NCBI RefSeq assembly: GCF_026625705.1
Contig: NZ_CP113059.1
Coordinates: forward strand, 2,232,001-2,296,000
Reading direction: 5' to 3'
DNA length: 64,000 bases
DNA from: Pedobacter sp. SL55
Lineage (GTDB): Bacteria; Bacteroidota; Bacteroidia; Sphingobacteriales; Sphingobacteriaceae
Position 1 is the stretch's first letter; each line of letters starts with the position of its first letter. The notes beneath the pieces were generated by a model. The model made no database searches. It was not told where the DNA came from and was given only the letters and a program-made list of their open reading frames with translations. The position numbers were made by a program, and so were the translations under genes. Shown here piece after piece: positions 1 to 64,000 of this stretch.

Positions 1-239
1 TGAAAAATCAGCCATAAAAGCATTTTCAACCGTGGCAAGAACCATACAGAACCACTACCACACCATCCTGAACTACTTTGACAACAGGCATACAAATGCT
101 TCTGCAGAATCGTTCAATGCTAAAATCAAAGCACTAAGAACTCAATTCAGAGGAGTCAGAAATGTTGAATTCTTTATGTACAGATTAGCCAAAATATATG
201 CGTAATCTTTCTAGCCCCCCCAGATTATTTGCTTGATCC
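1..239 (+). mobile_element. Right end of an ISL3-type insertion sequence (partial)
   Basis: The window opens inside an insertion sequence. It holds the last 67 codons of its transposase and a short downstream tail ending near 239. Read inward from the right end, the tail begins GGGATCAAGCAAATAATCTG, which is a plausible terminal inverted repeat. The left end lies outside the window, so neither the inverted repeat nor the target duplication can be confirmed. The element abuts a lipocalin-like reading frame that has no start codon, so it appears to have landed inside that gene. The family is inferred from the transposase C-terminus. Confidence 0.6.
2..205 (+). CDS. ISL3-family (ISAon1-like) transposase, C-terminal fragment
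   Basis: The frame is open from the window edge to a TAA at 203-205 and gives 67 residues. It contains NYFDNRHTNASAESFNAKIK followed by RTQFRGVRN and FMYRLAKIYA. The N-A-x-x-E-x-x-N-x-x-I-K block is the C-terminal part of the DDE catalytic domain in ISL3 transposases, and its Glu is the likely third catalytic acid. The protein would cut and join DNA at the element ends. The N-terminal zinc finger, helix-turn-helix and first two acidic residues lie outside the window. Whether the whole transposase is intact cannot be judged. Confidence 0.7.
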   Translation, partial: EKSAIKAFSTVARTIQNHYHTILNYFDNRHTNASAESFNAKIKALRTQFRGVRNVEFFMYRLAKIYA

Positions 240-590
240 CTAACTTCCAAAACCTGGAAGTGGGCTGCTGTAGATAAAAATCCAAGTACCAACCCTAAAG
301 GGAAAATTGAATATAGAAAAGCTTGGGATTGTGAACTTGATGACCGGTTCTATTTTTATGCCAATGGAACTTATGAAGTTAAAAATCCTCATACTAAGTG
401 CATGTCTCAAGCGGATGACTTTAAAAACAATAGGTTTAATTTGGATTTAAATGAAATCTATTTTGGAACTGATGAAACATTACGTATCTCCGAAATATCT
501 AAAAATCAAGTTAAATTTTATCTTAAATTAAGTTATGTGGGTATTCCAGATCCAACGGCTCCCGATTATTTGGTAATGATTTTGGAGTAA
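240..590 (+). pseudogene. Lipocalin-like domain protein, 5' end removed by the insertion sequence
   Basis: A frame without an ATG runs from the end of the insertion sequence to the TAA at 590. It includes KTWKW, then a Trp-Asp-Cys-Glu-Leu-Asp-Asp stretch, FYFYANGTYEV, a second Cys (K-C) and a C-terminal beta-rich segment. The pattern K-T-W, C-x-x-D-D and F-x-x-N-G-T-Y is typical of the secreted lipocalin-like lipoproteins common in Sphingobacteriaceae. The signal peptide and first strand are missing. A TGA lies in frame at 234-236, so the break coincides with the element boundary. The ATG at 402 would give only the last 62 residues and is unlikely to be a functional start. Confidence 0.6.
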
Positions 591-621
591 AAAAATGTTG
601 TAATTAAAGCGTAATAATGAT

Positions 622-657
622 AAGGTTCTGGACATAAAGTTCAGAACCTTATTTTTT
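622..657 (+). terminator. Intrinsic terminator
   Basis: AAGGTTCTG at 622-630 pairs with CAGAACCTT at 642-650 and is followed by a T-rich run. It lies just after the lipocalin-like remnant. Confidence 0.75.
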
Positions 658-752
658 GTCTGTACTTTTGTAACTGTTCAATAGTTCATTGGCCATTGGT
701 AGATTAGTTTTAAATCGCCAAGCAAAAATGAACTAATGAACATAATGAACTA

Positions 753-974
753 ATGAACAAAACAATCATCCATAGTAAACACGAAATCATTCCCTGCGAA
801 CGTTGCGGAGCGGCTATTGAGTGCAAGGCAAATGCCTACACCAAATGCCAGTGCAGTGCGGTACAACTAACCATTAACGAAGTACAATACATTGCCGAGC
901 TATATGATGGCTGTTTGTGTGCTAAGTGTTTGTTTGAGTTGCAGCAAGAATACAGAGAAGAAATGGGGATTTAA
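753..974 (+). CDS. Cysteine-rich CWC family protein
   Basis: A 73-residue soluble protein with eight cysteines, arranged as C-E-R-C, a single C, C-Q-C, C-L-C and C in the C-terminal half. The motifs CERCG and CQCSAVQLT followed by YDGCLCAKCL match the cysteine-rich CWC family, a small zinc-ribbon-like fold of unknown function. It has no signal peptide or membrane segment. It appears monocistronic. The start is preceded by a patch of near-repeats of the form AATGAACTAATGAAC containing several ATGs; only the ATG at 753 opens this frame. Family assignment rests on the cysteine pattern. Any function, such as metal binding, is inference. Confidence 0.7.
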   Translation: MNKTIIHSKHEIIPCERCGAAIECKANAYTKCQCSAVQLTINEVQYIAELYDGCLCAKCLFELQQEYREEMGI

Positions 975-997
975 TTTCTTGTTGAAAACACCTTCCC

Positions 998-1066
998 ATG
1001 CCTCCTCAAAAAGGGGCACACATTAATTTGTTTCCCTTTTTGAGGGAGAATTAAGTAGGGAGGCAT
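998..1066. repeat. Intergenic G/C-rich palindromic element
   Basis: CCTCAAAAAGGG near 1004-1015 is mirrored by CCCTTTTTGAGGG at 1034-1046. An outer pair, ATGCCTCC and GGGAGGCAT, extends the symmetry. It lies between the convergent CWC and histidine kinase genes and resembles the CCCCTAAAGGGG elements of the ilv locus. Confidence 0.5.
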
Positions 1067-1082
1067 AATGCGATTTGCTTGG

Positions 1083-3065
1083 TTAAGGCAGATGTATGGC
1101 CATCAAAGTTCCTCTGCCTTCAGTAGAATCGATATCTACTGTTCCTTTCAAAAACTCTACCCTAGAGTAAATGTTGCTAAGACCAATTCCGGCTTTTAAA
1201 TTAATCTTGCTTTTGTCGAAACCTTTGCCATTATCTTCTATGGTAACAGCAATGCCTTCCTCGTCCTTAGTAATTTGGATGTCTAGCTTAGAAGCATCGG
1301 CATGTTTAATCACGTTATTTACAGTTTCTTGTATTACGCGATAAATTACTGTTTCTGTTTGTTCGTCTAAACGTTCATTTAAACCAACGGTTTCTAAGTT
1401 TACCTTTAGCTTGTTCTTGTCAAGTTTTCCAATAAATTCTTTCACTGCCGATGCCAGCCCGGATTTAATTAAAGCATTGGGCATCATTTGGTGCGATATA
1501 GAGCGCATCTCGTCATAGCTTTCATTTACCAGTGCTAAAGCTTGTTCTGCCTGTAAACTGGCATCACTTTGCAGATTAAGCTTAGCGAATAGGCCATTTA
1601 GGTTCATTAGTGCTGCCGACAGCATTTGCCCAACACCGTCGTGCAAATCTCCTGCAATGCGTCTGCGTTCTCGCTCTTCGGCATCTAAAACCGCCCTAGA
1701 AGCAATGTCTTGTTGTTTAATGATGGCTAATTGTAGTTCTGCTTTAGCCTTTAGTTTGCGGCGGTTAATAAGTAGGTAGGCAAAAAGAACACCTAACAGG
1801 AGCACGCCGCCTGCAATGCCTAGTCCTAGATTTCGCTGCTTAATTTTTAGTTTTTGTATGGTGTTTTGCTGGTTTAGAGATTGGATTTGCTGTTCTTTTT
1901 TCTCAGTTTGGTAACGAACCTGATAGTCGGAAATCAACGCTGTTTTATCTTTTTGGAATAGTGAATCTTTAATTTTGGTAGCAGCCAAGTGTAGTTCGTA
2001 GGCATCTTTGAACTTACCTTGTTGTTCGAAAATAATAGCTAGTGTTTCCTTCGCATCCATAACCTCTTTGCTGGCGCCAATGGCTTCTGCAAGGCTGGCG
2101 GCTTTGTTTGCACTTTCTCTAGCTTCATCTAGCTTTTTGAGTTTTAACATCAGCTTTGCTAAATGAGTGTGGGCAAAAGCCAATTCTTTGCGGTTGTTAT
2201 ATTTGTTGTTTAATGTTATAGAAGTTCGCAAAAACTCAAGCGCTTTTTTAGTTTGCCCCAAAGCTGCATAACCAATGCCTGCATTGGTATAGGTAGTGGG
2301 TAAAAATTGCTGTATGTTTAGTTTTTTAAACGTTTGCTGCGCCTTTAAAGAATAGTATATACAGCTATCGTACTGCTTAATATAGTAGTAAACCGAGCCT
2401 AAGTTAGCTTCTGTAAAGGCTACCTCTCTAGGCATATTTAATTTTTTGTAGATGGCATTTGCTTCTTGATAATATTTAACTACGTTTTTATAATCTTTAT
2501 GTGCTTTAAACAAAATTCCCAAGTTGGTGCTTACCATTGCAAGTCCTTCTGTATGTTTTTTTTGCTTGTAGATTTGATACGCCTGATGATAGTATTTAAG
2601 TGATAAAGAAAAGTTGCCCAGCTCATCATAGGCTATCCCTATGTTATTTATGGTGTTGGCTGTCTTTATGTCGTCATTAAGTTTAGTCCTTAATTTAAGT
2701 GCTTCTAAATTATAGGAGAGAGATTTTTTATAGTCGCCTTGCGCTTCGTAAGTTACGGCTAAATTATGTAGCGCCTCTGCTTCAAAATTTAGATCTTTCT
2801 TTTCTCTAGCTAGCTTTAACGCTTGATAACCGAATATCCTAGCCGAATCGGGATGGTGGTAGCGGTATTCCCAGCAGAGTTCAACGAGCAGTGGAATTTT
2901 AGCTCCATTCTTATTTAAGGCCAATGCATTTTTTAAACTATCAATTCTATTTTGAGCTGTGCCAGAGAAAACGCAAAAGAACAAGAAGAAGAAAAAAATA
3001 GATGTTTTTTGGATGAAGGCGATTGAGTTATTTGCATATCTTCGATTGGTTATCCTAAAATACAC
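1083..3065 (-). CDS. TPR-containing sensor histidine kinase (NarL/LuxR-type partner)
   Basis: A 660-residue membrane sensor kinase. The N-terminus has a hydrophobic signal segment rich in Phe. It is followed by about eight TPR-like helical pairs (residues about 50-380; e.g. YNLEALKLR, ANTINNIGIAYDELGNFSLS) that would sit in the periplasm. One transmembrane helix is near residue 416-436 and a coiled region follows. The HisKA_3 motif RRRIAGDLHDGVGQM places the phospho-accepting His at residue 475. The HATPase_c domain ends the protein with the N-box (VNNVIKHA) and G-box (DNGKGF, GIGLSNI). The start at 3065 is GTG; an ATG two bases upstream is in another frame and closes at once. It is divergent from the response regulator gene, its probable partner. 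The stimulus is unknown. Confidence 0.85.
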   Translation of the reverse strand: MYFRITNRRYANNSIAFIQKTSIFFFFLFFCVFSGTAQNRIDSLKNALALNKNGAKIPLLVELCWEYRYHHPDSARIFGYQALKLAREKKDLNFEAEALHNLAVTYEAQGDYKKSLSYNLEALKLRTKLNDDIKTANTINNIGIAYDELGNFSLSLKYYHQAYQIYKQKKHTEGLAMVSTNLGILFKAHKDYKNVVKYYQEANAIYKKLNMPREVAFTEANLGSVYYYIKQYDSCIYYSLKAQQTFKKLNIQQFLPTTYTNAGIGYAALGQTKKALEFLRTSITLNNKYNNRKELAFAHTHLAKLMLKLKKLDEARESANKAASLAEAIGASKEVMDAKETLAIIFEQQGKFKDAYELHLAATKIKDSLFQKDKTALISDYQVRYQTEKKEQQIQSLNQQNTIQKLKIKQRNLGLGIAGGVLLLGVLFAYLLINRRKLKAKAELQLAIIKQQDIASRAVLDAEERERRRIAGDLHDGVGQMLSAALMNLNGLFAKLNLQSDASLQAEQALALVNESYDEMRSISHQMMPNALIKSGLASAVKEFIGKLDKNKLKVNLETVGLNERLDEQTETVIYRVIQETVNNVIKHADASKLDIQITKDEEGIAVTIEDNGKGFDKSKINLKAGIGLSNIYSRVEFLKGTVDIDSTEGRGTLMAIHLP

Positions 3066-3166
3066 ATAATGCGGTTGAAACCCCTAAGGGTTAGTACTGA
3101 TTTTGATAAAAAAATCTTTACTTCAAAAAAGAATATCATTACATTTAAAAATAAATAAACTAATTG

Positions 3167-3784
3167 ATGAAACTTCTACTAGTTGACGACCATGCTATTG
3201 TAACTGATGGTCTACAGATGTTGCTCCAAAATGAAGTGGGTTTTACTATCGTAGAAAAGCTTACCTCGGGAAATTTCGCACTAGCTTATTTAAAGCAAAA
3301 TGAAATTGATTTGATGATTACCGATTATTCTATGCCAGACATGGATGGCCTAGTTTTGGTAAAACAGGCAAAAGCTTTAAAGCCCAACCTCAAGATCATA
3401 GTGCTAAGCATGCACGACGAAGCCGCAATGATTAAAGATATGCTAAGCGCCGGGGTAGATGGCTATGTGCTTAAAAAATATGCGCAACAAGAATTGCTGA
3501 ATGCAGTACATACGGTAGCTAATGGTAAACAATTTTGGAGCGAAGAAGTAAACAAAGCACTGCTAAGTTCCTTACAGTCTCAGGCGAATGAAAACCAACC
3601 TACAGAGCGTGAGCTGGAAGTACTTGGGCTTTTAGCCCAAGAGTTTACCAGTAAACAAATTGCAGAAAAACTTTTTATTAGCGAACGAACGGTAGAAACT
3701 CATCGTAAAAACCTAATGCGTAAAACTGGTGCCAATAATGCCATTGGCCTAGTGAGGTATGCCTATGCCCACAGATTGATTTAA
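3167..3784 (+). CDS. LuxR/NarL-family response regulator
   Basis: A 205-residue transcription factor. The receiver domain begins KLLLVDDHAIV, the likely phosphorylated Asp is residue 53 in ITDYSMPDMDG, and the conserved Lys lies in YVLKKY. The C-terminal GerE/LuxR helix-turn-helix includes PTERELEVL, SKQIAEKLFISERTVETHR and KTGANNAIGL. The ATG at 3167 is preferred to the TTG just before it because the protein then starts at the first receiver strand. TACATTTA about 20 bases upstream resembles the Bacteroidota -7 box. It is divergent from the TPR histidine kinase, with about 100 bases between, which suggests a two-component pair. Target genes are unknown. Confidence 0.88.
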   Translation: MKLLLVDDHAIVTDGLQMLLQNEVGFTIVEKLTSGNFALAYLKQNEIDLMITDYSMPDMDGLVLVKQAKALKPNLKIIVLSMHDEAAMIKDMLSAGVDGYVLKKYAQQELLNAVHTVANGKQFWSEEVNKALLSSLQSQANENQPTERELEVLGLLAQEFTSKQIAEKLFISERTVETHRKNLMRKTGANNAIGLVRYAYAHRLI

Positions 3785-3881
3785 AACCATCAAAATGGAA
3801 CTTTGCGTTGGTAATTAATATGACGTATTAATATAATTTTTGGAGCTTTATGATATTAATTTTAAGCAGTTAGTAAACTGA

Positions 3882-5525
3882 TTATTTAAGCTTATTTTCT
3901 TTCTTAACCCCTTTTAAAATCATTAAACTTAATGGATTGATGCTGTAGCCGCTGATGTTGTTCTGCAACATCACTACCGATTGGTCATATAAAATTGGCA
4001 CTACAGAGGCATGTTCCATTACCATATTGTCCATTTTTTGGTAAAGTTCAAGACGTTTCTGAGGATCGTTCTCGTAATAGCTTTGCTCAAATAACTTATC
4101 GAATGTTTTATTGAAATAACCAGTGTAATTTGGTCCAAAAGGCACTTTGTTTTTAGAGTAGAAAACAGAGAGGTAGTTTTCTCCATCGGGATAATCGGCA
4201 ATCCAAGAACCTCTAAAAAAAACAACTTCATTTTTCGACATCAAGTCTCTTAAACTGGCACTTGGGCTTACATCTACCTTAACTTTCATGCCTAGGTTGC
4301 CGAGTTCGCCCTGTATAAATTCAATCAGATCTCGGTAGGTGGTAGAAGTGCTGAGTTTGATTTCGGGCATTCCTTTTCCATTAGGATAACCGGCCTCTGC
4401 AAGTAATTTAGCTGCTAGCCTAGGGTTGTAATCGTAGCCTTTAACCTTTGTGCTATCAAACCCGGGCATCCCTTTGGGTATAAAGCCAGAAGTTGCCGGC
4501 GTACCAATGCTGTTGCGTAAATATTTAATCAGTTTTTTTCTATCAATGGCGTAATTAATGGCTTGTCTTACTTTTTTGAAACGTAATGGAGAATTTTTAA
4601 CGATATCTTTATCTGGATCTACCAAAATGCCCACATATTCGGTACACAAGTAAGGGCCTTTAATTAATTGAAATTTGTCTTTGTACTTGCTGGTCATGTT
4701 GCCGCTTTTGGTTAAAATGTCATCTCGGTAACTACCATCAACACTGTAAAAGAAATCGAGATCCTTTTTAAGGAAATTCATAAAAGCACTTTGCTTATCG
4801 TTAATAAAAGTAGCTTTTAACGCATCTAAAAATGGCATTTGCTTACCCGTGCTATCTTTTTCAAAATAGTTTTCATTTTTAAGCAGTACCAAAACTTCGT
4901 CTTCTTTCCAATATTTGAATTTAAAAGGCCCGGTACCCACTGGATGGTTTCTAAAATCTTTGCCATAATGTTCTACCACTTCTTTAGGAACCACAGAACA
5001 ATACTGGGCAGTTAATAAATTAATAAAAGCAGGGAAAGGTTTTACCAGTTTAATTTGAAAAGTGCTATCGTTTAGTGCTACAAAGCTATTTGCGTCTTTT
5101 ACTTTGTCACTAAAAATCCATCCGCCAGAAGAGGCCACTTTTGGGTCAATTAAACGGTAAAAGCTGTAAGCGAAATCTTGAGCAATCACTTTTCGGCCTT
5201 TGCCATTTTTAAATAGCGCATCGTCCTGAAAAAAAACATCGTTACGCAGGTTAAAAGTATAGTTAAGCCCATCTGCAGAAACCTGCCAAGTTTTAGCAAT
5301 GCAAGGTACGGTATTCAAATCTTTGTCTATCTGCACCAAACCGTTAAAAATCTGGTTAATCATCCAAATGGCGTTTTGGTTACGAGCAAATGCCGGATCT
5401 AAAGAGGTTAGGTTTTGGTCGAGATTAATATTAAAGACTTTCTTTTCATCATTGCTGCTTCTTTTGCAAGAAAACAAAGTGGTTAAAAGACAAATGCAAA
5501 ATATATTGAGCTTAATGGTACGCAT
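3882..5525 (-). CDS. ABC transporter substrate-binding lipoprotein, peptide/nickel type (SBP_bac_5)
   Basis: A 547-residue lipoprotein. The N-terminus MRTIKLNIFCICLLTTLFSC has a lipobox with Cys20. The body shows DppA/OppA family features: LDPAFARNQNAIWMINQIFNGL at the start of the mature protein, a PVGTGPFKFKYW block near the centre, VRQAINYAIDRKKL, then PNGKGMPEIKL. The family delivers oligopeptides or nickel chelates to an ABC permease. No permease or ATPase gene is adjacent, so the partner must be elsewhere, or the protein acts alone. It is monocistronic and divergent from the small gene starting at 5574. The substrate cannot be called from sequence. Confidence 0.82.
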   Translation of the reverse strand: MRTIKLNIFCICLLTTLFSCKRSSNDEKKVFNINLDQNLTSLDPAFARNQNAIWMINQIFNGLVQIDKDLNTVPCIAKTWQVSADGLNYTFNLRNDVFFQDDALFKNGKGRKVIAQDFAYSFYRLIDPKVASSGGWIFSDKVKDANSFVALNDSTFQIKLVKPFPAFINLLTAQYCSVVPKEVVEHYGKDFRNHPVGTGPFKFKYWKEDEVLVLLKNENYFEKDSTGKQMPFLDALKATFINDKQSAFMNFLKKDLDFFYSVDGSYRDDILTKSGNMTSKYKDKFQLIKGPYLCTEYVGILVDPDKDIVKNSPLRFKKVRQAINYAIDRKKLIKYLRNSIGTPATSGFIPKGMPGFDSTKVKGYDYNPRLAAKLLAEAGYPNGKGMPEIKLSTSTTYRDLIEFIQGELGNLGMKVKVDVSPSASLRDLMSKNEVVFFRGSWIADYPDGENYLSVFYSKNKVPFGPNYTGYFNKTFDKLFEQSYYENDPQKRLELYQKMDNMVMEHASVVPILYDQSVVMLQNNISGYSINPLSLMILKGVKKENKLK

Positions 5526-5573
5526 CGCTTAGGGAAATACTATTTTTGTGTACAAATTAATAAAATAAATCAG

Positions 5574-6026
5574 ATGTCTTCTCTAAATGAACTTATAAAT
5601 ACCGAAAACAATGCAGAATTGCGTGAAGAACTTTTGGAACGTCTAGCTATTGTCGAACATAAAATTAAGTTCATTGATAAAGTTCCGGTTTGTTTTTTAG
5701 ATTCTTTGGGGCAGCCTTATCTAGGACCGTTGGCTATTGCCGAACTTGGTGGGGCTACCGTAACTTTATCTACAGAAGAAGCAGTGTATGTGATTTTTTA
5801 CGAGGCTAACAAGCAACTAAATGATTTGATGCGCACTGCTCCAGTTTTAATGAGCGAAGAGTGGCAGGCTGTAAAATTTAATAGGGTTTGTTTGCTTTCT
5901 GATGATTATAACCTGTCGAAGCCAGAGGAGGCCGTAGCCTTGGTAGAAGATATTGCAGAAATGATACACCCTGGGCATTTTATTTTCGGCCACGAGGGAG
6001 ATAAGTGGATCAGGTTTACTGTTTAG
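5574..6026 (+). CDS. Conserved hypothetical protein resembling part of a TroA-like binding protein
   Basis: A 150-residue protein with no signal peptide or membrane segment. I do not recognise it with certainty. Residues 37-60 (VPVCFLDSLGQPYLG, IAELGGATV) and the C-terminal part (AVKFNRVCLLSDDYNLSKPE, then EDIAEMIHPGHF) resemble the second lobe of BtuF/FhuD-type periplasmic binding proteins. There the pattern is A-V-x-x-x-R-V followed by P-x-x-x-x-x-L-E-x-x-A-x-x-x-H-P. If that is right, it is a cytoplasmic half-domain derivative. It is divergent from the peptide-binding lipoprotein gene, with 48 bases between. TATTTTTG at 5541-5548 fits a -7 box. The role is unknown. Confidence 0.5.
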   Translation: MSSLNELINTENNAELREELLERLAIVEHKIKFIDKVPVCFLDSLGQPYLGPLAIAELGGATVTLSTEEAVYVIFYEANKQLNDLMRTAPVLMSEEWQAVKFNRVCLLSDDYNLSKPEEAVALVEDIAEMIHPGHFIFGHEGDKWIRFTV

Positions 6027-6143
6027 GTATTAGGAGTTAGGGATTAGTGGTCAGTTTAAGCGATTAACAAATTCATGCAAATGAAACCATCATGATTTTG
6101 CCAATCACAAACACTAATGAGTAACCGAGCTTGCGAGTTCATG
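6024..6143. repeat. Quasi-repeat patch with TTAGGAGTTAGGG-type units and a shared 24-mer
   Basis: Downstream of the 5574 gene is a patch of near-repeats of TTAGG(A/G) (6024-6047), then a mixed A/T-rich stretch. It ends in GTAACCGAGCTTGCGAGTTC at 6121-6140, which recurs in inverse orientation near 26700-26723 with 22 of 24 bases identical. Confidence 0.5.
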
Positions 6144-6158
6144 AAGTAATTTACACAG

Positions 6159-7226
6159 ATGAAAAAAATACTACTACTGTTATTGATGGTTTCTTCTTTG
6201 GCTTTTGCTCAAACTCCAAAGTTAGACAAAGATATAGCTGAGAAGTTGTCAATGTTGCCACTGCATTGTATGGATAAAGAGTACCCTAACAAGACAGCGC
6301 ACACCATTAATTCAGAAACCGATGCTAAGCTTACGCCATCTCAATTGCATCCGGGTTTTTATGGTTGTTTCGATTGGCATAGCTCGGTGCATGGGCATTG
6401 GATGTTGGTGCATTTGCTAAAGACTTTTCCCAACATCAACAATAGAGCAGAAATTATTGCAAAGCTTAATAAAACCTTTACCACAGAAAATATGCAGGCA
6501 GAGGCCGATTACTTTAAAAAGTATGAGCTGGCCAAGATTTTCGAGCGTACTTATGGTTGGGCTTGGTTGCTAAAATTAGATCAAGAATTGTTAGAATGGA
6601 ACAATCCGCAGGCAAAAAAATGGCATGCAGCTTTACAGCCTTTAACCAAGCAAATTTTAGAATTATGGAAAGCTTACTTGCCAAAACAAACCTACCCAAA
6701 TAGAACTGGCGTACACGGAAATACCGCTTTTGCTTTGGTTTTTGCACTAGATTGGGCTAGAGCAACTAACGATAAAGTCTTTGAAGTGCAATTGAAGGAT
6801 AAAGCGAAGACTTTTTACTTGGATAATGAGAAAACGCCGGCTTATATGGAGCCAGATGGGGCTGATTTCTTTTCTCCAAGCTTAGAAATTGCCGATTTGA
6901 TGAGAAGGGTTTTGGCAAAAGATGATTTTGTGAAATGGTTGGATAAATTTTATGAGGAAAGAAGCATCAAACGTATTAGTGATATGCCTGTAGTTAGTGA
7001 TTTGAGCGATTATCAAACGGTTCACTTGGTGGGGCTTTCTTTCACTAGGGCATGGTGTATGAAAGGTATTGCATCAGAGCTACCTAAAAACCACCCCTTA
7101 AAAAAACATTTTGAAGCTACTGCCAATCATTTCTTGGCCAATGCGCTGCCCTTAATTTTTAAAGGTAACTACGGTGGAGATCATTGGTTGGCTTCGTTTG
7201 CGGTTTATGCTTTAGCGCAAAAATAG
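6159..7226 (+). CDS. DUF2891 family protein (exported)
   Basis: A 355-residue protein with a signal peptide (MKKILLLLLMVSSLAFAQ, cleavage after Ala-Gln). The motif GCFDWHSSVHGHWML with nearby Trp residues, then TYGWAWLLKL and RTGVHGNTAFAL, is characteristic of DUF2891. That family is predicted to form an alpha/alpha barrel like some glycoside-processing enzymes. No enzymatic activity is established in my knowledge. The conserved His/Asp/Trp residues near residue 70 suggest an active site, which is inference. It appears monocistronic and is flanked on both sides by quasi-repeat patches. The length is normal for the family. Confidence 0.75.
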   Translation: MKKILLLLLMVSSLAFAQTPKLDKDIAEKLSMLPLHCMDKEYPNKTAHTINSETDAKLTPSQLHPGFYGCFDWHSSVHGHWMLVHLLKTFPNINNRAEIIAKLNKTFTTENMQAEADYFKKYELAKIFERTYGWAWLLKLDQELLEWNNPQAKKWHAALQPLTKQILELWKAYLPKQTYPNRTGVHGNTAFALVFALDWARATNDKVFEVQLKDKAKTFYLDNEKTPAYMEPDGADFFSPSLEIADLMRRVLAKDDFVKWLDKFYEERSIKRISDMPVVSDLSDYQTVHLVGLSFTRAWCMKGIASELPKNHPLKKHFEATANHFLANALPLIFKGNYGGDHWLASFAVYALAQK

Positions 7227-7300
7227 GGACTAGGAATTAGGGGACAGGTATCAGGAGCTAGGTATCAGTTAACCGATTAAACAATTAACCAATTAAACTT
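7226..7300. repeat. Quasi-repeat patch, TAGGAATTAGGGGA / ATTAAACAATTAACC units
   Basis: The 3' flank of the DUF2891 gene consists of degenerate units such as CTAGGAATTAGGGGAC, then AACCGATTAAACAATTAACC. The same word types recur at 6024, 40438, 55786 and 59090. Confidence 0.5.
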
Positions 7301-7326
7301 CAGCTTTCTGACAATCAACTTCCCAA

Positions 7327-7848
7327 CTAATAAACTACAAACTTATCCATTTGCTGGTTGGTAAACTTTAAAGTGTCTTCCATAAACAGTTCGCCGTTTT
7401 CATTAAGTTCTTGTTTAATGTTTGGAATGTGCAATCGCAAAGGCATTACGTGTAAATGCAAGTAGGCGCAAACGCCGTTAAAATGTTCTATGCCCCTAAT
7501 GTTACCATACTTGCCAGAAGAAATACCTACCAAACAAGCTTTTTTGTCGTAGAAGCTTTCTGGAAAAGCACAAGCGTCAATTAAGGTTTTTAAAACTCCA
7601 GGATAGCTGCCATTATATTCGGGAATAACGAACAAAAACTTACTGGTATTGGTTATCAATTCTTGGATTTTGTCAAAATCCTCCGTTTTTTTTCCATACA
7701 AATTATCGGCAATAAAATTGTTGGGTAAATCTTGCAAATCAAACAATGTAGTTTGTAAGCCCTTTTCCGCCAGTTGATTTTGATAATATTTAGCAACTTT
7801 TAGCGTATTGCTATTGGGTCTGTTGGTTCCGGCTATAATAGTGATCAT
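7327..7848 (-). CDS. NADPH-dependent FMN reductase family protein
   Basis: A 173-residue flavodoxin-fold protein. It begins with the FMN phosphate-binding loop in IIAGTNRPNSNTLKVA. PEYNGSYPGVLKTLIDACA near residue 95 is the usual contact between the isoalloxazine ring and the dimer interface, and VGISSGKYGNIRG follows. Members reduce FMN, quinones or azo compounds with NAD(P)H. The substrate here is unknown. No signal peptide is seen, so it is cytoplasmic. It is monocistronic and divergent from parA, with about 180 bases between. The length is typical. Confidence 0.83.
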   Translation of the reverse strand: MITIIAGTNRPNSNTLKVAKYYQNQLAEKGLQTTLFDLQDLPNNFIADNLYGKKTEDFDKIQELITNTSKFLFVIPEYNGSYPGVLKTLIDACAFPESFYDKKACLVGISSGKYGNIRGIEHFNGVCAYLHLHVMPLRLHIPNIKQELNENGELFMEDTLKFTNQQMDKFVVY

Positions 7849-7996
7849 GCAAAAATTGTTAATAAGATGTGTAAAACACGAGCAAGGTCGATACTAATAT
7901 TACGTTTTAGTTCGTATCTTAGCTAATTGTTAAAATATGCCTATACATTGCAAAAATAGCATTTTTTATAGATTTTTAGTTTAAAATTAAGGCCAT

Positions 7997-8004
7997 TACA
8001 TTTG
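7997..8004 (+). promoter_or_regulatory. Candidate -7 box for parA
   Basis: TACATTTG at 7997-8004 matches the Bacteroidota sigma-ABfr -7 consensus TAnnTTTG, 22 bases before the parA ATG. No clear TTG -33 box is seen at the expected spacing. Confidence 0.5.
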
Positions 8005-8025
8005 TGGCGTTTTCAAGGAGAATAA

Positions 8026-8829
8026 ATGAGTAAAATTATTGCTTTAGCAAACCAAAAAGGAGGAGTTGGTAAAACCACATCGTCTATTAACCTAGCCGCT
8101 AGTTTAGCTGTTTTAGAATATAGAACGCTTCTGGTTGATGCAGACCCTCAGGCCAACTCTACTTCGGGTATTGGTTTTGATCCAAGAAACATCAAGAATA
8201 GCATTTACGAGTGCATTATAAATGATGTGGAACCTACAGATGCCATTGTGAAAACGGACACGCCAAATCTAGATTTGCTGCCTGCTCACATTGATTTAGT
8301 AGGTGCCGAAATTGAGATGATTAACTTAGCCAACCGCGAATACAAAATGAAAGCCGTGCTGGAAAAGGTAAAAGACCAATACGATTTTATCATTATTGAT
8401 TGTTCGCCATCTTTGGGTTTAATTACCATCAACTCTTTAACGGCTGCAGATTCAGTAATTATTCCGGTACAGTGCGAGTATTTTGCCTTAGAAGGTTTGG
8501 GCAAGTTGTTAAATACCATTAAAATTGTACAAAACAGGTTAAACCCTGCTTTGGAGATAGAAGGTATTTTATTGACTATGTACGATGTAAGACTACGCCT
8601 ATCAAACCAAGTGGTAGAAGAGGTAAGAACGCACTTCCAAGATTTGGTTTTCGAAACCATTATACAACGTAACACCCGTTTAAGCGAAGCGCCAAGTTAT
8701 GGTATTTCGGTAATTATGCATGACGCCAATAGCAAAGGTGCCATCAATTATTTGAATTTGGCCAGAGAGATTGTTCGTAAAAATGGATTGCTTACCGAAG
8801 AGCAACAAGAAAACACAGCAACTATTTAA
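8026..8829 (+). CDS. parA: Chromosome-partitioning ATPase ParA (Soj)
   Basis: A 267-residue ParA/MinD-type ATPase. The deviant Walker A motif KGGVGKTTS is at residues 10-18, the A' motif VDADPQANST near 38-47, and Walker B DFIIIDCSPSLG near 122-133. The protein binds the nucleoid nonspecifically as an ATP dimer and is released by ParB, moving origin regions apart. It starts at an ATG preceded by AAGGAG, one of the few recognisable Shine-Dalgarno sites in this window. parB follows after 9 bases. The order parA-parB-DUF5683-dapB-lepB is the usual Bacteroidota arrangement and supports a chromosomal rather than plasmid system. Confidence 0.95.
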   Translation: MSKIIALANQKGGVGKTTSSINLAASLAVLEYRTLLVDADPQANSTSGIGFDPRNIKNSIYECIINDVEPTDAIVKTDTPNLDLLPAHIDLVGAEIEMINLANREYKMKAVLEKVKDQYDFIIIDCSPSLGLITINSLTAADSVIIPVQCEYFALEGLGKLLNTIKIVQNRLNPALEIEGILLTMYDVRLRLSNQVVEEVRTHFQDLVFETIIQRNTRLSEAPSYGISVIMHDANSKGAINYLNLAREIVRKNGLLTEEQQENTATI

Positions 8830-8838
8830 TATATATAG

Positions 8839-9735
8839 ATGACTTTTCAAAGAAAAACCGGATTAGGTAAAGGATTAAGTGCACTTTTGGATGATAACGA
8901 AACGGTTAATACCTCTAAACCTGCCGTAGAAAATGTTGATGTAACGCCACAAGTTGGCAGTATTAGCGCTATCAGCATTGCAGATATAGAAACCAACCCG
9001 TACCAACCACGTACAGAGTTTGATCAAGTTGCACTAGACGAATTATCGGATTCGATTAAAGTGCAAGGTTTAATACAGCCTATCACAGTTCGTAAAAACG
9101 GGAACAAATACCAGTTAATTTCTGGAGAACGTAGGTTTAGAGCTTCTAAATTGGCGGGTCTAACAGAAATTCCAGCTTACATTCGTACTGCCGATAACCA
9201 ACAAATGTTGGAAATGGCCTTGATTGAAAATATTCAACGTGAAAACTTAAATGCCATTGAGGTAGCTTTAAGTTTCCAGCAAATGATTGATGAATGTAAC
9301 TTAAAGGCAGAGCAATTGGGCGAGCGTGTGGGCAAAAACAGAACTACGGTAGCCAATTATTTAAGGCTATTAAAGTTGCCTCCAGCAATTCAAGCTTCTA
9401 TTCGCGATAATAAAATTTCTATGGGTCATGCCCGTGCTTTAATATCTGTAGACGACGAAGGAAAGCAACTTTTTATCCATCAAGAAATTATAGATAAAGG
9501 ACTTTCGGTACGTAAAGTAGAAGATTTAGTACGTGGTATTAACCATGTACAAGTTAAAATGCCTTTAAAGCAAGAAGCGGTTTCTTTCGAATACCAAAAG
9601 TTGCAAAATGATTTGGCCTCTAAATTTGCTACTAAAGTGAAGTTAAAGGTAAAAGATAACGGAAAAGGCGCCATCGAAATTCCTTTCGTAAATAACGACG
9701 ATCTTAACCGTATTTTAGAACTTTTAGATTGGTAA
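8839..9735 (+). CDS. parB: Chromosome-partitioning CTPase/DNA-binding protein ParB (Spo0J)
   Basis: A 298-residue ParB. The N-terminus TGLGKGLSALL is the ParA-stimulating peptide. The nuclease-like CTP-binding domain follows, with NPYQPRTEF, GLIQPITVR and the arginine-rich GERRFRASKLAG, then ALIENIQRENLN. The central helix-turn-helix (GERVGKNRTTVANYLRLL) binds parS. The C-terminal portion dimerises. The stop codon overlaps the start of the next gene by one base (TAATG). I did not see a parS-like palindrome close by, but my reading by eye would not exclude one. Confidence 0.95.
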   Translation: MTFQRKTGLGKGLSALLDDNETVNTSKPAVENVDVTPQVGSISAISIADIETNPYQPRTEFDQVALDELSDSIKVQGLIQPITVRKNGNKYQLISGERRFRASKLAGLTEIPAYIRTADNQQMLEMALIENIQRENLNAIEVALSFQQMIDECNLKAEQLGERVGKNRTTVANYLRLLKLPPAIQASIRDNKISMGHARALISVDDEGKQLFIHQEIIDKGLSVRKVEDLVRGINHVQVKMPLKQEAVSFEYQKLQNDLASKFATKVKLKVKDNGKGAIEIPFVNNDDLNRILELLDW

Positions 9736-10400
9736 TGCGGGCATTTTTGCTTTCTGTAGCACTCTGTTTCGCTTTTACTTGGGTAACTGCGCAAAAGCCG
9801 GTACGCTCTATAAAGCCAGATACCACAGCAAAACTGGATACCCTTGCTCCACCCAAATATATCAACCAAGGTAGAATTGCAGGTAAAAAGGCGGTATATC
9901 GTTCGCTTATTTTTCCGGGCTTGGGCCAAGTATATAATTATGGCCTGGTGGTTGATGATGTTAAAGCAGGCAGAACCCAAGGTAAACGCATAGGGCAGAA
10001 ATTATACATTATAGGTAAAATTGGCGCTATTTACGCTGGTGGCACGCTATTGGTTATGTCTTTTATAGATAATAACAATAACTATAATTTATTCTTAAAG
10101 GAACTACAATATAGGCAGTTGTATGGAAAATCAGACCCTGCTAATGGTTTAGAACAATATGACACCAACGGGCTTACTCTAGCTAAAAATATCTATAAGC
10201 GTAACCGAGAGGTGGTAATTATCTCTTTATTAGGGTTGTACGGTTTAAATGTGTTGGATGCTTACGTTACCGCCCGTTTAAAATACTTCAATGTTGACGA
10301 AACCTTATCTATTAAGCTATCGCCAACACTAATAAATTCTAATACCATGTACGGCTTTAGTAACGTTACGCCAGCATTAAAATTAACCCTAAAACTATAA
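9735..10400 (+). CDS. DUF5683 domain protein
   Basis: A protein of about 221 residues with an N-terminal signal peptide (MRAFLLSVALCFAFTWVTAQ). The motif SLIFPGLGQVYN is the hallmark of DUF5683 and is followed by two hydrophobic segments (GAIYAGGTLLVMSF and VVIISLLGLYGLNVLDAYV). It is probably an inner-membrane or envelope protein; its function is unknown. The ATG at 9735 shares a base with the parB stop, which indicates translational coupling, and so is preferred to the TTG two codons earlier. Its constant position between parB and dapB in this phylum is established, but what it does there is not. Confidence 0.85.
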   Translation: MRAFLLSVALCFAFTWVTAQKPVRSIKPDTTAKLDTLAPPKYINQGRIAGKKAVYRSLIFPGLGQVYNYGLVVDDVKAGRTQGKRIGQKLYIIGKIGAIYAGGTLLVMSFIDNNNNYNLFLKELQYRQLYGKSDPANGLEQYDTNGLTLAKNIYKRNREVVIISLLGLYGLNVLDAYVTARLKYFNVDETLSIKLSPTLINSNTMYGFSNVTPALKLTLKL

Positions 10401-10450
10401 CCCAAGGAGAAAGCAGAGGTTCTCTGTACTTAAACATAAAAACTAAACAA

Positions 10451-11194
10451 ATGAATATAGCGCTGTTAGGCTACGGCAAAATGGGCCAAATAATAGAACG
10501 TTTTGCCACAGATCGTGGGCACCAAGTGGTTCTTAAAATTGGAATAGAAAACTTAAATGATTTTACTGTCGAAAATTTAAAACAAGCAGATGTAGCTATA
10601 GATTTTAGTGCTCCAGATGCGGCAGTTAGCAATATTTACAAATGTTTTGAAGCAAAAGTGCCAGTTGTAGTTGGCACTACGGGTTGGTATGGCGAGTTGC
10701 AAAAAATTAAAAATGATTGCGGTGATGGTAACAATACGCTACTTTATGGCTCTAATTTTAGTATTGGAGTTAATATTTTCTTTCACTTAAATAAAGTATT
10801 AGCAAAGCTGATGAACAACTACCCAGCTTATGATGTACAAGTAGAAGAAATACACCATACGCAAAAGTTAGATGCGCCAAGCGGTACCGCAATGACTATT
10901 GCCGAAGGTATTATTGAGCAGTTTGATAGTAAGCAAGAATGGGTTAACCAGTTAGAAGGAACGCCCATTACCGATAAGTTAAAGCATAATCAATTGCTAA
11001 TTGAATCGCTTAGAATTGAAAATGTACCAGGTACACATACCGTGGTTTACAGTTCTGAGGTAGATGATATTGAAATTAAACATACCGCACACAGCCGGGC
11101 GGGTTTTGCCCTAGGCGCAGTAGTAGCCGCAGAGTGGCTGCAAAATAAAAGAGGTTTTTACAGCATAGCTGATATATTTAATTTTAAAGATTAA
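10451..11194 (+). CDS. dapB: 4-hydroxy-tetrahydrodipicolinate reductase DapB
   Basis: A 247-residue enzyme of the diaminopimelate/lysine pathway, reducing hydroxytetrahydrodipicolinate with NAD(P)H. The Rossmann loop is LGYGKMGQ at residues 5-12. The catalytic segment EEIHHTQKLDAPSGTAMT is near residues 134-151, with the conserved His-His and Lys. The C-terminus carries HTAHSRAGFALGAV. It is slightly shorter than the enterobacterial enzyme, as is normal in this phylum. lepB begins one base after the stop codon, so the two are very likely cotranscribed. Confidence 0.94.
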   Translation: MNIALLGYGKMGQIIERFATDRGHQVVLKIGIENLNDFTVENLKQADVAIDFSAPDAAVSNIYKCFEAKVPVVVGTTGWYGELQKIKNDCGDGNNTLLYGSNFSIGVNIFFHLNKVLAKLMNNYPAYDVQVEEIHHTQKLDAPSGTAMTIAEGIIEQFDSKQEWVNQLEGTPITDKLKHNQLLIESLRIENVPGTHTVVYSSEVDDIEIKHTAHSRAGFALGAVVAAEWLQNKRGFYSIADIFNFKD

Positions 11195-11195
11195 T

Positions 11196-12388
11196 ATGAA
11201 CTGGAAATTCTGGCAAAAGAAAAAAGATTCTGATACGCCAAAAAAGAAAAAACTAAAACTAGAGAATGGGTTGATGCCATTGTTTTTGCGGTAGTTGCGG
11301 CAACCATTATCCGTGTGTTTTTTATAGAAGCTTATACCATTCCTTCGGGGTCTATGGAACGCTCGCTCTTAGTTGGCGATTTCCTCTTTGTAAGTAAGGT
11401 AAATTACGGCGCACGTATCCCGATGACGCCTATTGCATTCCCTTTTGCGCACCACACAATGCCACTAACTGGCACAAAAGCCTATTGGGATGGCGTGCAA
11501 TGGAAGTATAAAAGACTACCAGGTTTACAAGACATTAAGCGTAATGATGTAGTGGTTTTCAATTTCCCAGAGGGAGATACAGTAGTTTTAGAACGCCAAG
11601 ATGATAACTATTACCAAATGCAATTGCGTGGCGAAAGTAGAGAGTCTATTTGGTCGGGATTTTCGGTTACCAGCAGACCTGTAGATAAACGCGAAAACTT
11701 TATTAAACGTTGTATTGCCATTGCCGGCGATACCATTAGCATGAAAAATGGCTTAGCAGTAGTTAATGGAACGCCAGCTCCTTTGGTAGGTACAGGTGGC
11801 TTTGGCTACAATGTAGAGTTTACCACTGCCGATGTAAATTTGAAGCTTTTTGAAGATATGGGCTTTAAAATTGGTTCAACTGCACTTCCTACTATTTATA
11901 GATTTGAAGGTACGCCAGATTTGGTTAAAGAATTGAAGAAATCTCCTTACGTAAAATCTGTTACCGAAGATTTAACACCTGCTGATGAGCAAGACATCCT
12001 AATTTTTCCGCACGATAAAAACAGAAAGTGGAATTTAGATAATTATGGGCCAATTATAGTGCCTAAAAAAGGTTGGACAGTAACTTTAGATAGTTTAACC
12101 ATGCCACTTTACGAAAGAAGTATCCGTATTTACGAAGGAAATAAGTTGGAGAAAGTAGGCAACGATTGGATTTTGAATGGTAAAAAGGCAACTACTTATA
12201 CCTTTAAAATGAATTATTATTGGATGATGGGCGATAACCGCCATGCTTCGGCAGATTCACGCTATTGGGGTTTTGTGCCAGAAGATCACATTGTAGGTAA
12301 GGCATTATTTATTTGGTTAAGTATCGATAGCGAGGGTTCATTCCTCAATAAAATACGTTGGAGCCGAATTTTTAAAGGCATACATTAA
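11196..12388 (+). CDS. lepB: Signal peptidase I LepB, with an apparent single-base frameshift near codon 18
   Basis: Membrane serine protease that removes signal peptides. The catalytic Ser is in IPSGSMERSLLVGD, the catalytic Lys in KRCIAIAGDTI, and box E is MMGDNRHASADSRYWG near the end. The long insertion between the boxes is usual in Bacteroidota. The natural start is the ATG at 11196, right after dapB, giving MNWKFWQKKKDSDTPKKKK. That frame then runs into a stop, while the membrane anchor REWVDAIVFAVVAATIIRVFF continues in the next frame. One more A within the A6-G-A6 stretch at 11240-11252 would join them. Without this, translation could only begin inside the anchor. An essential gene is unlikely to be broken, so a consensus error or slippage is suspected. 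Confidence 0.88.
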
Positions 12389-12405
12389 CATTTCGTCCTG
12401 TCGTT

Positions 12406-12460
12406 ATTGCGAGGCACGAAGCAATCTTAAGACGATAGAGATTGCTTCGTGCCTCGCAAT
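12406..12460. repeat. REP-like hairpin, family A (GCGAGGCACGAAGCAATC)
   Basis: The 22-base arm ATTGCGAGGCACGAAGCAAT plus CT at 12406-12427 is perfectly mirrored at 12439-12460, with an 11-base loop. The same arm pair occurs at 19630-19698, and partial copies at 21242 and 30882. Confidence 0.85.
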
Positions 12461-12480
12461 TACGATTAGTATAGTAAAAA

Positions 12481-12509
12481 GCATCACTCGAAAAAGTGAT
12501 GCTTTTTTT
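12481..12509 (+). terminator. Intrinsic terminator after lepB
   Basis: GCATCAC at 12481-12487 pairs with GTGATGC at 12496-12502, followed by seven T. It ends the parA-lepB operon. Confidence 0.85.
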
Positions 12510-12568
12510 GTTGGTGTCTTATGCAAAATGAAGTAGCCTTGCATCATAGAGATATAAACTCAATTCAA

Positions 12569-14451
12569 ATGGATAAAAAGATACTTTTCGCATTATTATT
12601 CTTTTTTAACGCGGCTGCTTTTGCACAAGAAAATCAAATAAACGTAAACTCTAAAATAAGCGATGTAACTGTTTTTATGAATGGTGCACAAGTGCAACGC
12701 TTATCAGACCATGTAGAACTGCCGCAAGGTGTTAGTTTATTGGTGTTCTCTGGGCTTTCTTCGAGCATAGAAACACAAAGTTTGCAAGCTAAAGGCGAAG
12801 GAAATTTTACTATTCTATCGGTTACCAAACAGAATAATTTCTTACTGGATAAGAAAAAGTCTGAACAGAAAGCTGCTTTATTAGCTAAATCTGAAGATAT
12901 TTCGGATAAGATTGTGGTACTTAACAACGAGATTGCAGTTTACAAAGCAGAAGAAGAAATGCTGATGAAGAACCAAACGGTAATGGGACCAAACGTAAAT
13001 TACGATTTGGTAAAATTAAAAGCCGCTCTAGATTTTCAGAAACTAAGGTTAAATGAGACAAAAAATAAACAAGCTAGCTTGCAAAAAGAAGTAGCTAAGC
13101 TGTATGAAGAAATTAACAAAATTAATAGACAGGCTGCCGAAATAGACGGAAAACCTATCGGGAACTCTAGCGATGTGGTGGTTAAAGTATCTACCAAAGC
13201 TGCAACTAAAGGAAAGTTTGCCTTAACGTATTTAGTGAAAAATGCCAGCTGGTATCCAACTTATGATATTAGAGCTAAAGATGTGGCTAGTCCAATTCAA
13301 TTAGTTTACAAAGCCAATGTGAGCCAAAATTCTGGTGAAGACTGGAAAAATGTAAAGTTGATCTTGTCTTCTGGTAATCCATCTAATAATAATGAAAAAC
13401 CAACTTTACCGACATATCAGTTAGGTTATTTAAGTGCTGGTTACTCTTTTTTTAATCCTGTGGCTGCTACATCAAACGTTGTTAAAGGTAAAGTAGTTAG
13501 TGCGGCCGATAATTTAGCCTTACCAGGCACCTCGGTAGAGTTAAAAATTCTTCTATTGCTACCGTGACAGATGCTGATGGAAATTATTCGATACAAATGC
13601 CTGTAGGTTCAAATGTGTTAGAATTTAATTATTTAGGATTTGAAAGTCAAGAACTAGAGGCTATTTTAGGGCGACAACTAAATGTAAGGTTAAATGAAAG
13701 TAGTAATGCCTTAAACGAGGTGATGATTACTGCTGCGGGAGAAGGTAAGTCTCAAAAAAGAGCTAGCGTGGCGGCTTCGGTAACAACAATTAGAGGTGTA
13801 AGTTCAATTTCTTCGGTGCCTTTGGAAGTTAAAAATGTAGAAAAGCAAACCAATGTAACTTTTGAGATTAAAACCCCTTACACCATTTTAACCGATGGCA
13901 AACAAGCGGCGGTAGATATAGGTAACTACGATTTTAAAGCAGATTACCAATATTATGCAGTGCCAAAAGTAACGCAAGACGCATTTTTAACTGCAAAAAT
14001 TACAGACTTTAATGAGGTAAATTTGATTAGTGGCGAAGCTAGTATTTTCTTTGAGGGTACTTATTTGGATAAATCGTTATTGGATATTCAAAACACCGAT
14101 ACCTTAACTATTTCTTTGGGAGCTGATAAAAATGTAGCTGTAAAAAGAGAGAAACAAAAAGGATATACCGAAAGGCAGTTTATTGGTTCGTCTCAAAAAG
14201 ATACCCGCCATTTTGTAATTGATGTTAAAAATAGGAAAAGTCAGGTGGTAAATTTAACTATCGAAGATCAATTGCCAATACCAACCAATAGCGATATAAT
14301 GGTAGAGAAACAAGAATTATCGAAAGCTAAGTTAGATGAAACTAGTGGTAGATTAACTTGGCAATTCTTACTACAACCGAATGAGCAAAAGAAAATTGAT
14401 TTGAAGTATCAAGTGAAGTATCCTAAGAATAGGCCGGTTAATATTGAGTAG
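12569..14451 (+). CDS. DUF4139 (MuiA-like) protein with an internal carboxypeptidase-regulatory-like domain; apparent frameshift
   Basis: Exported protein of about 627 residues after repair. A signal peptide (MDKKILFALLFFFNAAAFAQ) is followed by a DUF4140-type N-terminal domain and a long coiled coil (residues about 100-200). The DUF4139 domain contains FALTYLVKNASWYPTYDIRA and SGEDWKNVKLILSS. A CarboxypepD_reg-like domain is inserted (KGKVVSAADNLALPGTSVEL, then TDADGNYSIQMPVGSNVLEF), and DUF4139 resumes. The first frame stops at 13566, while the second continues from about 13543. A sixth A in the A5 run at 13543-13547 would restore V-E-L-K-N-S-S-I-A-T-V. The ATG at 12569 is chosen because it begins the signal peptide. 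The function is unknown; homologues are called mucoidy inhibitor A. Confidence 0.8.
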
Positions 14452-14473
14452 ATGAAATTTACGTTAGTTGCAC

Positions 14474-14559
14474 GTCATTTCGATGAGGAGGAACCACGAA
14501 GAGAAATCTAGCTAAATGTTTAATCACATGCTAGATTTATCTCTGCGTTCGAAATGACG
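14474..14559. repeat. REP-like hairpin, family B (GTCATTTCGA ... GAGAAATCT)
   Basis: GTCATTTCGATGAGGAGGAA through GAGAAATCTAGC is mirrored by GCTAGATTTATCTCTGCG and TTCGAAATGAC. It lies between two convergent genes. Related copies are at 23752-23827, 37447-37479 and 61565-61601. Confidence 0.75.
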
Positions 14560-14620
14560 ATGTAGTTTAATTAGTTAGCATTGAAACTTCAAAACTTCGT
14601 AAGTCTTTTTATTTTTAGAA

Positions 14621-14992
14621 CTAACTTACCATTGGTTTGTATTTACTCGAATTGTCGGCAATTACCCAAACGTTAATGAGGAATAATACTGCCGCCATAA
14701 TAATTCCTTCTGGTGCTACCATAATATGATGTAGTACAATACCAACCATCATTGGAAAAATAACAATGGCGCCTAAAGCTCTTGTTTTAGGTATGGCTAT
14801 TAGTACACCTCCAACAATTTCCATTGTTGCTAATAATGGCATTAACCATGGAATAGCCGTCATGGCTGTCATTACTTTAAGTTGGTCTGCCGGTAACTCT
14901 GGTACTGGGATGTAGTTGAAAAATTTATTGAGACCTCCGTTGATGAACATCAATCCGAATAGGACACAGATAACGATTTTTACAATTTTCAT
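14621..14992 (-). CDS. DoxX-like small membrane protein
   Basis: A 123-residue protein with four predicted membrane helices: IVKIVICVLFGLMFINGGL, PWLMPLLATMEIVGGVLIAI, ALGAIVIFPMMVGIVLHHIM and GIIMAAVLFLINVWVIAD. The G-G-L-N-K-F-F motif after the first helix fits the DoxX/DoxD-like superfamily. The role may be linked to quinone or redox metabolism, but this is not established for this branch. The ATG at 14992 is preferred to an upstream in-frame ATG because it begins directly at the first helix. It is monocistronic. The 350 bases upstream hold its promoter region and a REP-like hairpin at 15121-15183, with no further gene. Confidence 0.7.
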   Translation of the reverse strand: MKIVKIVICVLFGLMFINGGLNKFFNYIPVPELPADQLKVMTAMTAIPWLMPLLATMEIVGGVLIAIPKTRALGAIVIFPMMVGIVLHHIMVAPEGIIMAAVLFLINVWVIADNSSKYKPMVS

Positions 14993-15120
14993 TTTCTTAG
15001 TTTTTGATTTACTTAAAATTAAGTAAAAAGTGCGATGAAAATGCAAGGGTTGGCACCTTGTTTTTGGTGCGCAGGTTTTGGTTTTTAAACCTGATTGTAA
15101 CGAAAATACTTTTTGTCAGT

Positions 15121-15183
15121 GTCATCCTGAGCTTGTCGAAGGATTGGTTTGTGACTAGATGCTTCGATAAACTCAGCATGACA
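15121..15183. repeat. REP-like hairpin, family C (GTCATCCTGAGCTTGTCGAA)
   Basis: GTCATCCTGAGCTTGTCGAA at 15121-15140 is mirrored by TTCGATAAACTCAGCATGAC ending at 15183. It occupies the gap 14993-15344, where I see no gene. A single arm recurs at 30759-30783, and a diverged pair at 21082-21154. Confidence 0.75.
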
Positions 15184-15344
15184 ATGATGAACGGTGCAGT
15201 AGCAACAAAAAGATTGCAGTGGAAAGCAGGACTGAAATACCCAAAGAACCATTATTTTTGCTTTTCAAAAAAAAATAGAAAATATTTAATGAGGCTTGCA
15301 ACCTTTGGGTACGATTGTGCATCTACCCTAATACAAGCAGACAA

Positions 15345-15914
15345 ATGAAGGTGGCAAAAACATATACATTAAACGAGCTGATGGAAGGCTGTAAGGCTGG
15401 CAACAGACAGATGCAGGAAATGCTATACAGGCAAACGGCATCGAAAATGTTGGCGGTTTGTATGCGGTATGCCAAAGATAGGATGGAGGCAGAAGATGTA
15501 TTGCAGATGGGTTATGTAAAGATTTTTCAAAAGGTAAAGGAGTTTAAGGGAGAAGGTTCTTTTGAGGGATGGATCCGCAGAATTATGGTAAATACTGCTA
15601 TTGAAAGCTATAGAAAAAACCTGCGAACTTTAAATGTGGTGCCCATTGAGGATGCTTATGAACAACCCTCTACAGGTTTTGATTTTGGTAGTTTAGGTAT
15701 GCAGGATTTGATGAAGGTAATACAAAAACTGGCCGATGGCTACAGAATGGTGTTCAATATGTACGCTATTGAGGGTTATTCGCACAAAGAAATAGCAGAA
15801 ACGCTGGGAATTACAGAGGGAGCAAGCAAATCGCAGCTATCGAGAGCGAGAGCAATATTGCAACAAGAAATTTTAAAATTGGAGGGCTTTGGTTATGCAA
15901 CACATGCCGGATAA
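15345..15914 (+). CDS. ECF RNA polymerase sigma factor
   Basis: A 189-residue sigma-70 family protein. Region 2 includes YRQTASKMLAVCMRYAKDRM and DVLQMGYVKIFQKV. Region 4 includes MVFNMYAIEGYSHKEIAETL and TEGASKSQLSRARAIL, the -35-recognising helix-turn-helix. The ATG at 15345 starts MKVAKTYTLNEL; upstream codons in this frame run back into the REP region and look non-coding. The 3' end overlaps the next gene, which encodes a single-pass membrane protein, so this looks like a sigma/anti-sigma pair. Targets probably include the downstream beta-barrel gene, which is inference. Confidence 0.87.
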   Translation: MKVAKTYTLNELMEGCKAGNRQMQEMLYRQTASKMLAVCMRYAKDRMEAEDVLQMGYVKIFQKVKEFKGEGSFEGWIRRIMVNTAIESYRKNLRTLNVVPIEDAYEQPSTGFDFGSLGMQDLMKVIQKLADGYRMVFNMYAIEGYSHKEIAETLGITEGASKSQLSRARAILQQEILKLEGFGYATHAG

Positions 15915-16659
15915 AGATTTTGACCAACTGTTTAAAGACAGGTTTACCGATGCAGAAATTGAACCATCTGCAGATTTATGGGGCAATATTGCCGGGCAAT
16001 TGGAACCTAAGAAGAAGCGTCCGTTCCCCGTTTTATGGATGGCGGCTGCAAGCGTAGCTGTGGTGGCATCAGTAATGTTGTTTACGCAGCGTAGCGAAAA
16101 GGTGCAGTTACAGGGAGCAAGTGAGGAGCTAGCTGTGGTAAAACCTGCTAATGAATCACAAACATTACAAGTGGCGGCAATAGAAGAAACTGCTACAGGT
16201 AAGGCTACGGTTTTATCAGATGCGGCAGTAAGTAATCGCCGTTTGGTAAGCAATACCATTGCCAAGGTAACTTCTCCTACTGAAATTAAAGAGGTAGAAA
16301 AAAATAATTTCATAGCGATGCAACCGTCTGAAAGTAGCGATCGTCTAGATATTAAAAGGGAGCAAATAAAACCTTTAGATGTAACGCCTAAAGAAACCAT
16401 ATTGAAGGAAAATGCAGAGGAAATTATGATGGCCAGGGTAGTTGATACCAAAGGAACGGGAGTAGCCTATGTAGATCCGGATGAGGAAACCAATGATAAT
16501 AAAAAAGGGATCCGTAATGTGGGAGATTTAGTAAACTACGTGGTAGACAAAGTAGACAAAAGAGATAAAAAGCTAATTAGATTTGATACTGATGATGACG
16601 ATAACTCATCGATAATTGGATTGAACATAGGCTTTTTGAAACTAAATAAAAAAAAATAA
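15895..16659 (+). CDS. Putative anti-sigma factor (single-pass membrane protein)
   Basis: A protein of about 254 residues overlapping the sigma factor gene by 20 bases. The N-terminal cytoplasmic stretch DFDQLFKDRFTDAEIEPSADLWGNI, with P-S-x-x-L-W, is common in Bacteroidota anti-sigma-like proteins. One transmembrane helix follows (PVLWMAAASVAVVASVMLF, residues about 46-64). The C-terminal part is a charged periplasmic tail without a domain I recognise, ending in a Lys-rich tract. Overlap and topology support an anti-sigma role, but no zinc-binding anti-sigma motif is visible. The ATG at 15895 was chosen; the ATG at 15904 is also possible. Confidence 0.65.
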   Translation: MQHMPDKDFDQLFKDRFTDAEIEPSADLWGNIAGQLEPKKKRPFPVLWMAAASVAVVASVMLFTQRSEKVQLQGASEELAVVKPANESQTLQVAAIEETATGKATVLSDAAVSNRRLVSNTIAKVTSPTEIKEVEKNNFIAMQPSESSDRLDIKREQIKPLDVTPKETILKENAEEIMMARVVDTKGTGVAYVDPDEETNDNKKGIRNVGDLVNYVVDKVDKRDKKLIRFDTDDDDNSSIIGLNIGFLKLNKKK

Positions 16660-16755
16660 GAACTGGGTTTTGGAATTTACGGGATGAACAGGATTAACTA
16701 TCCGAGATACAACATTTCAACTTTCAAATCTTAAAACAATATTAAACACACACAA

Positions 16756-17595
16756 ATGAAACATCTAATTTTAAAAGCAGTATTGGTAAGCGGACTTACT
16801 TTTCTGGCAGCAGGAGCTTTAAAAGCGCAAAGCGATAGTACTAAAGTGAAGATTGATTATGGAAAAGGCATAAGTATAGATAGTAATAGAAAAGCAAAAA
16901 AGGTAACTATCTCTATTGGTAATGGAAACATAGTACAAATTAACGGCGATAGTAGTGCGAATAAGAACGGCCGTTTTGTGGGAGGCGTTACGTTTACTCG
17001 CTTAGATATAGGTTTAACTAAATTAGTGGATAACGGCAGCTTTTCCTTATCGCCAACTAACGATTTTTTAGATTACAAACCTTGGAAAACGAGTACTGTA
17101 TCGTTTGATGTTTTGCAATTTGGCTACAGATTTAGCAACCATTTTAAAGTTTATTTAGCTGGGGGGTTCGACTGGACATTGATTCGTTTAGATAGAAATA
17201 TCACTATTAAAAAAGATGTGCCTGTATTAGATTACGATGTAATTACCGATGCTACCTTCAGTAAAAACCGTTTCTCGGCTAGCTACGTTCATTTTCCGTT
17301 GAACTTTGAATTTAGAACCAAGGAAGATCATAAGGGCAAGCGCTTTAGGTTTGTAGTAGGCCCAGAAGTAGCGTTTTTGTTGGGTGGTAAAGTGAAACAA
17401 ATTAGTGAAGAACGAGGTAAAGTTAAATTTACTGATGATTATAACTTTACACCTTTCCGTTACGGCGGTACAGCAAGAATTGGCTACGGTGGTTTAGGTT
17501 TGTTTGCTAAATATAGCGCTAGCGATTTATTCGATACCGATGCACAAAAAGGCTTAAAGGCGATGTCGTTCGGTATAACTTTTGGATTGAATTAA
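16756..17595 (+). CDS. Outer membrane beta-barrel protein
   Basis: A 279-residue protein with a signal peptide (MKHLILKAVLVSGLTFLAAG, cleavage near ALKAQ). From about residue 75 it has alternating hydrophobic/polar strands typical of a small beta-barrel, for example VSFDVLQFGYRFSNHFKVYL, FVVGPEVAFLLGGK and YGGLGLFAKYSASDLF. It ends with a hydrophobic final strand, SFGITFGLN. It follows the sigma/anti-sigma pair by about 100 bases, so it may belong to that regulon. The exact family and function cannot be told from sequence. Confidence 0.72.
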   Translation: MKHLILKAVLVSGLTFLAAGALKAQSDSTKVKIDYGKGISIDSNRKAKKVTISIGNGNIVQINGDSSANKNGRFVGGVTFTRLDIGLTKLVDNGSFSLSPTNDFLDYKPWKTSTVSFDVLQFGYRFSNHFKVYLAGGFDWTLIRLDRNITIKKDVPVLDYDVITDATFSKNRFSASYVHFPLNFEFRTKEDHKGKRFRFVVGPEVAFLLGGKVKQISEERGKVKFTDDYNFTPFRYGGTARIGYGGLGLFAKYSASDLFDTDAQKGLKAMSFGITFGLN

Positions 17596-17596
17596 T

Positions 17597-17830
17597 TAGT
17601 CCGCAAGTCAGTAAAGTCAAATAGTTGGAAAGTCGGCAGATATAATGCTGATGAACCAATGAACTATTGAACAATTCACACACAAATGAACCAATCCCGT
17701 TTCTATTATAGATGCGGGATTTTTTTGTTAGTCCGACAGTCCGAAAGATTATAGTCCGAAAGAGTGGAAGCCATTGGACAATGCTAGTTCAAAACTAACT
17801 TTCGGTCTGTATAACTTTCGGACTACTTTC
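17597..17830. repeat. Quasi-repeat patch, GTCCGAAAG / CTTTCGGAC type
   Basis: GTCCGCAAGTCAGTAAAGTC and related words come first. After a terminator, GTCCGACAGTCCGAAAG and TAGTCCGAAAGAG (17731-17765) are mirrored by AACTTTCGGTCTG and AACTTTCGGACTAC (17800-17826), which could fold back. The gap holds no gene. Confidence 0.55.
17693..17727 (+). terminator. Intrinsic terminator after the beta-barrel gene
   Basis: AATCCCG at 17693-17699 pairs with CGGGATT at 17715-17721 and is followed by a T-run. Confidence 0.75.
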
Positions 17831-17845
17831 CCTATCTTTACAACC

Positions 17846-18838
17846 GTGAGCGAAAAAATCTTAAGCATCCAAAATTTAACCAAGCAGCATCAAGCCGAGC
17901 AACTATCTGGTATTTCTAATGTTAGTTTTGATATTAATAAAGGCGAAATTGTAGCCATTATTGGCGAAAGTGGCAGTGGTAAATCAACTTTGTTAAAATC
18001 TATTAACGGGTTGTTGAAAGTTGATGAGGGCGAAATCATTTTTAATGGTAAACGTGTGAAAGGACCAGACGAGCAGTTGATCCCAGGGCATGTGGAGATG
18101 AAAATGGTTACACAGGATTTTTCACTGAATATCTACGCCAAAGTTTACGATAACATCGCTTCGCAGCTTTCTAATACTAATGTAGCTTTAAAACAGCAAA
18201 AGACCATGGAGGTAATGGAACATTTGCGAATTAAAGCACTAAAAGATAAAAAGATTATTGCGTTAAGTGGCGGCGAGCAGCAACGTGTGGCCATAGCAAA
18301 AGCCTTAGTGAGTGATACTAAGGTGTTGTTGTTGGATGAACCTTTTTCGCAAGTTGATGCTATCCTTAAAAATCAACTGCGGGCAGATATTAAGCGATTA
18401 GCTAAAGAAACTGGACTAACCATCATCATGGTATCTCACGATGCTACAGATGGTTTGTTTATGGCAGATCGATTAGTAATTTTAAAGGATGGACAATTGG
18501 TACAGGAAGGTAAGCCGAGAGAGGTTTACAATCAGCCAAGCAATACCTACACCGCTAAAATGTTAGGCAATGCGGTGGTGCTTTCTAAAAAAGAAGCACA
18601 ACAATTAGGCTTAAAAGTAAATGGCGAGCACATTTGTTTTTATCCAGAATGGGTAGAATTAAAAGCGAGCTGGTCGGCAAAGAAATTTAACGTACGCGAT
18701 ATTTACTATAAAGGTTTTTATGACGAATTGTTACTGGAAAGAAATGGTGTACATATCAGGGCTTTGCAGTTAAACAGCGGAGAGCATAAAAAAAACGACC
18801 AAGTGTATGTGAACATTGGTCGTTTTCTAGAGTTATAA
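17846..18838 (+). CDS. ABC transporter ATP-binding protein
   Basis: A 330-residue ATPase starting at GTG 17846. Walker A is GESGSGKST, the Q-loop lies in VTQDFSLN, the signature is LSGGEQQRVAIAKAL, Walker B is LLLDEPF, and the H-loop is in VSHDATD. The distal region after about residue 240 resembles a regulatory extension as in MalK/PotA-type ATPases (AKMLGNAVVLS, then VYVNIGRFLEL). No permease or binding protein gene is adjacent, so the substrate is unknown. The GTG is chosen because upstream codons read through the quasi-repeat patch. TATCTTTA just before it resembles a -7 box, so the transcript may be nearly leaderless. Confidence 0.8.
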   Translation: MSEKILSIQNLTKQHQAEQLSGISNVSFDINKGEIVAIIGESGSGKSTLLKSINGLLKVDEGEIIFNGKRVKGPDEQLIPGHVEMKMVTQDFSLNIYAKVYDNIASQLSNTNVALKQQKTMEVMEHLRIKALKDKKIIALSGGEQQRVAIAKALVSDTKVLLLDEPFSQVDAILKNQLRADIKRLAKETGLTIIMVSHDATDGLFMADRLVILKDGQLVQEGKPREVYNQPSNTYTAKMLGNAVVLSKKEAQQLGLKVNGEHICFYPEWVELKASWSAKKFNVRDIYYKGFYDELLLERNGVHIRALQLNSGEHKKNDQVYVNIGRFLEL

Positions 18839-18845
18839 TATTTTT

Positions 18846-19266
18846 TTATCTCAATTTCGATGTAACAATAACCACTCTTAACCCAACAGGAATGGTCGGT
18901 TTAATTGGGTTTAATACATTATCTCCAGAAGTTTGTATATCAATAGTTATGGAACCCTTCCTTACTACATAGCTGTAAGCTTGTGCATCAAATACGAACG
19001 GAAGTTGTCTGTATTCACCAACACTGTTATCTGGATATATATATACTAGAATAGCATCATTTTTAAATGTTAAATCGTCGATTTCAGGAAAGTTAATTGT
19101 TGCAGACAGTCTAGTATTATTCTCAGAGGAAATCCATTGATTCGGATTTATCACAGTTTCGATTGTTTCGTTGGGTAAAGTTTGTTCAGGTACGTAAACT
19201 TCTTTTCTTGCATGATGCCAAACCTAGTGTGGTAATGCAAAGTAGGAGTAGGGCTAGTTTTTTCAT
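18846..19266 (-). CDS. Small lipoprotein, apparent frameshift after the signal peptide
   Basis: The ATG at 19266 starts a lipoprotein signal (MKKLALLLLCITTLGLASC, then KK), but that frame stops after 26 codons. The next frame carries VYVPEQTLPNETIETVINPN, then FPEIDDLTFKNDAILVYIYP and a beta-rich remainder ending at 18846. Removing one base from the A4 run (plus-strand T at 19203-19206) joins them as S-C-K-K-E-V-Y-V-P. The repaired protein has about 139 residues. I do not recognise the family, though many small Sphingobacteriaceae lipoproteins have this layout. Whether the shift is real or a consensus error cannot be told here. Confidence 0.6.
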
Positions 19267-19629
19267 TGTGTGTTGGTTTAAATTTTTGCGAAACTCCTGC
19301 TGTGTTAAAGAGGATATTTCAAATTTCATTTGTGTGTTGTTAAGCGTATATCAAAACCATTGCCAAAAAAATGCAAATATCGTCCGCTGATAAAAATAAA
19401 ATTGAACAAAAAATAAAATGTTTTGTTTTTGATTAATTTGAGCCACTTTTTGAAAGTTTTTTAGCGAAAATATCTATTGAATAATTTTTGAAGTTCCAGA
19501 TTTAAAACTAAAATTGATTACTTTTTTGGAGAGGAAAAGTAACTGGAAATAAAAAATAGGAGACAATTTCTTGCCTCCTATCTACATTTATATAATGATG
19601 GAAAAGTTTCTTTTTTTCTTAGTCTCGTC

Positions 19630-19698
19630 ATTGCGAGGCACGAAGCAATCCTACAACGTTCGCTACTATCGCTTTAAGATTGCTTCGTGCCTCGCAAT
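19630..19698. repeat. REP-like hairpin, family A, second copy
   Basis: ATTGCGAGGCACGAAGCAAT plus C (19630-19650) is perfectly mirrored at 19678-19698, with a loop of 27 bases. It lies just past the ilvA stop. The rest of the gap 19267-19629 is A/T-rich and holds no gene that I can see. Confidence 0.85.
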
Positions 19699-19711
19699 TA
19701 CAACTTGGCGA

Positions 19712-20962
19712 TTAAACCAAATACTCAAACAAAGTGGCGTCTTGGTTCAGTTCAATTACATCAAATTTGAAATCTTTCATTCGTTGTAGTAAGCTAGGAT
19801 AGTCAGTTTTATCCATTAATTCTATACCCACTAAAGCAGGTCCATTTTCTTTATTTGTTTTCTTGATGAACTCGAAACGGGTAATGTCATCTTGTGGTCC
19901 CAGAACTTCGTTCACAAATAGTTTTAAAGCTCCTGGTCGCTGCGGAAAACGTACGATAAAGTAATGTTTCAATCCTTCGAAAAGTAAAGACTTCTCTTTG
20001 ATTTCCTGCATACGTTCGATATCGTTATTGCCACCGCTAACCACACAAACTACAGTTTTGCCTACAATTTGGTCTTTTACCTGTTCTAGTGCGGCTACAG
20101 ATAAAGCACCTGCAGGTTCTACTACAATGGCATCTTCGTTATAGAGTTTTAAAATGGTAGTACAAATTTGTCCCTCTGGTATTAAATACGTAGAACTCAA
20201 TAAATCGCTGCAGTATTTGTAGGTAATCCAGCCCATGCGTTTTACCGCTGCACCATCTACAAAACGTTCAATATTTTCTACCGTAACCGGACTACCATGT
20301 TTTAAAGCTTCTGTTAATGATGGTGCGCCCATAGGTTCTACACCAAAAACTTTAACGCTAGGTTTAACCGTTTGTAGGTAAGCCGTAACACCAGATGCTA
20401 AACCACCACCACCAATAGGCACCACAATGGCATCCAAATCAGGCAAGTCTTGATAAATTTCCATCATTACCGTTGCTTGGCCTTCAATTACCTTTTCGTC
20501 ATCAAAAGGAGGAATGAAAGTAGCCGATTTTTCTTCGCTGTAAGCTAAGGCCTCTTTTAAGCAGTCGTCAAAAGTATCGCCCACTAAAACTACTTCAATG
20601 TTATTTCCACCAAACATATTTACCTGTTTGATTTTTTGTTTCGGAGTGATCTCAGGCATGAAAATTACACCTTTGATCCCTAGTTTTTGGCAAGAATAGG
20701 CTACGCCCTGTGCATGATTTCCTGCACTAGCGCAAACCACTCCGTTTTTAAGTTGGTCGGCAGTTAGGCCACTAATTTTATTATAGGCGCCACGTAACTT
20801 ATAAGAACGTACAATTTGCAAATCCTCTCGTTTCAAGTAAATATTCGCATTGTACTTTAAAGAAAGCCCTGCGTTAAACTCTAAAGGCGTTCTTTTTACC
20901 ACACCTTGCAGGGTAGCAAATGCCTCTTCAAAATCGAAATTATATGCTGTTGTAGTTTCCAT
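19712..20962 (-). CDS. ilvA: Threonine ammonia-lyase IlvA
   Basis: A 416-residue PLP enzyme converting threonine to 2-oxobutanoate, the first committed step to isoleucine. The PLP Lys is in RSYKLRGAYNKI. The phosphate loop is VPIGGGGLASG, and CASAGNHAQGVAYSC is another PLP-contact block. The C-terminal part (HYFIVRFPQRPGALKLFVNE to the end) is an ACT-like regulatory domain expected to bind isoleucine. It is the last gene of the minus-strand BCAA locus, but about 350 bases with two REP-like elements separate it from leuA, so it may have its own promoter. Confidence 0.93.
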   Translation of the reverse strand: METTTAYNFDFEEAFATLQGVVKRTPLEFNAGLSLKYNANIYLKREDLQIVRSYKLRGAYNKISGLTADQLKNGVVCASAGNHAQGVAYSCQKLGIKGVIFMPEITPKQKIKQVNMFGGNNIEVVLVGDTFDDCLKEALAYSEEKSATFIPPFDDEKVIEGQATVMMEIYQDLPDLDAIVVPIGGGGLASGVTAYLQTVKPSVKVFGVEPMGAPSLTEALKHGSPVTVENIERFVDGAAVKRMGWITYKYCSDLLSSTYLIPEGQICTTILKLYNEDAIVVEPAGALSVAALEQVKDQIVGKTVVCVVSGGNNDIERMQEIKEKSLLFEGLKHYFIVRFPQRPGALKLFVNEVLGPQDDITRFEFIKKTNKENGPALVGIELMDKTDYPSLLQRMKDFKFDVIELNQDATLFEYLV

Positions 20963-21081
20963 TTTCCAAATCCGCCAGTTGGCGAAGCTTTAATTTTATT
21001 TGTTGAAAAGCAATTCCGGCTTTTCATCGGTTACGATAGTCCTGCTATTCGTTGCAAGTTTTTGCTTTAACGTTTGTTGCT

Positions 21082-21272
21082 GTCATTCCGAGGAACGAGG
21101 AATCTGTTTCTTCAATACTTTATAGGTAGATCCTTCGCTACGCTCTGGATGACAGACTAAAACAAAAAACTTTTCACTCTTATCAGGTTTAGTTAACTTA
21201 AAGCAGTGCTTCTATTCCAAATTGGCTCTCTCTCGCTTTAAGATTGCTTCGTCGTTCCTCCTCGCAATGACG
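21082..21272. repeat. REP-like elements (family C-like pair and family A single) between leuA and ilvA
   Basis: GTCATTCCGAGGAACGAGGA and GATCCTTCGCTACGCTCTGG to ATGACAG form an imperfect hairpin at 21082-21154. AGATTGCTTCGTCGTTCCTC to GCAATGACG at 21242-21272 is a family A arm. These fill the 349-base gap, where no gene is seen. Confidence 0.65.
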
Positions 21273-21311
21273 ACATAGGAACGACAAGGCAAGAATAACG
21301 ATGAGAAGAAA

Positions 21312-22484
21312 CTAACTCAACTTAGGCGCCAAATGCAGTACCACCAATTCATTCAAATCGTCATCATTGATGCCCTGTTTTTTATCTGCTAAGTTTAAGA
21401 AAGCGGTATACACCACGGCCAATTGCTCTTTGTCCAAATTGTGACCTAGCCTATCTAAGTGGTGTTTCAAGGCATGTCTGCCGCTTCTTGCCGTTAGTAC
21501 AATAGTAGCATCAGGGAAGCCAACATCTTCTGGTCTAATGATTTCGTAGTTTTCACGATTTTTTAAGAAACCATCTTGGTGAATACCCGAGCTGTGCGCA
21601 AATGCATTGGCACCAACAATCGCTTTGTTAGGTTGCACTGGCATGTTCATTTGGTTGCGCACTTGGTGACTAATTTCATAAATACCCTGCGTATTGATGT
21701 TCGTGTGCAGACCTAAAACTTTGTGCGTTTTCAAAATCATTACTACTTCTTCCATAGAAGTATTACCAGCACGTTCGCCAATACCGTTAATGGTACATTC
21801 TACCTGACGGGCACCATTTTGCAAACCAGCGATAGAGTTAGCCGTAGCCAATCCTAAATCGTTATGGCAGTGACAAGAAATAATCGCTTTATCGATATTC
21901 TTAACGTTCTCTTTTAAGTAAAGAATTTTAGAACCATATTGGTCTGGCAAGCAGTAGCCGTTAGTGTCTGGAATGTTTACAACCGTAGCACCGGCAGCAA
22001 TTACCGCTTCAATCATTTTAGCTAAATATTCAATATCTGCACGGCCTGCATCCTCCGCATAAAACTCCACATCTTCTACATATTTTTTGGCGTATTTTAC
22101 CGCTTCAATAGCACGCTCTAGAATTTCTTCTCTGGTGCTGTTAAATTTGGTCCTGATGTGCATGTCAGAAGCACCAATACCAGTGTGAATACGAGGTCTT
22201 TTGGCGAAACGCAAGGCATCTGCCGCCACATCAATATCATTTTTATTGGCTCTGGTTAATGCGCAAATAATAGGATCGTTTACTGCTTTAGAAAGCTCAA
22301 TCACGCTGTTGAAATCGCCAGGGCTAGAAACAGGAAAACCTGCCTCAATAACATCTACGCCTAGTAGTTCCAACGATTTTGCAATTTCAATTTTCTGAGG
22401 TGTGCTCAATTGGCACCCTGGCACCTGCTCGCCGTCACGCAAAGTGGTGTCAAAAATGTGTACTCTGTTTGGGTCGTGTAACAT
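21312..22484 (-). CDS. leuA: 2-isopropylmalate synthase LeuA, short form without the regulatory domain
   Basis: A 390-residue enzyme that condenses acetyl-CoA with 2-ketoisovalerate, the first step of leucine synthesis. The HMGL-like barrel has [15 protein letters not shown] at the N-terminus. The metal-binding [13 protein letters not shown] is near residue 203, and [15 protein letters not shown] follows. The chain ends soon after the barrel and its linker ([15 protein letters not shown]), so the C-terminal LeuA dimer/allosteric domain of the 500-residue forms is absent. The start is taken at MLHDPNRVH (22484); upstream codons are poorly conserved in character. Isopropylmalate rather than citramalate synthase is inferred from the leuBCD neighbours. 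Confidence 0.9.
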
Positions 22485-22580
22485 AATATTCCAATTAAAA
22501 AGTAAAAATTCAAAAGGCAAAAGCCTGTTTATCGTTTTACTCTAGGTTCCTAACTTTTTTTATTTTTTACTTTTACCTTT

Positions 22581-23654
22581 TTACTTTATTAGACTAAGTA
22601 CTTTTTCGCCCATTTCTTGGGTTCCCAACACTTTAGCGGTGTCGGTATTTTTGTCGGCGATATCGCCAGTTCTATAGCCGTCCTTTAATGCTTTGTCTAC
22701 TGCATCTACTAAAGTTTTTGCTTCTTCTTTTAGTCCGAAACTGATTTCTAACATTAGCGCAGCCGATAGGATAGAAGCCAGTGGATTTGCTAAGTTCTTG
22801 CCAGCAATATCATGTGCCGAACCGTGGATAGGTTCATAGAAACCTACACCATCGCCAACCGAAGCAGAAGCTAACATCCCCATTGAACCTGCAATTTGTG
22901 AAGCTTCATCGGTCAAAATATCTCCAAAAAGGTTAGCGGTTAATACTACATCAAACTTCTTCGGATTTTTAATCAACTGCATGGCTGCATTGTCGATAAA
23001 CATGTGTTCCGTTTCTACATCAGGATACTGTTTAGCAATTTCTTGTACGGTTTCACGCCATAAGCGAGAACTTTCCAATACGTTTGCCTTATCTACCGAA
23101 CACAATCTTTTGCTACGTTGTTGTGCCGCTTGGTAAGCTTTATGCGCAATACGCTCAACTTCATATTTGTGGTAAATCATCAAATCTGAAGCGGTGTTTC
23201 TATCTTCAGAACGAGATTTTTCTCCAAAGTAAACATCGCCTGTTAATTCTCTGAAGAATAAAATATCAGTGCCTTGTAAGATGTGCGCTTTGATACTTGA
23301 AGCTTCTAACAATTCGTCGAACAACAGAATGGGACGTAGGTTCGCATATAAGCCTAATTCCTTTCTGATTTTCAGCAAGCCTTGCTCTGGTCTAACTTTT
23401 AGGGAAGGATCGTTGTCGTACATGGCATGACCGATAGCACCGAATAAAATAGCGTCGCTTTTGCGGGCTTTTTCTAGGGTTTCATCTGGTAGTGGATTGC
23501 CCGTAACTTCAATGGCGGCGTGGCCCATTAAAGCTTCGTCGAAAGTAAATTCGTGACCAAAGTTTTTGGCGATTTGCGCTAGCACAGCTTTCCCCCATTG
23601 GGTAACTTCTTGTCCAATGCCATCGCCAGGTATTACTAAAATGTGTTTTTTCAT
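22581..23654 (-). CDS. leuB: 3-isopropylmalate dehydrogenase LeuB
   Basis: A 357-residue NAD-dependent oxidative decarboxylase of leucine synthesis. It begins HILVIPGDGIGQEV. The substrate-binding arginines are in VRPEQGLLKIRKELGLYANLRP, ELTGDVYFG follows, and the metal Asp residues lie in DILTDEASQIAG. The NAD-binding GSAHDIAGKNLANPLA is near residue 282. The ATG at 23654 (MKKHILVIPG) is preferred to an upstream start. It sits upstream of leuA, with an A/T-rich quasi-repeat spacer of about 100 bases (AAAGTAAAAAGGTAAAAGTA words on the minus strand). Confidence 0.94.
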   Translation of the reverse strand: MKKHILVIPGDGIGQEVTQWGKAVLAQIAKNFGHEFTFDEALMGHAAIEVTGNPLPDETLEKARKSDAILFGAIGHAMYDNDPSLKVRPEQGLLKIRKELGLYANLRPILLFDELLEASSIKAHILQGTDILFFRELTGDVYFGEKSRSEDRNTASDLMIYHKYEVERIAHKAYQAAQQRSKRLCSVDKANVLESSRLWRETVQEIAKQYPDVETEHMFIDNAAMQLIKNPKKFDVVLTANLFGDILTDEASQIAGSMGMLASASVGDGVGFYEPIHGSAHDIAGKNLANPLASILSAALMLEISFGLKEEAKTLVDAVDKALKDGYRTGDIADKNTDTAKVLGTQEMGEKVLSLIK

Positions 23655-23751
23655 TGTATGTTTATTTCTTTCTAACGGCATTCAAGAGGGCTGTGCCGTT
23701 TTTCATTGTTTGTATGTTTTTGAGCGTATCTTAATTTGCATTTAGTCGGTC

Positions 23752-23827
23752 GTCATTTCGAACGAGGAACGAGGAGAAATCTAACGACTATTTTGGATGC
23801 TAGATTTCTCCCTGCGGTCGAAATGAC
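23752..23827. repeat. REP-like hairpin, family B
   Basis: GTCATTTCGAACGAGGAACG to GAGAAATCT is mirrored by AGATTTCTCCCTGCGGTCGA to AATGAC. It lies upstream of leuB, between it and the double ABC ATPase gene. Confidence 0.8.
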
Positions 23828-23852
23828 GATTTTTTTAAAGTTTCTGCTAAAA

Positions 23853-25340
23853 TTAAATCACACTTTCTAATTCTTCTTTGTACGTTTTCTGTTTATAAAT
23901 ATCATTGTATATTACCTCGCCTTTGCTCAACAACAATTGATGCGTTAAATTTTTAGGTAACTGGTCATCGCTGTGCGACACATAAATCAGCGTTCTGTTG
24001 GTAGTGCACAAACCATCAATTAGGGTGTTAAATTGAAGGGTTTGGTGTGCATCTAAACCTTGGCAGGGTTCATCTAACACCAATAGTTCCGGGTTTTTAA
24101 TTACTGTTCTTGCCAATAAAACCAAGCGTTGTTTACCTAATGGCAAGTGCGCTAACAAATCGTTTTTATTGGCAGTTAATCCGAAATATTCAATTAATTC
24201 ATCGACTTGTGTACGTTTGTACCAGCCAATTTCTTTGTATAAGCCAATGCTATCGAAAAAGCCAGAGGCGATGCTTTGCCAAACCGTTGCATTAAAATCG
24301 AAATACCAATGTAGCTCTGGAGAAATTAAACCAATGTGTTGTTTGATGTCCCAGATGCTTTCGCCGCTGCCACGTTTGTTGCCAAAAAGGTAAATCTCAT
24401 TGGCGTAGGCTTGCGGATGGTCGCCATTTACTAAACTTAACAAAGTTGATTTTCCAGAACCATTGTGGCCTTGCAATAACCATTTTTCGCCTGCTATAAT
24501 TTCCCAATTTACGTTTTTAAGCACTTGCTTCTCGCCATAGCTGATGTTCACATCAACCATTTTAATCAGTACCTCACTACTTGATGATGGTGCTTCGTGC
24601 AAAAACTCGGGAATACTTCTCTGTTCAATTACAATGGCACTTTTAGTACAAAAAGTAAAATGTTCTACTAGTTGTCCATCGATGATTTCGCCAAACCTGT
24701 TGATGCAAGCCGGAATTTCAGTTTCGTTACTAACCAAGATGATTTGTGTACCATCATTGGTAGCTTCATCTAATAAGTTATTCAAATTTTGACGGGATTG
24801 GATATCTAAACCAGTGTAAGGTTGGTCTAGCAATAAAAGCTGCGGTTTTAACCATAAGGCTTTAACCAATTGCAACTTTTTATGTTCGCCGCTTGATAGC
24901 TCGATGAGCTGAGCGTTTTTAAGGGCAGCAAAACCTAGCGCTGCTAAAATGGGTTCTGCTTTGGCTAAGTTTAGGTTATTTTCTTTGGCGTAATGCGCTA
25001 ATTCGGCATTAACAGTTAAGGTGTCTTGTACTTGTTGTACATTGTAGCGCTGTTGGTAATAAAAATTGGCAACGCCTTCTTTATTTTTAAATTGATACCA
25101 TTGGGCAATGTATTGGCAGACGGGTTTAGTATCGCTTTGCTTATTAAAGCTGACGACAATTTCTTCTGTACTTTTTTCTATGCCAGCAATTGCTTTCAAC
25201 AAAGCAGTTTTTCCACTTCCGCTAAAACCAGATAAAAGCCAATTTTCACCGTTTTGAATAGTCCATTCCAAGTCCCTTAACACGGTTTTATTGCCGTATT
25301 TTAGGTTAAAGTTGGTAATTTGGACTATTGTTTTAATCAT
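23853..25340 (-). CDS. Double ABC ATPase (ModF/PhrA-like)
   Basis: A 495-residue protein with two fused ABC domains and no membrane segment. Domain 1 has Walker A SGFSGSGKTAL, signature LSSGEHKKLQL and Walker B LLLLDQPYTGLD, with Gln in place of the usual catalytic-site Glu. Domain 2 has GHNGSGKSTLL, PLGKQRLVLL and LLVLDEPCQGLD. This layout matches ModF-type ATPases, whose role is poorly defined. It lies inside the leucine gene order between leuB and a small secreted gene and has no obvious link to amino acid synthesis. The domain 1 Gln suggests one weak nucleotide site, which is inference. Confidence 0.8.
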   Translation of the reverse strand: MIKTIVQITNFNLKYGNKTVLRDLEWTIQNGENWLLSGFSGSGKTALLKAIAGIEKSTEEIVVSFNKQSDTKPVCQYIAQWYQFKNKEGVANFYYQQRYNVQQVQDTLTVNAELAHYAKENNLNLAKAEPILAALGFAALKNAQLIELSSGEHKKLQLVKALWLKPQLLLLDQPYTGLDIQSRQNLNNLLDEATNDGTQIILVSNETEIPACINRFGEIIDGQLVEHFTFCTKSAIVIEQRSIPEFLHEAPSSSSEVLIKMVDVNISYGEKQVLKNVNWEIIAGEKWLLQGHNGSGKSTLLSLVNGDHPQAYANEIYLFGNKRGSGESIWDIKQHIGLISPELHWYFDFNATVWQSIASGFFDSIGLYKEIGWYKRTQVDELIEYFGLTANKNDLLAHLPLGKQRLVLLARTVIKNPELLVLDEPCQGLDAHQTLQFNTLIDGLCTTNRTLIYVSHSDDQLPKNLTHQLLLSKGEVIYNDIYKQKTYKEELESVI

Positions 25341-25354
25341 TGTTTTATTTTTTT

Positions 25355-25416
25355 AACCACATAGAAACATAGATTTTTTTGAAGGCTTTCTCATTGGCCT
25401 ATGTTTCTATGTGGTT
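25355..25416. repeat. 18-bp perfect inverted repeat
   Basis: AACCACATAGAAACATAG (25355-25372) is mirrored by CTATGTTTCTATGTGGTT (25399-25416), with a 26-base loop. It lies upstream of the double ABC ATPase gene. It resembles the AACCACGAAGACGCAAAGGC word at 54649-54675. Confidence 0.75.
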
Positions 25417-25460
25417 TCATTTTTTCATATTAATAAATCCTACTATTGAACTCTAAAGTC

Positions 25461-26008
25461 TTAATCCCATTTAACATCTAAACCCTTAAAATTGTAATTT
25501 GATGTAGAACCGACCCTCTCCCCATAAATTTGAAGACGTAGCAAACTAATTGTTGGTATGATATCCTTTGCTTCCTTAAATTCAATTGTAAAGGCATAAG
25601 AAATTTTTGTTTCTGCCTGTTCAATGCGAAACGTCTTTGTTAAATCATTAGGACGTAATGCTGTAAAGCTTTGCAAAGTATTACCTTTTGGGTCAACTAT
25701 TTGTTGCACTGCAAATTGTAAATTCCTTTTTTTGTTCCTAAATATGTAATTAATCCTCTAACAGTAATTTTATCATCAGTTTTACTACCTTTTACTTCTG
25801 TTATTTTTATAGTTGTACTATCCAATGTAATTTCAATGTTACCACTTCTTAGCTCTAGTGCAGCCTTAAGATACGCAGTTTTCTCTTTCTCGCTAATCAG
25901 CTGATTACTTAAGTTTTCAATTTCCTTTTTTAATACTTCTGAACTAGTTTGAGCCAATGCTTGCGTACACAACAAGCTAAGTAGCAACATTAGTGGTTTA
26001 ATTTTCAT
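25461..26008 (-). CDS. Small secreted protein, apparent frameshift
   Basis: A signal peptide (MKIKPLMLLLSLLCTQALAQ) and a short coiled coil (VLKKEIENLSNQLISEKEKT) are followed by a beta-rich domain. The first frame stops at 25697, while the continuation (AVQQIVDPKGNTLQSFTAL to LDVKWD) lies in the next frame. An eighth A in the A7 run (plus-strand T at 25727-25733) gives G-T-K-K-R-N-L-Q-F-A-V-Q-Q and a protein of about 182 residues. I do not recognise the family. It lies between leuD and the ABC ATPase gene. The function is unknown. Confidence 0.6.
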
Positions 26009-26056
26009 TTTTCAAGGTTTTAGATGATAGGTTAGCTGGATATAAACTACTGTTAA

Positions 26057-26662
26057 TTATAAAGTTTTAGGTTGATATACTCTGTTCTGCTCGTAGGTTT
26101 CAATCAAATCAGTTTGGCTACGAACGAAATCAATATCGTCGTAACCGTTAATCAAGCAAGATTTTTTGTAGGGATTGATTTCGAAGTTTTCTTTAGCTCC
26201 AGTAGCATCAATCGTTACGGTTTGTTCTTCTAAGTTTACCGTCAAGGTAGAAGTAGCATCTTTAGCAACTTGCGTAAAAATATCTGCTAAAAAAGCCTCA
26301 CTTACTTGTATAGGTAGCAAACCGTTGTTTAACGCATTTCCTTTAAAGATATCAGCAAAAAAACTGCTGATGACCACGTCAAATCCTGCATCTTGGATAG
26401 CCCAAGCCGCATGCTCGCGACTACTGCCGCAACCAAAGTTTTTACCTGCAACCAATACCTTTCCGCTATAAGTAGGATCGTTCAACACGAAGTCCGCTTT
26501 AGGTGTATTGTCGCCGTTGTAACGCCAATCGCGGAACAGGTTTTCGCCAAAGCCTTCGCGGGTAGTGGCTTTTAAAAACCTCGCCGGGATGATTTGGTCG
26601 GTATCTATATTCTCAATCGATAATGGTACTACCGATGAAGTTAATGTTTCAAATTTTTTCAT
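26057..26662 (-). CDS. leuD: 3-isopropylmalate dehydratase small subunit LeuD
   Basis: A 201-residue aconitase swivel-domain protein that partners LeuC to isomerise 2- to 3-isopropylmalate. [13 protein letters not shown] at the N-terminus and [19 protein letters not shown] near residue 73 are diagnostic. The length is normal for the bacterial type. It lies downstream of the methyltransferase gene, which separates it from leuC; an intervening gene is uncommon for leuCD but compatible with one transcript. The upstream spacer of about 130 bases contains repeat words (TGATTACACTGATTTAGTG and the GAGCTCGCAAGCTCGG 24-mer). Confidence 0.94.
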
Positions 26663-26671
26663 ACTTAAAGA

Positions 26672-26820
26672 TGATTACACTGATTTAGTGATTATCTGTG
26701 ATGAGCTCGCAAGCTCGGTTACACCGATTAAATTATACTATTTGTCTTTATTCCTTACTCTTTGTTCTTTTATCTTTAGTCTTTCCGCCTTTTACCTTTT
26801 CAAAGCTTTTACCCTCAATC
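26672..26820. repeat. Quasi-repeat patch with GATTACACTGATT words, a shared 24-mer and CTTTnnTC pyrimidine words
   Basis: GATTACACTGATTTAGTGAT precedes GATGAGCTCGCAAGCTCGGT (inverse copy of 6121-6143). A pyrimidine-rich series follows (CTTTATTCCTTACTCTTTG, TTTATCTTTAGTCTTTCC) running into the methyltransferase 3' end. Confidence 0.5.
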
Positions 26821-27553
26821 TTTTATAATCTGCAGTCCATTCTCCGTTTTTGAAATAAGTTGGCTTTAAAATGCTTACTGCTAAATTCGTTACTGCTTTT
26901 GCTTCTTCTTCATTTAGATTTACAAAAGCGTGTTGTGCAAATTGATTGATCCAGTTCAACATACCATCTTCGCCAACTAGCTTTGTCGGTCTGTCGAAAA
27001 GCCACATTTGTTCCGTTTCAAATCCACTTGCTTCTAATAAATTGGCGTAGTGTGCTATGGATGGGAAAAACCAAAAGTTCGAAATCACTCTGTGCTCCAG
27101 TCCTAGTTCTTTTGCAGCTTGGTCTATCGCATCTACAATCGACTTTACATTTCCCTTACCTCCAAATTCAGCGACTAAACGACCACCGTGTTTTAAGCTT
27201 TTAAAAATGCCTCTCAACAATCCTCTTTGGTTTTCAATCCAATGAAACGTGGCGTTACTAAATACGGCATCAAACTCACGGTTGTAGTCTAAAGCAGCTG
27301 CATCTTGTACCTCAAATTGTAAAAGAGGATAGTTTTGTTTCGCTAATTCTATCATATCTGCCGAAGCATCTACTCCCGAAACAGTGGCACCACTTTCCTG
27401 TATTTTAGCAGCTAAATCGCCGGTTCCACAACCTACATCTAAAATGTTTTCGCCCGCTTTGGCATCAAGCCATTGCAAAACATCAGCTCCGTAATTAGAT
27501 ACGAAACGATGTTGTTCGTTGTACAGTTTACTGTCCCAATGTATTTCTGGCAT
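26792..27553 (-). CDS. Class I SAM-dependent methyltransferase
   Basis: A 253-residue methyltransferase. Motif I is ENILDVGCGTGDLAAKI, the acidic loop is SGVDASADMIELAKQ, and FDAVFSNATFHWI is motif IV. The F-S-N-A-x-x-H-W pattern resembles trans-aconitate 2-methyltransferase. That would be chemically suggestive next to leuCD, since these enzymes handle aconitate-like acids, but this is inference; many broad methyltransferases share the motif. It lies between leuC and leuD in the same direction. A CCCCTAAAGGGG palindromic element ends three bases before its ATG. Confidence 0.78.
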   Translation of the reverse strand: MPEIHWDSKLYNEQHRFVSNYGADVLQWLDAKAGENILDVGCGTGDLAAKIQESGATVSGVDASADMIELAKQNYPLLQFEVQDAAALDYNREFDAVFSNATFHWIENQRGLLRGIFKSLKHGGRLVAEFGGKGNVKSIVDAIDQAAKELGLEHRVISNFWFFPSIAHYANLLEASGFETEQMWLFDRPTKLVGEDGMLNWINQFAQHAFVNLNEEEAKAVTNLAVSILKPTYFKNGEWTADYKRLRVKALKR

Positions 27554-27555
27554 AT

Positions 27556-27643
27556 TACCCCCTAACCCCCTAAAGGGGGAATTTGATTAAACTTTTATAA
27601 CTTAAGCCCCATGTAGTAAAATCCCCTTTAGGGGTTTGGGGTT
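27556..27643. repeat. CCCCTAAAGGGG palindromic element pair between leuC and the methyltransferase
   Basis: TACCCCCTAACCCCCTAAAG to GGGGAATTT (27556-27583) is mirrored by AAATCCCCTTTAGGGG to TTTGGGGTT (27619-27643). The second arm encodes the last residues of LeuC and supplies its stop codon. The first arm ends at the methyltransferase start. Confidence 0.75.
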
Positions 27644-29037
27644 AACAACTCCCTCACATCTGTAATCTTCCCAGTTACAGCAGCAGCAGCAGCCGTTAAC
27701 GGACTAGCCAGCATTGTTCTTGCATTTGGTCCTTGGCGGCCTTCAAAGTTTCTGTTTGAGGTAGAAACACAATATTTTCCTGCCGGAATTTTATCCTCGT
27801 TCATCCCCAAACAAGCCGAACAGCCTGGTTCACGTAATTGAAAGCCCGAAGCTTCGAATACTTTGTCTAAACCTTCTGCAATGGCTTGTGCTTCCACTTG
27901 CTTAGAACCTGGAACAATCCAAACTTCTACGTTTTCTGCCTTCTGTTTGCCTTTCACAAACTCCGCAACTGCACGTAAATCTTCGATACGAGAATTGGTA
28001 CAGCTACCAATGAAAACATAATCTACAGGTTTACCTAACAAACTTTCCTCATCCGCAAAGCCCATATAATCTAAGGCCTTTTTGTAGGACGTTTGCTCCG
28101 TTTCTGGTTGGGCAGCAGTCGCTGGAATATGATCAGCAATGCCGATACCCATTCCAGGGTTGGTACCGTAAGTAATCATTGGTGCAATATCAGCAGCATC
28201 ATAAGTTAATACCGCATCAAATTTGGCATCTTCATCGCTATATAAAGTTTTCCAATAAGCTAAAGCATTGTCCCACTCTTCGCCAGCTGGTGCAAATTTT
28301 CTACCTTTTACGTATTCGAAAGTAGTTTCGTCAGGCGCAATTAAACCACCACGAGCACCCATTTCGATACTCATGTTGCAAACGGTCATACGTGCTTCCA
28401 TGCTTAACGAACGGATGGCCGAACCAGCAAACTCTACAAAATAACCAGTGCCACCAGCGGCAGAAATTTTAGCGATGATGTAAAGGATGATGTCTTTTGC
28501 ACCAACACCTTTTCTTAACTCGCCATTTACCTCAATTTTCATGGTTTTAGGTTTCGATTGTTGCAAACATTGCGTTGCAAAAACCTGCTCCACTTGCGAG
28601 GTGCCGATACCAAAAGCGATGGCGCCAAAAGCACCATGCGTAGAAGTATGGCTATCGCCACAAACCATGGTTTTTCCTGGTAAGGTAATTCCTAATTCTG
28701 GACCAATTACGTGGACAATCCCTTGAAAAGGATGACCTAAACCATAAAGCTCTACGCCAAACTCTGCACAGTTTTTAGTCAACATATCTACCTGATATCT
28801 CGAAAGTTCTTCCTTGATGGGCAAATGTTGGTCTAAAGTAGGCACGTTATGGTCGGCAGTAGCTACCGTTTGTTTCGGACGAAAAAGCCCGATGCCACGT
28901 TTTCTCAAACCATCAAAAGCCTGAGGCGAAGTAACCTCGTGAATTAAATGCGTATCAATGTATAAAATATCAGGAAAACCTTCTTCACGTTTCACTACGT
29001 GAGCATCCCATATTTTTTCTACTAATGTTTTCGCCAT
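27628..29037 (-). CDS. leuC: 3-isopropylmalate dehydratase large subunit LeuC
   Basis: A 469-residue [4Fe-4S] hydro-lyase of leucine synthesis. Active-site and cluster blocks are [36 protein letters not shown] and [14 protein letters not shown]; the cluster cysteines are those of GSCTNS and CSAC. The usual C-terminus of the family ends near T-D-V-R-E. Here it continues L-L-T-P-N-P, and those codons and the TAA lie within a CCCCTAAAGGGG element, so the tail appears repeat-derived. It is preceded by ilvC, with a spacer holding two more such elements. Confidence 0.95.
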
Positions 29038-29057
29038 CTTTTTATAAATTGTTTTTA

Positions 29058-29187
29058 GTTAACCCTCCCAACCCTCCCCTAAAAGGGAGGGCTAGTATAG
29101 AGTTTATTTTGTTTGTAGCAAAAATGCAAATTTCACTACGAATTTGCTTAAAGCATTACGAAATTCCCCTTTAGGGGATTTAGGGGT
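29058..29187. repeat. CCCCTAAAGGGG elements between ilvC and leuC
   Basis: AACCCTCCCCTAAAAGGGAG (from about 29069) and TTCCCCTTTAGGGGATTTAG (from 29164) are imperfect palindromes of the same family. The second touches the ilvC stop codon. Confidence 0.65.
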
Positions 29188-30668
29188 TACGCTGTCTTAA
29201 TCGACTTCATTGCAGTCATTGCTTTACGCAATTTTCTGCCTACAACCTCTACTTGGTGGTCACGTAAAATCTCGTTGATCGCAACTAATTCAGCGTTATC
29301 AACCGAACCATCTTTACCTTCGTTAAAGTTTTTACCTACTAAATCCGTATCAACAGTTTTCATGAAATCCATTAACAAAGGCTTACAAGCTTGGTCAAAT
29401 AAGTAACAACCATATTCAGCAGTATCAGAAATTACACGGTTCATTTCGAACAATTTCTTACGAGCAATCGTGTTAGCAATTAGCGGAGTTTCGTGTAAAC
29501 TTTCGTAGTAAGCACTTTCTGGTTTAATACCAGCTTCAACCATAGTTTCGAAAGCCAATTCCACACCAGCTCTTACGAAAGCCACCATTAAAGTATAGTT
29601 GTCAAAATATTCTTGCTCGCCAATTTTCACATCACCAGCAGGCGTTTTTTCGAAAGCAGTTTCGCCAGTTTCAGCTCTCCATTTCAATAAGTTTGCATCC
29701 CCGTTGGCCCAGTCAGCCATCATGGTGCTAGAGAACTCGCCGCTCATGATATCATCTTGGTGTTTTTGAAACAATGGACGCATGATGTTTTTCAACTCCT
29801 CAGAAATATGGAAAGCTTTAACTTTAGCTACATTGCTCAAACGATCCATCATACCGCTTACACCGCCGTGTTTCAAAGCCTCTGTAATTACCTCAACACC
29901 ATATTGAACCAATTTAGAAGCATAGCCAGCGTCAATTCCTTTTTCCACCATTTTATCGAAAGAAAGGATAGAACCAGTTTGCAACAAACCACATAAAATA
30001 GTTTGCTCGCCCATTAAATCAGATTTAACCTCGGCCACGAAAGACGATTTCAAGACACCTGCTCTGTGACCGCCAGTACCTACACAGTAAGCTTTAGCTT
30101 GTGCCAACCCCTTACCTTCAGGATCGTTTTCTGGGTGTACGGCAATTAAAGTTGGTACACCAAAACCTCTTAAATATTCAGCTCTAACCTCAGAACCAGG
30201 GCATTTAGGTGCCACCATAATTACAGTAATGTCTTTACGGATTTGCATACCTTCCTCTACAATGTTGAAACCGTGAGAGTAAAGCAAAGTAGAACCTTGT
30301 TTCATTAATGGCATCACCGCATTTACCACCGAAGTATGTTGTTTATCCGGCGTAAGGTTAATTACCACGTCAGCAGTAGGGATTAATTCTTCGTAAGTGC
30401 CAACTTTGAAATTGTTTTCCGTAGCATTTTTCCAACTATCTCTTTTTTGCTCGATAGCTTCTTTGCGCAATGCGTAAGATACGTCCAAACCGCTGTCTCT
30501 CAAATTTAAACCTTGATTTAAGCCTTGAGCACCACAGCCTACAATTACCAGTTTTTTACCTTTTAGAGCGTTTACGCCATCCAAAAACTCATCGTTAGCC
30601 ATGAAATCGCATACACCTAATTGGTTCAATTTTTCTCTAAGTGGTAATGTGTTAAAATAATTTGCCAT
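29187..30668 (-). CDS. ilvC: Ketol-acid reductoisomerase IlvC (class II)
   Basis: A 493-residue NADPH enzyme that isomerises and reduces acetolactate or acetohydroxybutyrate in valine and isoleucine synthesis. The Rossmann loop is [18 protein letters not shown], with the specificity loop [33 protein letters not shown] carries a catalytic block, and the doubled C-terminal knotted domain (about 290 residues) marks the long class II form. Metal-binding acidic residues are expected in [14 protein letters not shown]. It follows ilvN in the operon, with about 370 bases of repeat-rich spacer between. Confidence 0.95.
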
Positions 30669-30685
30669 TTTTTTTATTTAGTTTT

Positions 30686-31041
30686 TAGTGATTACACAGA
30701 TTTTGTGATTACACTGATTTATTGTTTATGTTTTAGTTCTTAATTCAATTTTTTGCTTGTCATCCTGAGCTTGTCGAAGGATTTCTTTATTTTGAAAATG
30801 AATTTCAGTAACACTTATCTTCTTTAGCCCCGCTTTTCGCTGTAATCTTTTTTGGTTTTCCGTCATTCGCTCCCTTTTCGCCATTGCGAGGAGGAACGAC
30901 GTGGCAATCTTTTTCGCAAGACCACCAAAAAGTATTTCCGCTTCAATCGGGTTTAGTTAACAAAAGTAAGAAGACCGATGTCCGATGACCGAAGTTTAAG
31001 GCTGTTTCTCTTCGGACTTCCGTCTTCTGACCTCCGACTAT
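30686..31041. repeat. Repeat-filled spacer between ilvN and ilvC
   Basis: The 373-base gap holds no gene. It contains GTGATTACACAGATTTTGTG with GATTACACTGATT (30689-30721), a family C arm (30759-30783) and a family A copy (30882-30910). It ends with a GACCGATGTCCGATGACCGA / CTTCGGACTTCCGTCTTCTG fold-back patch (30972-31037). Confidence 0.6.
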
Positions 31042-31677
31042 CTACATCGTAAAAATCTTCTCGCCCTTATCCAAGAACTCATTTTCTACACGTTCTTCTC
31101 CTGGTTCTTCTGCTTCAAATTCTTTCAGCTTCTCGTGGAAACCAGCACTATCTTTAATGATTGCTACCCTAGCCGAACGCACAAATTCAATCAGTTCATA
31201 AGGTTCAAGTGCTTTTACCAAAGCATCAGTTTCTTCTTTGTGGCCAGTTACAGAAAAGACGGTATAATCTTTTCTAATCACTACTGCGGTTGCACCGTAT
31301 TGTCTCAATAAACGCTCTACCGTTACTTTCTCGGTAATCTCTTCTGTAGAAACTTTGTAAAGAGCCAGTTCTTGCCAAATCACTTCGCTGTCCGTATTGA
31401 AATACACTTTCAAGACTTCAACTTGTTTCTCAATCTGGCGTGCCAATTTTCTCACTACTTCATAACTTTCGTTAATTAAAATCGTGAACCGGTGTATGCC
31501 TGCAATCTCCGATGGAGAAGTGTTTAAGCTATCAATGTTGATTTTTCTTTTCGAAAATATAATCGAAATACGGTTCAATAAACCAACCCTGTCTTCAGCA
31601 TAAACTGTAATGGTAAAATCCTGCTTACCTTCGTAGCTGGTGTCGCTAGGTGTATATTTTATCGTGTCGTTACTCAT
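31042..31677 (-). CDS. ilvN: Acetolactate synthase small (regulatory) subunit IlvN
   Basis: A 211-residue protein. The N-terminal ACT domain DFTITVYAEDRVGLLNRISI and RKINIDSLNTSPSE binds valine and confers feedback control on IlvB. A C-terminal domain follows (VERLLRQYGATAVVIRKDYT, GHKEETDALVKALEPY). The C-terminal acidic tail (EFEAEEPGEERVENE) is longer than in enterobacteria. It lies 91 bases downstream of ilvB, separated by a purine/pyrimidine quasi-repeat spacer. Confidence 0.92.
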   Translation of the reverse strand: MSNDTIKYTPSDTSYEGKQDFTITVYAEDRVGLLNRISIIFSKRKINIDSLNTSPSEIAGIHRFTILINESYEVVRKLARQIEKQVEVLKVYFNTDSEVIWQELALYKVSTEEITEKVTVERLLRQYGATAVVIRKDYTVFSVTGHKEETDALVKALEPYELIEFVRSARVAIIKDSAGFHEKLKEFEAEEPGEERVENEFLDKGEKIFTM

Positions 31678-31768
31678 TTTTATGGGATTAAGTATAAAGG
31701 AACAGGGATGAAAGACATAACGTCTATACTTTTAATCTTTGCTCTTTTATCCTTGTTCTTTGCTCTAA

Positions 31769-33514
31769 TTACTTCAATCTAATTTCGCTTACGCTGCAAC
31801 CTTGTGGTACCATTGGGAAAACGTTATTTTCCTTGCCAACCATTACCTCTAAGAGGTAAGAGCCTTCGTGGTTAATCATCGTTTCCAGCGCTTTCTTAAG
31901 CTCAGCTCTTTGGTCTACTTTACTCGCTTCTATGTAGTAAGATTTAGCCAATGCTACAAAATCAGGGCTAGTGATATTCACAAACGAATAGCGTTTATCG
32001 TGGAACAATTGCTGCCATTGGCGTACCATTCCTAAGAACTGGTTGTTTAAAATTAAAATCTTTACCGCTGCACCAAATTGCATAATCGTACCTAATTCTT
32101 GCGGCGTCATTTGGAAACCACCATCGCCAATAATGGCAATTACAGTTTTGTTAGGCGCACCATATTTAGCGCCAATAGCCGCAGGTAGGCCGAAACCCAT
32201 TGTGCCTAATCCGCCAGATGTTACATTGCTACGAGTATTGTTAAATTTTGCATATCGGCAGGCCACCATTTGGTGCTGACCGACATCGGTAACTATTATC
32301 GCATCGCCGCCACAAATCTCATTGATGTTTCTCAACACTTCGCCCATGGTCATTTCTTCTCCAGTAGGGTAAAGTTCAGGTGTAATGACTTGATCTATTT
32401 CCTGTTGGTTGTAATCTCTAAATTGAGCAACCCAAGCTTCGTGTTTATTTTCTTTTGCTAAGTTGGTTAAGATAGGAAGTGTTTCTTTACAGTCGCCCCA
32501 AACCCCAACTTCAGCTTTTACGTTTTTGTCAATCTCAGCTGGGTCAATATCTAAATGGATTACTTTAGCTTGCTTCGCATATTTATCTAAACGGCCAGTT
32601 ACACGGTCGTCGAAACGCATCCCGATGGCAATTAAAACATCGCATTCGTTGGTTAAAACGTTTGGTCCATAGTTACCATGCATCCCCAACATACCTACGT
32701 TCAAAGGATGGTCGGTTGGAATAGCACCTTCGCCCATGATAGTCCAAGCCGCAGGAATACCAGTTTTTTCGATGAAAGCTTTAAATTCTTTCTCGGCATT
32801 TCCTAAAATCACCCCTTGGCCAAACAACACAAAAGGTTTTTGAGCACTGTTGATTAGCTTTGCAGCTTCTTCAATAAATTCAACCCTCACTTTTGGTTTA
32901 GGTCTGTAGCTGCGGATGTGGTTGCATTTTACGTAAGCTTCAAATTCTTCAATCTGTAATTGTGCATTTTTAGTAATGTCAATCAACACAGGGCCTGGTC
33001 TGCCACTTTTGGCAATATAAAAAGCTTTTGCCAATACCTCAGGGATTTCCTTTGCGTCGGTAATCTGGTAGTTCCATTTCGTTACTGGCGTAGTGATGTT
33101 AATTACATCCGTCTCTTGGAAGGCATCTGTACCCAAAAGGTGTGCAAATACTTGTCCGGTAATGCAAACTAGAGGTGTGCTATCAATTTGCGCATCAGCT
33201 AAGCCAGTTACCAAATTAGTCGCACCTGGACCGCTGGTTGCAAAGCAAACACCTACTCGGCCACTTGTTCTTGCGTAACCTTGCGCAGCGTGAATACCGC
33301 CTTGCTCATGGCGTACCAAAATATGTTCTAATTTGTCTGCATAGTCATAAAGCGCATCATAAATTGGCATAATTGCACCGCCTGGGTAGCCGAAAATTGT
33401 GCTTACGCCCTCTTCAATAAGGGCGTTCAACAACATTTGCGAGCCCGAACCTTTAAACCCCCCAACCCCCTGAAGGTGGCTTGATTTCGTTGCGGTTAAA
33501 GTATCTTGTTCCAT
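31769..33514 (-). CDS. ilvB: Acetolactate synthase large (catalytic) subunit IlvB
   Basis: A 581-residue ThDP enzyme forming acetolactate or acetohydroxybutyrate. The catalytic Glu lies in LVRHEQGGIHAAQGYAR. FGYPGGAIMPIYDAL is at the N-terminus, and the ThDP/Mg motif GDGGFQMTPQELGTIMQFGA (with LNNQFLGMV) is in the C-terminal domain. Residues about 12-22 (S-H-L-Q-G-V-G-G-F-K-G) are encoded by a CCCCTGAAGG-type palindromic element at 33456-33480. This lies in the variable leader before GSQMLLNALIEEG, so it appears to be a tolerated repeat insertion. It is upstream of ilvN in the same operon. Confidence 0.94.
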   Translation of the reverse strand: MEQDTLTATKSSHLQGVGGFKGSGSQMLLNALIEEGVSTIFGYPGGAIMPIYDALYDYADKLEHILVRHEQGGIHAAQGYARTSGRVGVCFATSGPGATNLVTGLADAQIDSTPLVCITGQVFAHLLGTDAFQETDVINITTPVTKWNYQITDAKEIPEVLAKAFYIAKSGRPGPVLIDITKNAQLQIEEFEAYVKCNHIRSYRPKPKVRVEFIEEAAKLINSAQKPFVLFGQGVILGNAEKEFKAFIEKTGIPAAWTIMGEGAIPTDHPLNVGMLGMHGNYGPNVLTNECDVLIAIGMRFDDRVTGRLDKYAKQAKVIHLDIDPAEIDKNVKAEVGVWGDCKETLPILTNLAKENKHEAWVAQFRDYNQQEIDQVITPELYPTGEEMTMGEVLRNINEICGGDAIIVTDVGQHQMVACRYAKFNNTRSNVTSGGLGTMGFGLPAAIGAKYGAPNKTVIAIIGDGGFQMTPQELGTIMQFGAAVKILILNNQFLGMVRQWQQLFHDKRYSFVNITSPDFVALAKSYYIEASKVDQRAELKKALETMINHEGSYLLEVMVGKENNVFPMVPQGCSVSEIRLK

Positions 33515-33550
33515 TTTTTATATTTTTTGGTTCTTGGTCAATTTTATCTC

Positions 33551-33653
33551 AACTTGAAGTCACAACTTGTAACTTCAAGTTTGGTTGATATGTTATCACA
33601 AATTGTGATGACATATTTTGTTTTTTGTAACCAGTCACAATTTGTGACCGGTT
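33551..33653. repeat. Three tandem palindromes with core TCACAAnTTGTGA
   Basis: P1 (33551-33581) is AACTTGAAGTCACAACTTGT plus AACTTCAAGTT. P2 (33589-33615) is TATGTTATCACAAATTGTGA plus TGACATA. P3 (33629-33653) is AACCAGTCACAATTTGTGAC plus CGGTT. Each keeps the core, while the outer arms differ but still pair. Centres are about 36 and 39 bases apart. They lie between ilvD and ilvB. Confidence 0.8.
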
Positions 33654-33681
33654 ATATTCCCCCTTTAGGAGGCTAGGGGTT
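33654..33681. repeat. CCCCTAAAGGGG-type element at the ilvD stop
   Basis: TTCCCCCTTTAGGAGGCTAG to GGGTTA overlaps the ilvD stop codon. It is the same family as at 27556 and 29058. Confidence 0.55.
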
Positions 33682-35359
33682 AAGCTTCGTCGGTTACGCA
33701 ACCTCCAGCCGCATCTGTTACTGTTTTGGCATATTTAAATAATACTCCCTTGGTAACTTTCAGTTTTGGTTGTTGCCATTTCGCTCTACGTTCAGCAATG
33801 ACTTCATCGCTCACTTTTAACGTAATCTTATTGTTTACGGCATCAATTTCAATGATGTCATCATCCTCCACTAATCCAATTAAACCGCCTTTGTAAGCTT
33901 CTGGCGTAATGTGACCTACCACGAAACCGTGAGTACCGCCAGAAAAACGACCGTCAGTAATTAAGGCAATAGATTTACCCAAACCTGCACCGATAATTAA
34001 TGAAGTTGGTTTTAACATCTCAGGCATTCCTGGCGCTCCAACTGGACCTTCATTTTTAATTACTACTACATCTCCCGGTTTAATTCTTCCTGTAGAGATG
34101 CCAGTTACTAAATCTTTTTCTCCGTCAAATACGCGAGCTGGGCCTTCAAACCTTTCACCTTCTTTCCCTGAGATTTTAGCTACAGAGCCTTTTTCCGCTA
34201 AGTTTCCATACAAAATTTGTAAGTGACCAGTTGCTTTAATTGGATTGTCTAATCGTTGAATAATAGGTTGATTGTAATCCATGATCGATTTTACATCTTT
34301 CAAGTTCTCAGCCACGGTTTGTCCGGTAACCGTTAAACAATCGCCGTGCAATAAGCCTTCATCTAACAAATATTTCAATACCGCTGGCACGCCGCCAAAT
34401 TGATGTAAATCTTGCATCAGGTATTTTCCGCTTGGTTTAAAATCTGCCAAAACAGGGGTAATATCGCTCATGCGTTGGAAATCGTCTTGTGTAATTTCTA
34501 CGCCAATCGCTTTGCCCATTGCAATGAAGTGTAATACCGCATTGGTACTTCCTCCTAAAATGATAATGGAGCGAATTGCATTTTCAAACGCTTTTCTCGT
34601 CATGATATCGGAAGGCTTGATGTCTTTTTCTAACAGCACTTTAATGTATTTTCCAGCATCTAAGCACTCATTTTTCTTCTCGTCGCTTACTGCAGGATTT
34701 GACGATGAATAAGGCAAGCTCATGCCCAAAGCCTCAATAGCAGAAGCCATCGTGTTTGCGGTGTACATCCCACCGCAAGCACCAGCACCAGGGCAAGTAT
34801 GTTTAATGATACCTTGATAATCTTCATCAGATAAATTACCGCAGATTTTCTGGCCTAAAGCTTCGAAAGCAGAAACGATGTTTAGTTCTTCGCCTTTGTA
34901 ATGTCCCGGAGCAATGGTGCCTCCATAAACCATAATCGAAGGGCGGTTTAAACGAGCCATAGCCATTATCGCCCCTGGCATGTTTTTATCACAACCCGGA
35001 ATAGCAATTACGCCATCGTAATATTGTCCGCCACAAATGGTTTCAATACTGTCAGCAATTACATCGCGACTAACCAAAGAATAACGCATACCTTCAGTTC
35101 CGTTGCTCATGCCATCACTTACACCAATGGTATTAAAAGTAAGACCGACCAAATCATTGTTCCAGACACCTTTTTTTACCACAGCGGCTAAATCATTCAA
35201 GTGCATGTTACAAGTGTTGCCGTCATAACCCATACTTGCAATGCCCACTTGTGCTTTTGCCATATCGGCATCGGTTAAACCAATTCCATAAAGCATGGCT
35301 TGAGCTGCGGGTTGTGTTGGGTCTTGCGTAAAAGTCTTACTGTATTTGTTCAATTCCAT
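33680..35359 (-). CDS. ilvD: Dihydroxy-acid dehydratase IlvD
   Basis: A 559-residue Fe-S dehydratase that makes the 2-keto acids of valine and isoleucine. Cluster and active-site motifs are [33 protein letters not shown] and [14 protein letters not shown]. The C-terminal swivel contains [20 protein letters not shown]. It is preceded by an isoleucine-rich leader peptide and an intrinsic terminator (35394-35427), so its expression, and that of downstream genes, is probably attenuated. The stop codon merges into a palindromic repeat. Confidence 0.95.
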
Positions 35360-35393
35360 TTATATTATGTTGTTTGTTCTGTTCTGTTCAATT

Positions 35394-35427
35394 CAAAAAA
35401 AAACCGCCTCTTTTTGGGAGGCGGTTT
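35394..35427 (-). terminator. Intrinsic terminator (attenuator) in front of ilvD
   Basis: On the minus strand, AACCGCCTC and GAGGCGGTT form a 9-bp G/C-rich stem (plus-strand arms 35402-35410 and 35418-35426) with a 7-base loop, followed by about ten U. It lies about 20 bases after the stop of the Ile-rich leader ORF and about 35 bases before the ilvD ATG, as in a transcription attenuator. Confidence 0.85.
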
Positions 35428-35447
35428 CGCTAATTATATTTTTTCAA

Positions 35448-35522
35448 TTATATACAACGATTGCCCTCCCTCGGTTGAGGAATAATGATAATGTTGTTAA
35501 TAATGACTGTGTTTAAAGGCAT
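35448..35522 (-). CDS. Isoleucine-rich leader peptide upstream of ilvD (putative)
   Basis: A 24-codon ORF on the minus strand, ATG at 35522-35520 and TAA at 35450-35448. It begins M-P-L-N-T-V and then has I-I-N-N-I-I-I-I-P, with a final C-I: seven Ile, one Val and one Leu in 24 residues, including four consecutive Ile codons. It is followed within about 20 bases by an intrinsic terminator and then ilvD. This is the arrangement of ribosome-stalling attenuators such as E. coli ilvL. Isoleucine shortage would stall the ribosome on the Ile run and could prevent terminator formation. The competing antiterminator helix is not demonstrated here, so the mechanism is inference. Confidence 0.7.
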   Translation of the reverse strand: MPLNTVIINNIIIIPQPREGNRCI

Positions 35523-35573
35523 GTGTAGTTTTTCTTGCAGCCAAACATACTAACAAATTATCAAGAAGAGAAA

Positions 35574-36464
35574 TTAAATGATCACTTCATAGTTTACTTT
35601 TTCTAATACTAGGTTTTTATATGCTCTTTGTAAGGTGGCTCCAATACTATCTCTCCATCTTTGTCTGTATACCGTTTCATCTACGGTATGGATACCGGCT
35701 ACTTCAACGGCTGTTCCGCAGAAGAATGCGCCATCTGCCTCTTTAAGAAAATTTACAGTAATTTCTTTCTCAATAACTTCGATATCTAGCACTTTACAAA
35801 GCTCAATAATGGTAGCTCTGGTAATTCCTGGCAGGATATTTCCTTTAACTGGCGTATACAATTTGCCATTCTTTTCGATGAAAATATTGGCGCCAGATCC
35901 TTCTGCAACCAAACCTTTGTGGTCTAACAGTAAAGCTTCGTCAAAGCCTTTATTTTTAGCATCTGATGTAGCCAAGATGGAGTTGACATAATTGCCACTA
36001 ATTTTAGCCTCGATTTTCGTAGATTTTGGATTAGGACGTTCGAAAGGAGAGATGCAAATTTTCAATTGCCTATCGCCTAAATACGCTCCCCATTCCCAAG
36101 CACAAAGCATAATAGACGTTTGCTCTGGAGCAACCAAGGTCATTTGCGGCTCGCTAAAAACTAAGGGACGGATGTAAGCATCCTTAAAATTATTCAATTC
36201 GAGCAGTCGGTAAGTTTGCTTAATTAGGTCGTCGATATTCCATTTAAACGGAATGCCTGTTAAATCGCATGAGCGTTTTAACCGCTCGAAATGCTCTCTG
36301 GCCTTAAAAATACGCGTAGCATTGTGGGTTTTGTAAGCCCTAATACCCTCGAAAGCTGCAAAGCCATAGTGTAACGATTGACCATATAAGTCAGTCTTCG
36401 CTTCGTTGGCTTTTACAAATTGGCCGTTGAGATAAATTACCGTGTTCGAATTGTAATAATCCAT
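35574..36464 (-). CDS. ilvE: Branched-chain amino acid aminotransferase IlvE
   Basis: A 296-residue fold-type IV PLP aminotransferase, the last step to Leu, Ile and Val. N-terminal YYNSNTVIYLNGQFV and LHYGFAAFEGIRAYKT are characteristic. The PLP Lys is expected in KIEAKISGNYVNSILA, where the family has K-x-x-x-N-Y. EGSGANIFIEKNGKLYTP and GILPGITRATIIEL bind the cofactor phosphate. It is the first gene of the locus. A leader peptide rich in Leu, Val and Ile, an intrinsic terminator and a small TCATGATT/AATCATGA hairpin (36505-36524) lie upstream. Confidence 0.93.
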   Translation of the reverse strand: MDYYNSNTVIYLNGQFVKANEAKTDLYGQSLHYGFAAFEGIRAYKTHNATRIFKAREHFERLKRSCDLTGIPFKWNIDDLIKQTYRLLELNNFKDAYIRPLVFSEPQMTLVAPEQTSIMLCAWEWGAYLGDRQLKICISPFERPNPKSTKIEAKISGNYVNSILATSDAKNKGFDEALLLDHKGLVAEGSGANIFIEKNGKLYTPVKGNILPGITRATIIELCKVLDIEVIEKEITVNFLKEADGAFFCGTAVEVAGIHTVDETVYRQRWRDSIGATLQRAYKNLVLEKVNYEVII

Positions 36465-36541
36465 TTTTGTCTTTTTAATTGTGTCTTCAATGGAGATGAA
36501 GCTGTCATGATTTTTTAATCATGATGGTTTTGTCTTGTTTT

Positions 36542-36580
36542 AAAAAAGCGCCCCAGTTTTTTAGAAAGGGGCGCTTTTTT
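36542..36580 (-). terminator. Intrinsic terminator (attenuator) in front of ilvE
   Basis: On the minus strand, AAAAAAGCGCCCC pairs with GGGGCGCTTTTTT (plus-strand arms 36568-36580 and 36542-36554), a 13-bp stem with a 13-base loop and a U-rich 3' arm. It begins 17 bases after the stop of the branched-chain-rich leader ORF and ends about 78 bases before ilvE. Confidence 0.88.
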
Positions 36581-36597
36581 TGATGTTACTCAATATT

Positions 36598-36699
36598 TTA
36601 TAACGAACCCTTGCACTGTTTTAGCAGCAGTACATTAAGCAGCAGTACCAAAGTCAAATTGACTTGGTTAAGGCTATTATTTGCTACAATTAAATTCAT
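36598..36699 (-). CDS. Leu/Val/Ile-rich leader peptide upstream of ilvE (putative ilvL-like)
   Basis: A 33-codon ORF on the minus strand, ATG at 36699-36697 and TAA at 36600-36598. By my count, 16 of 33 residues are branched-chain: 11 Leu, 4 Val and 1 Ile. It starts M-N-L-I-V-A and has a central run T-L-V-L-L-L-N-V-L-L-L-K, encoded largely by CTG codons in a direct repeat GTACTGCTGCT. A strong terminator follows 17 bases after the stop, then ilvE. Length, composition and position match the leader peptides of ilv attenuators known from Proteobacteria. No Shine-Dalgarno is seen, as is usual in this phylum. Translation is not proven. Confidence 0.8.
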   Translation of the reverse strand: MNLIVANNSLNQVNLTLVLLLNVLLLKQCKGSL

Positions 36700-36994
36700 G
36701 TGAATTAGGGTTAAGTTTTCTCTTTGTTTTATAAATACCAATTTAGTATTTGGTTCAAATATTAGCAATAGGGAAAATAAAAATATTTTATTTAGTATAT
36801 AATTTTGATATTTATGTCTTAATCAAATTATAATTCCGATTAATTGCTATTTTGTTTTCCTAAACTTTGTTTAATGTAGACCAAATATGAAAACGGTATT
36901 CGGTATAAATGTTATGCATGCATTGTATTTTGAGCGAAATTCTTCTTAAAAGTGAGAAATGTCAGAAAAAGATGAGAAAATAATGATCGGTATT
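36700..36994. promoter_or_regulatory. A/T-rich region upstream of the ilv leader; probable promoter
   Basis: This gap of about 295 bases has no gene. It is very A/T-rich and should contain the ilv promoter on the minus strand. An imperfect dyad ACCAATTTAGTATTTGGT near 36750 could be an operator. No exact TAnnTTTG box with correct spacing was found. Confidence 0.35.
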
Positions 36995-37324
36995 TTAGTT
37001 GTTATCTTCCCTATCAAATAGCCTCAAATATTTGCTTGGCACCAATCTTTTCCATTCGGGGTGTCTTTTCACATAAGCAAATACTAATTGACATAAAGGG
37101 ACTAGTTCGTATTTGTTTTCTTCTAAATAGATAAGCGTTTTTTCAATTAATGCTGTAGCTGCACCTCTGCCAGCCAATGCTTCAGGGCTTTCGGTGTGGA
37201 TGAGCTTGATAGTTTTCTCATTCTCTTCGTAGTCGATAAATGCGGTGTGGCCATCTACAGTTAATTCGAAACGTTTGGTTTCTTCGTTTTTAATAACGGG
37301 CAGGTTTAAGAATTCTTCTTTCAT
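36995..37324 (-). CDS. Small GNAT-like N-acetyltransferase (YjdJ/NATD1 type)
   Basis: A 109-residue protein of the short GNAT branch. RFELTVDGHTAFIDYEEN starts the fold, IHTESPEALAGRGAATALIE is the acetyl-CoA pyrophosphate loop (with G-R-G-A-A), and LVPLCQLVFAYVKRHPEW carries the conserved Cys and the Arg-His-Pro-Glu-Trp end. Its substrate is unknown. It is monocistronic, between the ilv regulatory region and the atp operon. Length and motif order fit the family closely. Confidence 0.83.
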   Translation of the reverse strand: MKEEFLNLPVIKNEETKRFELTVDGHTAFIDYEENEKTIKLIHTESPEALAGRGAATALIEKTLIYLEENKYELVPLCQLVFAYVKRHPEWKRLVPSKYLRLFDREDNN

Positions 37325-37446
37325 TGTATTCGATTTTAAATGATATGAACGAAATTAAAGAGAAAGTTTTTGGCGAAGGTTGATGTATGGTAATAAACGA
37401 TATACTTGTTTATGAATTAACTCTTAAGCAAGGATTTCTCATGGCG

Positions 37447-37479
37447 CTAGATTTCTCCTCGTTCCTCGTCGAAATGACG
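37447..37479. repeat. REP-like single arm, family B
   Basis: The reverse strand reads GTCATTTCGACGAGGAACGA then GGAGAAATCTAGC. It is the closest single-copy match to the arms at 14474 and 23752, and lies beside the atpC terminator. Confidence 0.7.
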
Positions 37480-37496
37480 GGACAGGTAAAACAAAA

Positions 37497-37522
37497 AAGC
37501 CCCAAACTTTCGTTCGGGGCTT
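37497..37522 (-). terminator. Intrinsic terminator after atpC
   Basis: AAGCCCC (37497-37503) pairs with GGGGCTT (37516-37522); on the minus strand it is followed by a U-run. Confidence 0.8.
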
Positions 37523-37546
37523 CTTAAACATTTTGATATTTTAAAC

Positions 37547-37794
37547 TTAAGCTACAACAGCTTCAGCTAAAACAATAATTTTATTATCCAGTAAACTTCT
37601 ACTACACCACCTTTAATGTTGTAGATGTTTTCGCTTGCAGCTTCCTTAACAATAACAGGTCCATCTTCCAAAGTTGAAATGATAGGAGCGTGGTCTTTCA
37701 AAATCTGAAAAGAACCCAAAGTTCCAGGAACAGTAACCGCAGTTACTTCGCCTTCGAAAACTTTTTTATCTGGAGTTAATATTTCTAAAGTCAT
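37547..37794 (-). CDS. atpC: ATP synthase F1 epsilon subunit AtpC, apparent frameshift near the 3' end
   Basis: Epsilon subunit linking F1 to rotation of the gamma shaft. It starts at MTLEILTPDKKVFEGEVTAV, with VPGTLGSFQILKDHAPIIST and YNIKGGVVEV, all typical of the beta-sandwich. The sequence as given then reads Y-W-I-I-K-L-L-F and stops at 37567. In the next frame the expected end L-D-N-K-I-I-V-L-A-E-A-V-V-A followed by TAA (37547) is intact. One extra T in the minus-strand T3 run (plus-strand A at 37593-37595) restores E-V-L-L-D-N-K. A few C-terminal residues would change if the shift were real. Confidence 0.85.
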
Positions 37795-37810
37795 TCTTTT
37801 AAAATTGAGT

Positions 37811-37878
37811 AGCAAGTATCTAGTATCAAGTATCGAGATAGTATTTGTTGTCTTGATACTTGATACTCAAATCTCGAT
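37811..37878. repeat. GTATC quasi-repeat fold-back between atpD and atpC
   Basis: AGTATCTAGTATCAAGTATC and GAGATAG are mirrored by CTTGATACTTGATACTCAAA and TCTCGATACTAG. Units of about 7-10 bases repeat with variation, and the two halves can pair. Confidence 0.6.
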
Positions 37879-37879
37879 A

Positions 37880-39400
<1,521 letters not shown>

Positions 39401-39533
39401 TTATAAAAATCAAAATGTTAAAGGCGGTTTTATACGCCTGCTTTTCGGATGGCAAAGTTAAAACTTTTTAATGTAATTTTTATATAGAAATAAAATGTTT
39501 TTCAACACTTTAATAAATGATAAATTAGCCCCT

Positions 39534-40448
39534 ATGAATACAGTGTTGGTTACAGGCAGTAACGGCCTTTTAGGGCAGAAAATTACCGAGCAAATTATAG
39601 CGGATAAAAGCGTGAATTTAATTGCTACAAATCGTGGAGCAAATAAATATCTGGTAAAAGAAGGCTATGTTTATGAAACGATGGATATTTTGGATGAGCT
39701 TCAAGTGAAATTGGTGCTGGAAAAATATAAGCCAAATGCGTTGATCCATACGGCTGCCATGACCAATGTAGATACCTGCCATGAAAATAAGGAAGCTTGT
39801 TGGCAACTCAATGTGGAGGCAACAAAGCATTTGGCATCATTATGTGATAAAATGGGTATACATTTTATATATGTATCTACAGATTTTGTTTTTGATGGTT
39901 TAAACGGGCCGTATAAAGAAGAAGACGAGCCAAATCCTGTTAGTTTTTATGGCGAAAGTAAATTGGCTGGCGAAAAAGCAACGCAACAAATGAAAGGCAA
40001 CTGGGCCATTATCAGAACAATTTTGGTTTACGGTATTTTGAAAGATATGAGCCGTAGCAATATTGTACTTTGGGCAAAAGGGGCGCTCGAAAAAAGAAAT
40101 CCAATTAACGTAGTTAATGACCAATGGCGAATGCCTACGCTTGCCGAAGATTTGGCGAGAGCTTGCTTGCTGGCAGTTAAACATAAGGCAAAGGGTACTT
40201 ACCATATTTCTGGGAAAGATATGATGAGTATTGTGGATATAGTAAACGGTGTTGCAGATTTTTGGAACTTGGATAAAACAATAATTAACGAGATAAGTTC
40301 TGATAGTTTGGGTCAGGAAGCTAAGCGGCCAAAAAAGACAGGTTTCATTTTAGACAAAGCAATGACAGATTTAGGTTACCAACCACATAGTTTTGAGGAA
40401 GGCTTGGCTTTGGTGCGAGAACAGTTGTCAGGGAGCAGTGGTCAGTAA
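39534..40448 (+). CDS. SDR family NAD(P)-dependent sugar-nucleotide reductase (RmlD-like)
   Basis: A 304-residue Rossmann enzyme. The NAD(P) loop is VTGSNGLLGQKI, HTAAMTNVDTCHENKEACWQ and YVSTDFVFDGLNGPYKE are RmlD-type blocks, and the catalytic Tyr-x-x-x-Lys is in FYGESKLAGE. The C-terminal substrate region includes GTYHISGKDMMS. It resembles dTDP-4-dehydrorhamnose reductase, but no rml neighbours are present, so the substrate is uncertain. The ATG at 39534 is chosen because the protein then begins MNTVLVTGSNG. It is divergent from atpD. Confidence 0.82.
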   Translation: MNTVLVTGSNGLLGQKITEQIIADKSVNLIATNRGANKYLVKEGYVYETMDILDELQVKLVLEKYKPNALIHTAAMTNVDTCHENKEACWQLNVEATKHLASLCDKMGIHFIYVSTDFVFDGLNGPYKEEDEPNPVSFYGESKLAGEKATQQMKGNWAIIRTILVYGILKDMSRSNIVLWAKGALEKRNPINVVNDQWRMPTLAEDLARACLLAVKHKAKGTYHISGKDMMSIVDIVNGVADFWNLDKTIINEISSDSLGQEAKRPKKTGFILDKAMTDLGYQPHSFEEGLALVREQLSGSSGQ

Positions 40449-40535
40449 ACAGTTTTCAGTTGGCAATTTTCAATTTCCAGTTAACCGATTAAACAATTAA
40501 AACAATTAACCATTAATAATTAACCATTAACAATT
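40438..40535. repeat. Quasi-repeat patch, CAGTTTTCAGTTGGCAATTTTC / AATTAACC words
   Basis: The patch starts at the 3' end of the reductase gene, where the last codons already read as the repeat. It continues as ATTAAACAATTAAAACAATT and AACCATTAATAATTAACC up to the peroxiredoxin gene. Confidence 0.5.
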
Positions 40536-40541
40536 ATATAT

Positions 40542-41003
40542 ATGTCATTACAAGTAGGAGATAAAGCTCCAGATTTTAAATTAAAGAGCACCGAGCTTAA
40601 AGAGGTTTCGCTAGGCGATTTTAGCGGGAAAAAAGTGGTACTACATTTCTTTCCGCTAGCATTTACAGGTGTTTGCACTACACAATTGTGTACGATGAGA
40701 GATAACTTTGGTTATTATGAAGGTTTAAACGCACAGGTTTTAGGTGTATCTGTAGATTCTCCGTTTACTTTGGCAAAATTCAAAGAAGAGCAAGCTTACC
40801 AATTTCCGTTATTATCTGATTTTAACAAAGAAGCTGCAGCAGCTTATGGCGCCTTATACGAAGACTTTTTAGGGATGAAAGGAATTGCCAAACGTGCTGC
40901 TTTTGTAATTGACGAAGAAGGGAAAGTGATTTATGCTGAGGTGTTAGAAGAGGCAGGTAATTTGCCAGATTTTGCTGCCATTAATAAGGTAGTTGCTGGA
41001 TAA
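40542..41003 (+). CDS. Peroxiredoxin (AhpC/TSA superfamily)
   Basis: A 153-residue thiol peroxidase that reduces hydroperoxides. It begins [14 protein letters not shown], as is usual for the family. The peroxidatic Cys is in [18 protein letters not shown], with the conserved Thr three residues before it. A second Cys five residues later (the C in Q-L-C) might act as a resolving residue, as in AhpE/BCP-like forms; this is inference. The active-site Arg is in [10 protein letters not shown]. It has no signal peptide, so it is cytoplasmic. It is monocistronic, with its own terminator. Confidence 0.88.
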
Positions 41004-41027
41004 AGCTGTAAAAAACATTTTTGGAAT

Positions 41028-41073
41028 GCGGGATTGATGCTGATATTTAAGCACAATCCCGCTTTTGTTTTTT
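41028..41073 (+). terminator. Intrinsic terminator after the peroxiredoxin gene
   Basis: GCGGGATT (41028-41035) pairs with AATCCCGC (41055-41062), followed by TTTTGTTTTTT. Confidence 0.85.
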
Positions 41074-41186
41074 AAGACTTTTGCCTTTTCTATTCGTAGA
41101 GATGTTTTTATTTATTGATAGCGAGTGAGTTATCTTTTTGTATTTCACACCTAAGTGGTTTCGCAATTTAAGTTTTGCGGGGTTAA

Positions 41187-41218
41187 TTGGCTTTTTGCAC
41201 CATTTTAAGTTACATTTG
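41187..41218 (+). promoter_or_regulatory. Candidate promoter for the FecI-like sigma gene
   Basis: TTG at 41187-41189 and TACATTTG at 41211-41218 are separated by 21 bases. This fits the Bacteroidota TTG / TAnnTTTG consensus, 7 bases before the ATG. Confidence 0.6.
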
Positions 41219-41225
41219 TGTAACC

Positions 41226-41810
41226 ATGCCTTCCTACCGTTCATATTCTGATAGTCAGTTGTCTTATCTGCTTACGCAAGATGATGAGCGTGCTTTTACG
41301 GAGATTTATCATCGGTTTTATGGTTTGTTGTTTATTCATGCTAGCAAGCGTTTAAATAATGAAGAAGAAGCTAAAGATTTGGTTCAACAGCTATTCGAAT
41401 CGCTGTGGATAAAAAGGGCGCAGGTTAAGCCTGATGGCAATTTATCGGCTTATTTGTACACAGCTATTCGGCATCGTATATTAGATATTTTTTCACATCA
41501 GGAAGTAGAAAACAAATATGTAGACTCGCTACAAAGCTTTATTGATCAAGATTACGAGCTAAGCGATTATAAAATTCGGGAGAAGCAGATGAAAGAGTTG
41601 ATTGAAAAAGAAATTGACTCCCTACCTCCTAAAATGAGAGAAATATTCTTACTGAGCAGAATGCAGCATAAATCTCACAAAGAAATTGCCGAAGAATTAG
41701 AGATTTCGGAGTTAACAGTGAAGACACAAGTGAAAAGAGCATTGAAAATTCTTAGATCGAGATTAGGGTTAGTGGTTTGTGTGGCGTTTTTGTTGAAAAT
41801 AAGTTCGTAA
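41226..41810 (+). CDS. ECF sigma factor (FecI-like, Bacteroidota type)
   Basis: A 194-residue sigma-70 family protein. Region 2 has AFTEIYHRFYGLLFIHASKR and EAKDLVQQLFESLWIKR. Region 4 has LPPKMREIFLLSRMQHKSHK and EIAEELEISELTVKTQVKRA. The ATG at 41226 lies directly after a good -7 box, so the transcript may have almost no leader. FecR follows 200 bases downstream, then SusC/SusD, the standard FecI-FecR-TonB receptor order. The expected role is to activate the SusC operon when FecR signals ligand uptake. Confidence 0.9.
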   Translation: MPSYRSYSDSQLSYLLTQDDERAFTEIYHRFYGLLFIHASKRLNNEEEAKDLVQQLFESLWIKRAQVKPDGNLSAYLYTAIRHRILDIFSHQEVENKYVDSLQSFIDQDYELSDYKIREKQMKELIEKEIDSLPPKMREIFLLSRMQHKSHKEIAEELEISELTVKTQVKRALKILRSRLGLVVCVAFLLKISS

Positions 41811-42008
41811 GCTATCGGCTTCAAAAAAAACATCAAAAAAATATAAGCTATCTCGGTTTAAAATAAAGAAAATAGAACAAGAAGTCTAATTCTAAGGGTG
41901 TATCATTCTATTTCATTTATTTTTTTAAAAATATTATCAACTTTTAGTACCCCCAAGGGTGGGGCTTTGCCGTACTATAAATAACCAACCAAAATTAACG
42001 TTCATATT

Positions 42009-43127
42009 ATGGAGAAGAATGCAGCAAAACTTTTGAAAAAATATCTGTCTGGTGATTGCACACCAGAAGAAAAGGCAATTGTTGAAGATTGGTATTTACA
42101 GTTGCCGTTTCAAAAAAAGGCACCAAATGCCGAGCAGGTTGAGGCCAGTCATGATGAAGTTTTGGGAAGACTAAAGCTGCGTCCCAAGACTAGAAATATT
42201 GGATACTTGAAGCCCATTGCTGTTGCGGCAAGTATATTGCTATGTGTTGGATTGGGTTTTATTCTTTTCAATAGGGAAATAGCACCTACTGCAACCCTAG
42301 CGAAAAGGAAACTCGAAGAGGTGCTTCCGGGAGGAAATAAAGCTACTTTAACCTTAGCTGATGGAAGTGTAATTGACTTAGATAAGGCCTTAAACGGCGA
42401 AATTACCAAATTGAATGGTATTATCATCCGGAAGAAGGAAGACGGGCAGTTGGAATATATCATACAGGACAATCCAGGTGCTGCTAGCGGAACCAATACC
42501 ATTGCGACACCACGTGGTGGTCAATATCAAGTGAGTTTACCCGACGGAACCAAAGTTTGGCTTAATGCTGCAAGCTCGTTAACCTACCCATATCCTTTTG
42601 CCAAAAATGAAAGGTCGGTAGAACTGCAGGGCGAAGCATATTTTGAGGTAGCAAAAGATAGGCAAAGACCTTTTAAAGTTAAGGCTAGCCAACAAATAAT
42701 AGAGGTATTGGGTACACATTTTAATGTAAACGCGTATAATGACGAGCCAACGCAAAAAACCACTTTACTAGAAGGTGCTGTAAAAGTAGCAGCGGGAGGT
42801 ACCGAAGTAAAACTAAAACCTGGTGAGCAGGCGAAGTTTAGCGCTGTTAATACGCAATTGGTGGTCGATAAAAATATAGATCCAGACCAATACGTGGCTT
42901 GGAAAAACGAAGTGTTTGCTTTTAACAACGAAGACCTTAAATCGGTAATGAGACAAATCTCCAGATGGTATGATATCGACGTAGTTTACAAAGGTAAAAT
43001 TACCACAGAAAAATATTTTGGAGAAATTCCAAGAAGCGCTAACCTCTCAGAAGTTTTTAAAATACTAGAACTGAACCACGTTCATGTCCAAATTTCCGGA
43101 AAAACAATGACGATAACCGGCGATTAA
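42009..43127 (+). CDS. FecR family anti-sigma/signal-transducing protein
   Basis: A 372-residue inner-membrane protein. The N-terminal cytoplasmic anti-sigma region (LLKKYLSGDCTPEEKAIVED) is followed by a transmembrane helix at about residues 65-85 (IAVAASILLCVGLGFILF). The periplasmic FecR domain contains TPRGGQYQVSLPDGTKVWLN, AASSLTYPYPF and GEAYFEVAKD. A DUF4974 domain ends the protein (FNNEDLKSVMRQISRWYDID). It relays contact from the SusC receptor (through its STN domain) to the sigma factor. The position directly before susC supports this pairing. Confidence 0.92.
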   Translation: MEKNAAKLLKKYLSGDCTPEEKAIVEDWYLQLPFQKKAPNAEQVEASHDEVLGRLKLRPKTRNIGYLKPIAVAASILLCVGLGFILFNREIAPTATLAKRKLEEVLPGGNKATLTLADGSVIDLDKALNGEITKLNGIIIRKKEDGQLEYIIQDNPGAASGTNTIATPRGGQYQVSLPDGTKVWLNAASSLTYPYPFAKNERSVELQGEAYFEVAKDRQRPFKVKASQQIIEVLGTHFNVNAYNDEPTQKTTLLEGAVKVAAGGTEVKLKPGEQAKFSAVNTQLVVDKNIDPDQYVAWKNEVFAFNNEDLKSVMRQISRWYDIDVVYKGKITTEKYFGEIPRSANLSEVFKILELNHVHVQISGKTMTITGD

Positions 43128-43226
43128 AGCTACCTAACAACTCTAAATAAATCAACAACCAAAACCTAAACAAACATTTGATGAAAAAACTACCAGAAAT
43201 TTAGCGAAAAGTACCTTTAAAAATTA

Positions 43227-43294
43227 ACCGAAAGCGCAGCAACGCTTCCGGTCAAAAATTCGGACAAGCAGTTTGTTTTGAGACCCAACTGCTT
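43227..43294 (+). promoter_or_regulatory. Two hairpins in the leader between fecR and susC
   Basis: ACCGAAAGCG/CGCTTCCGGT (43227-43236 and 43243-43252) and AAGCAGTT/AACTGCTT (43266-43273 and 43287-43294) form consecutive stem-loops about 30 bases before the SusC ATG. Neither has a U-run, so they are unlikely to be simple terminators. They may be a structured 5' leader. Confidence 0.5.
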
Positions 43295-43322
43295 ATTATT
43301 AACCTCATTTAACTATAAAGGT

Positions 43323-46300
43323 ATGAAATTAACTACCCTTTACAACTCTGTATGCAAAAAGCGGAGCGTAAAGACTAAATTTTTATTGGTCATGAAATTG
43401 ACTGCCATTTTACTACTAACGGCCGCATTGCACGTATCAGCGGCTGGTTTTTCTCAAACGGTAACACTGCCCAAACAAACTGGTTCCATTAAAAATATTT
43501 TAAAGGAAATCAAAAAGCAAACAGGCTATTTCTTTTTCTACAAAGGACAAGTGTTACACAACAAGCAAGATGTAGAAATAGAATTGCAAAAAGCCACCAT
43601 CGTAGAGGCTTTAAATACCTTGCTGAAAAACCAAGATTTAAGCTATCACATTATCAATAAAACCATAGTGATTAGCAAAAAAGAGCTAGCCGCTGCCGCT
43701 TCAAATGAGCTGGCTAAAGTTGATGTGAAAGGTGTGGTAAGCGATAAAACCACGGGAGAAACATTGCCAGGTGTAAATATTGCTCTAAAAGGTGGTGCAA
43801 CCATTGGCGCCACCAACAGCAAAGGAGAATTTAAAGTCACTGCCGAAGATGGTGCAATCTTAGTTTTCAGCTATTTAGGTTACGAACCTTTAGAAATTGC
43901 CGCAACAGGCACTAAACTGTTAACTGTAAAGCTCGTGCCTGTTTCTATACAAATGAATGATGTAGTAGTTACTGGTTATCAAACCATTAAAAAAGATAAC
44001 TATACTGGTAATGCCATTGTAATTAAAGGCGAAGATTTACAGAAAAACAATCCACAGAGTTTAATCAAGAGTATCCAAACTTTCGATCCTTCTTTTAAAG
44101 TGTTAGACAATAATCTTTTTGGCTCAGATCCAAATGCACTGCCAAGAATTAATGTGCGGGGCGCTACGGCATTGCCATCTATCGAAGATACCAACAACCT
44201 ATTAGACCGTAACAATTTATCGAGCAATTATAACTTGCCGGCTTTTATGTTAGATGGTTTTGAGGTTACGCTACAGAAAGTGAGTGACCTGGACATGAAC
44301 AGGATAGAATCTGTTACACTACTAAAAGATGCTGCAGCTACAGCAGTTTACGGATCTAGGGCGGCCAACGGGGTAATTGTAATTACCACCAAGGCACCTG
44401 TAGCAGGCAAGCTTCAGCTATCTTATAATTACGAAACCAGCGTTAATGCGCCAGATTTAACCGACTATCGTGTATTAAATGCTACAGATAAATTAAACTA
44501 CGAAAAGTTAGCTGGGCTTTATAATGCTTTGGGTAATACTGGATATACGCAAGAACAGCTAGATGCCGAGTATTTTAACAGATTAAAAAATGTGGCTAGT
44601 GGGGTAGATACCTATTGGCTATCGCAAGCTTTGCGCAATGCTTACCGCCAAAAACATGCGGCTTATGTACAAGGTGGCGATGAGAAATTTAGATACGGCT
44701 TAGACTTACGGTACGAAACCACGCCTGGGGTAATGTTGGGCTCTAATAGAGATCGTTACAGCGGTGGCATGAGCTTTACTTATAATCCTAGCAAAAAGCT
44801 GATTTTTAGAAATGAAGTTACCGTAACACAAGCAAATGGTAACAATTCGCCTTATGGCGATTTTTCTACGTATGTAAGGATGAACCCTTATTATCCTATC
44901 AGAAACCAAAATGGAGATATTGTTCAAGAACTAGCCAACTGGCGTGTAGATACAGGGGCAGAAGGGCCTGATCAGATCCAAACAAGGTATGTATTTAATC
45001 CTTTATTTGAAGGTACTCTGGCTAGTTTCGATAAATCATCGATGTTAGAAATTATCGATGCTTTTTCGGTAGATTGGAGGATAACACCCAGCTTGAACCT
45101 TAAAAGTCAAATTAGCTTAAATAAAAGTGTAACCAGCAACGATAAGTTTGTTTCGCCCTTAAGTAATGCATTTTATACTTATGCGAGCGACCAGCTAAAT
45201 AACAAGGGTACTTATGAGTTGCTAGAGAACGATCGTTTGGCGATAGATGGTAAAGCAACGTTGGGATACAATAAACAAATTGGAGACCAGTATTTTAACT
45301 TGGTTTTAGGAACCAACATTGTTGCCGTTAGAACAGATGATAAATTAACAGAGGCGCAAGGTTTCTCTAACGATCGTTTTTCTAACATCGGCTTTGCCCG
45401 TATCTACAAAATAGATGCAGGCCCCGAGGGTAATGTTGCCGAAAATCGTTTGGCGGGTGCCTTCTTTTCGGGAAACTATTCTTATAAAAACAAATACCTT
45501 TTGGATGCCTCTTTTAGGTACGAAGGTTCTTCTGCTTTTGGTGCTAATCAACGTTTTGCACCATTTTGGTCGGGCGGTATTGGCTGGAATATGCACAACG
45601 AAGCGTTCCTTTCAGGGTCTAAAGTAATTAGTCAGCTACGTGTTAAAGGTAGTGCCGGCGAGCTCGGTTCGGTATCTTTTCCTGCTTATCTATCTAGATC
45701 TTTGTATCAATATCAGCCCAACAACTGGTATTCTACCGGTTTAGGTGCACAAGTATTGGGTTATGGCAATAGCAATTTACGTTGGCAAAAAACCACTACT
45801 TATGATGCTGGTATAGACTTGGGTTTGTTTAAAGACCGCGTGGTAGTTTCGCCAAGGTATTACTATAAATTAACCAAAGGCCTAATTACCGATATTGATT
45901 TGGCACCTTCAACAGGTTTTACTACGTATAAAGAAAACTTGGGCAATGTATCTAATAAAGGTTACGAGGTTTATTTAACGGCCAACGTACTTAGAACCAA
46001 AGATTTTAATATTAACGTTACGGGTAACTTGGTGCATAATGTAAATACCTTAGTAAGTTTATCTAATTCGTTAAATACTTTAAATAGTAAGATAGACGAG
46101 TACCAAACCAATCCTGATAACAAGGCACAATCTACGCCGTTGGTACGCTTCAATGAGGGAGAATCGATGACAATGATTTACGCCGTACCTTCTTTGGGCA
46201 TAGACCCGCAAACGGGAAAGGAAATTTTTAGAAAAAGAGACGGCTCGTTAACCTACAATTGGAACGTGGCTGATATTATGCCTATTGCAGACGGGGCACC

Positions 46301-46748
46301 TAAGGCCGAAGGGAACCTTAACCCGAATATAGGCTACAAAAATTTCTTGTTTAGCTTCAGTTTTTACTACCGCTTTGGTGGCTATACTTACAACCAAACA
46401 TTGGTAGATCGTGTAGAGAATGCCGATCCGAGATTTAACGTAGATAGCCGTGTGCTTAACCAACGTTGGATTAAACCAGGCGATCAAACTTTCTTTAAAA
46501 ACATTGCAGATTTATCTATAACTAACGTTTCTTCGAGGTTTGTTCAAAAAGAAAACCTATTAGAACTAAGGTCTATTTATGCGTCATACGACTTTAAAAA
46601 AGACATGGTAAAGAAATTTGGCCTACAAAACCTGCGCACTACTTTGGCCATGAACGATATTTTCAGAACCTCGAGTATTGAAATGGAAAGAGGAACGATT
46701 TATCCCTTTGCAAGGAGTTTAACTTTTTCATTATTGGCCTCATTCTAA
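43323..46748 (+). CDS. SusC/RagA-type TonB-linked outer membrane transporter with STN domain
   Basis: A 1141-residue TonB-dependent transporter. The signal peptide ends near HVSAAGFSQ. A secretin/TonB short N-terminal (STN) domain follows (IKNILKEIKKQTGYFFFYKG, VEALNTLLKNQDLSYHI). Next come a CarboxypepD_reg-like domain (KGVVSDKTTGETLPGVNIAL, VFSYLGYEP), the plug (SIQMNDVVVTGYQTIKKDNY, INVRGATALPS, AAATAVYGSRAANGVIVITTK) and a long beta-barrel ending in Phe. The STN domain marks it as FecR-signalling. The ATG at 43323 is chosen because the upstream frame is a leader with hairpins. It imports a ligand, probably together with the SusD protein; the ligand is unknown. Confidence 0.94.
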   Translation: MKLTTLYNSVCKKRSVKTKFLLVMKLTAILLLTAALHVSAAGFSQTVTLPKQTGSIKNILKEIKKQTGYFFFYKGQVLHNKQDVEIELQKATIVEALNTLLKNQDLSYHIINKTIVISKKELAAAASNELAKVDVKGVVSDKTTGETLPGVNIALKGGATIGATNSKGEFKVTAEDGAILVFSYLGYEPLEIAATGTKLLTVKLVPVSIQMNDVVVTGYQTIKKDNYTGNAIVIKGEDLQKNNPQSLIKSIQTFDPSFKVLDNNLFGSDPNALPRINVRGATALPSIEDTNNLLDRNNLSSNYNLPAFMLDGFEVTLQKVSDLDMNRIESVTLLKDAAATAVYGSRAANGVIVITTKAPVAGKLQLSYNYETSVNAPDLTDYRVLNATDKLNYEKLAGLYNALGNTGYTQEQLDAEYFNRLKNVASGVDTYWLSQALRNAYRQKHAAYVQGGDEKFRYGLDLRYETTPGVMLGSNRDRYSGGMSFTYNPSKKLIFRNEVTVTQANGNNSPYGDFSTYVRMNPYYPIRNQNGDIVQELANWRVDTGAEGPDQIQTRYVFNPLFEGTLASFDKSSMLEIIDAFSVDWRITPSLNLKSQISLNKSVTSNDKFVSPLSNAFYTYASDQLNNKGTYELLENDRLAIDGKATLGYNKQIGDQYFNLVLGTNIVAVRTDDKLTEAQGFSNDRFSNIGFARIYKIDAGPEGNVAENRLAGAFFSGNYSYKNKYLLDASFRYEGSSAFGANQRFAPFWSGGIGWNMHNEAFLSGSKVISQLRVKGSAGELGSVSFPAYLSRSLYQYQPNNWYSTGLGAQVLGYGNSNLRWQKTTTYDAGIDLGLFKDRVVVSPRYYYKLTKGLITDIDLAPSTGFTTYKENLGNVSNKGYEVYLTANVLRTKDFNINVTGNLVHNVNTLVSLSNSLNTLNSKIDEYQTNPDNKAQSTPLVRFNEGESMTMIYAVPSLGIDPQTGKEIFRKRDGSLTYNWNVADIMPIADGAPKAEGNLNPNIGYKNFLFSFSFYYRFGGYTYNQTLVDRVENADPRFNVDSRVLNQRWIKPGDQTFFKNIADLSITNVSSRFVQKENLLELRSIYASYDFKKDMVKKFGLQNLRTTLAMNDIFRTSSIEMERGTIYPFARSLTFSLLASF

Positions 46749-46758
46749 ACATAAAGAC

Positions 46759-48222
46759 ATGAAAAAATACTTAATCTTATTCATTAGCTTAATTGCTTTG
46801 TCTTCTTGCAAAAAGTTTCTAGATATACAGCCCGAGTCGGATGTGTCTAAAGAAGAGCTTTTTTCATCTGAAGAAGGTTTTAAGGAAGCGCTAAATGGTG
46901 CTTATGTAGGCTTAGCTAGCGCCAATTTATATGGCGGTAACCTAACCTTTAGCAATTTAGATATCATGGCACAAAACTATCAGTTTACCGATGCCAACTT
47001 AATAAGGATTGCCGCATTTGATTATTCGCTTGCTTCCTATGTGCAAAAAATCAGCGTAATTTGGACTAACGCCTACAAACAAATAGGTAACCTTAACCAA
47101 ATTTTAAGTGTTATCGATCAGCGCAAAGGTCTTTTCAGAGCTCAAAACTACGAGATTGTGAAAGGCGAGGCTCTGGCTTTAAGGGCCTATATGCATTTTG
47201 ATTTGTTGCGCATGTTTGGCACCTCTTATCAAAATAACCCCAATTTTAAGGCCATGCCTTACGTAACTACGGTAGAAACCAAACCCACACCTTTTTCTAC
47301 CGTAACCGAGGTGTTAGATAAGGCAATAGCTGATTTGCAGGAGGCCAAGGCACTGTTGAAGGGGAAAGATCCCATCTTGCCGGCCAGCTACGTGGTGGGC
47401 TACCCAACTGATGAAGATGCTACCGAATTGCAAAATCCATCGTTGTTTTTGCAGAACCGAAGACACCGCATGAATTACTACGCCGTGGCTGGTACCTTAG
47501 CCCGTGTTTATCTTTATAAGAACGATAAGGTAAACAGTTTAAGCAATGCGAAAGAAGTCATCGAATCTTTGAAATTTCCATGGACATTGCAGGCTGATTT
47601 CTTTGCTGACGATATCACACAGAGAGATCGTATTTTTTATAATGAACTCATTTTTGGATGGTATGTACCGCAGTCTAGAGAGCAATTAGTTGGTCTTTTT
47701 TCTAGAAATAACCCCGATTATTCGGCCACTGCAGACCAAATCAATGCTATCTACAATTTGGGCACCACAGGGGCTGATGATTGGCGATACAAGCAATGGT
47801 TTAGGTTGGTGAGAGATGCCAACCAGTCGGATAGGTTTTACCTGCAAAAGTACATTACAAACACTACGCCGCTCACTAATTTACATCCGCTAATGGCACC
47901 AGCTTTACGTTTAAGCGAGTTGTATCTGATTGCTGCCGAGGCTTCTTTCGATACTAATCCTGGAGCGGCGGTAGATTATTTCAATAAATTTAGAGCACAG
48001 CGTGGCATTGGCGCTACGGTAAGTGCAACTATTGCCAAGACAGACTTTATCAATTTGTTAAAAGGAGAATACCGCAAAGAGTTTTACGGCGAAAGTCAGA
48101 GCTTTTTTATGCACAAGCGCTTAAACTTAGATATTATCACTACCGCAGGCTTAATTTACCCGGCCTCTGATAAGATCTTTGTATTCCCTCTTCCAATTGA
48201 GGAGCAAACCAACAGAAACTAA
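46759..48222 (+). CDS. SusD/RagB-family nutrient-binding outer membrane lipoprotein
   Basis: A 487-residue lipoprotein with a lipobox near Cys17 (LIALSSCKKFLDIQPES). The SusD N-terminal KKFLDIQPESDVSKEELF and EGFKEALNGAYVGLAS, the TPR-like LRAYMHFDLLRMFG, and the C-terminal LRLSELYLIAAEASFDTNPG with YFNKFRAQRGI and GEYRKEFYGES are diagnostic. It forms the lid of the SusC channel and binds the ligand at the surface. The SusC stop is 10 bases upstream, so the two are coupled. The chain ends with EEQTNRN, normal for the family. Confidence 0.94.
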   Translation: MKKYLILFISLIALSSCKKFLDIQPESDVSKEELFSSEEGFKEALNGAYVGLASANLYGGNLTFSNLDIMAQNYQFTDANLIRIAAFDYSLASYVQKISVIWTNAYKQIGNLNQILSVIDQRKGLFRAQNYEIVKGEALALRAYMHFDLLRMFGTSYQNNPNFKAMPYVTTVETKPTPFSTVTEVLDKAIADLQEAKALLKGKDPILPASYVVGYPTDEDATELQNPSLFLQNRRHRMNYYAVAGTLARVYLYKNDKVNSLSNAKEVIESLKFPWTLQADFFADDITQRDRIFYNELIFGWYVPQSREQLVGLFSRNNPDYSATADQINAIYNLGTTGADDWRYKQWFRLVRDANQSDRFYLQKYITNTTPLTNLHPLMAPALRLSELYLIAAEASFDTNPGAAVDYFNKFRAQRGIGATVSATIAKTDFINLLKGEYRKEFYGESQSFFMHKRLNLDIITTAGLIYPASDKIFVFPLPIEEQTNRN

Positions 48223-48236
48223 AAACAGACCAAGCA

Positions 48237-49088
48237 ATGAAAAAGAAAATATTATATCTTTTGCTTTTGAGCACAGTGTTATGGGCTTGCAAAAAGAATG
48301 AGTTGGCCCCTTTTGAGGCCACAGACAACATCTATCTACATTATTTAGATAGAAATGGTTTACAAGATACTACAACGATTAGCTACTCGTTTGCGTACAA
48401 CCCTAGCTTGGGGCAAGATACGGTTTGGGTGCCTATTATTGTAACTGGCAATAAAGTATCACGTAGTCGCCAGTTTGTATTAAGCGTAGTCGATTCGTTA
48501 ACTACCGCAGTTAAAGATCTGCATTATGAGCCTTTAAAGCCTAGTTATACTTTGCCGGCAGATTCCACTAGGCTTAAAATACCTATTGTCATCAAAAATA
48601 ATGATCCAGCATTGGCAGAAAAATCCGTAACCCTAGGTTTTAGGGCGGTAGCTGGAGGCGACTTTTCGGCAGATTTGCCCTTGCCTTTACGCACTAAGAA
48701 AGTTATTTTCTCTAGCCGTCTAGAGCAACCAGCTTGGTGGATATATTGGCAAGCGCAGCTGGGCACTTACGGCCGAATTAAACATCAGTTATTTCTTATT
48801 GCTACGGGCAATGCCGAGTTGGTAGATCAGTCTAAGCCAGATGCTTATATGCAAATTCCTAGGAGCCTGTATCACATCGATAATTTTAGGGTATTTCTAA
48901 AAGATCCAGCAGCTTGGATAGCCAAAAATCCAACTAAAGGATATGTTTTAGTGCAAAAAACTGATGGTAGCAACGAATATGAGTTTTACAATGAAGATAC
49001 ACCAGGTAGACGCTTTGTGATGCGCTTTTTCGCACAGGTAAATGGCTATTTCTTTATTGACGAGAGCGGCAACCAAATTGTTGTTTAA
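48237..49088 (+). CDS. DUF4843 domain lipoprotein
   Basis: A 283-residue lipoprotein with a lipobox (LLLSTVLWACKK, Cys about residue 18). The Phe-Glu-Ala/IYLHYLDRNG start and the beta-rich middle (SFAYNPSLGQDTVWVPIIVT, RQFVLSVVDSLTT) fit DUF4843, which accompanies SusCD pairs in many Bacteroidota. It is likely surface exposed and part of the ligand-capturing assembly; the biochemical function is not established. It is cotranscribed with susD, with 14 bases between. Confidence 0.8.
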   Translation: MKKKILYLLLLSTVLWACKKNELAPFEATDNIYLHYLDRNGLQDTTTISYSFAYNPSLGQDTVWVPIIVTGNKVSRSRQFVLSVVDSLTTAVKDLHYEPLKPSYTLPADSTRLKIPIVIKNNDPALAEKSVTLGFRAVAGGDFSADLPLPLRTKKVIFSSRLEQPAWWIYWQAQLGTYGRIKHQLFLIATGNAELVDQSKPDAYMQIPRSLYHIDNFRVFLKDPAAWIAKNPTKGYVLVQKTDGSNEYEFYNEDTPGRRFVMRFFAQVNGYFFIDESGNQIVV

Positions 49089-49101
49089 CCTTTATTAAAA
49101 C

Positions 49102-50547
49102 ATGGTAAAGATGAAATTGAAATTAATTTTAGTACTGGCCATTTTGGTTGGTTTATATACAGCTTGTAAAAAAGATTTGGGTAATTACGATTACCACCCA
49201 CCTTCGGAACCTACCTTGAGTAAATTTAGAGATTCTACTTTTGCAGCACTCCTTGGCGACTCGCTAATTCTCAACCCCACTGTAGGTTTGGCAGATGCCG
49301 ATCCAAAGAAAGATTTGTCTTTCGAATGGAGAATTTCGGTAGCAGAAGAGCAACGCGAAGTAGTTTATACGCAGTTTCCGCTACGGATAGTATATAATTT
49401 AGGGCCAGGTTTGCGTACGGCAAAATTGCTTATTACCGATAATAGGAATGGCTTAAAGTATGTGATACCCTTTAAAATTTTGGGTTCCACAGAATTTAGC
49501 ATAGGCAAGCTAATTTTGAGTAATGATAACGGAGTAGCTAAACTATCTTTTGTAAAGCCAGACAATGTTACTGTAATTGCTGACATTTATAAAGCTTTTC
49601 ATACCGAAGATCTACCTAAAAATCCCGTACAGCTTTATTTCTCAGATCCGCTGCCTTACCAACCCATTACCAACCAAGAGTATTGGGTGTTGTGTGATGA
49701 TGCTACCAAGCCAAGCCCAATACTGGCCGCTAGTGCTTTATTGCAAACCAGAAATTTTAACGGTCAGTTTTTTACGCCGCCAAGTACAATTAACGTGGGT
49801 AGGTTAGAAGCCTTTATGGGTACGGTATCCACTGGCGTAATCAACGGGAAAATGTATGTGGGCGTAATGTCTACAGCACCTTTTGCGCCAGATTATGGCA
49901 AGTTTGCCAATGAGCAGGCTGGCGATTATATGCTGTCGAAATATTTTACACGCACCCCGGGGTTTTACTTTGGTTTTGATACCAAATCTAAAGGCTTTGT
50001 AACTTTTGGTGGCGATGGTAGCTACTTGGGGAAAGATTATGTGGTAGATACAGAAAGTACTGCTTTTGATCCTAAAAATGTAGGTATGGATGAACTGCTT
50101 TTTATGCAAACAGGCCAAGCAGGTACATTCTATGCATTTTTTAAAGCAACAGATGGTGCAATTTACGAACTGAGCTTTAGTTACACCTTTGATTCTAGCT
50201 CTAAAAGAATTAAGGCCTTAAATAAAAGGGTGTTTGCAGGGGCATCGTTAGTAAAAGCCGACAGTAAATGGGTGCGCAATACGTTAAATGTATTCTACTT
50301 TACTTCTAACGATAAGATTTACCGTTATAATCCACTTAACCAAGATTTGAGAGCCTTAGATGCCGATTTTGGAGGTAAAAAAGTAACCATGCTAAAAATC
50401 AGTGCCGACGATAACACACTTACCGTAGGTGCCGATGGTTCGGTTTATGATGTAAACGTAAGCGTAGGGGTAAATGGCGTAATTACGCAAACTATTAATG
50501 GTATTCCTGGTGCTGCGGTAGATATCGTAACCAGAAAAGCACCTTAA
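49102..50547 (+). CDS. PKD-like family lipoprotein
   Basis: A 481-residue lipoprotein with lipobox VGLYTACKKDLGNYDY. The N-terminal region matches the PKD-like family found beside SusD/DUF4843 genes. It begins D-L-G-N-Y-D-Y, then LGDSLILNPTVGLADADPKK and LSFEWRIS, a beta-sandwich of about 100 residues. The C-terminal half has repeated beta strands that may form a propeller (GKMYVGVMSTAPF, FYFTSNDKIYRYNPLNQDLR). Its function is unknown; surface binding of the imported ligand is an inference from context. A second ATG nine bases downstream is also possible. Confidence 0.78.
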   Translation: MVKMKLKLILVLAILVGLYTACKKDLGNYDYHPPSEPTLSKFRDSTFAALLGDSLILNPTVGLADADPKKDLSFEWRISVAEEQREVVYTQFPLRIVYNLGPGLRTAKLLITDNRNGLKYVIPFKILGSTEFSIGKLILSNDNGVAKLSFVKPDNVTVIADIYKAFHTEDLPKNPVQLYFSDPLPYQPITNQEYWVLCDDATKPSPILAASALLQTRNFNGQFFTPPSTINVGRLEAFMGTVSTGVINGKMYVGVMSTAPFAPDYGKFANEQAGDYMLSKYFTRTPGFYFGFDTKSKGFVTFGGDGSYLGKDYVVDTESTAFDPKNVGMDELLFMQTGQAGTFYAFFKATDGAIYELSFSYTFDSSSKRIKALNKRVFAGASLVKADSKWVRNTLNVFYFTSNDKIYRYNPLNQDLRALDADFGGKKVTMLKISADDNTLTVGADGSVYDVNVSVGVNGVITQTINGIPGAAVDIVTRKAP

Positions 50548-50616
50548 TCAATCTACCATCGGCTAGATACAAGGAAGGTGGTAGATAAAAGATTTCTAAC
50601 ATAAAAAATAACACAA

Positions 50617-51753
50617 ATGAAAATAAAAAGATTGTTTTTATCAGCTATGCTATTGCCTACATTGGCTTTGGCGCAAACGCCCAATTTTACTTTTACTGGA
50701 AAAGTTGGCAATTTGAATAAACCTGCTATGGTGTATTTCGATTACATGGATAACGGTGCAGGCCGCGAAGATTCGGTAGCCTTGGTAGATGGGGCTTTTA
50801 AATTTAATGGCAATATAAAATCTGGATATGGTTATGCCCGTATGGCTTTAGATCATACTGGAAAAGGTAAGGGGCACGCCGTTTACACTGGCGATGTAAT
50901 TTATTTTTATTTTGGAAAAGAGCAGTTTAACCTTACTTCTAAAGATTCGTTACAAACAGCTACAATAACCGGCTCTAAAATCTACGATGAATCAGAGGCC
51001 TATAACAAAGCTATCGGCGGTACCATTATGGCTTTAACTAAAGCTGCAAATGCCGATTTTAATAGCGGAACGCCAGAGCAAAAGAAAGATACGGCTTTCG
51101 TTAAATCGGTTGATCAGCGTTTTCGCAAAAGAATAGAAGATAGAAATAATAAGCAGTTCGAATTTGCAGAAGCTAACCCTAAGTCTTTTTTCGCTTTAGT
51201 GGCGCTTTCTGAGGCCGCTGGCAGCAAAGTATACGTAGCCAAGGTACAACCGCTTTTTAATGCACTGCCTAAAGAACTTAGGGCAACAGATATGGGTAAA
51301 GAACTGGCGCAACGTATTGAAGCCAATACGCTTACAGCAGTAGGTAAACCTGCACCTTTGTTTACCCAGCAAAATGAGGTAGGTAAACCTGTTTCGCTGG
51401 CCGATTTTAAAGGTAAAGTGGTGTTGGTAGAGTTTTGGGCAAGTTGGTGTGGGCCTTGTAGATCGGAAAATCCAAATTTGGTAAAACAGTACAAAACCTA
51501 TCATGATAAAGGCTTCGAAATTATCTCGGTGTCTTTAGATCATGTAAAAACAGCATGGTTAGAAGCGATAGAGAAAGATGGTTTGGAATGGACACACGTA
51601 TCAGACTTAAAAGGCTGGAATAACGAGGTGGGTCGTTTGTATGGTGTACGTGCTGTGCCTGCCAGTTTCTTGGTAGATGCACAAGGGAAGATTATTGGCA
51701 ACGGTTTAAGGGGCGAACCTTTGAACGAAAAATTAGCAGAAATTTTTAAATAG
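50617..51753 (+). CDS. TlpA-like thiol-disulfide oxidoreductase with DUF4369-like N-terminus
   Basis: A 378-residue exported protein (signal MKIKRLFLSAMLLPTLALAQ). Residues about 20-110 form the DUF4369-type beta domain (FTFTGKVGNLNKPAMVYFDY). A helical linker and a C-terminal thioredoxin fold follow, with the redox motif WASWCGPCRSENP and cis-Pro in VRAVPASFLVD. It probably keeps cysteines reduced in a periplasmic client. It is the fifth gene after susC and may have a role in maturing the imported or exported protein of this locus. The exact partner is unknown. Confidence 0.85.
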   Translation: MKIKRLFLSAMLLPTLALAQTPNFTFTGKVGNLNKPAMVYFDYMDNGAGREDSVALVDGAFKFNGNIKSGYGYARMALDHTGKGKGHAVYTGDVIYFYFGKEQFNLTSKDSLQTATITGSKIYDESEAYNKAIGGTIMALTKAANADFNSGTPEQKKDTAFVKSVDQRFRKRIEDRNNKQFEFAEANPKSFFALVALSEAAGSKVYVAKVQPLFNALPKELRATDMGKELAQRIEANTLTAVGKPAPLFTQQNEVGKPVSLADFKGKVVLVEFWASWCGPCRSENPNLVKQYKTYHDKGFEIISVSLDHVKTAWLEAIEKDGLEWTHVSDLKGWNNEVGRLYGVRAVPASFLVDAQGKIIGNGLRGEPLNEKLAEIFK

Positions 51754-51766
51754 TCGCTCTATAAGT

Positions 51767-51803
51767 ACAGGCTTGCCATAAAAAGTAAGCCTGTTTAAAA
51801 TTT
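51767..51803 (+). terminator. Intrinsic terminator after the TlpA-like gene
   Basis: ACAGGCTT (51767-51774) pairs with AAGCCTGT (51787-51794), followed by a T-rich run. It may end the susC operon. Confidence 0.7.
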
Positions 51804-51986
51804 TTCATCTAAATTCTGTATGGGTGGTGCTTAATGATGGTCAAATTTATTTTGCCAAAGATCTTGTGGTTTACTTTAGGCTTAAAAATTGTAGTTCAGG
51901 TCCACATCAAATCTACCGTTAAAGACTTTAGGTTAGTAATGATGGGTATGGCCAGTAATGGTCATGCCTTTTTTAATTTTAAATTG

Positions 51987-53663
51987 ATGAACAGCATGTA
52001 TAAGAAGTTGGCAATGTTGCTTTTGGGTTCAATATTGCTTAGTGTCAACGCTTACGCCCAAAAGAAAAAGCTAAAGCAGTTTGAAGAGGTTGTGGCGCAG
52101 GCTATTAACAGAAGTTACCCGGCCAGTGTAAGGATGTGGAGCTTCGATGTGAAGCAAAACCAGCGCACCGGAGCGCAATTTAGTGGGGTAGTAGTTACCG
52201 CCGATGGTTACATCTTAACGGCGGCACACACCACCAATCCCGGAACCAATTACAAAGTTTTCTTCCCAGATGGAAAAGAGTGTATTGCCATTGCTTTGGG
52301 TCGTATCGATAATCCAAAAACTCCGGGTATGCCCGATGTGGGGATGATGAAGATCACCGACAAAGGTGTTTGGCCTTTTGCCGAAATGGGCTTTTCGCAC
52401 AGTTTGGTAGCTGGCGAACCTTGTATCAGCATTGCTTATCCCGAAAGTTTAGATCATAAGCTCCCTACATTGCGCCTAGGTAAGGTGGCCGAGGTAAAAA
52501 ATCAGTATGGCTTTATTCGCTCTACCTGTAAAATGGAGCCTGGTGATTCTGGTGGCCCTTTGTTTGATTATCACGGCCGTGTAATTGGTTTACATAGTGC
52601 CATCGATGTTGGCGAAGACCAAAATTTCGAAATTCCTGTGGATTTGTACCGCAACTACTGGACAGCCTTACAGCAGGAAATTAGCTATACCGATTTTCCA
52701 AAGCAAAAAGATAGCATAGGAAAAGACCCTTTGGCAGCTACAATTCAAAAAGAGAACCAACAGAGGAAGCTTCATCCAGCTTTTGATACCAAGGCGAAGA
52801 AACTAAACTGTATGTCTATCACAAGTACAATCCAATCTAAACAGCAGCAAATATTGGCAACTTTGTTTAATGAGGTAGATAAGCAAGGGGTTAAACGCCA
52901 ATTTTTAGTCACTAAACTATCCATGCTGGGCAAAAATCCTATGCTTAATGCTTTTCCTCAAACAAAACTGGCATTAATTGCTAAAGATCAAGAAAATGAT
53001 TTAGTAATCTTGTCTGTACATGGTACAAACAGTTTGCCAGATGGTATAAATTTATCGGAAGTACCCCTTGCAGCTGCCAATATGGGTAAGCTTATTTACT
53101 GCGAAAAAGATCAAGGCGAGCTTTTAGCTGGAGTATTGGGCAGCGAATTATTTAGCCTGCCTAAAATCAGCAGCAGGCCTTATTTGGGTGCTATGTTAAA
53201 GTATAATTCTAAGCCAGCACTTTTTTCTTTAATCAATCCAGAAAGCCCGGCGGGTACGGCGGGTATTAAGGTAGGAGATGAGCTGGTGGCATTTAATGGA
53301 CAAAAAATAGAAAAGGCAAATGATTTGGTGCCTGCTTTGCAGAAACATTGGCCAGGCGATGAAATTACTTTGACTTGGAAAAGCGATACCGCTACCATCA
53401 CCAAAACGTTGATATTGGCAGATGTAAAAAAGGGTGTATCTAGTCATCCGGCAGAGCGCATTGAAGGCGGAAAGTCTGAAAGACGAGATGGTTTTAAACA
53501 AGTGTTTGCTCACGATGCTAACGTAAAAGCTGGCGATTGTGGCTCGCCTGTGTTTGATTTGGAAGGTAAGTTTTTGGGGATAAATATCGCTAGGTTTAGC
53601 AGAACTACTACTGTGGTGCTACCAGCAAGTGTAGTGTTGCAATTTGTAAAGCAATCTATTTAG
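51987..53663 (+). CDS. Secreted trypsin-like serine peptidase with a second, degenerate protease domain and a PDZ domain
   Basis: A protein of about 558 residues with a signal peptide (LAMLLLGSILLSVNAYAQ). The first trypsin-like domain has His in ILTAAHTT, Asp in MPDVGMMKI and Ser in KMEPGDSGGPLFDYHG, a complete catalytic triad. The second half repeats the fold weakly (VTKLSMLGKNP, DLVILSV). A PDZ domain interrupts it (LINPESPAGTAGIKVGDELV, ALQKHWPGDEITLTW). It closes with GDCGSPVFDLEGKFLGINI, where Cys replaces the nucleophilic Ser. It is likely a periplasmic or secreted S1C protease with a pseudo-protease regulatory half. The ATG at 51987 is chosen as it precedes the signal peptide; the earlier ATGs would add 50 poorly supported residues. 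Confidence 0.8.
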   Translation: MNSMYKKLAMLLLGSILLSVNAYAQKKKLKQFEEVVAQAINRSYPASVRMWSFDVKQNQRTGAQFSGVVVTADGYILTAAHTTNPGTNYKVFFPDGKECIAIALGRIDNPKTPGMPDVGMMKITDKGVWPFAEMGFSHSLVAGEPCISIAYPESLDHKLPTLRLGKVAEVKNQYGFIRSTCKMEPGDSGGPLFDYHGRVIGLHSAIDVGEDQNFEIPVDLYRNYWTALQQEISYTDFPKQKDSIGKDPLAATIQKENQQRKLHPAFDTKAKKLNCMSITSTIQSKQQQILATLFNEVDKQGVKRQFLVTKLSMLGKNPMLNAFPQTKLALIAKDQENDLVILSVHGTNSLPDGINLSEVPLAAANMGKLIYCEKDQGELLAGVLGSELFSLPKISSRPYLGAMLKYNSKPALFSLINPESPAGTAGIKVGDELVAFNGQKIEKANDLVPALQKHWPGDEITLTWKSDTATITKTLILADVKKGVSSHPAERIEGGKSERRDGFKQVFAHDANVKAGDCGSPVFDLEGKFLGINIARFSRTTTVVLPASVVLQFVKQSI

Positions 53664-53780
53664 TGGCTGTAGAGTTTAAATAGAATAGTATTAAGCTATT
53701 TTTTTGATCTTGTACGATGTTTATTTTCAGTTTATTAGTAGGTTTTTTAAAATTTGTTTTTAAATATTTCTTATAAAATA

Positions 53781-53811
53781 TTGTGAAAGTAAAATGGAAA
53801 CATTACTTTTG
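53781..53811 (+). promoter_or_regulatory. Promoter of the tRNA-Arg gene
   Basis: TTG at 53781-53783 and TACTTTTG at 53804-53811 are 20 bases apart, a good match to TTG / TAnnTTTG, 23 bases before the tRNA. Confidence 0.7.
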
Positions 53812-53834
53812 CATTCCGTTAGCGATACGGAAAC

Positions 53835-53908
53835 GCTTTCGTAGCTCAACTGGATAGAGCATCTCACTACGGATGAGAAGGTTTGGGGTTCGAATCCCTA
53901 CGAGAGCA
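53835..53908 (+). tRNA. tRNA-Arg (anticodon ACG)
   Basis: A complete cloverleaf of 74 bases. The acceptor arms are GCTTTCG and CGAGAGC with discriminator A. The D arm is GCTC/GAGC, the anticodon stem TCTCA/TGAGA has loop CTACGGA (anticodon ACG), and the T arm is TGGGG/CCCTA with loop TTCGAAT. CCA is not encoded. The first anticodon base is expected to be edited to inosine to read CGU/CGC/CGA. It lies alone, before adk. Confidence 0.93.
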
Positions 53909-53922
53909 CAAACAATTAGGTA

Positions 53923-53953
53923 AAGCCTTGCCGCCCAAGCGGGAAGGCTTTTA
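53923..53953 (+). terminator. Intrinsic terminator after tRNA-Arg
   Basis: AAGCCTTGCCGC and GCGGGAAGGCTT form an imperfect stem (53923-53951) with a short loop and T-run. Confidence 0.75.
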
Positions 53954-53973
53954 ATCTTTAAAGACAAACTTAA

Positions 53974-54543
53974 ATGCTCAATTTAGTTCTCTTTGGCCCT
54001 CCGGGTGCAGGCAAAGGCACCCAATCTCAAAAATTAATTGATAAATATCAGTTAGTACACATCTCTACCGGCGACCTTTTTAGAGCGCATATCAAAAATC
54101 AAACTTCATTAGGACAGCAGGTTAGCAAATTAATTGCAGATGGCGAATTAGTGCCAGACAGCATTACCATTGCCATGTTAGAGGAAGAAGTGGATAAAAA
54201 CCCTGATGCAAAAGGTTTTATCTTCGATGGTTTTCCGCGTACGGTGCCACAAGCAGAAGAGCTGGATAAATTTTTGAAAGACAAAGGTGCTAAAATTGAT
54301 GGGGTAATTGCTTTAGATGTAGATCAAGATGAACTAACCCGTCGTATTGCTGAACGCCATAAAATTAGTGGTAGGCCAGATGATGATGCTGAAAAGTTAA
54401 AGAAACGTATCGACGAGTATTTTACCAAAACTATCCACGTGTTGCCTTATTACGAAAGTCAAGGTAAATTGGTTAAAGTAAATGGTATCGGCGAAATCGA
54501 AGTTATTTTCAGTAGCCTTTGTGAGGTTATTGATAGCTATTAA
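53974..54543 (+). CDS. adk: Adenylate kinase
   Basis: A 189-residue enzyme that interconverts ATP + AMP and 2 ADP. The P-loop is FGPPGAGKGTQS, the AMP-binding blocks are HISTGDLFRA and GFPRTVPQAEEL, and the LID is short (RRIAERHKISGRPDDDAEKL), lacking the four-Cys zinc site of the long type. The length matches short-form adenylate kinases of Bacteroidota. It lies between tRNA-Arg and obgE, the usual order in this phylum. Confidence 0.96.
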   Translation: MLNLVLFGPPGAGKGTQSQKLIDKYQLVHISTGDLFRAHIKNQTSLGQQVSKLIADGELVPDSITIAMLEEEVDKNPDAKGFIFDGFPRTVPQAEELDKFLKDKGAKIDGVIALDVDQDELTRRIAERHKISGRPDDDAEKLKKRIDEYFTKTIHVLPYYESQGKLVKVNGIGEIEVIFSSLCEVIDSY

Positions 54544-54591
54544 AATAGTATTGATTAGCTAATTTGATGATTTGAGAATTAGCTGATGATT

Positions 54592-54637
54592 AACATCCGT
54601 ATAAAATACATTAGCTATTTTTACGGATGTTTGTTTT
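54592..54637 (+). terminator. Intrinsic terminator after adk
   Basis: AACATCCGTA (54592-54601) pairs with TACGGATGTT (54622-54631), followed by TGTTTTT. Confidence 0.75.
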
Positions 54638-54774
54638 TATAAAAGTTTAACCACGAAGACGCAAAGGCACAAAGAAGTTGAGGGTCGCTATTTTAGCGGC
54701 ATTCTAAATTTCAACATTTAAAAAATATAACCATTTAGCAATCGTACTTCGTAAATCTAAAATCGTAATTTAAA

Positions 54775-55770
54775 ATGTCTCAAGGTTCAAATTTTGTTGA
54801 TTATGTAAAAATCTGCTGCCGCTCTGGTAAAGGTGGTGCGGGTTCGGCACATTTACACCGCGATAAGCACACTGCCACTGGTGGTCCAGATGGTGGAGAT
54901 GGCGGTAGAGGTGGGCATATTATCTTGAAAGGTAATGCACAGTTTTGGACGTTGCTGCACTTAAAATACCGTAAGCATATCATTGCCGAAGATGGTGGTG
55001 CTGGTGGTAGTGGGCAAAAATCTGGCAAGATGGGTAAAGACGAGGTTTTGGAAGTGCCGCTAGGTACCATTGCCCGTAATGCCGAAACTGGAGAGGTTTT
55101 ATTTGAAATTACTGAAGATGGCGAAACCAAAGTTTTAACGGCTGGTGGTAGAGGTGGCTTAGGCAACTGGCATTTTAAAACCGCTACACAGCAAACGCCA
55201 CGTTTTGCACAACCAGGAGAGCAGGGCAAAGAAGAATGGATGGTGTTGGAGCTAAAAGTATTGGCTGATGTAGGTTTGGTTGGTTTTCCAAATGCGGGCA
55301 AATCTACCTTGCTATCGGTATTGTCGGCAGCTAAACCAGAGATAGCCGATTACCCTTTTACCACCTTAGTACCTAACTTGGGCATTGTTTCCTATCGTGA
55401 TTCTAAGTCTTTCATTATGGCTGATATTCCGGGGATTATTGAAGGTGCATCAAAAGGAAAAGGCTTAGGTTTTAGGTTTTTGAGGCATATCGAACGTAAC
55501 TCGGTGCTGTTGTTTATGGTGCCAGCAGATACGAGCAGAACCATTGCAGAAGAGTATGAGATATTAAAGAATGAATTACAGCAATTTAATGCCGAGTTGA
55601 TGCAAAAGCCTCATGTGTTGGCCGTAACTAAAGCTGATATGTTAGATGAAGAGTTGAAAGCCGAAATGACAAAGGAACTGCCTAATGTTCCGCATTTGTT
55701 TATTTCTTCGGTAGCGCAATTGGGCTTGGTAGAGCTTAAAGATATGCTGTGGAAGGAAATAAACAGTTAG
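54775..55770 (+). CDS. obgE: GTPase ObgE/CgtA
   Basis: A 331-residue GTPase acting in 50S ribosome assembly and the stringent response. The glycine-rich Obg fold fills residues 1-160 ([32 protein letters not shown]). The G domain has G1 [12 protein letters not shown]3 [16 protein letters not shown] and G4 VTKADM. The C-terminal variable domain is short. It lies about 230 bases after adk, with a separate quasi-repeat leader (AACCACGAAGACGCAAAGGC near 54650) and no obvious terminator in its own 3' flank. Confidence 0.95.
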
Positions 55771-55785
55771 CGGTAGTTGGTTTTT

Positions 55786-55944
55786 AGGGGTTAGGAGTCA
55801 GGTATTAGGAGTTAGGGATTAGGTATTAGTGGATGGTTTGAACGTCAAGAAATAACAAATAACCAATTAATAACGAATAGCCAAATTCCCAAATATTCAA
55901 ATCAACAATTAAACAAATTCAACAGTTAACCGATTAACCATTTT
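55786..55944. repeat. Quasi-repeat patch, TTAGGAGTTAGGG and AACCAATTAATAAC words
   Basis: AGGGGTTAGGAGTCAGGTAT and TTAGGAGTTAGGGATTAGG are followed by AATAACCAATTAATAACG and AACAGTTAACCGATTAACC. It fills the space between convergent obgE and the acetyltransferase gene. Confidence 0.5.
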
Positions 55945-56499
55945 CTACGCAACAATAACCCTATCTTTCACTTTAACCGCTGGGTTTCCCTGATAAATGG
56001 TATAGGCTTCTAAGTCTTTAGTAGCCACAGAACCCACCGTTAGCACCGAATGAGATTTTAACGTAACTCCGGGGCAAACCGTTGCATTAGCACCTACCCA
56101 TGCGCCTTCTTCTAACACAATTGGCTTAACTATTAAGTCGAAATTAACGGATGTATAATTGTGGTTGCCTGTAAGTAGCAAGGCTTGTTGTGATACGCAA
56201 GCATTGGCCTCAATAGTTACCTCTTCTAAGTTTTCTATTCTGCACTCGGCCAGCCAAGCATGATCCCCAATTCGAAGTTTCCAAGGGTAGTGGATATAAA
56301 TTCCGGGCTTAATTCTTACATCTTTGCCTATTTTAGCTCCAAATAGTCTCAGTAAAAATACAATGATGGTGCTAAAGGGAATAATACCCGATCTGATGAA
56401 CAACACACTCACAAAATACCAAATCAGTATTTTTAGTGCAGACGCTCCTGCATCGAAATCTTTTCTGTCGAAATCTTTTTTAAGCTGCGTTTTTAACAT
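55945..56499 (-). CDS. WcaF-like polysaccharide acetyltransferase
   Basis: A 184-residue left-handed beta-helix (hexapeptide) acetyltransferase. The helix coils are visible as IGKDVRIKPGIYIHYPWKLR, GDHAWLAECRIENLEEVTIE, VLEEGAWVGANATVCPGVTL and SHSVLTVGSVATKDLEAYTI. H-N-Y (GNHNYTS) is the typical active-site His region. It is likely to acetylate an exopolysaccharide or lipid-linked sugar. It overlaps the exosortase-like gene by 20 bases and is the last gene of a four-gene cluster with two glycosyltransferases. Confidence 0.83.
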   Translation of the reverse strand: MLKTQLKKDFDRKDFDAGASALKILIWYFVSVLFIRSGIIPFSTIIVFLLRLFGAKIGKDVRIKPGIYIHYPWKLRIGDHAWLAECRIENLEEVTIEANACVSQQALLLTGNHNYTSVNFDLIVKPIVLEEGAWVGANATVCPGVTLKSHSVLTVGSVATKDLEAYTIYQGNPAVKVKDRVIVA

Positions 56500-57055
56500 G
56501 TGTACCCTTATTAGAATATCTGATCCAAAGGTAACATATTCCGATTAGAAGTAAATAGATAACAATGTTAAATAGGTCATGATGATCCATTCCGAATAAA
56601 GGATGCCGTCTGTCCCAATACAGTGAGAGCAGTACAAACCTCAAGATATTCATCAATTGGATTAAAATTAAACCTGCCGCTAAAAAGCCAAGCCTGTGTT
56701 TAAACGGATTAGGAAAGGTAAGACAAAACGCAGCAAAAACACTAATTACACCATAGCCTAAACAAGAATACACTAATCTGATACCACCTTTGCCCACCAC
56801 CATTAAATCTGTTTCGTTAGTAAGTACGGTGTAATTAAACCATCTCAGTATCGATGCTGAACTTTCTAAATAAAACCTACGCCACCACCTGATGTAGTTG
56901 AGGTGCTCATCTAAAAATGTACTGTACAAGCCGCCTTTTGCCGTAATGCCAATGTAAAATTCATTAAAGTAGTAAAACACGAAATAAAGGACGATAAAAA
57001 ATATAACGAACCTAATGTAGGGGTCTGGAAGAATACGTTTGATGGCTTTAATCAT
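56480..57055 (-). CDS. Exosortase/archaeosortase-family protein
   Basis: A 191-residue integral membrane protein with about five helices. The catalytic triad positions are present: Cys in RLVYSCLGYGVISVFA, Arg in LMNILRFVLLS and His in MDHHDLFNIVIY. The S-C-L-G variant replaces the canonical A-C-S-G motif. Exosortases cleave C-terminal sorting signals and hand proteins to an exopolysaccharide-linked process. In Sphingobacteriaceae, XrtY-type enzymes lie beside glycosyltransferases like these, so this may be an XrtY or a related branch; the subtype is inference. It overlaps the GT2 gene by 8 bases and the acetyltransferase gene by 20. Confidence 0.72.
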   Translation of the reverse strand: MIKAIKRILPDPYIRFVIFFIVLYFVFYYFNEFYIGITAKGGLYSTFLDEHLNYIRWWRRFYLESSASILRWFNYTVLTNETDLMVVGKGGIRLVYSCLGYGVISVFAAFCLTFPNPFKHRLGFLAAGLILIQLMNILRFVLLSLYWDRRHPLFGMDHHDLFNIVIYLLLIGICYLWIRYSNKGTHVKNAA

Positions 57056-57905
57056 GTTTCTTCAGTTTTTCTTCTATTTTGATGTCTACAATTATTCTAA
57101 ACCAAAAGCCCTGCAAAAAGTGGAATAAAATTCCGGTTTTACCATCTAAGATACCCAATTGAAATGTCATGCGGTAGCCAAAATAAAGCAAAGGTCTTAA
57201 AAATCGCGGCATGTTCCACCACATACGTTTTAGAAAGGCCATTCGCTGGTAGGGGTCGCCAAATAGCTTAGGTTTAATGGTTTGGCTTCTCAAAGCTTGC
57301 ATGCGTTCTACTTCTTCTTCGGCAACTAAATCACTGTAGCGGTTGTGTTTGCTAATCCAAAAGCTAATTTCATTTTCTTTGAGGTTTTCTTCTAAGATAT
57401 GTCCTTTTTTCCAAGTAATGGTTTTGCCGGGCACTACAAACCGATGATCCATATTTTCGTTGGTATCCGAAAATCCCACACCAGTGCGGAACATTTTTAA
57501 GAGATATTTGGGGTAATAGCCACCAAACCTAATCCACTTACCTTTAAAGAAATTTTTTCGGTTAAAATAGATGCCGTTAATACCTTTATAGGTGTCGTCA
57601 TCTTTGAAATTGGCCAATTGTTCAAAAAGTTCTGGCGTTACAATTTGGTCAGCATCAAGCCCTATAATCCAAGGGCTTTCAATATCAAAGTTCTTTAACG
57701 CGAAATCCCATTGTTTAGGGTGGTTTTCGAAAGCGTTAAACTTTACTGTAGCCCCAAAATCTGCGGCAATTTTTAAAGTTTGGTCGGTACTTCCAGAATC
57801 TAAAATAAAAAGTGGAGCGCCTAATTTGGCAATAGAATTTAACAAACGAGGAAGATGCTGTTCTTCGTTAAAAGTAAGTACAATAAAACTAAATTTACCA
57901 GCCAT
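57048..57905 (-). CDS. Glycosyltransferase family 2
   Basis: A 285-residue GT-A enzyme. It begins FSFIVLTFNEEQHLPRLLNS, followed by LDSGSTDQTLKIA, and the D-x-D-like IIGLDADQIVTPELF. The central FKGKWIRFGGYYPKYLLKMF pattern resembles WaaE/KdtX-type transferases of lipopolysaccharide-related sugar transfer. It has no clear signal peptide; the C-terminus has a hydrophobic tract (GILFHFLQGFWFRIIVDI) that may associate with the membrane. It is 14 bases downstream of the GT4 gene and overlaps the exosortase-like gene, so the cluster is one transcript. Confidence 0.85.
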   Translation of the reverse strand: MAGKFSFIVLTFNEEQHLPRLLNSIAKLGAPLFILDSGSTDQTLKIAADFGATVKFNAFENHPKQWDFALKNFDIESPWIIGLDADQIVTPELFEQLANFKDDDTYKGINGIYFNRKNFFKGKWIRFGGYYPKYLLKMFRTGVGFSDTNENMDHRFVVPGKTITWKKGHILEENLKENEISFWISKHNRYSDLVAEEEVERMQALRSQTIKPKLFGDPYQRMAFLKRMWWNMPRFLRPLLYFGYRMTFQLGILDGKTGILFHFLQGFWFRIIVDIKIEEKLKKHD

Positions 57906-57919
57906 TAGAGCAAGTAAAG

Positions 57920-59035
57920 TTAAACAAAACTGTGGTATAAGTTTGTATATTGTTTTACTAAATTCTCTGAGGCAAAATCACTTCTGATAACAGATGGAGC
58001 ACTTATTCTAATTTGTATTCTTTTGCTTAGGTCATGGTATGAGCTAACAATTTGCTCCGAAATTTCCTCGGTTTTCAATGTACTTACCCAACCCAGTTGA
58101 TGTTCCTTTACATAATCGGCCAAACCTACTTCTTCACTTATCAATACAGGCGTGCCCATGGCTAAACTCTCTACAATCACATTGGCAAAATTCTCGTTAT
58201 AAGAAGTTAATACCAAAAGCTGCTTGTTTGCCATTAGTTTAAATTTATCTTCATTGGCGATATGGCCCAGCCACTCTATTTTATTGCCGATATCTAGGTT
58301 GCTCGCTAACTCTTTTAAACTTTGTACATAAGCTTTATCGCCAGTGCCCGCTATGGCCAGTTGCCAAGGAATTGTTAAAGTTGGTAGTGCTTCAAAAAGC
58401 AATTCCAAGCCTTTTTTTTCTTCAATTCGAGATAAGAAAAGCAACTGGTAAGGCTCCTTATTTTCGACATCTGTAACAGTAATTGCTTGCGGAAACGATA
58501 CAAAATTTGGAATTACCGTAATGCCATTTACTTCGCAGGTTTGCGCTACATCTCGTTGTTCTTTGTTGCTGGTAGCATGAATATGGCAATAACGTAAAAG
58601 ACTTTTTCCTAAAAAGAAATGTATGGCATCTTTAAATTTAGAATTACGGTTAGTTAAGCTGTAGCTGGTTAACATTCCTCTGGGAGACAACACTACCTTT
58701 ACACCATGCAGTTTGGCTACTAAACAAGAAAAAATAGAAACTAAGTTCCACCAGGCGTGAATGTGAATGATAAGCTTATTGTTTGGTGTTTGGCGTTTGG
58801 TGTTTTTGATGGTTTGATGTAAGAACCACAGCAACGATGGCGAAAAATGCGTATGGTCTTTGGTTAGGCGTTTAAAATAATAAACTTTAACTCCATCCAC
58901 TAAGGTTTTTTTACCGATAGGCACATTCAATTCTTCTTTGCCATTGGCGGTGGTAGCCAGCACGGTTACCTCATGTCCAGCTTTGGTCAGCTCTTCGGAT
59001 AGTTTAGCTACCGACATGGTCGGCCCGCCGTACAC
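57920..59035 (-). CDS. Glycosyltransferase family 4 (5' end unclear)
   Basis: A GT-B enzyme with 371 residues from GTG 59035. The N-terminal glycine motif GGPTMSVAKLSEELTKAGHE and the donor-binding block VIVESLAMGTPVLISEEVGL are clear. VVLSPRGMLTSYS and VIPNFVSFPQ are family GT4 features. The frame continues upstream for 19 codons as K-I-I-Q-I-C-A-A-Y-K-P-A-F-V-Y, the conserved first Rossmann strand, to a CTG at 59092 with a TGA just before it. No ATG, GTG or TTG lies in that extension. The true start is therefore unclear; CTG or a lost ATG is possible. It heads the exosortase cluster. Confidence 0.8.
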   Translation of the reverse strand: MYGGPTMSVAKLSEELTKAGHEVTVLATTANGKEELNVPIGKKTLVDGVKVYYFKRLTKDHTHFSPSLLWFLHQTIKNTKRQTPNNKLIIHIHAWWNLVSIFSCLVAKLHGVKVVLSPRGMLTSYSLTNRNSKFKDAIHFFLGKSLLRYCHIHATSNKEQRDVAQTCEVNGITVIPNFVSFPQAITVTDVENKEPYQLLFLSRIEEKKGLELLFEALPTLTIPWQLAIAGTGDKAYVQSLKELASNLDIGNKIEWLGHIANEDKFKLMANKQLLVLTSYNENFANVIVESLAMGTPVLISEEVGLADYVKEHQLGWVSTLKTEEISEQIVSSYHDLSKRIQIRISAPSVIRSDFASENLVKQYTNLYHSFV

Positions 59036-59089
59036 AAAAGCTGGCTTATAGGCTGCACATATTTGGATGATTTTAAGCTTCGCAGTTTT

Positions 59090-59165
59090 CAGGGATCAGG
59101 AATTAGGAGTTAGTATTTAATATCTGATAAATAAAAGCCAATGAACTATTGAACCAATGAACCAT
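59090..59165. repeat. Quasi-repeat patch, GGATCAGGAATTAGGAGTTA and AATGAACCAATGAACC words
   Basis: It sits between the GT4 and permease genes. The patch abuts the missing start of the GT4 gene and runs into the permease 3' end. Confidence 0.45.
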
Positions 59166-61107
59166 TTTCTTCTTTTGCCAATTTGCTATGCTTGTAACCA
59201 TAAGAAAAGTAAACAACAAGGCCAACCAACAGCCATGTTCCGAAGCCTATCCAGTTGCTTAGCTCTAGCTCGCACATCATATATAAACAGCTTATTAGTC
59301 CCAAAACTGGTATAAGCGATAGGTTTTTCTTGACACAAAAATAAGTTACAATAAGGCAAATGAAAAAGAAAATCCACATTGGGATTTTGTGTTTAAACAA
59401 ATGCCAGCCGCTTTCGTATTTTTTATCGTAAGCAATGCTTGATCTGCTCATGAAGCTTTCATACTGCTCAGGTTTAAGGCTGCTTAAATAAGCTTCGGCA
59501 TCAATCTGTTTGCCTTGTAACACCACCGGACTAGCGCTAATCTCCTGTTTTACTGTTTGTAATTCTTCGCTGTTTAAAGAAGTTACAAAAGCTACAGGGC
59601 TAAGCACCTTTGCTTCGTTAGTTACAAAGGCTAATGTTTCTTTTTTAAATTGGGTAAATGCAATAGCCAAGCCGCCTATAAATAAAAGAGGGGCAATGTA
59701 TTTGGCATTGGCATAAGGGATTTTAAATTTTCCGCGTTGTACATCGGGTCTGTTTTGCAATACTAAAACACCCGCACAAACCAAAACAAAGGCAAACAGT
59801 GTACCTATAGAACAAAGATCGGTTACGGTAGTTAAGTTTAAGAATAATGATGGAATGGCCACTACAAAACCAACTACTATGGTAGAAAATGATGGTGTTT
59901 TGTATTTGGGATGTATTTTTGAGAATTTTTTAGGTAGTAAACCATCGCGGCTCATGCTCATCCAGATACGTGGCTGCCCCATTTGGAAAACCAAAAGCAC
60001 AGATGCCATGGCAAATACTGCACTTACCGCAATAATACCACTCATCAGTTTTAAATCTATTTGGTCAAAAACGTAAGCCAAAGGATCGCCTACGGCCAAA
60101 GTGTTATATTTTACAATTCCGGTTAATACCAAGGCAATGGCAATGTACAAAGTGGTACAGATAATGATGGCCCACATCATGCCTCTGGGTAAATCGCGTT
60201 GTGGATTTTTACACTCTTCGGCAGTGGTAGAAATGGCATCGAAACCGATATAAGCGAAAAATACAGCAGATACACCTTTCAATACGCCAGAAATTCCGTT
60301 AGGGGCAAATGGGTTCCAGTTTTCTGTATCTACGTAAAACACACCCACGGCCAATACCAATAAAATTACTGCCAATTTTACAATTACCATAGCATTGCTG
60401 GCATTTCTAGATTCTTTCATACCTCTGTATACCAGCCATGTGATGAAAATGATAATGGCCAATGCCGGGATATCGGCTACTAAATGGAAACCAGCAATTT
60501 GTGGAGCGGTGTTCCAAGCGTTGGCCGCAATGCGTGTGGCATCGTCTAAATTGGCCATGCTTTTTCCTGCATTTACCAAAGCTTCGGCATGTTGATGTCC
60601 GTTATAAGCGCTTAAATAATCCATACTTGCCCAATCTGGTACATGAATACCATTGATGCCCAAGGCAGGTATTTTGATGGAGGAGAGCAGCCCAGTAAAG
60701 TAATCGGACCAAGAAATGGCCACGGTAATGTTGCCAATGGCGTATTCCATAATGAGCGACCAACCGATAATCCAGGCCACAAGCTCGCCAAAAGCTACGT
60801 AAGAATAGGTATAGGCACTGCCCGAAACTGGTACCATTGATGCAAATTCGGCATAGGCAAAAGCCGCAAAACTACAGGCAATGGCCGTAAATATGAACAA
60901 GAAAATTACCGCGGGACCACCATCGGCACTGGCTTTACCAATGGTACTGAAAATGCCGGCGCCAATAATAGCCGCAATACCAAAAGCAGTAAGGTCTCTT
61001 ACACCTAGGGTTTTATGTAAAGATCCACTCTCATGGTCGCCGTATCCTTTTGCCGCATCGGCCAATATTTTACTAACGGATTTTTTTCTGAATAGGTTTT
61101 TTAGCAT
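59146..61107 (-). CDS. APC-family amino acid permease (CAT-like)
   Basis: A 653-residue polytopic membrane protein with at least 12 helices. LTAFGIAAIIGAGIFSTIGK is the conserved first-helix motif of the APC superfamily, followed by AYAEFASMVPVSGSAYTYSY and FFAYIGFDAISTTAEECKNP (CAT family). An insertion of about 90 residues lies after the fifth helix (the region with NGHQHAEALVNAG). A second, C-terminal membrane block with an extracytoplasmic stretch (TLAFVTNEAKVLSPVAFVTS) is longer than usual. It probably imports cationic or neutral amino acids; specificity is not determined. It is monocistronic. Confidence 0.85.
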   Translation of the reverse strand: MLKNLFRKKSVSKILADAAKGYGDHESGSLHKTLGVRDLTAFGIAAIIGAGIFSTIGKASADGGPAVIFLFIFTAIACSFAAFAYAEFASMVPVSGSAYTYSYVAFGELVAWIIGWSLIMEYAIGNITVAISWSDYFTGLLSSIKIPALGINGIHVPDWASMDYLSAYNGHQHAEALVNAGKSMANLDDATRIAANAWNTAPQIAGFHLVADIPALAIIIFITWLVYRGMKESRNASNAMVIVKLAVILLVLAVGVFYVDTENWNPFAPNGISGVLKGVSAVFFAYIGFDAISTTAEECKNPQRDLPRGMMWAIIICTTLYIAIALVLTGIVKYNTLAVGDPLAYVFDQIDLKLMSGIIAVSAVFAMASVLLVFQMGQPRIWMSMSRDGLLPKKFSKIHPKYKTPSFSTIVVGFVVAIPSLFLNLTTVTDLCSIGTLFAFVLVCAGVLVLQNRPDVQRGKFKIPYANAKYIAPLLFIGGLAIAFTQFKKETLAFVTNEAKVLSPVAFVTSLNSEELQTVKQEISASPVVLQGKQIDAEAYLSSLKPEQYESFMSRSSIAYDKKYESGWHLFKHKIPMWIFFFICLIVTYFCVKKNLSLIPVLGLISCLYMMCELELSNWIGFGTWLLVGLVVYFSYGYKHSKLAKEENGSLVQ

Positions 61108-61275
61108 GCGCTATGGTTTGTTTGATGATGGCGCAATTTACGATTTTCTTTCGTTTATCGTTTTTTGTCTTTTGTTTTTAGTTCATCGTTTTCAGTCTCT
61201 TACCTTTCGTTTTGTTTTAGCGTCATCTCTACGGTAGCAGTAGGAGAGATTTGTTTGTTTCTTTGTATTAAACCT

Positions 61276-61507
61276 GTTGTTGGTGTTATCACCAACAACT
61301 AGAAAGTATTTGGTTGGTGATAACACCAACCAAAGGAAAAAGATAAAGATGAACCACAAAAGGTACAAAGCATAAAAAGTTTTAGGCCGTGTTTGTACAT
61401 CTAAAAAGATAACTATTGTAGCTAATTTATATCCAAAATTAATAGCTATAAATTGTTCCGAACAGTTATCGTGTTATCACCAACAACGAAAAGGTATTGA
61501 TAACACC
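61276..61507. repeat. GTTGGTG-TTAT-CACCAAC palindromes, two-unit repeat
   Basis: Q1 (61276-61299) is GTTGTTGGTG TTAT CACCAACAAC, and Q2 (61310-61333) is TTGGTTGGTG ATAA CACCAACCAA. A second unit at 61471-61507 keeps GTGTTATCACCAACAAC and GATAACACC but lacks the GGTTG part. Both units are followed by CCAAAGGAAAAA. The gap 61108-61610 contains these and quasi-repeats; no gene is seen. Confidence 0.75.
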
Positions 61508-61564
61508 TCCCAAAGGAAAAAAGCAAAGGCAAAAGGTTAATGTTTTTGCGGTGCTACTATGTTG

Positions 61565-61601
61565 GAGATTTCTCCACTCGCTTTGCTGCGGCCGAAATGA
61601 C
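61565..61601. repeat. REP-like element, family B
   Basis: AGATTTCTCCACTCGCTTTG to GGCCGAAATGACG is a family B arm next to the M3 peptidase stop. Confidence 0.6.
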
Positions 61602-61610
61602 GCATGGTCG

Positions 61611-63320
61611 CTACCCCAACTTCTCCAATTCCTCTTTCACAAAGGCAGCTAATTCTTTAATGTAAGTTGCGCTGAAATCAAACTTAATCCCTGCGGTTTC
61701 GTAAATTTCGTTCATTGGCTTTGTATAGCCCAAGGCTAAAGCGTCTAAATACTGCTGTAAACCTTTTTCAGGATCTTGCTTGTAGTTTTTCCAAACGGCA
61801 ATGGCACCTAATTGCGCAATGGCGTATTCTATGTAATAAAAAGGTACTTCAAATAAGTGTAATTGCTTTTGCCAAACGTTGCCAAATTGCTGTTCAAAAT
61901 CAGTCCAATCTACAAAGCCGGCACCAAAGCGGGTATAAATTTGTTTAAATGCCTCTTCTCTATCAGCAGCGTTATGCTCTGGGTTGGTGTAAATCCAATG
62001 CTGAAACTGATCAATTACTGCTACCCAAGGTAGAGTTTTCAATACATCAACCAATTGTTCTTTTTTGGCTCTAACTAAGTCTTCCTCTTTATCAAAATAA
62101 ACCGACCATTGATCCATAGAAATCAGCTCCATGCTCATTGATGCCAACTCTGCCACTTCAGAAGGGCAGTGTTTAAAGTCGTTAAGCTCTAAATTGGCGG
62201 TTAAAAAGGTATGTATGGCGTGGCCACCTTCGTGTACCATGGTGGTTAAATCTCTTAGCGAATTGGCCGAATTCATGAAAATAAACGGTGCGCCAGTTTC
62301 TGCTAAAGGATAATTGTAGCCACCGGGCGCTTTGCTTTTTCTGCTTTCAACATCAAACAAGTTGTTAGCTTTCATAAAGGCTAATTTTTCGCCCAAACTG
62401 CTATCAATTTTATCGAAACAAGCAATAGATTTGTCTATTAAATCTTCTCCATTTTGGAAAGGTTTTAAGGCTGGTTTACCTGTAGTGCTTACCTCCAAAT
62501 CCCAAGGTTTTAGCGAGGTTAGGCTTAAAGCTTCTTTGCGTTTATCGGCCTGTTCTTTTAATATTGGAACAATTTCCTTTTCAATAGCTGTTGCAAAATC
62601 ATAGCAGTCTTTAGGGGTATAATCAAACCTGCCCAAAGCTTGGAACATGTAATCGCGGTAATTCTCGAAACCAGCATTTAATGCTACTTGGTGGCGTAGC
62701 TTTACGAGTTCGTCGAATAAGATGTTGAGCTGGTCTTTATCTACCAATCTACGTTTTTGTATGGTTTCCCAAGCATTTTGGCGCACGCTTCGATCGGTAT
62801 CTTTTAAGAAATTACCAGCCTGCTCTAAGGTGTATTCTTGTCCGTTTAGCTCTACGCTCATAGCACCAGTAACACCTTGGTATTGTTGTTGTTTTACTTG
62901 TAGCTCTGTAAATAATGGGATGTTTTCTTCCCTAAATAATTCTAAAGCCTTTTTTACTGCACGTAGGTAAACAAAATATTTTTGTTGGTCTAGCTCATCT
63001 ACATAGTCGTTTTCCACCAGTTTCTTGTTCAGCTCGTTGGCTAGTGGCGCAATTTTAGGTTCAATTTCTGTGGCAAAATATTGGAAATCTTTTACCAATT
63101 GTTCATTGGCGGTATCGCAGCTCATTTTAATATATCGCCAAGCAAAGTCTTCTTCTAAAGCCGCTTCTAACTCGCTCTTGTCGCGTAGCCATTGCTCTAA
63201 CTCGGCGGCGCTGTTGATAGGTCTGTTTTGTAGTTCTTCAAAAATAGGAGCTAGGTTCTCCCATTTAATTGCTAGGTTTTGGGGTATGTATGTGCGTTGT
63301 TTTTTAGCGATAGTGTTCAT
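61611..63320 (-). CDS. M3 family oligoendopeptidase
   Basis: A 569-residue zinc metallopeptidase. The zinc site H-E-G-G-H is in TTMVHEGGHAIHTFLTANLE, with the third ligand Glu in SEVAELASMSMELISM. The C-terminal domain includes WQKQLHLFEVPFYYIEYAIA, conserved in PepF-like members. It has no signal peptide, so it is a cytoplasmic oligopeptidase degrading short peptides. The chain is complete for the family. It is monocistronic, with family B and GTTGGTG repeats downstream. Confidence 0.9.
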   Translation of the reverse strand: MNTIAKKQRTYIPQNLAIKWENLAPIFEELQNRPINSAAELEQWLRDKSELEAALEEDFAWRYIKMSCDTANEQLVKDFQYFATEIEPKIAPLANELNKKLVENDYVDELDQQKYFVYLRAVKKALELFREENIPLFTELQVKQQQYQGVTGAMSVELNGQEYTLEQAGNFLKDTDRSVRQNAWETIQKRRLVDKDQLNILFDELVKLRHQVALNAGFENYRDYMFQALGRFDYTPKDCYDFATAIEKEIVPILKEQADKRKEALSLTSLKPWDLEVSTTGKPALKPFQNGEDLIDKSIACFDKIDSSLGEKLAFMKANNLFDVESRKSKAPGGYNYPLAETGAPFIFMNSANSLRDLTTMVHEGGHAIHTFLTANLELNDFKHCPSEVAELASMSMELISMDQWSVYFDKEEDLVRAKKEQLVDVLKTLPWVAVIDQFQHWIYTNPEHNAADREEAFKQIYTRFGAGFVDWTDFEQQFGNVWQKQLHLFEVPFYYIEYAIAQLGAIAVWKNYKQDPEKGLQQYLDALALGYTKPMNEIYETAGIKFDFSATYIKELAAFVKEELEKLG

Positions 63321-63543
63321 ATCTGTACTTGCTCTTTGCTATAAATGCGAATGAAATTAATAAAACTTAAACGGTGTTTAACGACGAATGTTTTAGCTGT
63401 GTGCTAAGTTAAATATTTAGGTTGGTACCCACCGTTGTCGAGCAATAAAAAATAGTGATCAATTTATTAAAAAGCTACTTAGTGCTAAATCGATCGCTAA
63501 TTTTTCGGTAGGTTGTAGAAATAATCGTGAAAGGAAGGTGTAA

Positions 63544-63988
63544 TCACTTCGTAAAATTGCCATCCAAGGCTTTTTTCTGCATCTTCAGGTAAGATAAGGC
63601 ACCAGTGCTCCACAGCGCCCAAATGATAAGTACCCGATTGGAAAAATAGCCTCAGTAGTCGCAAACGGTCGGTGTTTAGTCCAAAGGCATCTCTTTGGTT
63701 GAGGTATTGTGCTACATTGCCCGGAAATACCGCAACAAAGAAAAGGGCAAGCACAATGCCCACCTTCGGTCGCTGTTTTACAATCAATAGCATTGCCAAG
63801 CCCAACATGATTTCTGCAATACCTGATAGCACTACCGTGGTATCTTTGTGAAGCGGTACCCAGTTGGGCACTTGCGCTTGAAATTCCTTACGTTGAAACG
63901 TGAGGTGCCCGATGCCCGCTAGCACCATGAAAGTTCCCAGCAGTATTCTGGCACTTTTTTGAAATATAGACGTAGTAACAAGATGCAT
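63544..63988 (-). CDS. DoxX-like membrane protein, apparent frameshift near the 3' end
   Basis: A protein of about 147 residues after repair. Helices are visible as ARILLGTFMVLAGIGHLTFQ, TVVLSGIAEIMLGLAMLLIV and VGIVLALFFVAVFPGNVAQY. The F-P-G-N-V-A-Q-Y and DAFGLNTDRLRLLRLFFQ signatures belong to the DoxX-like superfamily. After Q-S the frame given leads to a polar tail ending at 63497. Removing one G of the minus-strand G3 run (plus-strand C at 63633-63635) instead gives V-L-I-I-W-A-L-W-S-T-G-A-L, the expected final helix, and a stop at 63544. The function is unknown, possibly electron transfer or quinone related. Confidence 0.7.
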
Positions 63989-64000
63989 TTAACTTCGCTT

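Follow-up and report, generated by a model that had tools for sequence, protein, structure and literature searches.

Attenuation of branched-chain amino acid operons is textbook knowledge in Escherichia coli, and the usual picture is of a single leader for each operon. The ilv–leu cluster of Pedobacter sp. SL55 raises the question of whether a single branched-chain locus can be governed by two leaders in series, and of what each of them would sense. The cluster lies in a 64,000-nt stretch of genomic DNA (here 'the window', to which all coordinates refer), in which a first-pass annotation had proposed an isoleucine-specific leader peptide and terminator between ilvE and ilvD, behind a first leader upstream of ilvE (leaders 2 and 1, respectively, in what follows). 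It was confirmed that leader 2 is real, in that an Ile-rich ORF and a terminator precede ilvD. Very probably, it is an attenuator that responds to Ile, has a promoter box of its own and stands behind a Leu/Val attenuator; the genomes of some related bacteria appear to encode series of two, or even three, of these sensors. This wider result, of putative serial and sometimes duplicated attenuators ahead of Bacteroidota ilv genes, may be the more interesting part.

Parts and pairing of leader 2

The ilvE–ilvD spacer spans 214 nt (the ilvE stop codon ends at 35574 and ilvD begins at 35359) and contains a 24-codon ORF, read from an ATG at 35522–35520 to a TAA at 35450–35448, whose peptide MPLNTVIINNIIIIPQPREGNRCI holds seven Ile, four of them in one run (35492–35481), one Val and one Leu; the coordinates and codon counts first annotated for it hold. 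The terminator, annotated as a 9-bp stem with a U run about 20 bases past the ORF and followed by ilvD, was read as beginning 21 nt after the stop codon: its G+C-rich arms (AACCGCCTC, 35426–35418; GAGGCGGTT, 35410–35402) are followed by nine T (35403–35395), two of which lie inside the stem, and the leader stop codon is 88 nt from the ilvD start. When the spacer was dinucleotide-shuffled 5000 times, a short ORF with at least seven Ile arose in 72 shuffles, an Ile run of at least four in eight and both together in one, and none of 200 shuffles folded as well as the leader 2 RNA (z −4.25). When the 64-kb window was scanned on both strands for leader–terminator units, six calls were returned, amongst which only the two ilv leaders were seen by eye to possess a strong G+C-rich terminator.

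Table 1. Features of the ilv–leu locus, in window coordinates.
Feature	Position	Strand	Basis
ilvB, ilvN, ilvC, leuC, leuD, leuB, leuA, ilvA	19712..33514	-	ORFs; Pfam except ilvN
ilvD, dihydroxy-acid dehydratase, first gene behind leader 2	33680..35359	-	Pfam ILVD_EDD_N, ILV_EDD_C
Terminator 3:4 of leader 2, 9-bp stem, 7-nt loop and U run	35395..35426	-	Sequence, alignment, folding
Antiterminator 2:3, GGGAGG 35470-35465 with CCUCCC 35421-35416	35416..35470	-	Folding, alignment, foreign-partner pairing
Leader 2 ORF, 24 aa, Ile control codons	35448..35522	-	Sequence, alignment, covariance model
Protector hairpin 1:2, UUCCUC 35482-35477 with GAGGGA 35472-35467	35467..35482	-	Helix scan, covariation
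Putative promoter P2: sigma-A -7 box TATGTTTG, start predicted near 35537	35542..35549	-	TAnnTTTG conservation
ilvE, branched-chain aminotransferase	35574..36464	-	Pfam Aminotran_4; name from context
Leader 1 terminator, AAAGCGCCCC ... GGGGCGCTTT and T run	36542..36577	-	Sequence, scan
Leader 1 ORF, 33 aa MNLIVANNSLNQVNLTLVLLLNVLLLKQCKGSL, Leu/Val-rich, upstream of ilvE	36598..36699	-	Sequence, scan, relatives

Conservation of these parts was assessed in an alignment (A1) of 40 distinct sequences, taken from loci whose ORF has at least four Ile. The ORF is open in all 40, and Ile occupies four codon positions in 40/40 and one more in 39/40, with ATT/ATC variation at two of these five; at two further positions the codon is for Ile, Leu or Val, or is missing. 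Three Ile codons are invariably ATT in the 40 sequences, and a Thr (column 13) and an Asn (column 28), lying between or before the Ile codons, are as strictly conserved as the Ile codons themselves, and RNA structure may therefore account for part of the conservation. The terminator and the strand that competes with it are among the most conserved parts of leader 2. Hairpin 1:2 starts in the last Ile codon of the run (columns 44–49 with 55–60) and, in a scan of every possible helix, came out top for the number of pair types; 97.5% of its cells are paired (6 cells are not), against 61–80% when the register is slid by one to three columns. Two-sided changes were found in 16 cells, at two of the six pairs, although 11 of the 16 represent one change inherited within the window-type clade. 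None of 500 shuffles scored as high on paired cells, two-sided cells or covariation score, whilst on the other two of the five measures, the counts of covarying pairs and of pair types, the hairpin was not above the shuffles (317 and 311 of 500). Judged from these sequence comparisons, the hairpin next to the control codons is maintained through compensating changes.

The end of the ORF can also pair with the 5' arm of the terminator, and this antiterminator can form in all 40 sequences; it uses the terminator's own 5' arm, and the two structures are thus mutually exclusive. Its register differs by clade, being GGGAGG:CCUCCC in the window, a bulged GGGAAGGC:GCCUCCC or similar in the clade-mates of the window and GAGGUGG:CCGCCUC in most other sequences. 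The duplex energy of the window antiterminator is −17.2, compared with a mean of −9.2 for foreign partners, none of 56 of which was as good. By sequence, leader 2 hence has the strands of a classical attenuator: a control-codon ORF, a terminator, an antiterminator and a protector hairpin. Rfam models scored below their gathering scores there (Phe_leader RF01859, 27.0 of 55 bits; Thr_leader RF00506, 22.0 of 55 bits; Trp_leader RF00513, 17.6 of 41 bits), and no T-box or riboswitch match reached the gathering score, the 64 kb giving only one tRNA and three matches to Flavo-1 RNA.

On the footing of these parts, their conservation, the compensating changes and the mutually exclusive pairing, we assign leader 2, with considerable confidence, to the ribosome-mediated transcription attenuators, with charged tRNA-Ile as the signal sensed. 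The 24-codon leader would be transcribed by RNA polymerase that had started at the predicted promoter P2 (near 35537) or had read through from ilvE. With Ile-tRNA scarce, the ribosome would stall in the Ile run and mask strand 1, strand 2 (GGGAGG) would pair with strand 3 (CCUCCC), no terminator would form and ilvD onward would be transcribed; with Ile-tRNA ample, the ribosome would reach the stop codon at 35450 and cover strand 2, leaving strand 3 to pair with strand 4 and transcription to end at about 35395. If the leader were not translated, hairpin 1:2 would form and termination would follow. The separate Leu/Val leader upstream would control ilvE in a similar manner, so that two attenuated units would stand in series, Leu/Val gating ilvE and Ile gating the shared pathway together with the Ile-committing ilvA. 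We infer the translation of leader 2, the stalling, the termination, the activity of P2, the extent of the downstream unit and the response to Ile.

The genes from ilvD to ilvA are assumed to form one transcription unit, within which additional promoters could lie in spacers several hundred nucleotides long. We take the names of these genes from gene order and general knowledge of the pathway, ilvN, which matched no Pfam family at E ≤ 1e-20, being named by position. Since ilvA commits threonine to isoleucine, it would be sensible for Ile to be sensed ahead of the ilvD–ilvA set. By eye, a methyltransferase-like gene (26792–27553, minus strand) was seen between leuC and leuD and an ABC-ATPase-like gene (23853–25340, minus strand) between leuD and leuB. 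The three Flavo-1 matches lie at 30822–30958 (−), 15083–15237 (+) and 21034–21194 (−), two of them inside the cluster, in the ilvN–ilvC and leuA–ilvA spacers.

Conservation, promoter box and alternative readings

The distribution of leader 2 was studied in 103 loci (72 named ilvE loci, 29 family members and two copies of the window region), with counts made on the window plus the 72 named loci, a set of 73 that takes in a Kordia MAG and an unclassified Bacteroidota MAG. By pattern, a leader 2 cassette adjoins ilvD in 43/73 loci and is absent from 30/73; a covariance model, built from these same leader 2 sequences, returned 43 matches of at least 73 bits in the same 73 sources, the next best scoring 34 bits. 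The 43 include 12/12 loci of the window clade as well as loci whose IlvE is 65–81% identical, and in a family sample of 151 genomes the model exceeded 70 bits in 13 of the 20 belonging to the genus of the window and in none of the other 131. The first-pass annotation had looked to close relatives for the Ile run: an Ile-rich core is found in 12/12 loci of the window clade, as a pure four-Ile run in eight and with one Leu or Val inside the run in the other four. The label 'isoleucine-specific' suits this Ile-dominated clade but is too strong beyond it, because the core of most relatives resembles NIISNLIIVIS, with one Leu and one Val; in a P. yulinensis locus (L101) it is just TISKLINVIS, with three Ile. 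Gain or loss affects the entire cassette at once: about 12 changes fall on a quick IlvE+IlvD tree with two long branches, eight of them forced by well-supported branches. Given these changes and the 30 loci without it, the cassette is dispensable, and its repeated loss or gain within one genus offers a natural comparison of one-leader with two-leader species.

A candidate promoter accompanies the cassette. In F. psychrophilum, the sigma-A box TAnnTTTG is described at −12 to −5 (a passage of PMC9723704), which would place the start of P2 near 35537 and leave a 15-nt untranslated region. TAnnTTTG lies 5' of the leader 2 ORF in 43/43 cassette loci, at a distance of 14–21 nt in 39/43 and preceded by GTTAG in 41/43, with a −33 element (TTCTTT) 17–18 nt further upstream in 30/43; no −33 box is recognisable in the clade of the window. 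Elsewhere in leader-2 spacers there are seven TAnnTTTG boxes in 11198 nt, and the 30 leader-less spacers have the box in one case (5414 nt in all, with 25 of the 30 spacers only 1–140 nt long and five of 622–704 nt). From its sequence context, P2 is likely to be the promoter of leader 2. Given this conserved −7 box of its own, leader 2 probably heads a separate ilvD-to-ilvA unit behind the ilvE leader, as a promoter–leader–terminator cassette for which read-through from ilvE would be a second input. The two-tier control first proposed is thereby modified: the second, Ile-dominated leader with its terminator before ilvD stands, but it probably belongs to a separate cassette. As to a strong ilvD promoter downstream of the terminator, which the same proposal had named as evidence against itself, no TAnnTTTG was seen by eye between the leader 2 terminator and ilvD in the window.

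The main alternative, which we consider unlikely, is that only transcripts begun at the ilvE promoter pass through leader 2, which would be an internal checkpoint, the TATGTTTG motif not being an active promoter. Such a single transcript would fit the lack of any terminator visible by eye in the 51-nt interval that separates ilvE from leader 2, the missing −33 element in the window clade and the back-to-back leaders found elsewhere in the phylum with no visible promoter box between them (see below), but the −7 box kept in every cassette locus, its usual spacing and its GTTAG neighbour speak against it. The position of the cassette also argues against it. In five long ilvE–ilvD spacers that were read for ORFs (L066, L071, L081, L098 and L056), an ORF of about 192 aa, methyltransferase-like by eye, lies behind ilvE, and in the first four of these the cassette still adjoins ilvD despite the inserted ORF; L056, one of the five leader-less spacers of 622–704 nt, has no cassette. 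It is far less probable that leader 2 works mainly through translational coupling, or through a released small RNA or peptide, and not through transcription termination: the Sinorhizobium trp attenuation leader peptide peTrpL is reported to act in trans (a passage of PMC7298713), yet here the terminator and its competitor are among the best conserved parts and 88 nt separate the leader stop codon from the ilvD start. Least probable, and already disfavoured, is the notion that the terminator simply ends transcripts of ilvE, with the Ile run as a by-product of a spacer so A+T-rich that ATT codons are common. Although the terminator is located in the spacer that follows ilvE, the five conserved Ile codons, the hairpin and antiterminator that are kept, a promoter box 5' of the terminator, the cassettes retained behind an inserted gene and the single match in 5000 shuffles all speak against it. 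A cassette with its own predicted promoter thus remains the preferred reading of leader 2.

Leader 1 and a possible division of labour

Leader 1 had been described as sensing Leu, Val and Ile; in the window this does not hold, its 11 Leu, four Val and single Ile (core LVLLLNVLLL) making it a Leu/Val leader. The only gene placed behind leader 1 is ilvE. With five loci dropped, an ILV-rich leader 1 core was found in 68/73 loci, and relatives carry terminators similar to that of the window. The five loci dropped were L040, L042 and L046, with a weak core, and L057 and L097, on a long branch; L042 has no clear leader 1, whilst a Leu-rich ORF missed by the scan is visible by eye in L046. When leader 1 of the window was paired with its own terminator, the result was not clearly better than with foreign partners, 34% of which were as good. 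The mean Ile fraction of the leader 1 core is 13% in the 40 loci with leader 2 against 28% in the 28 without. In a phylogenetic regression with lambda at 1.0, the best of four values tried, p was 0.036 for the fraction and 0.058 for the count; independent pairs, of which there are seven on starred branches and about two informative, gave a median p of 0.5. That leader 1 gives up Ile codons where leader 2 exists is therefore suggestive only. If true, the two Pedobacter leaders would divide the labour between them.

Further conserved sequences were noted upstream. A palindrome, ACCAAATACTAAATTGGT (36754–36737, minus strand), lies 5' of leader 1 and overlaps a TAnnTTGG box; its core CCAAAnACTAAATTGG occurs in 64/73 loci, including L042, which has no clear leader 1, and it is possibly an operator or promoter element of ilvE. 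Further upstream of ilvE, at 36917–36895 (−) in the window, two more sequences were noted: TACCGAATACC, shared by 18/73 loci, and GCATAAnA, found 376–514 nt before ilvE in 72/73, a short pattern whose occurrence may partly be chance.

Putative serial attenuators in the Bacteroidota, and systems known elsewhere

Whether such series exist beyond Pedobacter was addressed in a phylum sample, in which 100/247 genomes gave an ilvD match at E ≤ 1e-150. Seventy-seven regions were read: 60 from 59 of those 100 genomes, and 17 chosen for kinship, namely 16 ilvE regions obtained by searches that targeted relatives of tandem loci, plus the Kordia locus L097. A strict scan found at least two leader–terminator units in 7/77 regions and no unit in 1163 control windows. 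With the scan relaxed, 41/77 regions had at least one unit and 14/77 had at least two (4/60 and 9/16 by set, plus L097), a figure that is no estimate of frequency since part of the set was targeted; 7/16 of the targeted regions had fewer than two units. In the controls, which are other parts of Pedobacter-type loci and not of the surveyed genomes, the relaxed scan gave one unit in 10/1163 windows and two in none. Reading by eye added a double in L208 and a third unit in L199, so that triples precede ilvE in L205 and L199 (the first L199 unit being the one seen by eye); in both, the last two units are near-identical, which suggests recent tandem duplication of a whole unit. Tandem units before ilvE occur in genomes of three family codes and in the Kordia MAG. 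Three regions with one leader far from ilvD (L154, L161 and L173) showed no evident second unit on reading. A family search around G215 found a close ilvE in no second genome (1/76, itself), and the G215 tandem therefore stands alone.

The tandem units are closely packed, with a gap of 5–30 nt after the preceding terminator in 12/15 downstream units and TAnnTTTG in none of the 15; the lack of boxes says little for a single transcript, given that only 6/14 first units have the box at 18–22 nt and five have no box at all. Each unit tends to fit itself: across 57 units, the two of the window included, the unit's own region 2 paired with the terminator better than the foreign mean (Wilcoxon p = 7e-11, the units not being independent) and fell within the best 10% in 33/57, with no preference for the own terminator in the second unit of L204 and both units of L207, among others. 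An order of mixed leader first and Ile leader last was considered as a rule and rejected, the last unit being more Ile-rich in seven, equal in four and lower in three of 14 by hand count.

From these comparisons we lean cautiously towards serial attenuation of branched-chain synthesis as a recurrent Bacteroidota design, in which units are duplicated, lost and re-tuned as cassettes, a proposal that includes both the multiplication of units and the Pedobacter division of labour; in its Pedobacter version, one unit would stand before ilvE and one, with its own predicted promoter, before ilvD. If true, each unit would multiply the termination probability, and units with different control codons would give a steeper or a multi-amino-acid response. 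Two or three serial amino acid leaders on one pathway would offer a natural test of why units multiply, for which a steeper response, several inputs and the suppression of leak are candidate reasons. Flavobacteria do not rely on Shine–Dalgarno initiation (a passage of PMC9723704), and ribosome control of transcription in Bacteroidota would for that reason be of interest in itself.

The following comparisons rest on passages of the papers cited. Leader-peptide attenuators govern ilvGMEDA, ilvBN and leuABCD in E. coli, and branched-chain attenuators have been reported in S. aureus and Listeria (PMC6123439). As in the E. coli leaders, branched-chain codons in a short ORF, a terminator and an alternative antiterminator precede a biosynthetic operon here; unlike E. 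coli, where each separate operon has one leader, two leaders precede two adjacent units of one cluster, the second leader of the window is Ile-dominated and its promoter box is of the Bacteroidota type. In S. aureus and L. monocytogenes, a branched-chain attenuator peptide lies ahead of a large ilv–leu cluster, as in the window (PMC5794164, PMC5864092, PMC6123439), but there is one attenuator, and Ile is also sensed by CodY, not by a second leader (PMC6123439). The closest likeness in arrangement is Salmonella mgtCBR, whose tandem attenuators with two signals were called a singular example (PMC3641672): two attenuating ORFs stand in series with different signals, although the mgtCBR pair shares one leader, with ATP and proline supply as its signals, whereas the ORFs of the window are separated by ilvE and a −7 box and have codons for different branched-chain amino acids. 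The Veillonella ilvD motif, a structured element found only in Veillonella and a weak riboswitch candidate (PMC8632094), lies like leader 2 before ilvD, in some cases with a possible terminator; the passages on it mention no Ile-rich ORF, unlike leader 2.

A survey from 2010 stated that, to its authors' knowledge, leader-peptide systems had previously been found only in Proteobacteria and Actinobacteria, before its own Firmicutes cases (PMC2965389). In the phylum of the window, leader-peptide attenuation has been inferred from 5' regions: the F. psychrophilum transcriptome gave strong clues for it before amino acid operons (PMC9723704) and B. thetaiotaomicron has leader-peptide-like sORFs in long 5' regions (PMC7366714), the relevant passages naming neither an ilv leader nor leaders in pairs or in tandem. 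The first-pass annotation knew of no description of dual branched-chain attenuators, and no account of dual or serial ones was found among the matches listed in open-access full text; the arrangement is nonetheless not peculiar to this locus, as series recur elsewhere in the phylum.

Leaders of the same build also precede other genes in the family of the window. The family sample listed 46 model matches, 13 of them the ilvD cassette; 17 of the other 33 were read, and L117, from among the 13, and L105, the second match of the window's own genome, brought the number read to 19. Thirteen stand before an aspartokinase-like thrA, three before ilvE and one before a pheA-like gene; of the remaining two, one is a leader that precedes ilvD in a P. 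yulinensis-type genome and the other is not a leader. The match G000:C1:1344528 (33 bits, E 0.06) was rejected, as by its sequence it is not a leader. Control codons are Thr/Ile before the thrA-like and Phe/Tyr before the pheA-like gene, names that we presume from familiar sequence signatures. With the same build before thrA, ilvE and pheA genes, ribosome-mediated attenuation looks like a general device in the family. The thrA-like leaders (L118–L127, L129, L131 and L133) encode Thr/Ile-rich peptides such as MNFNTSIITTIIITTGINQRG and, as we take it, resemble E. coli thrL.
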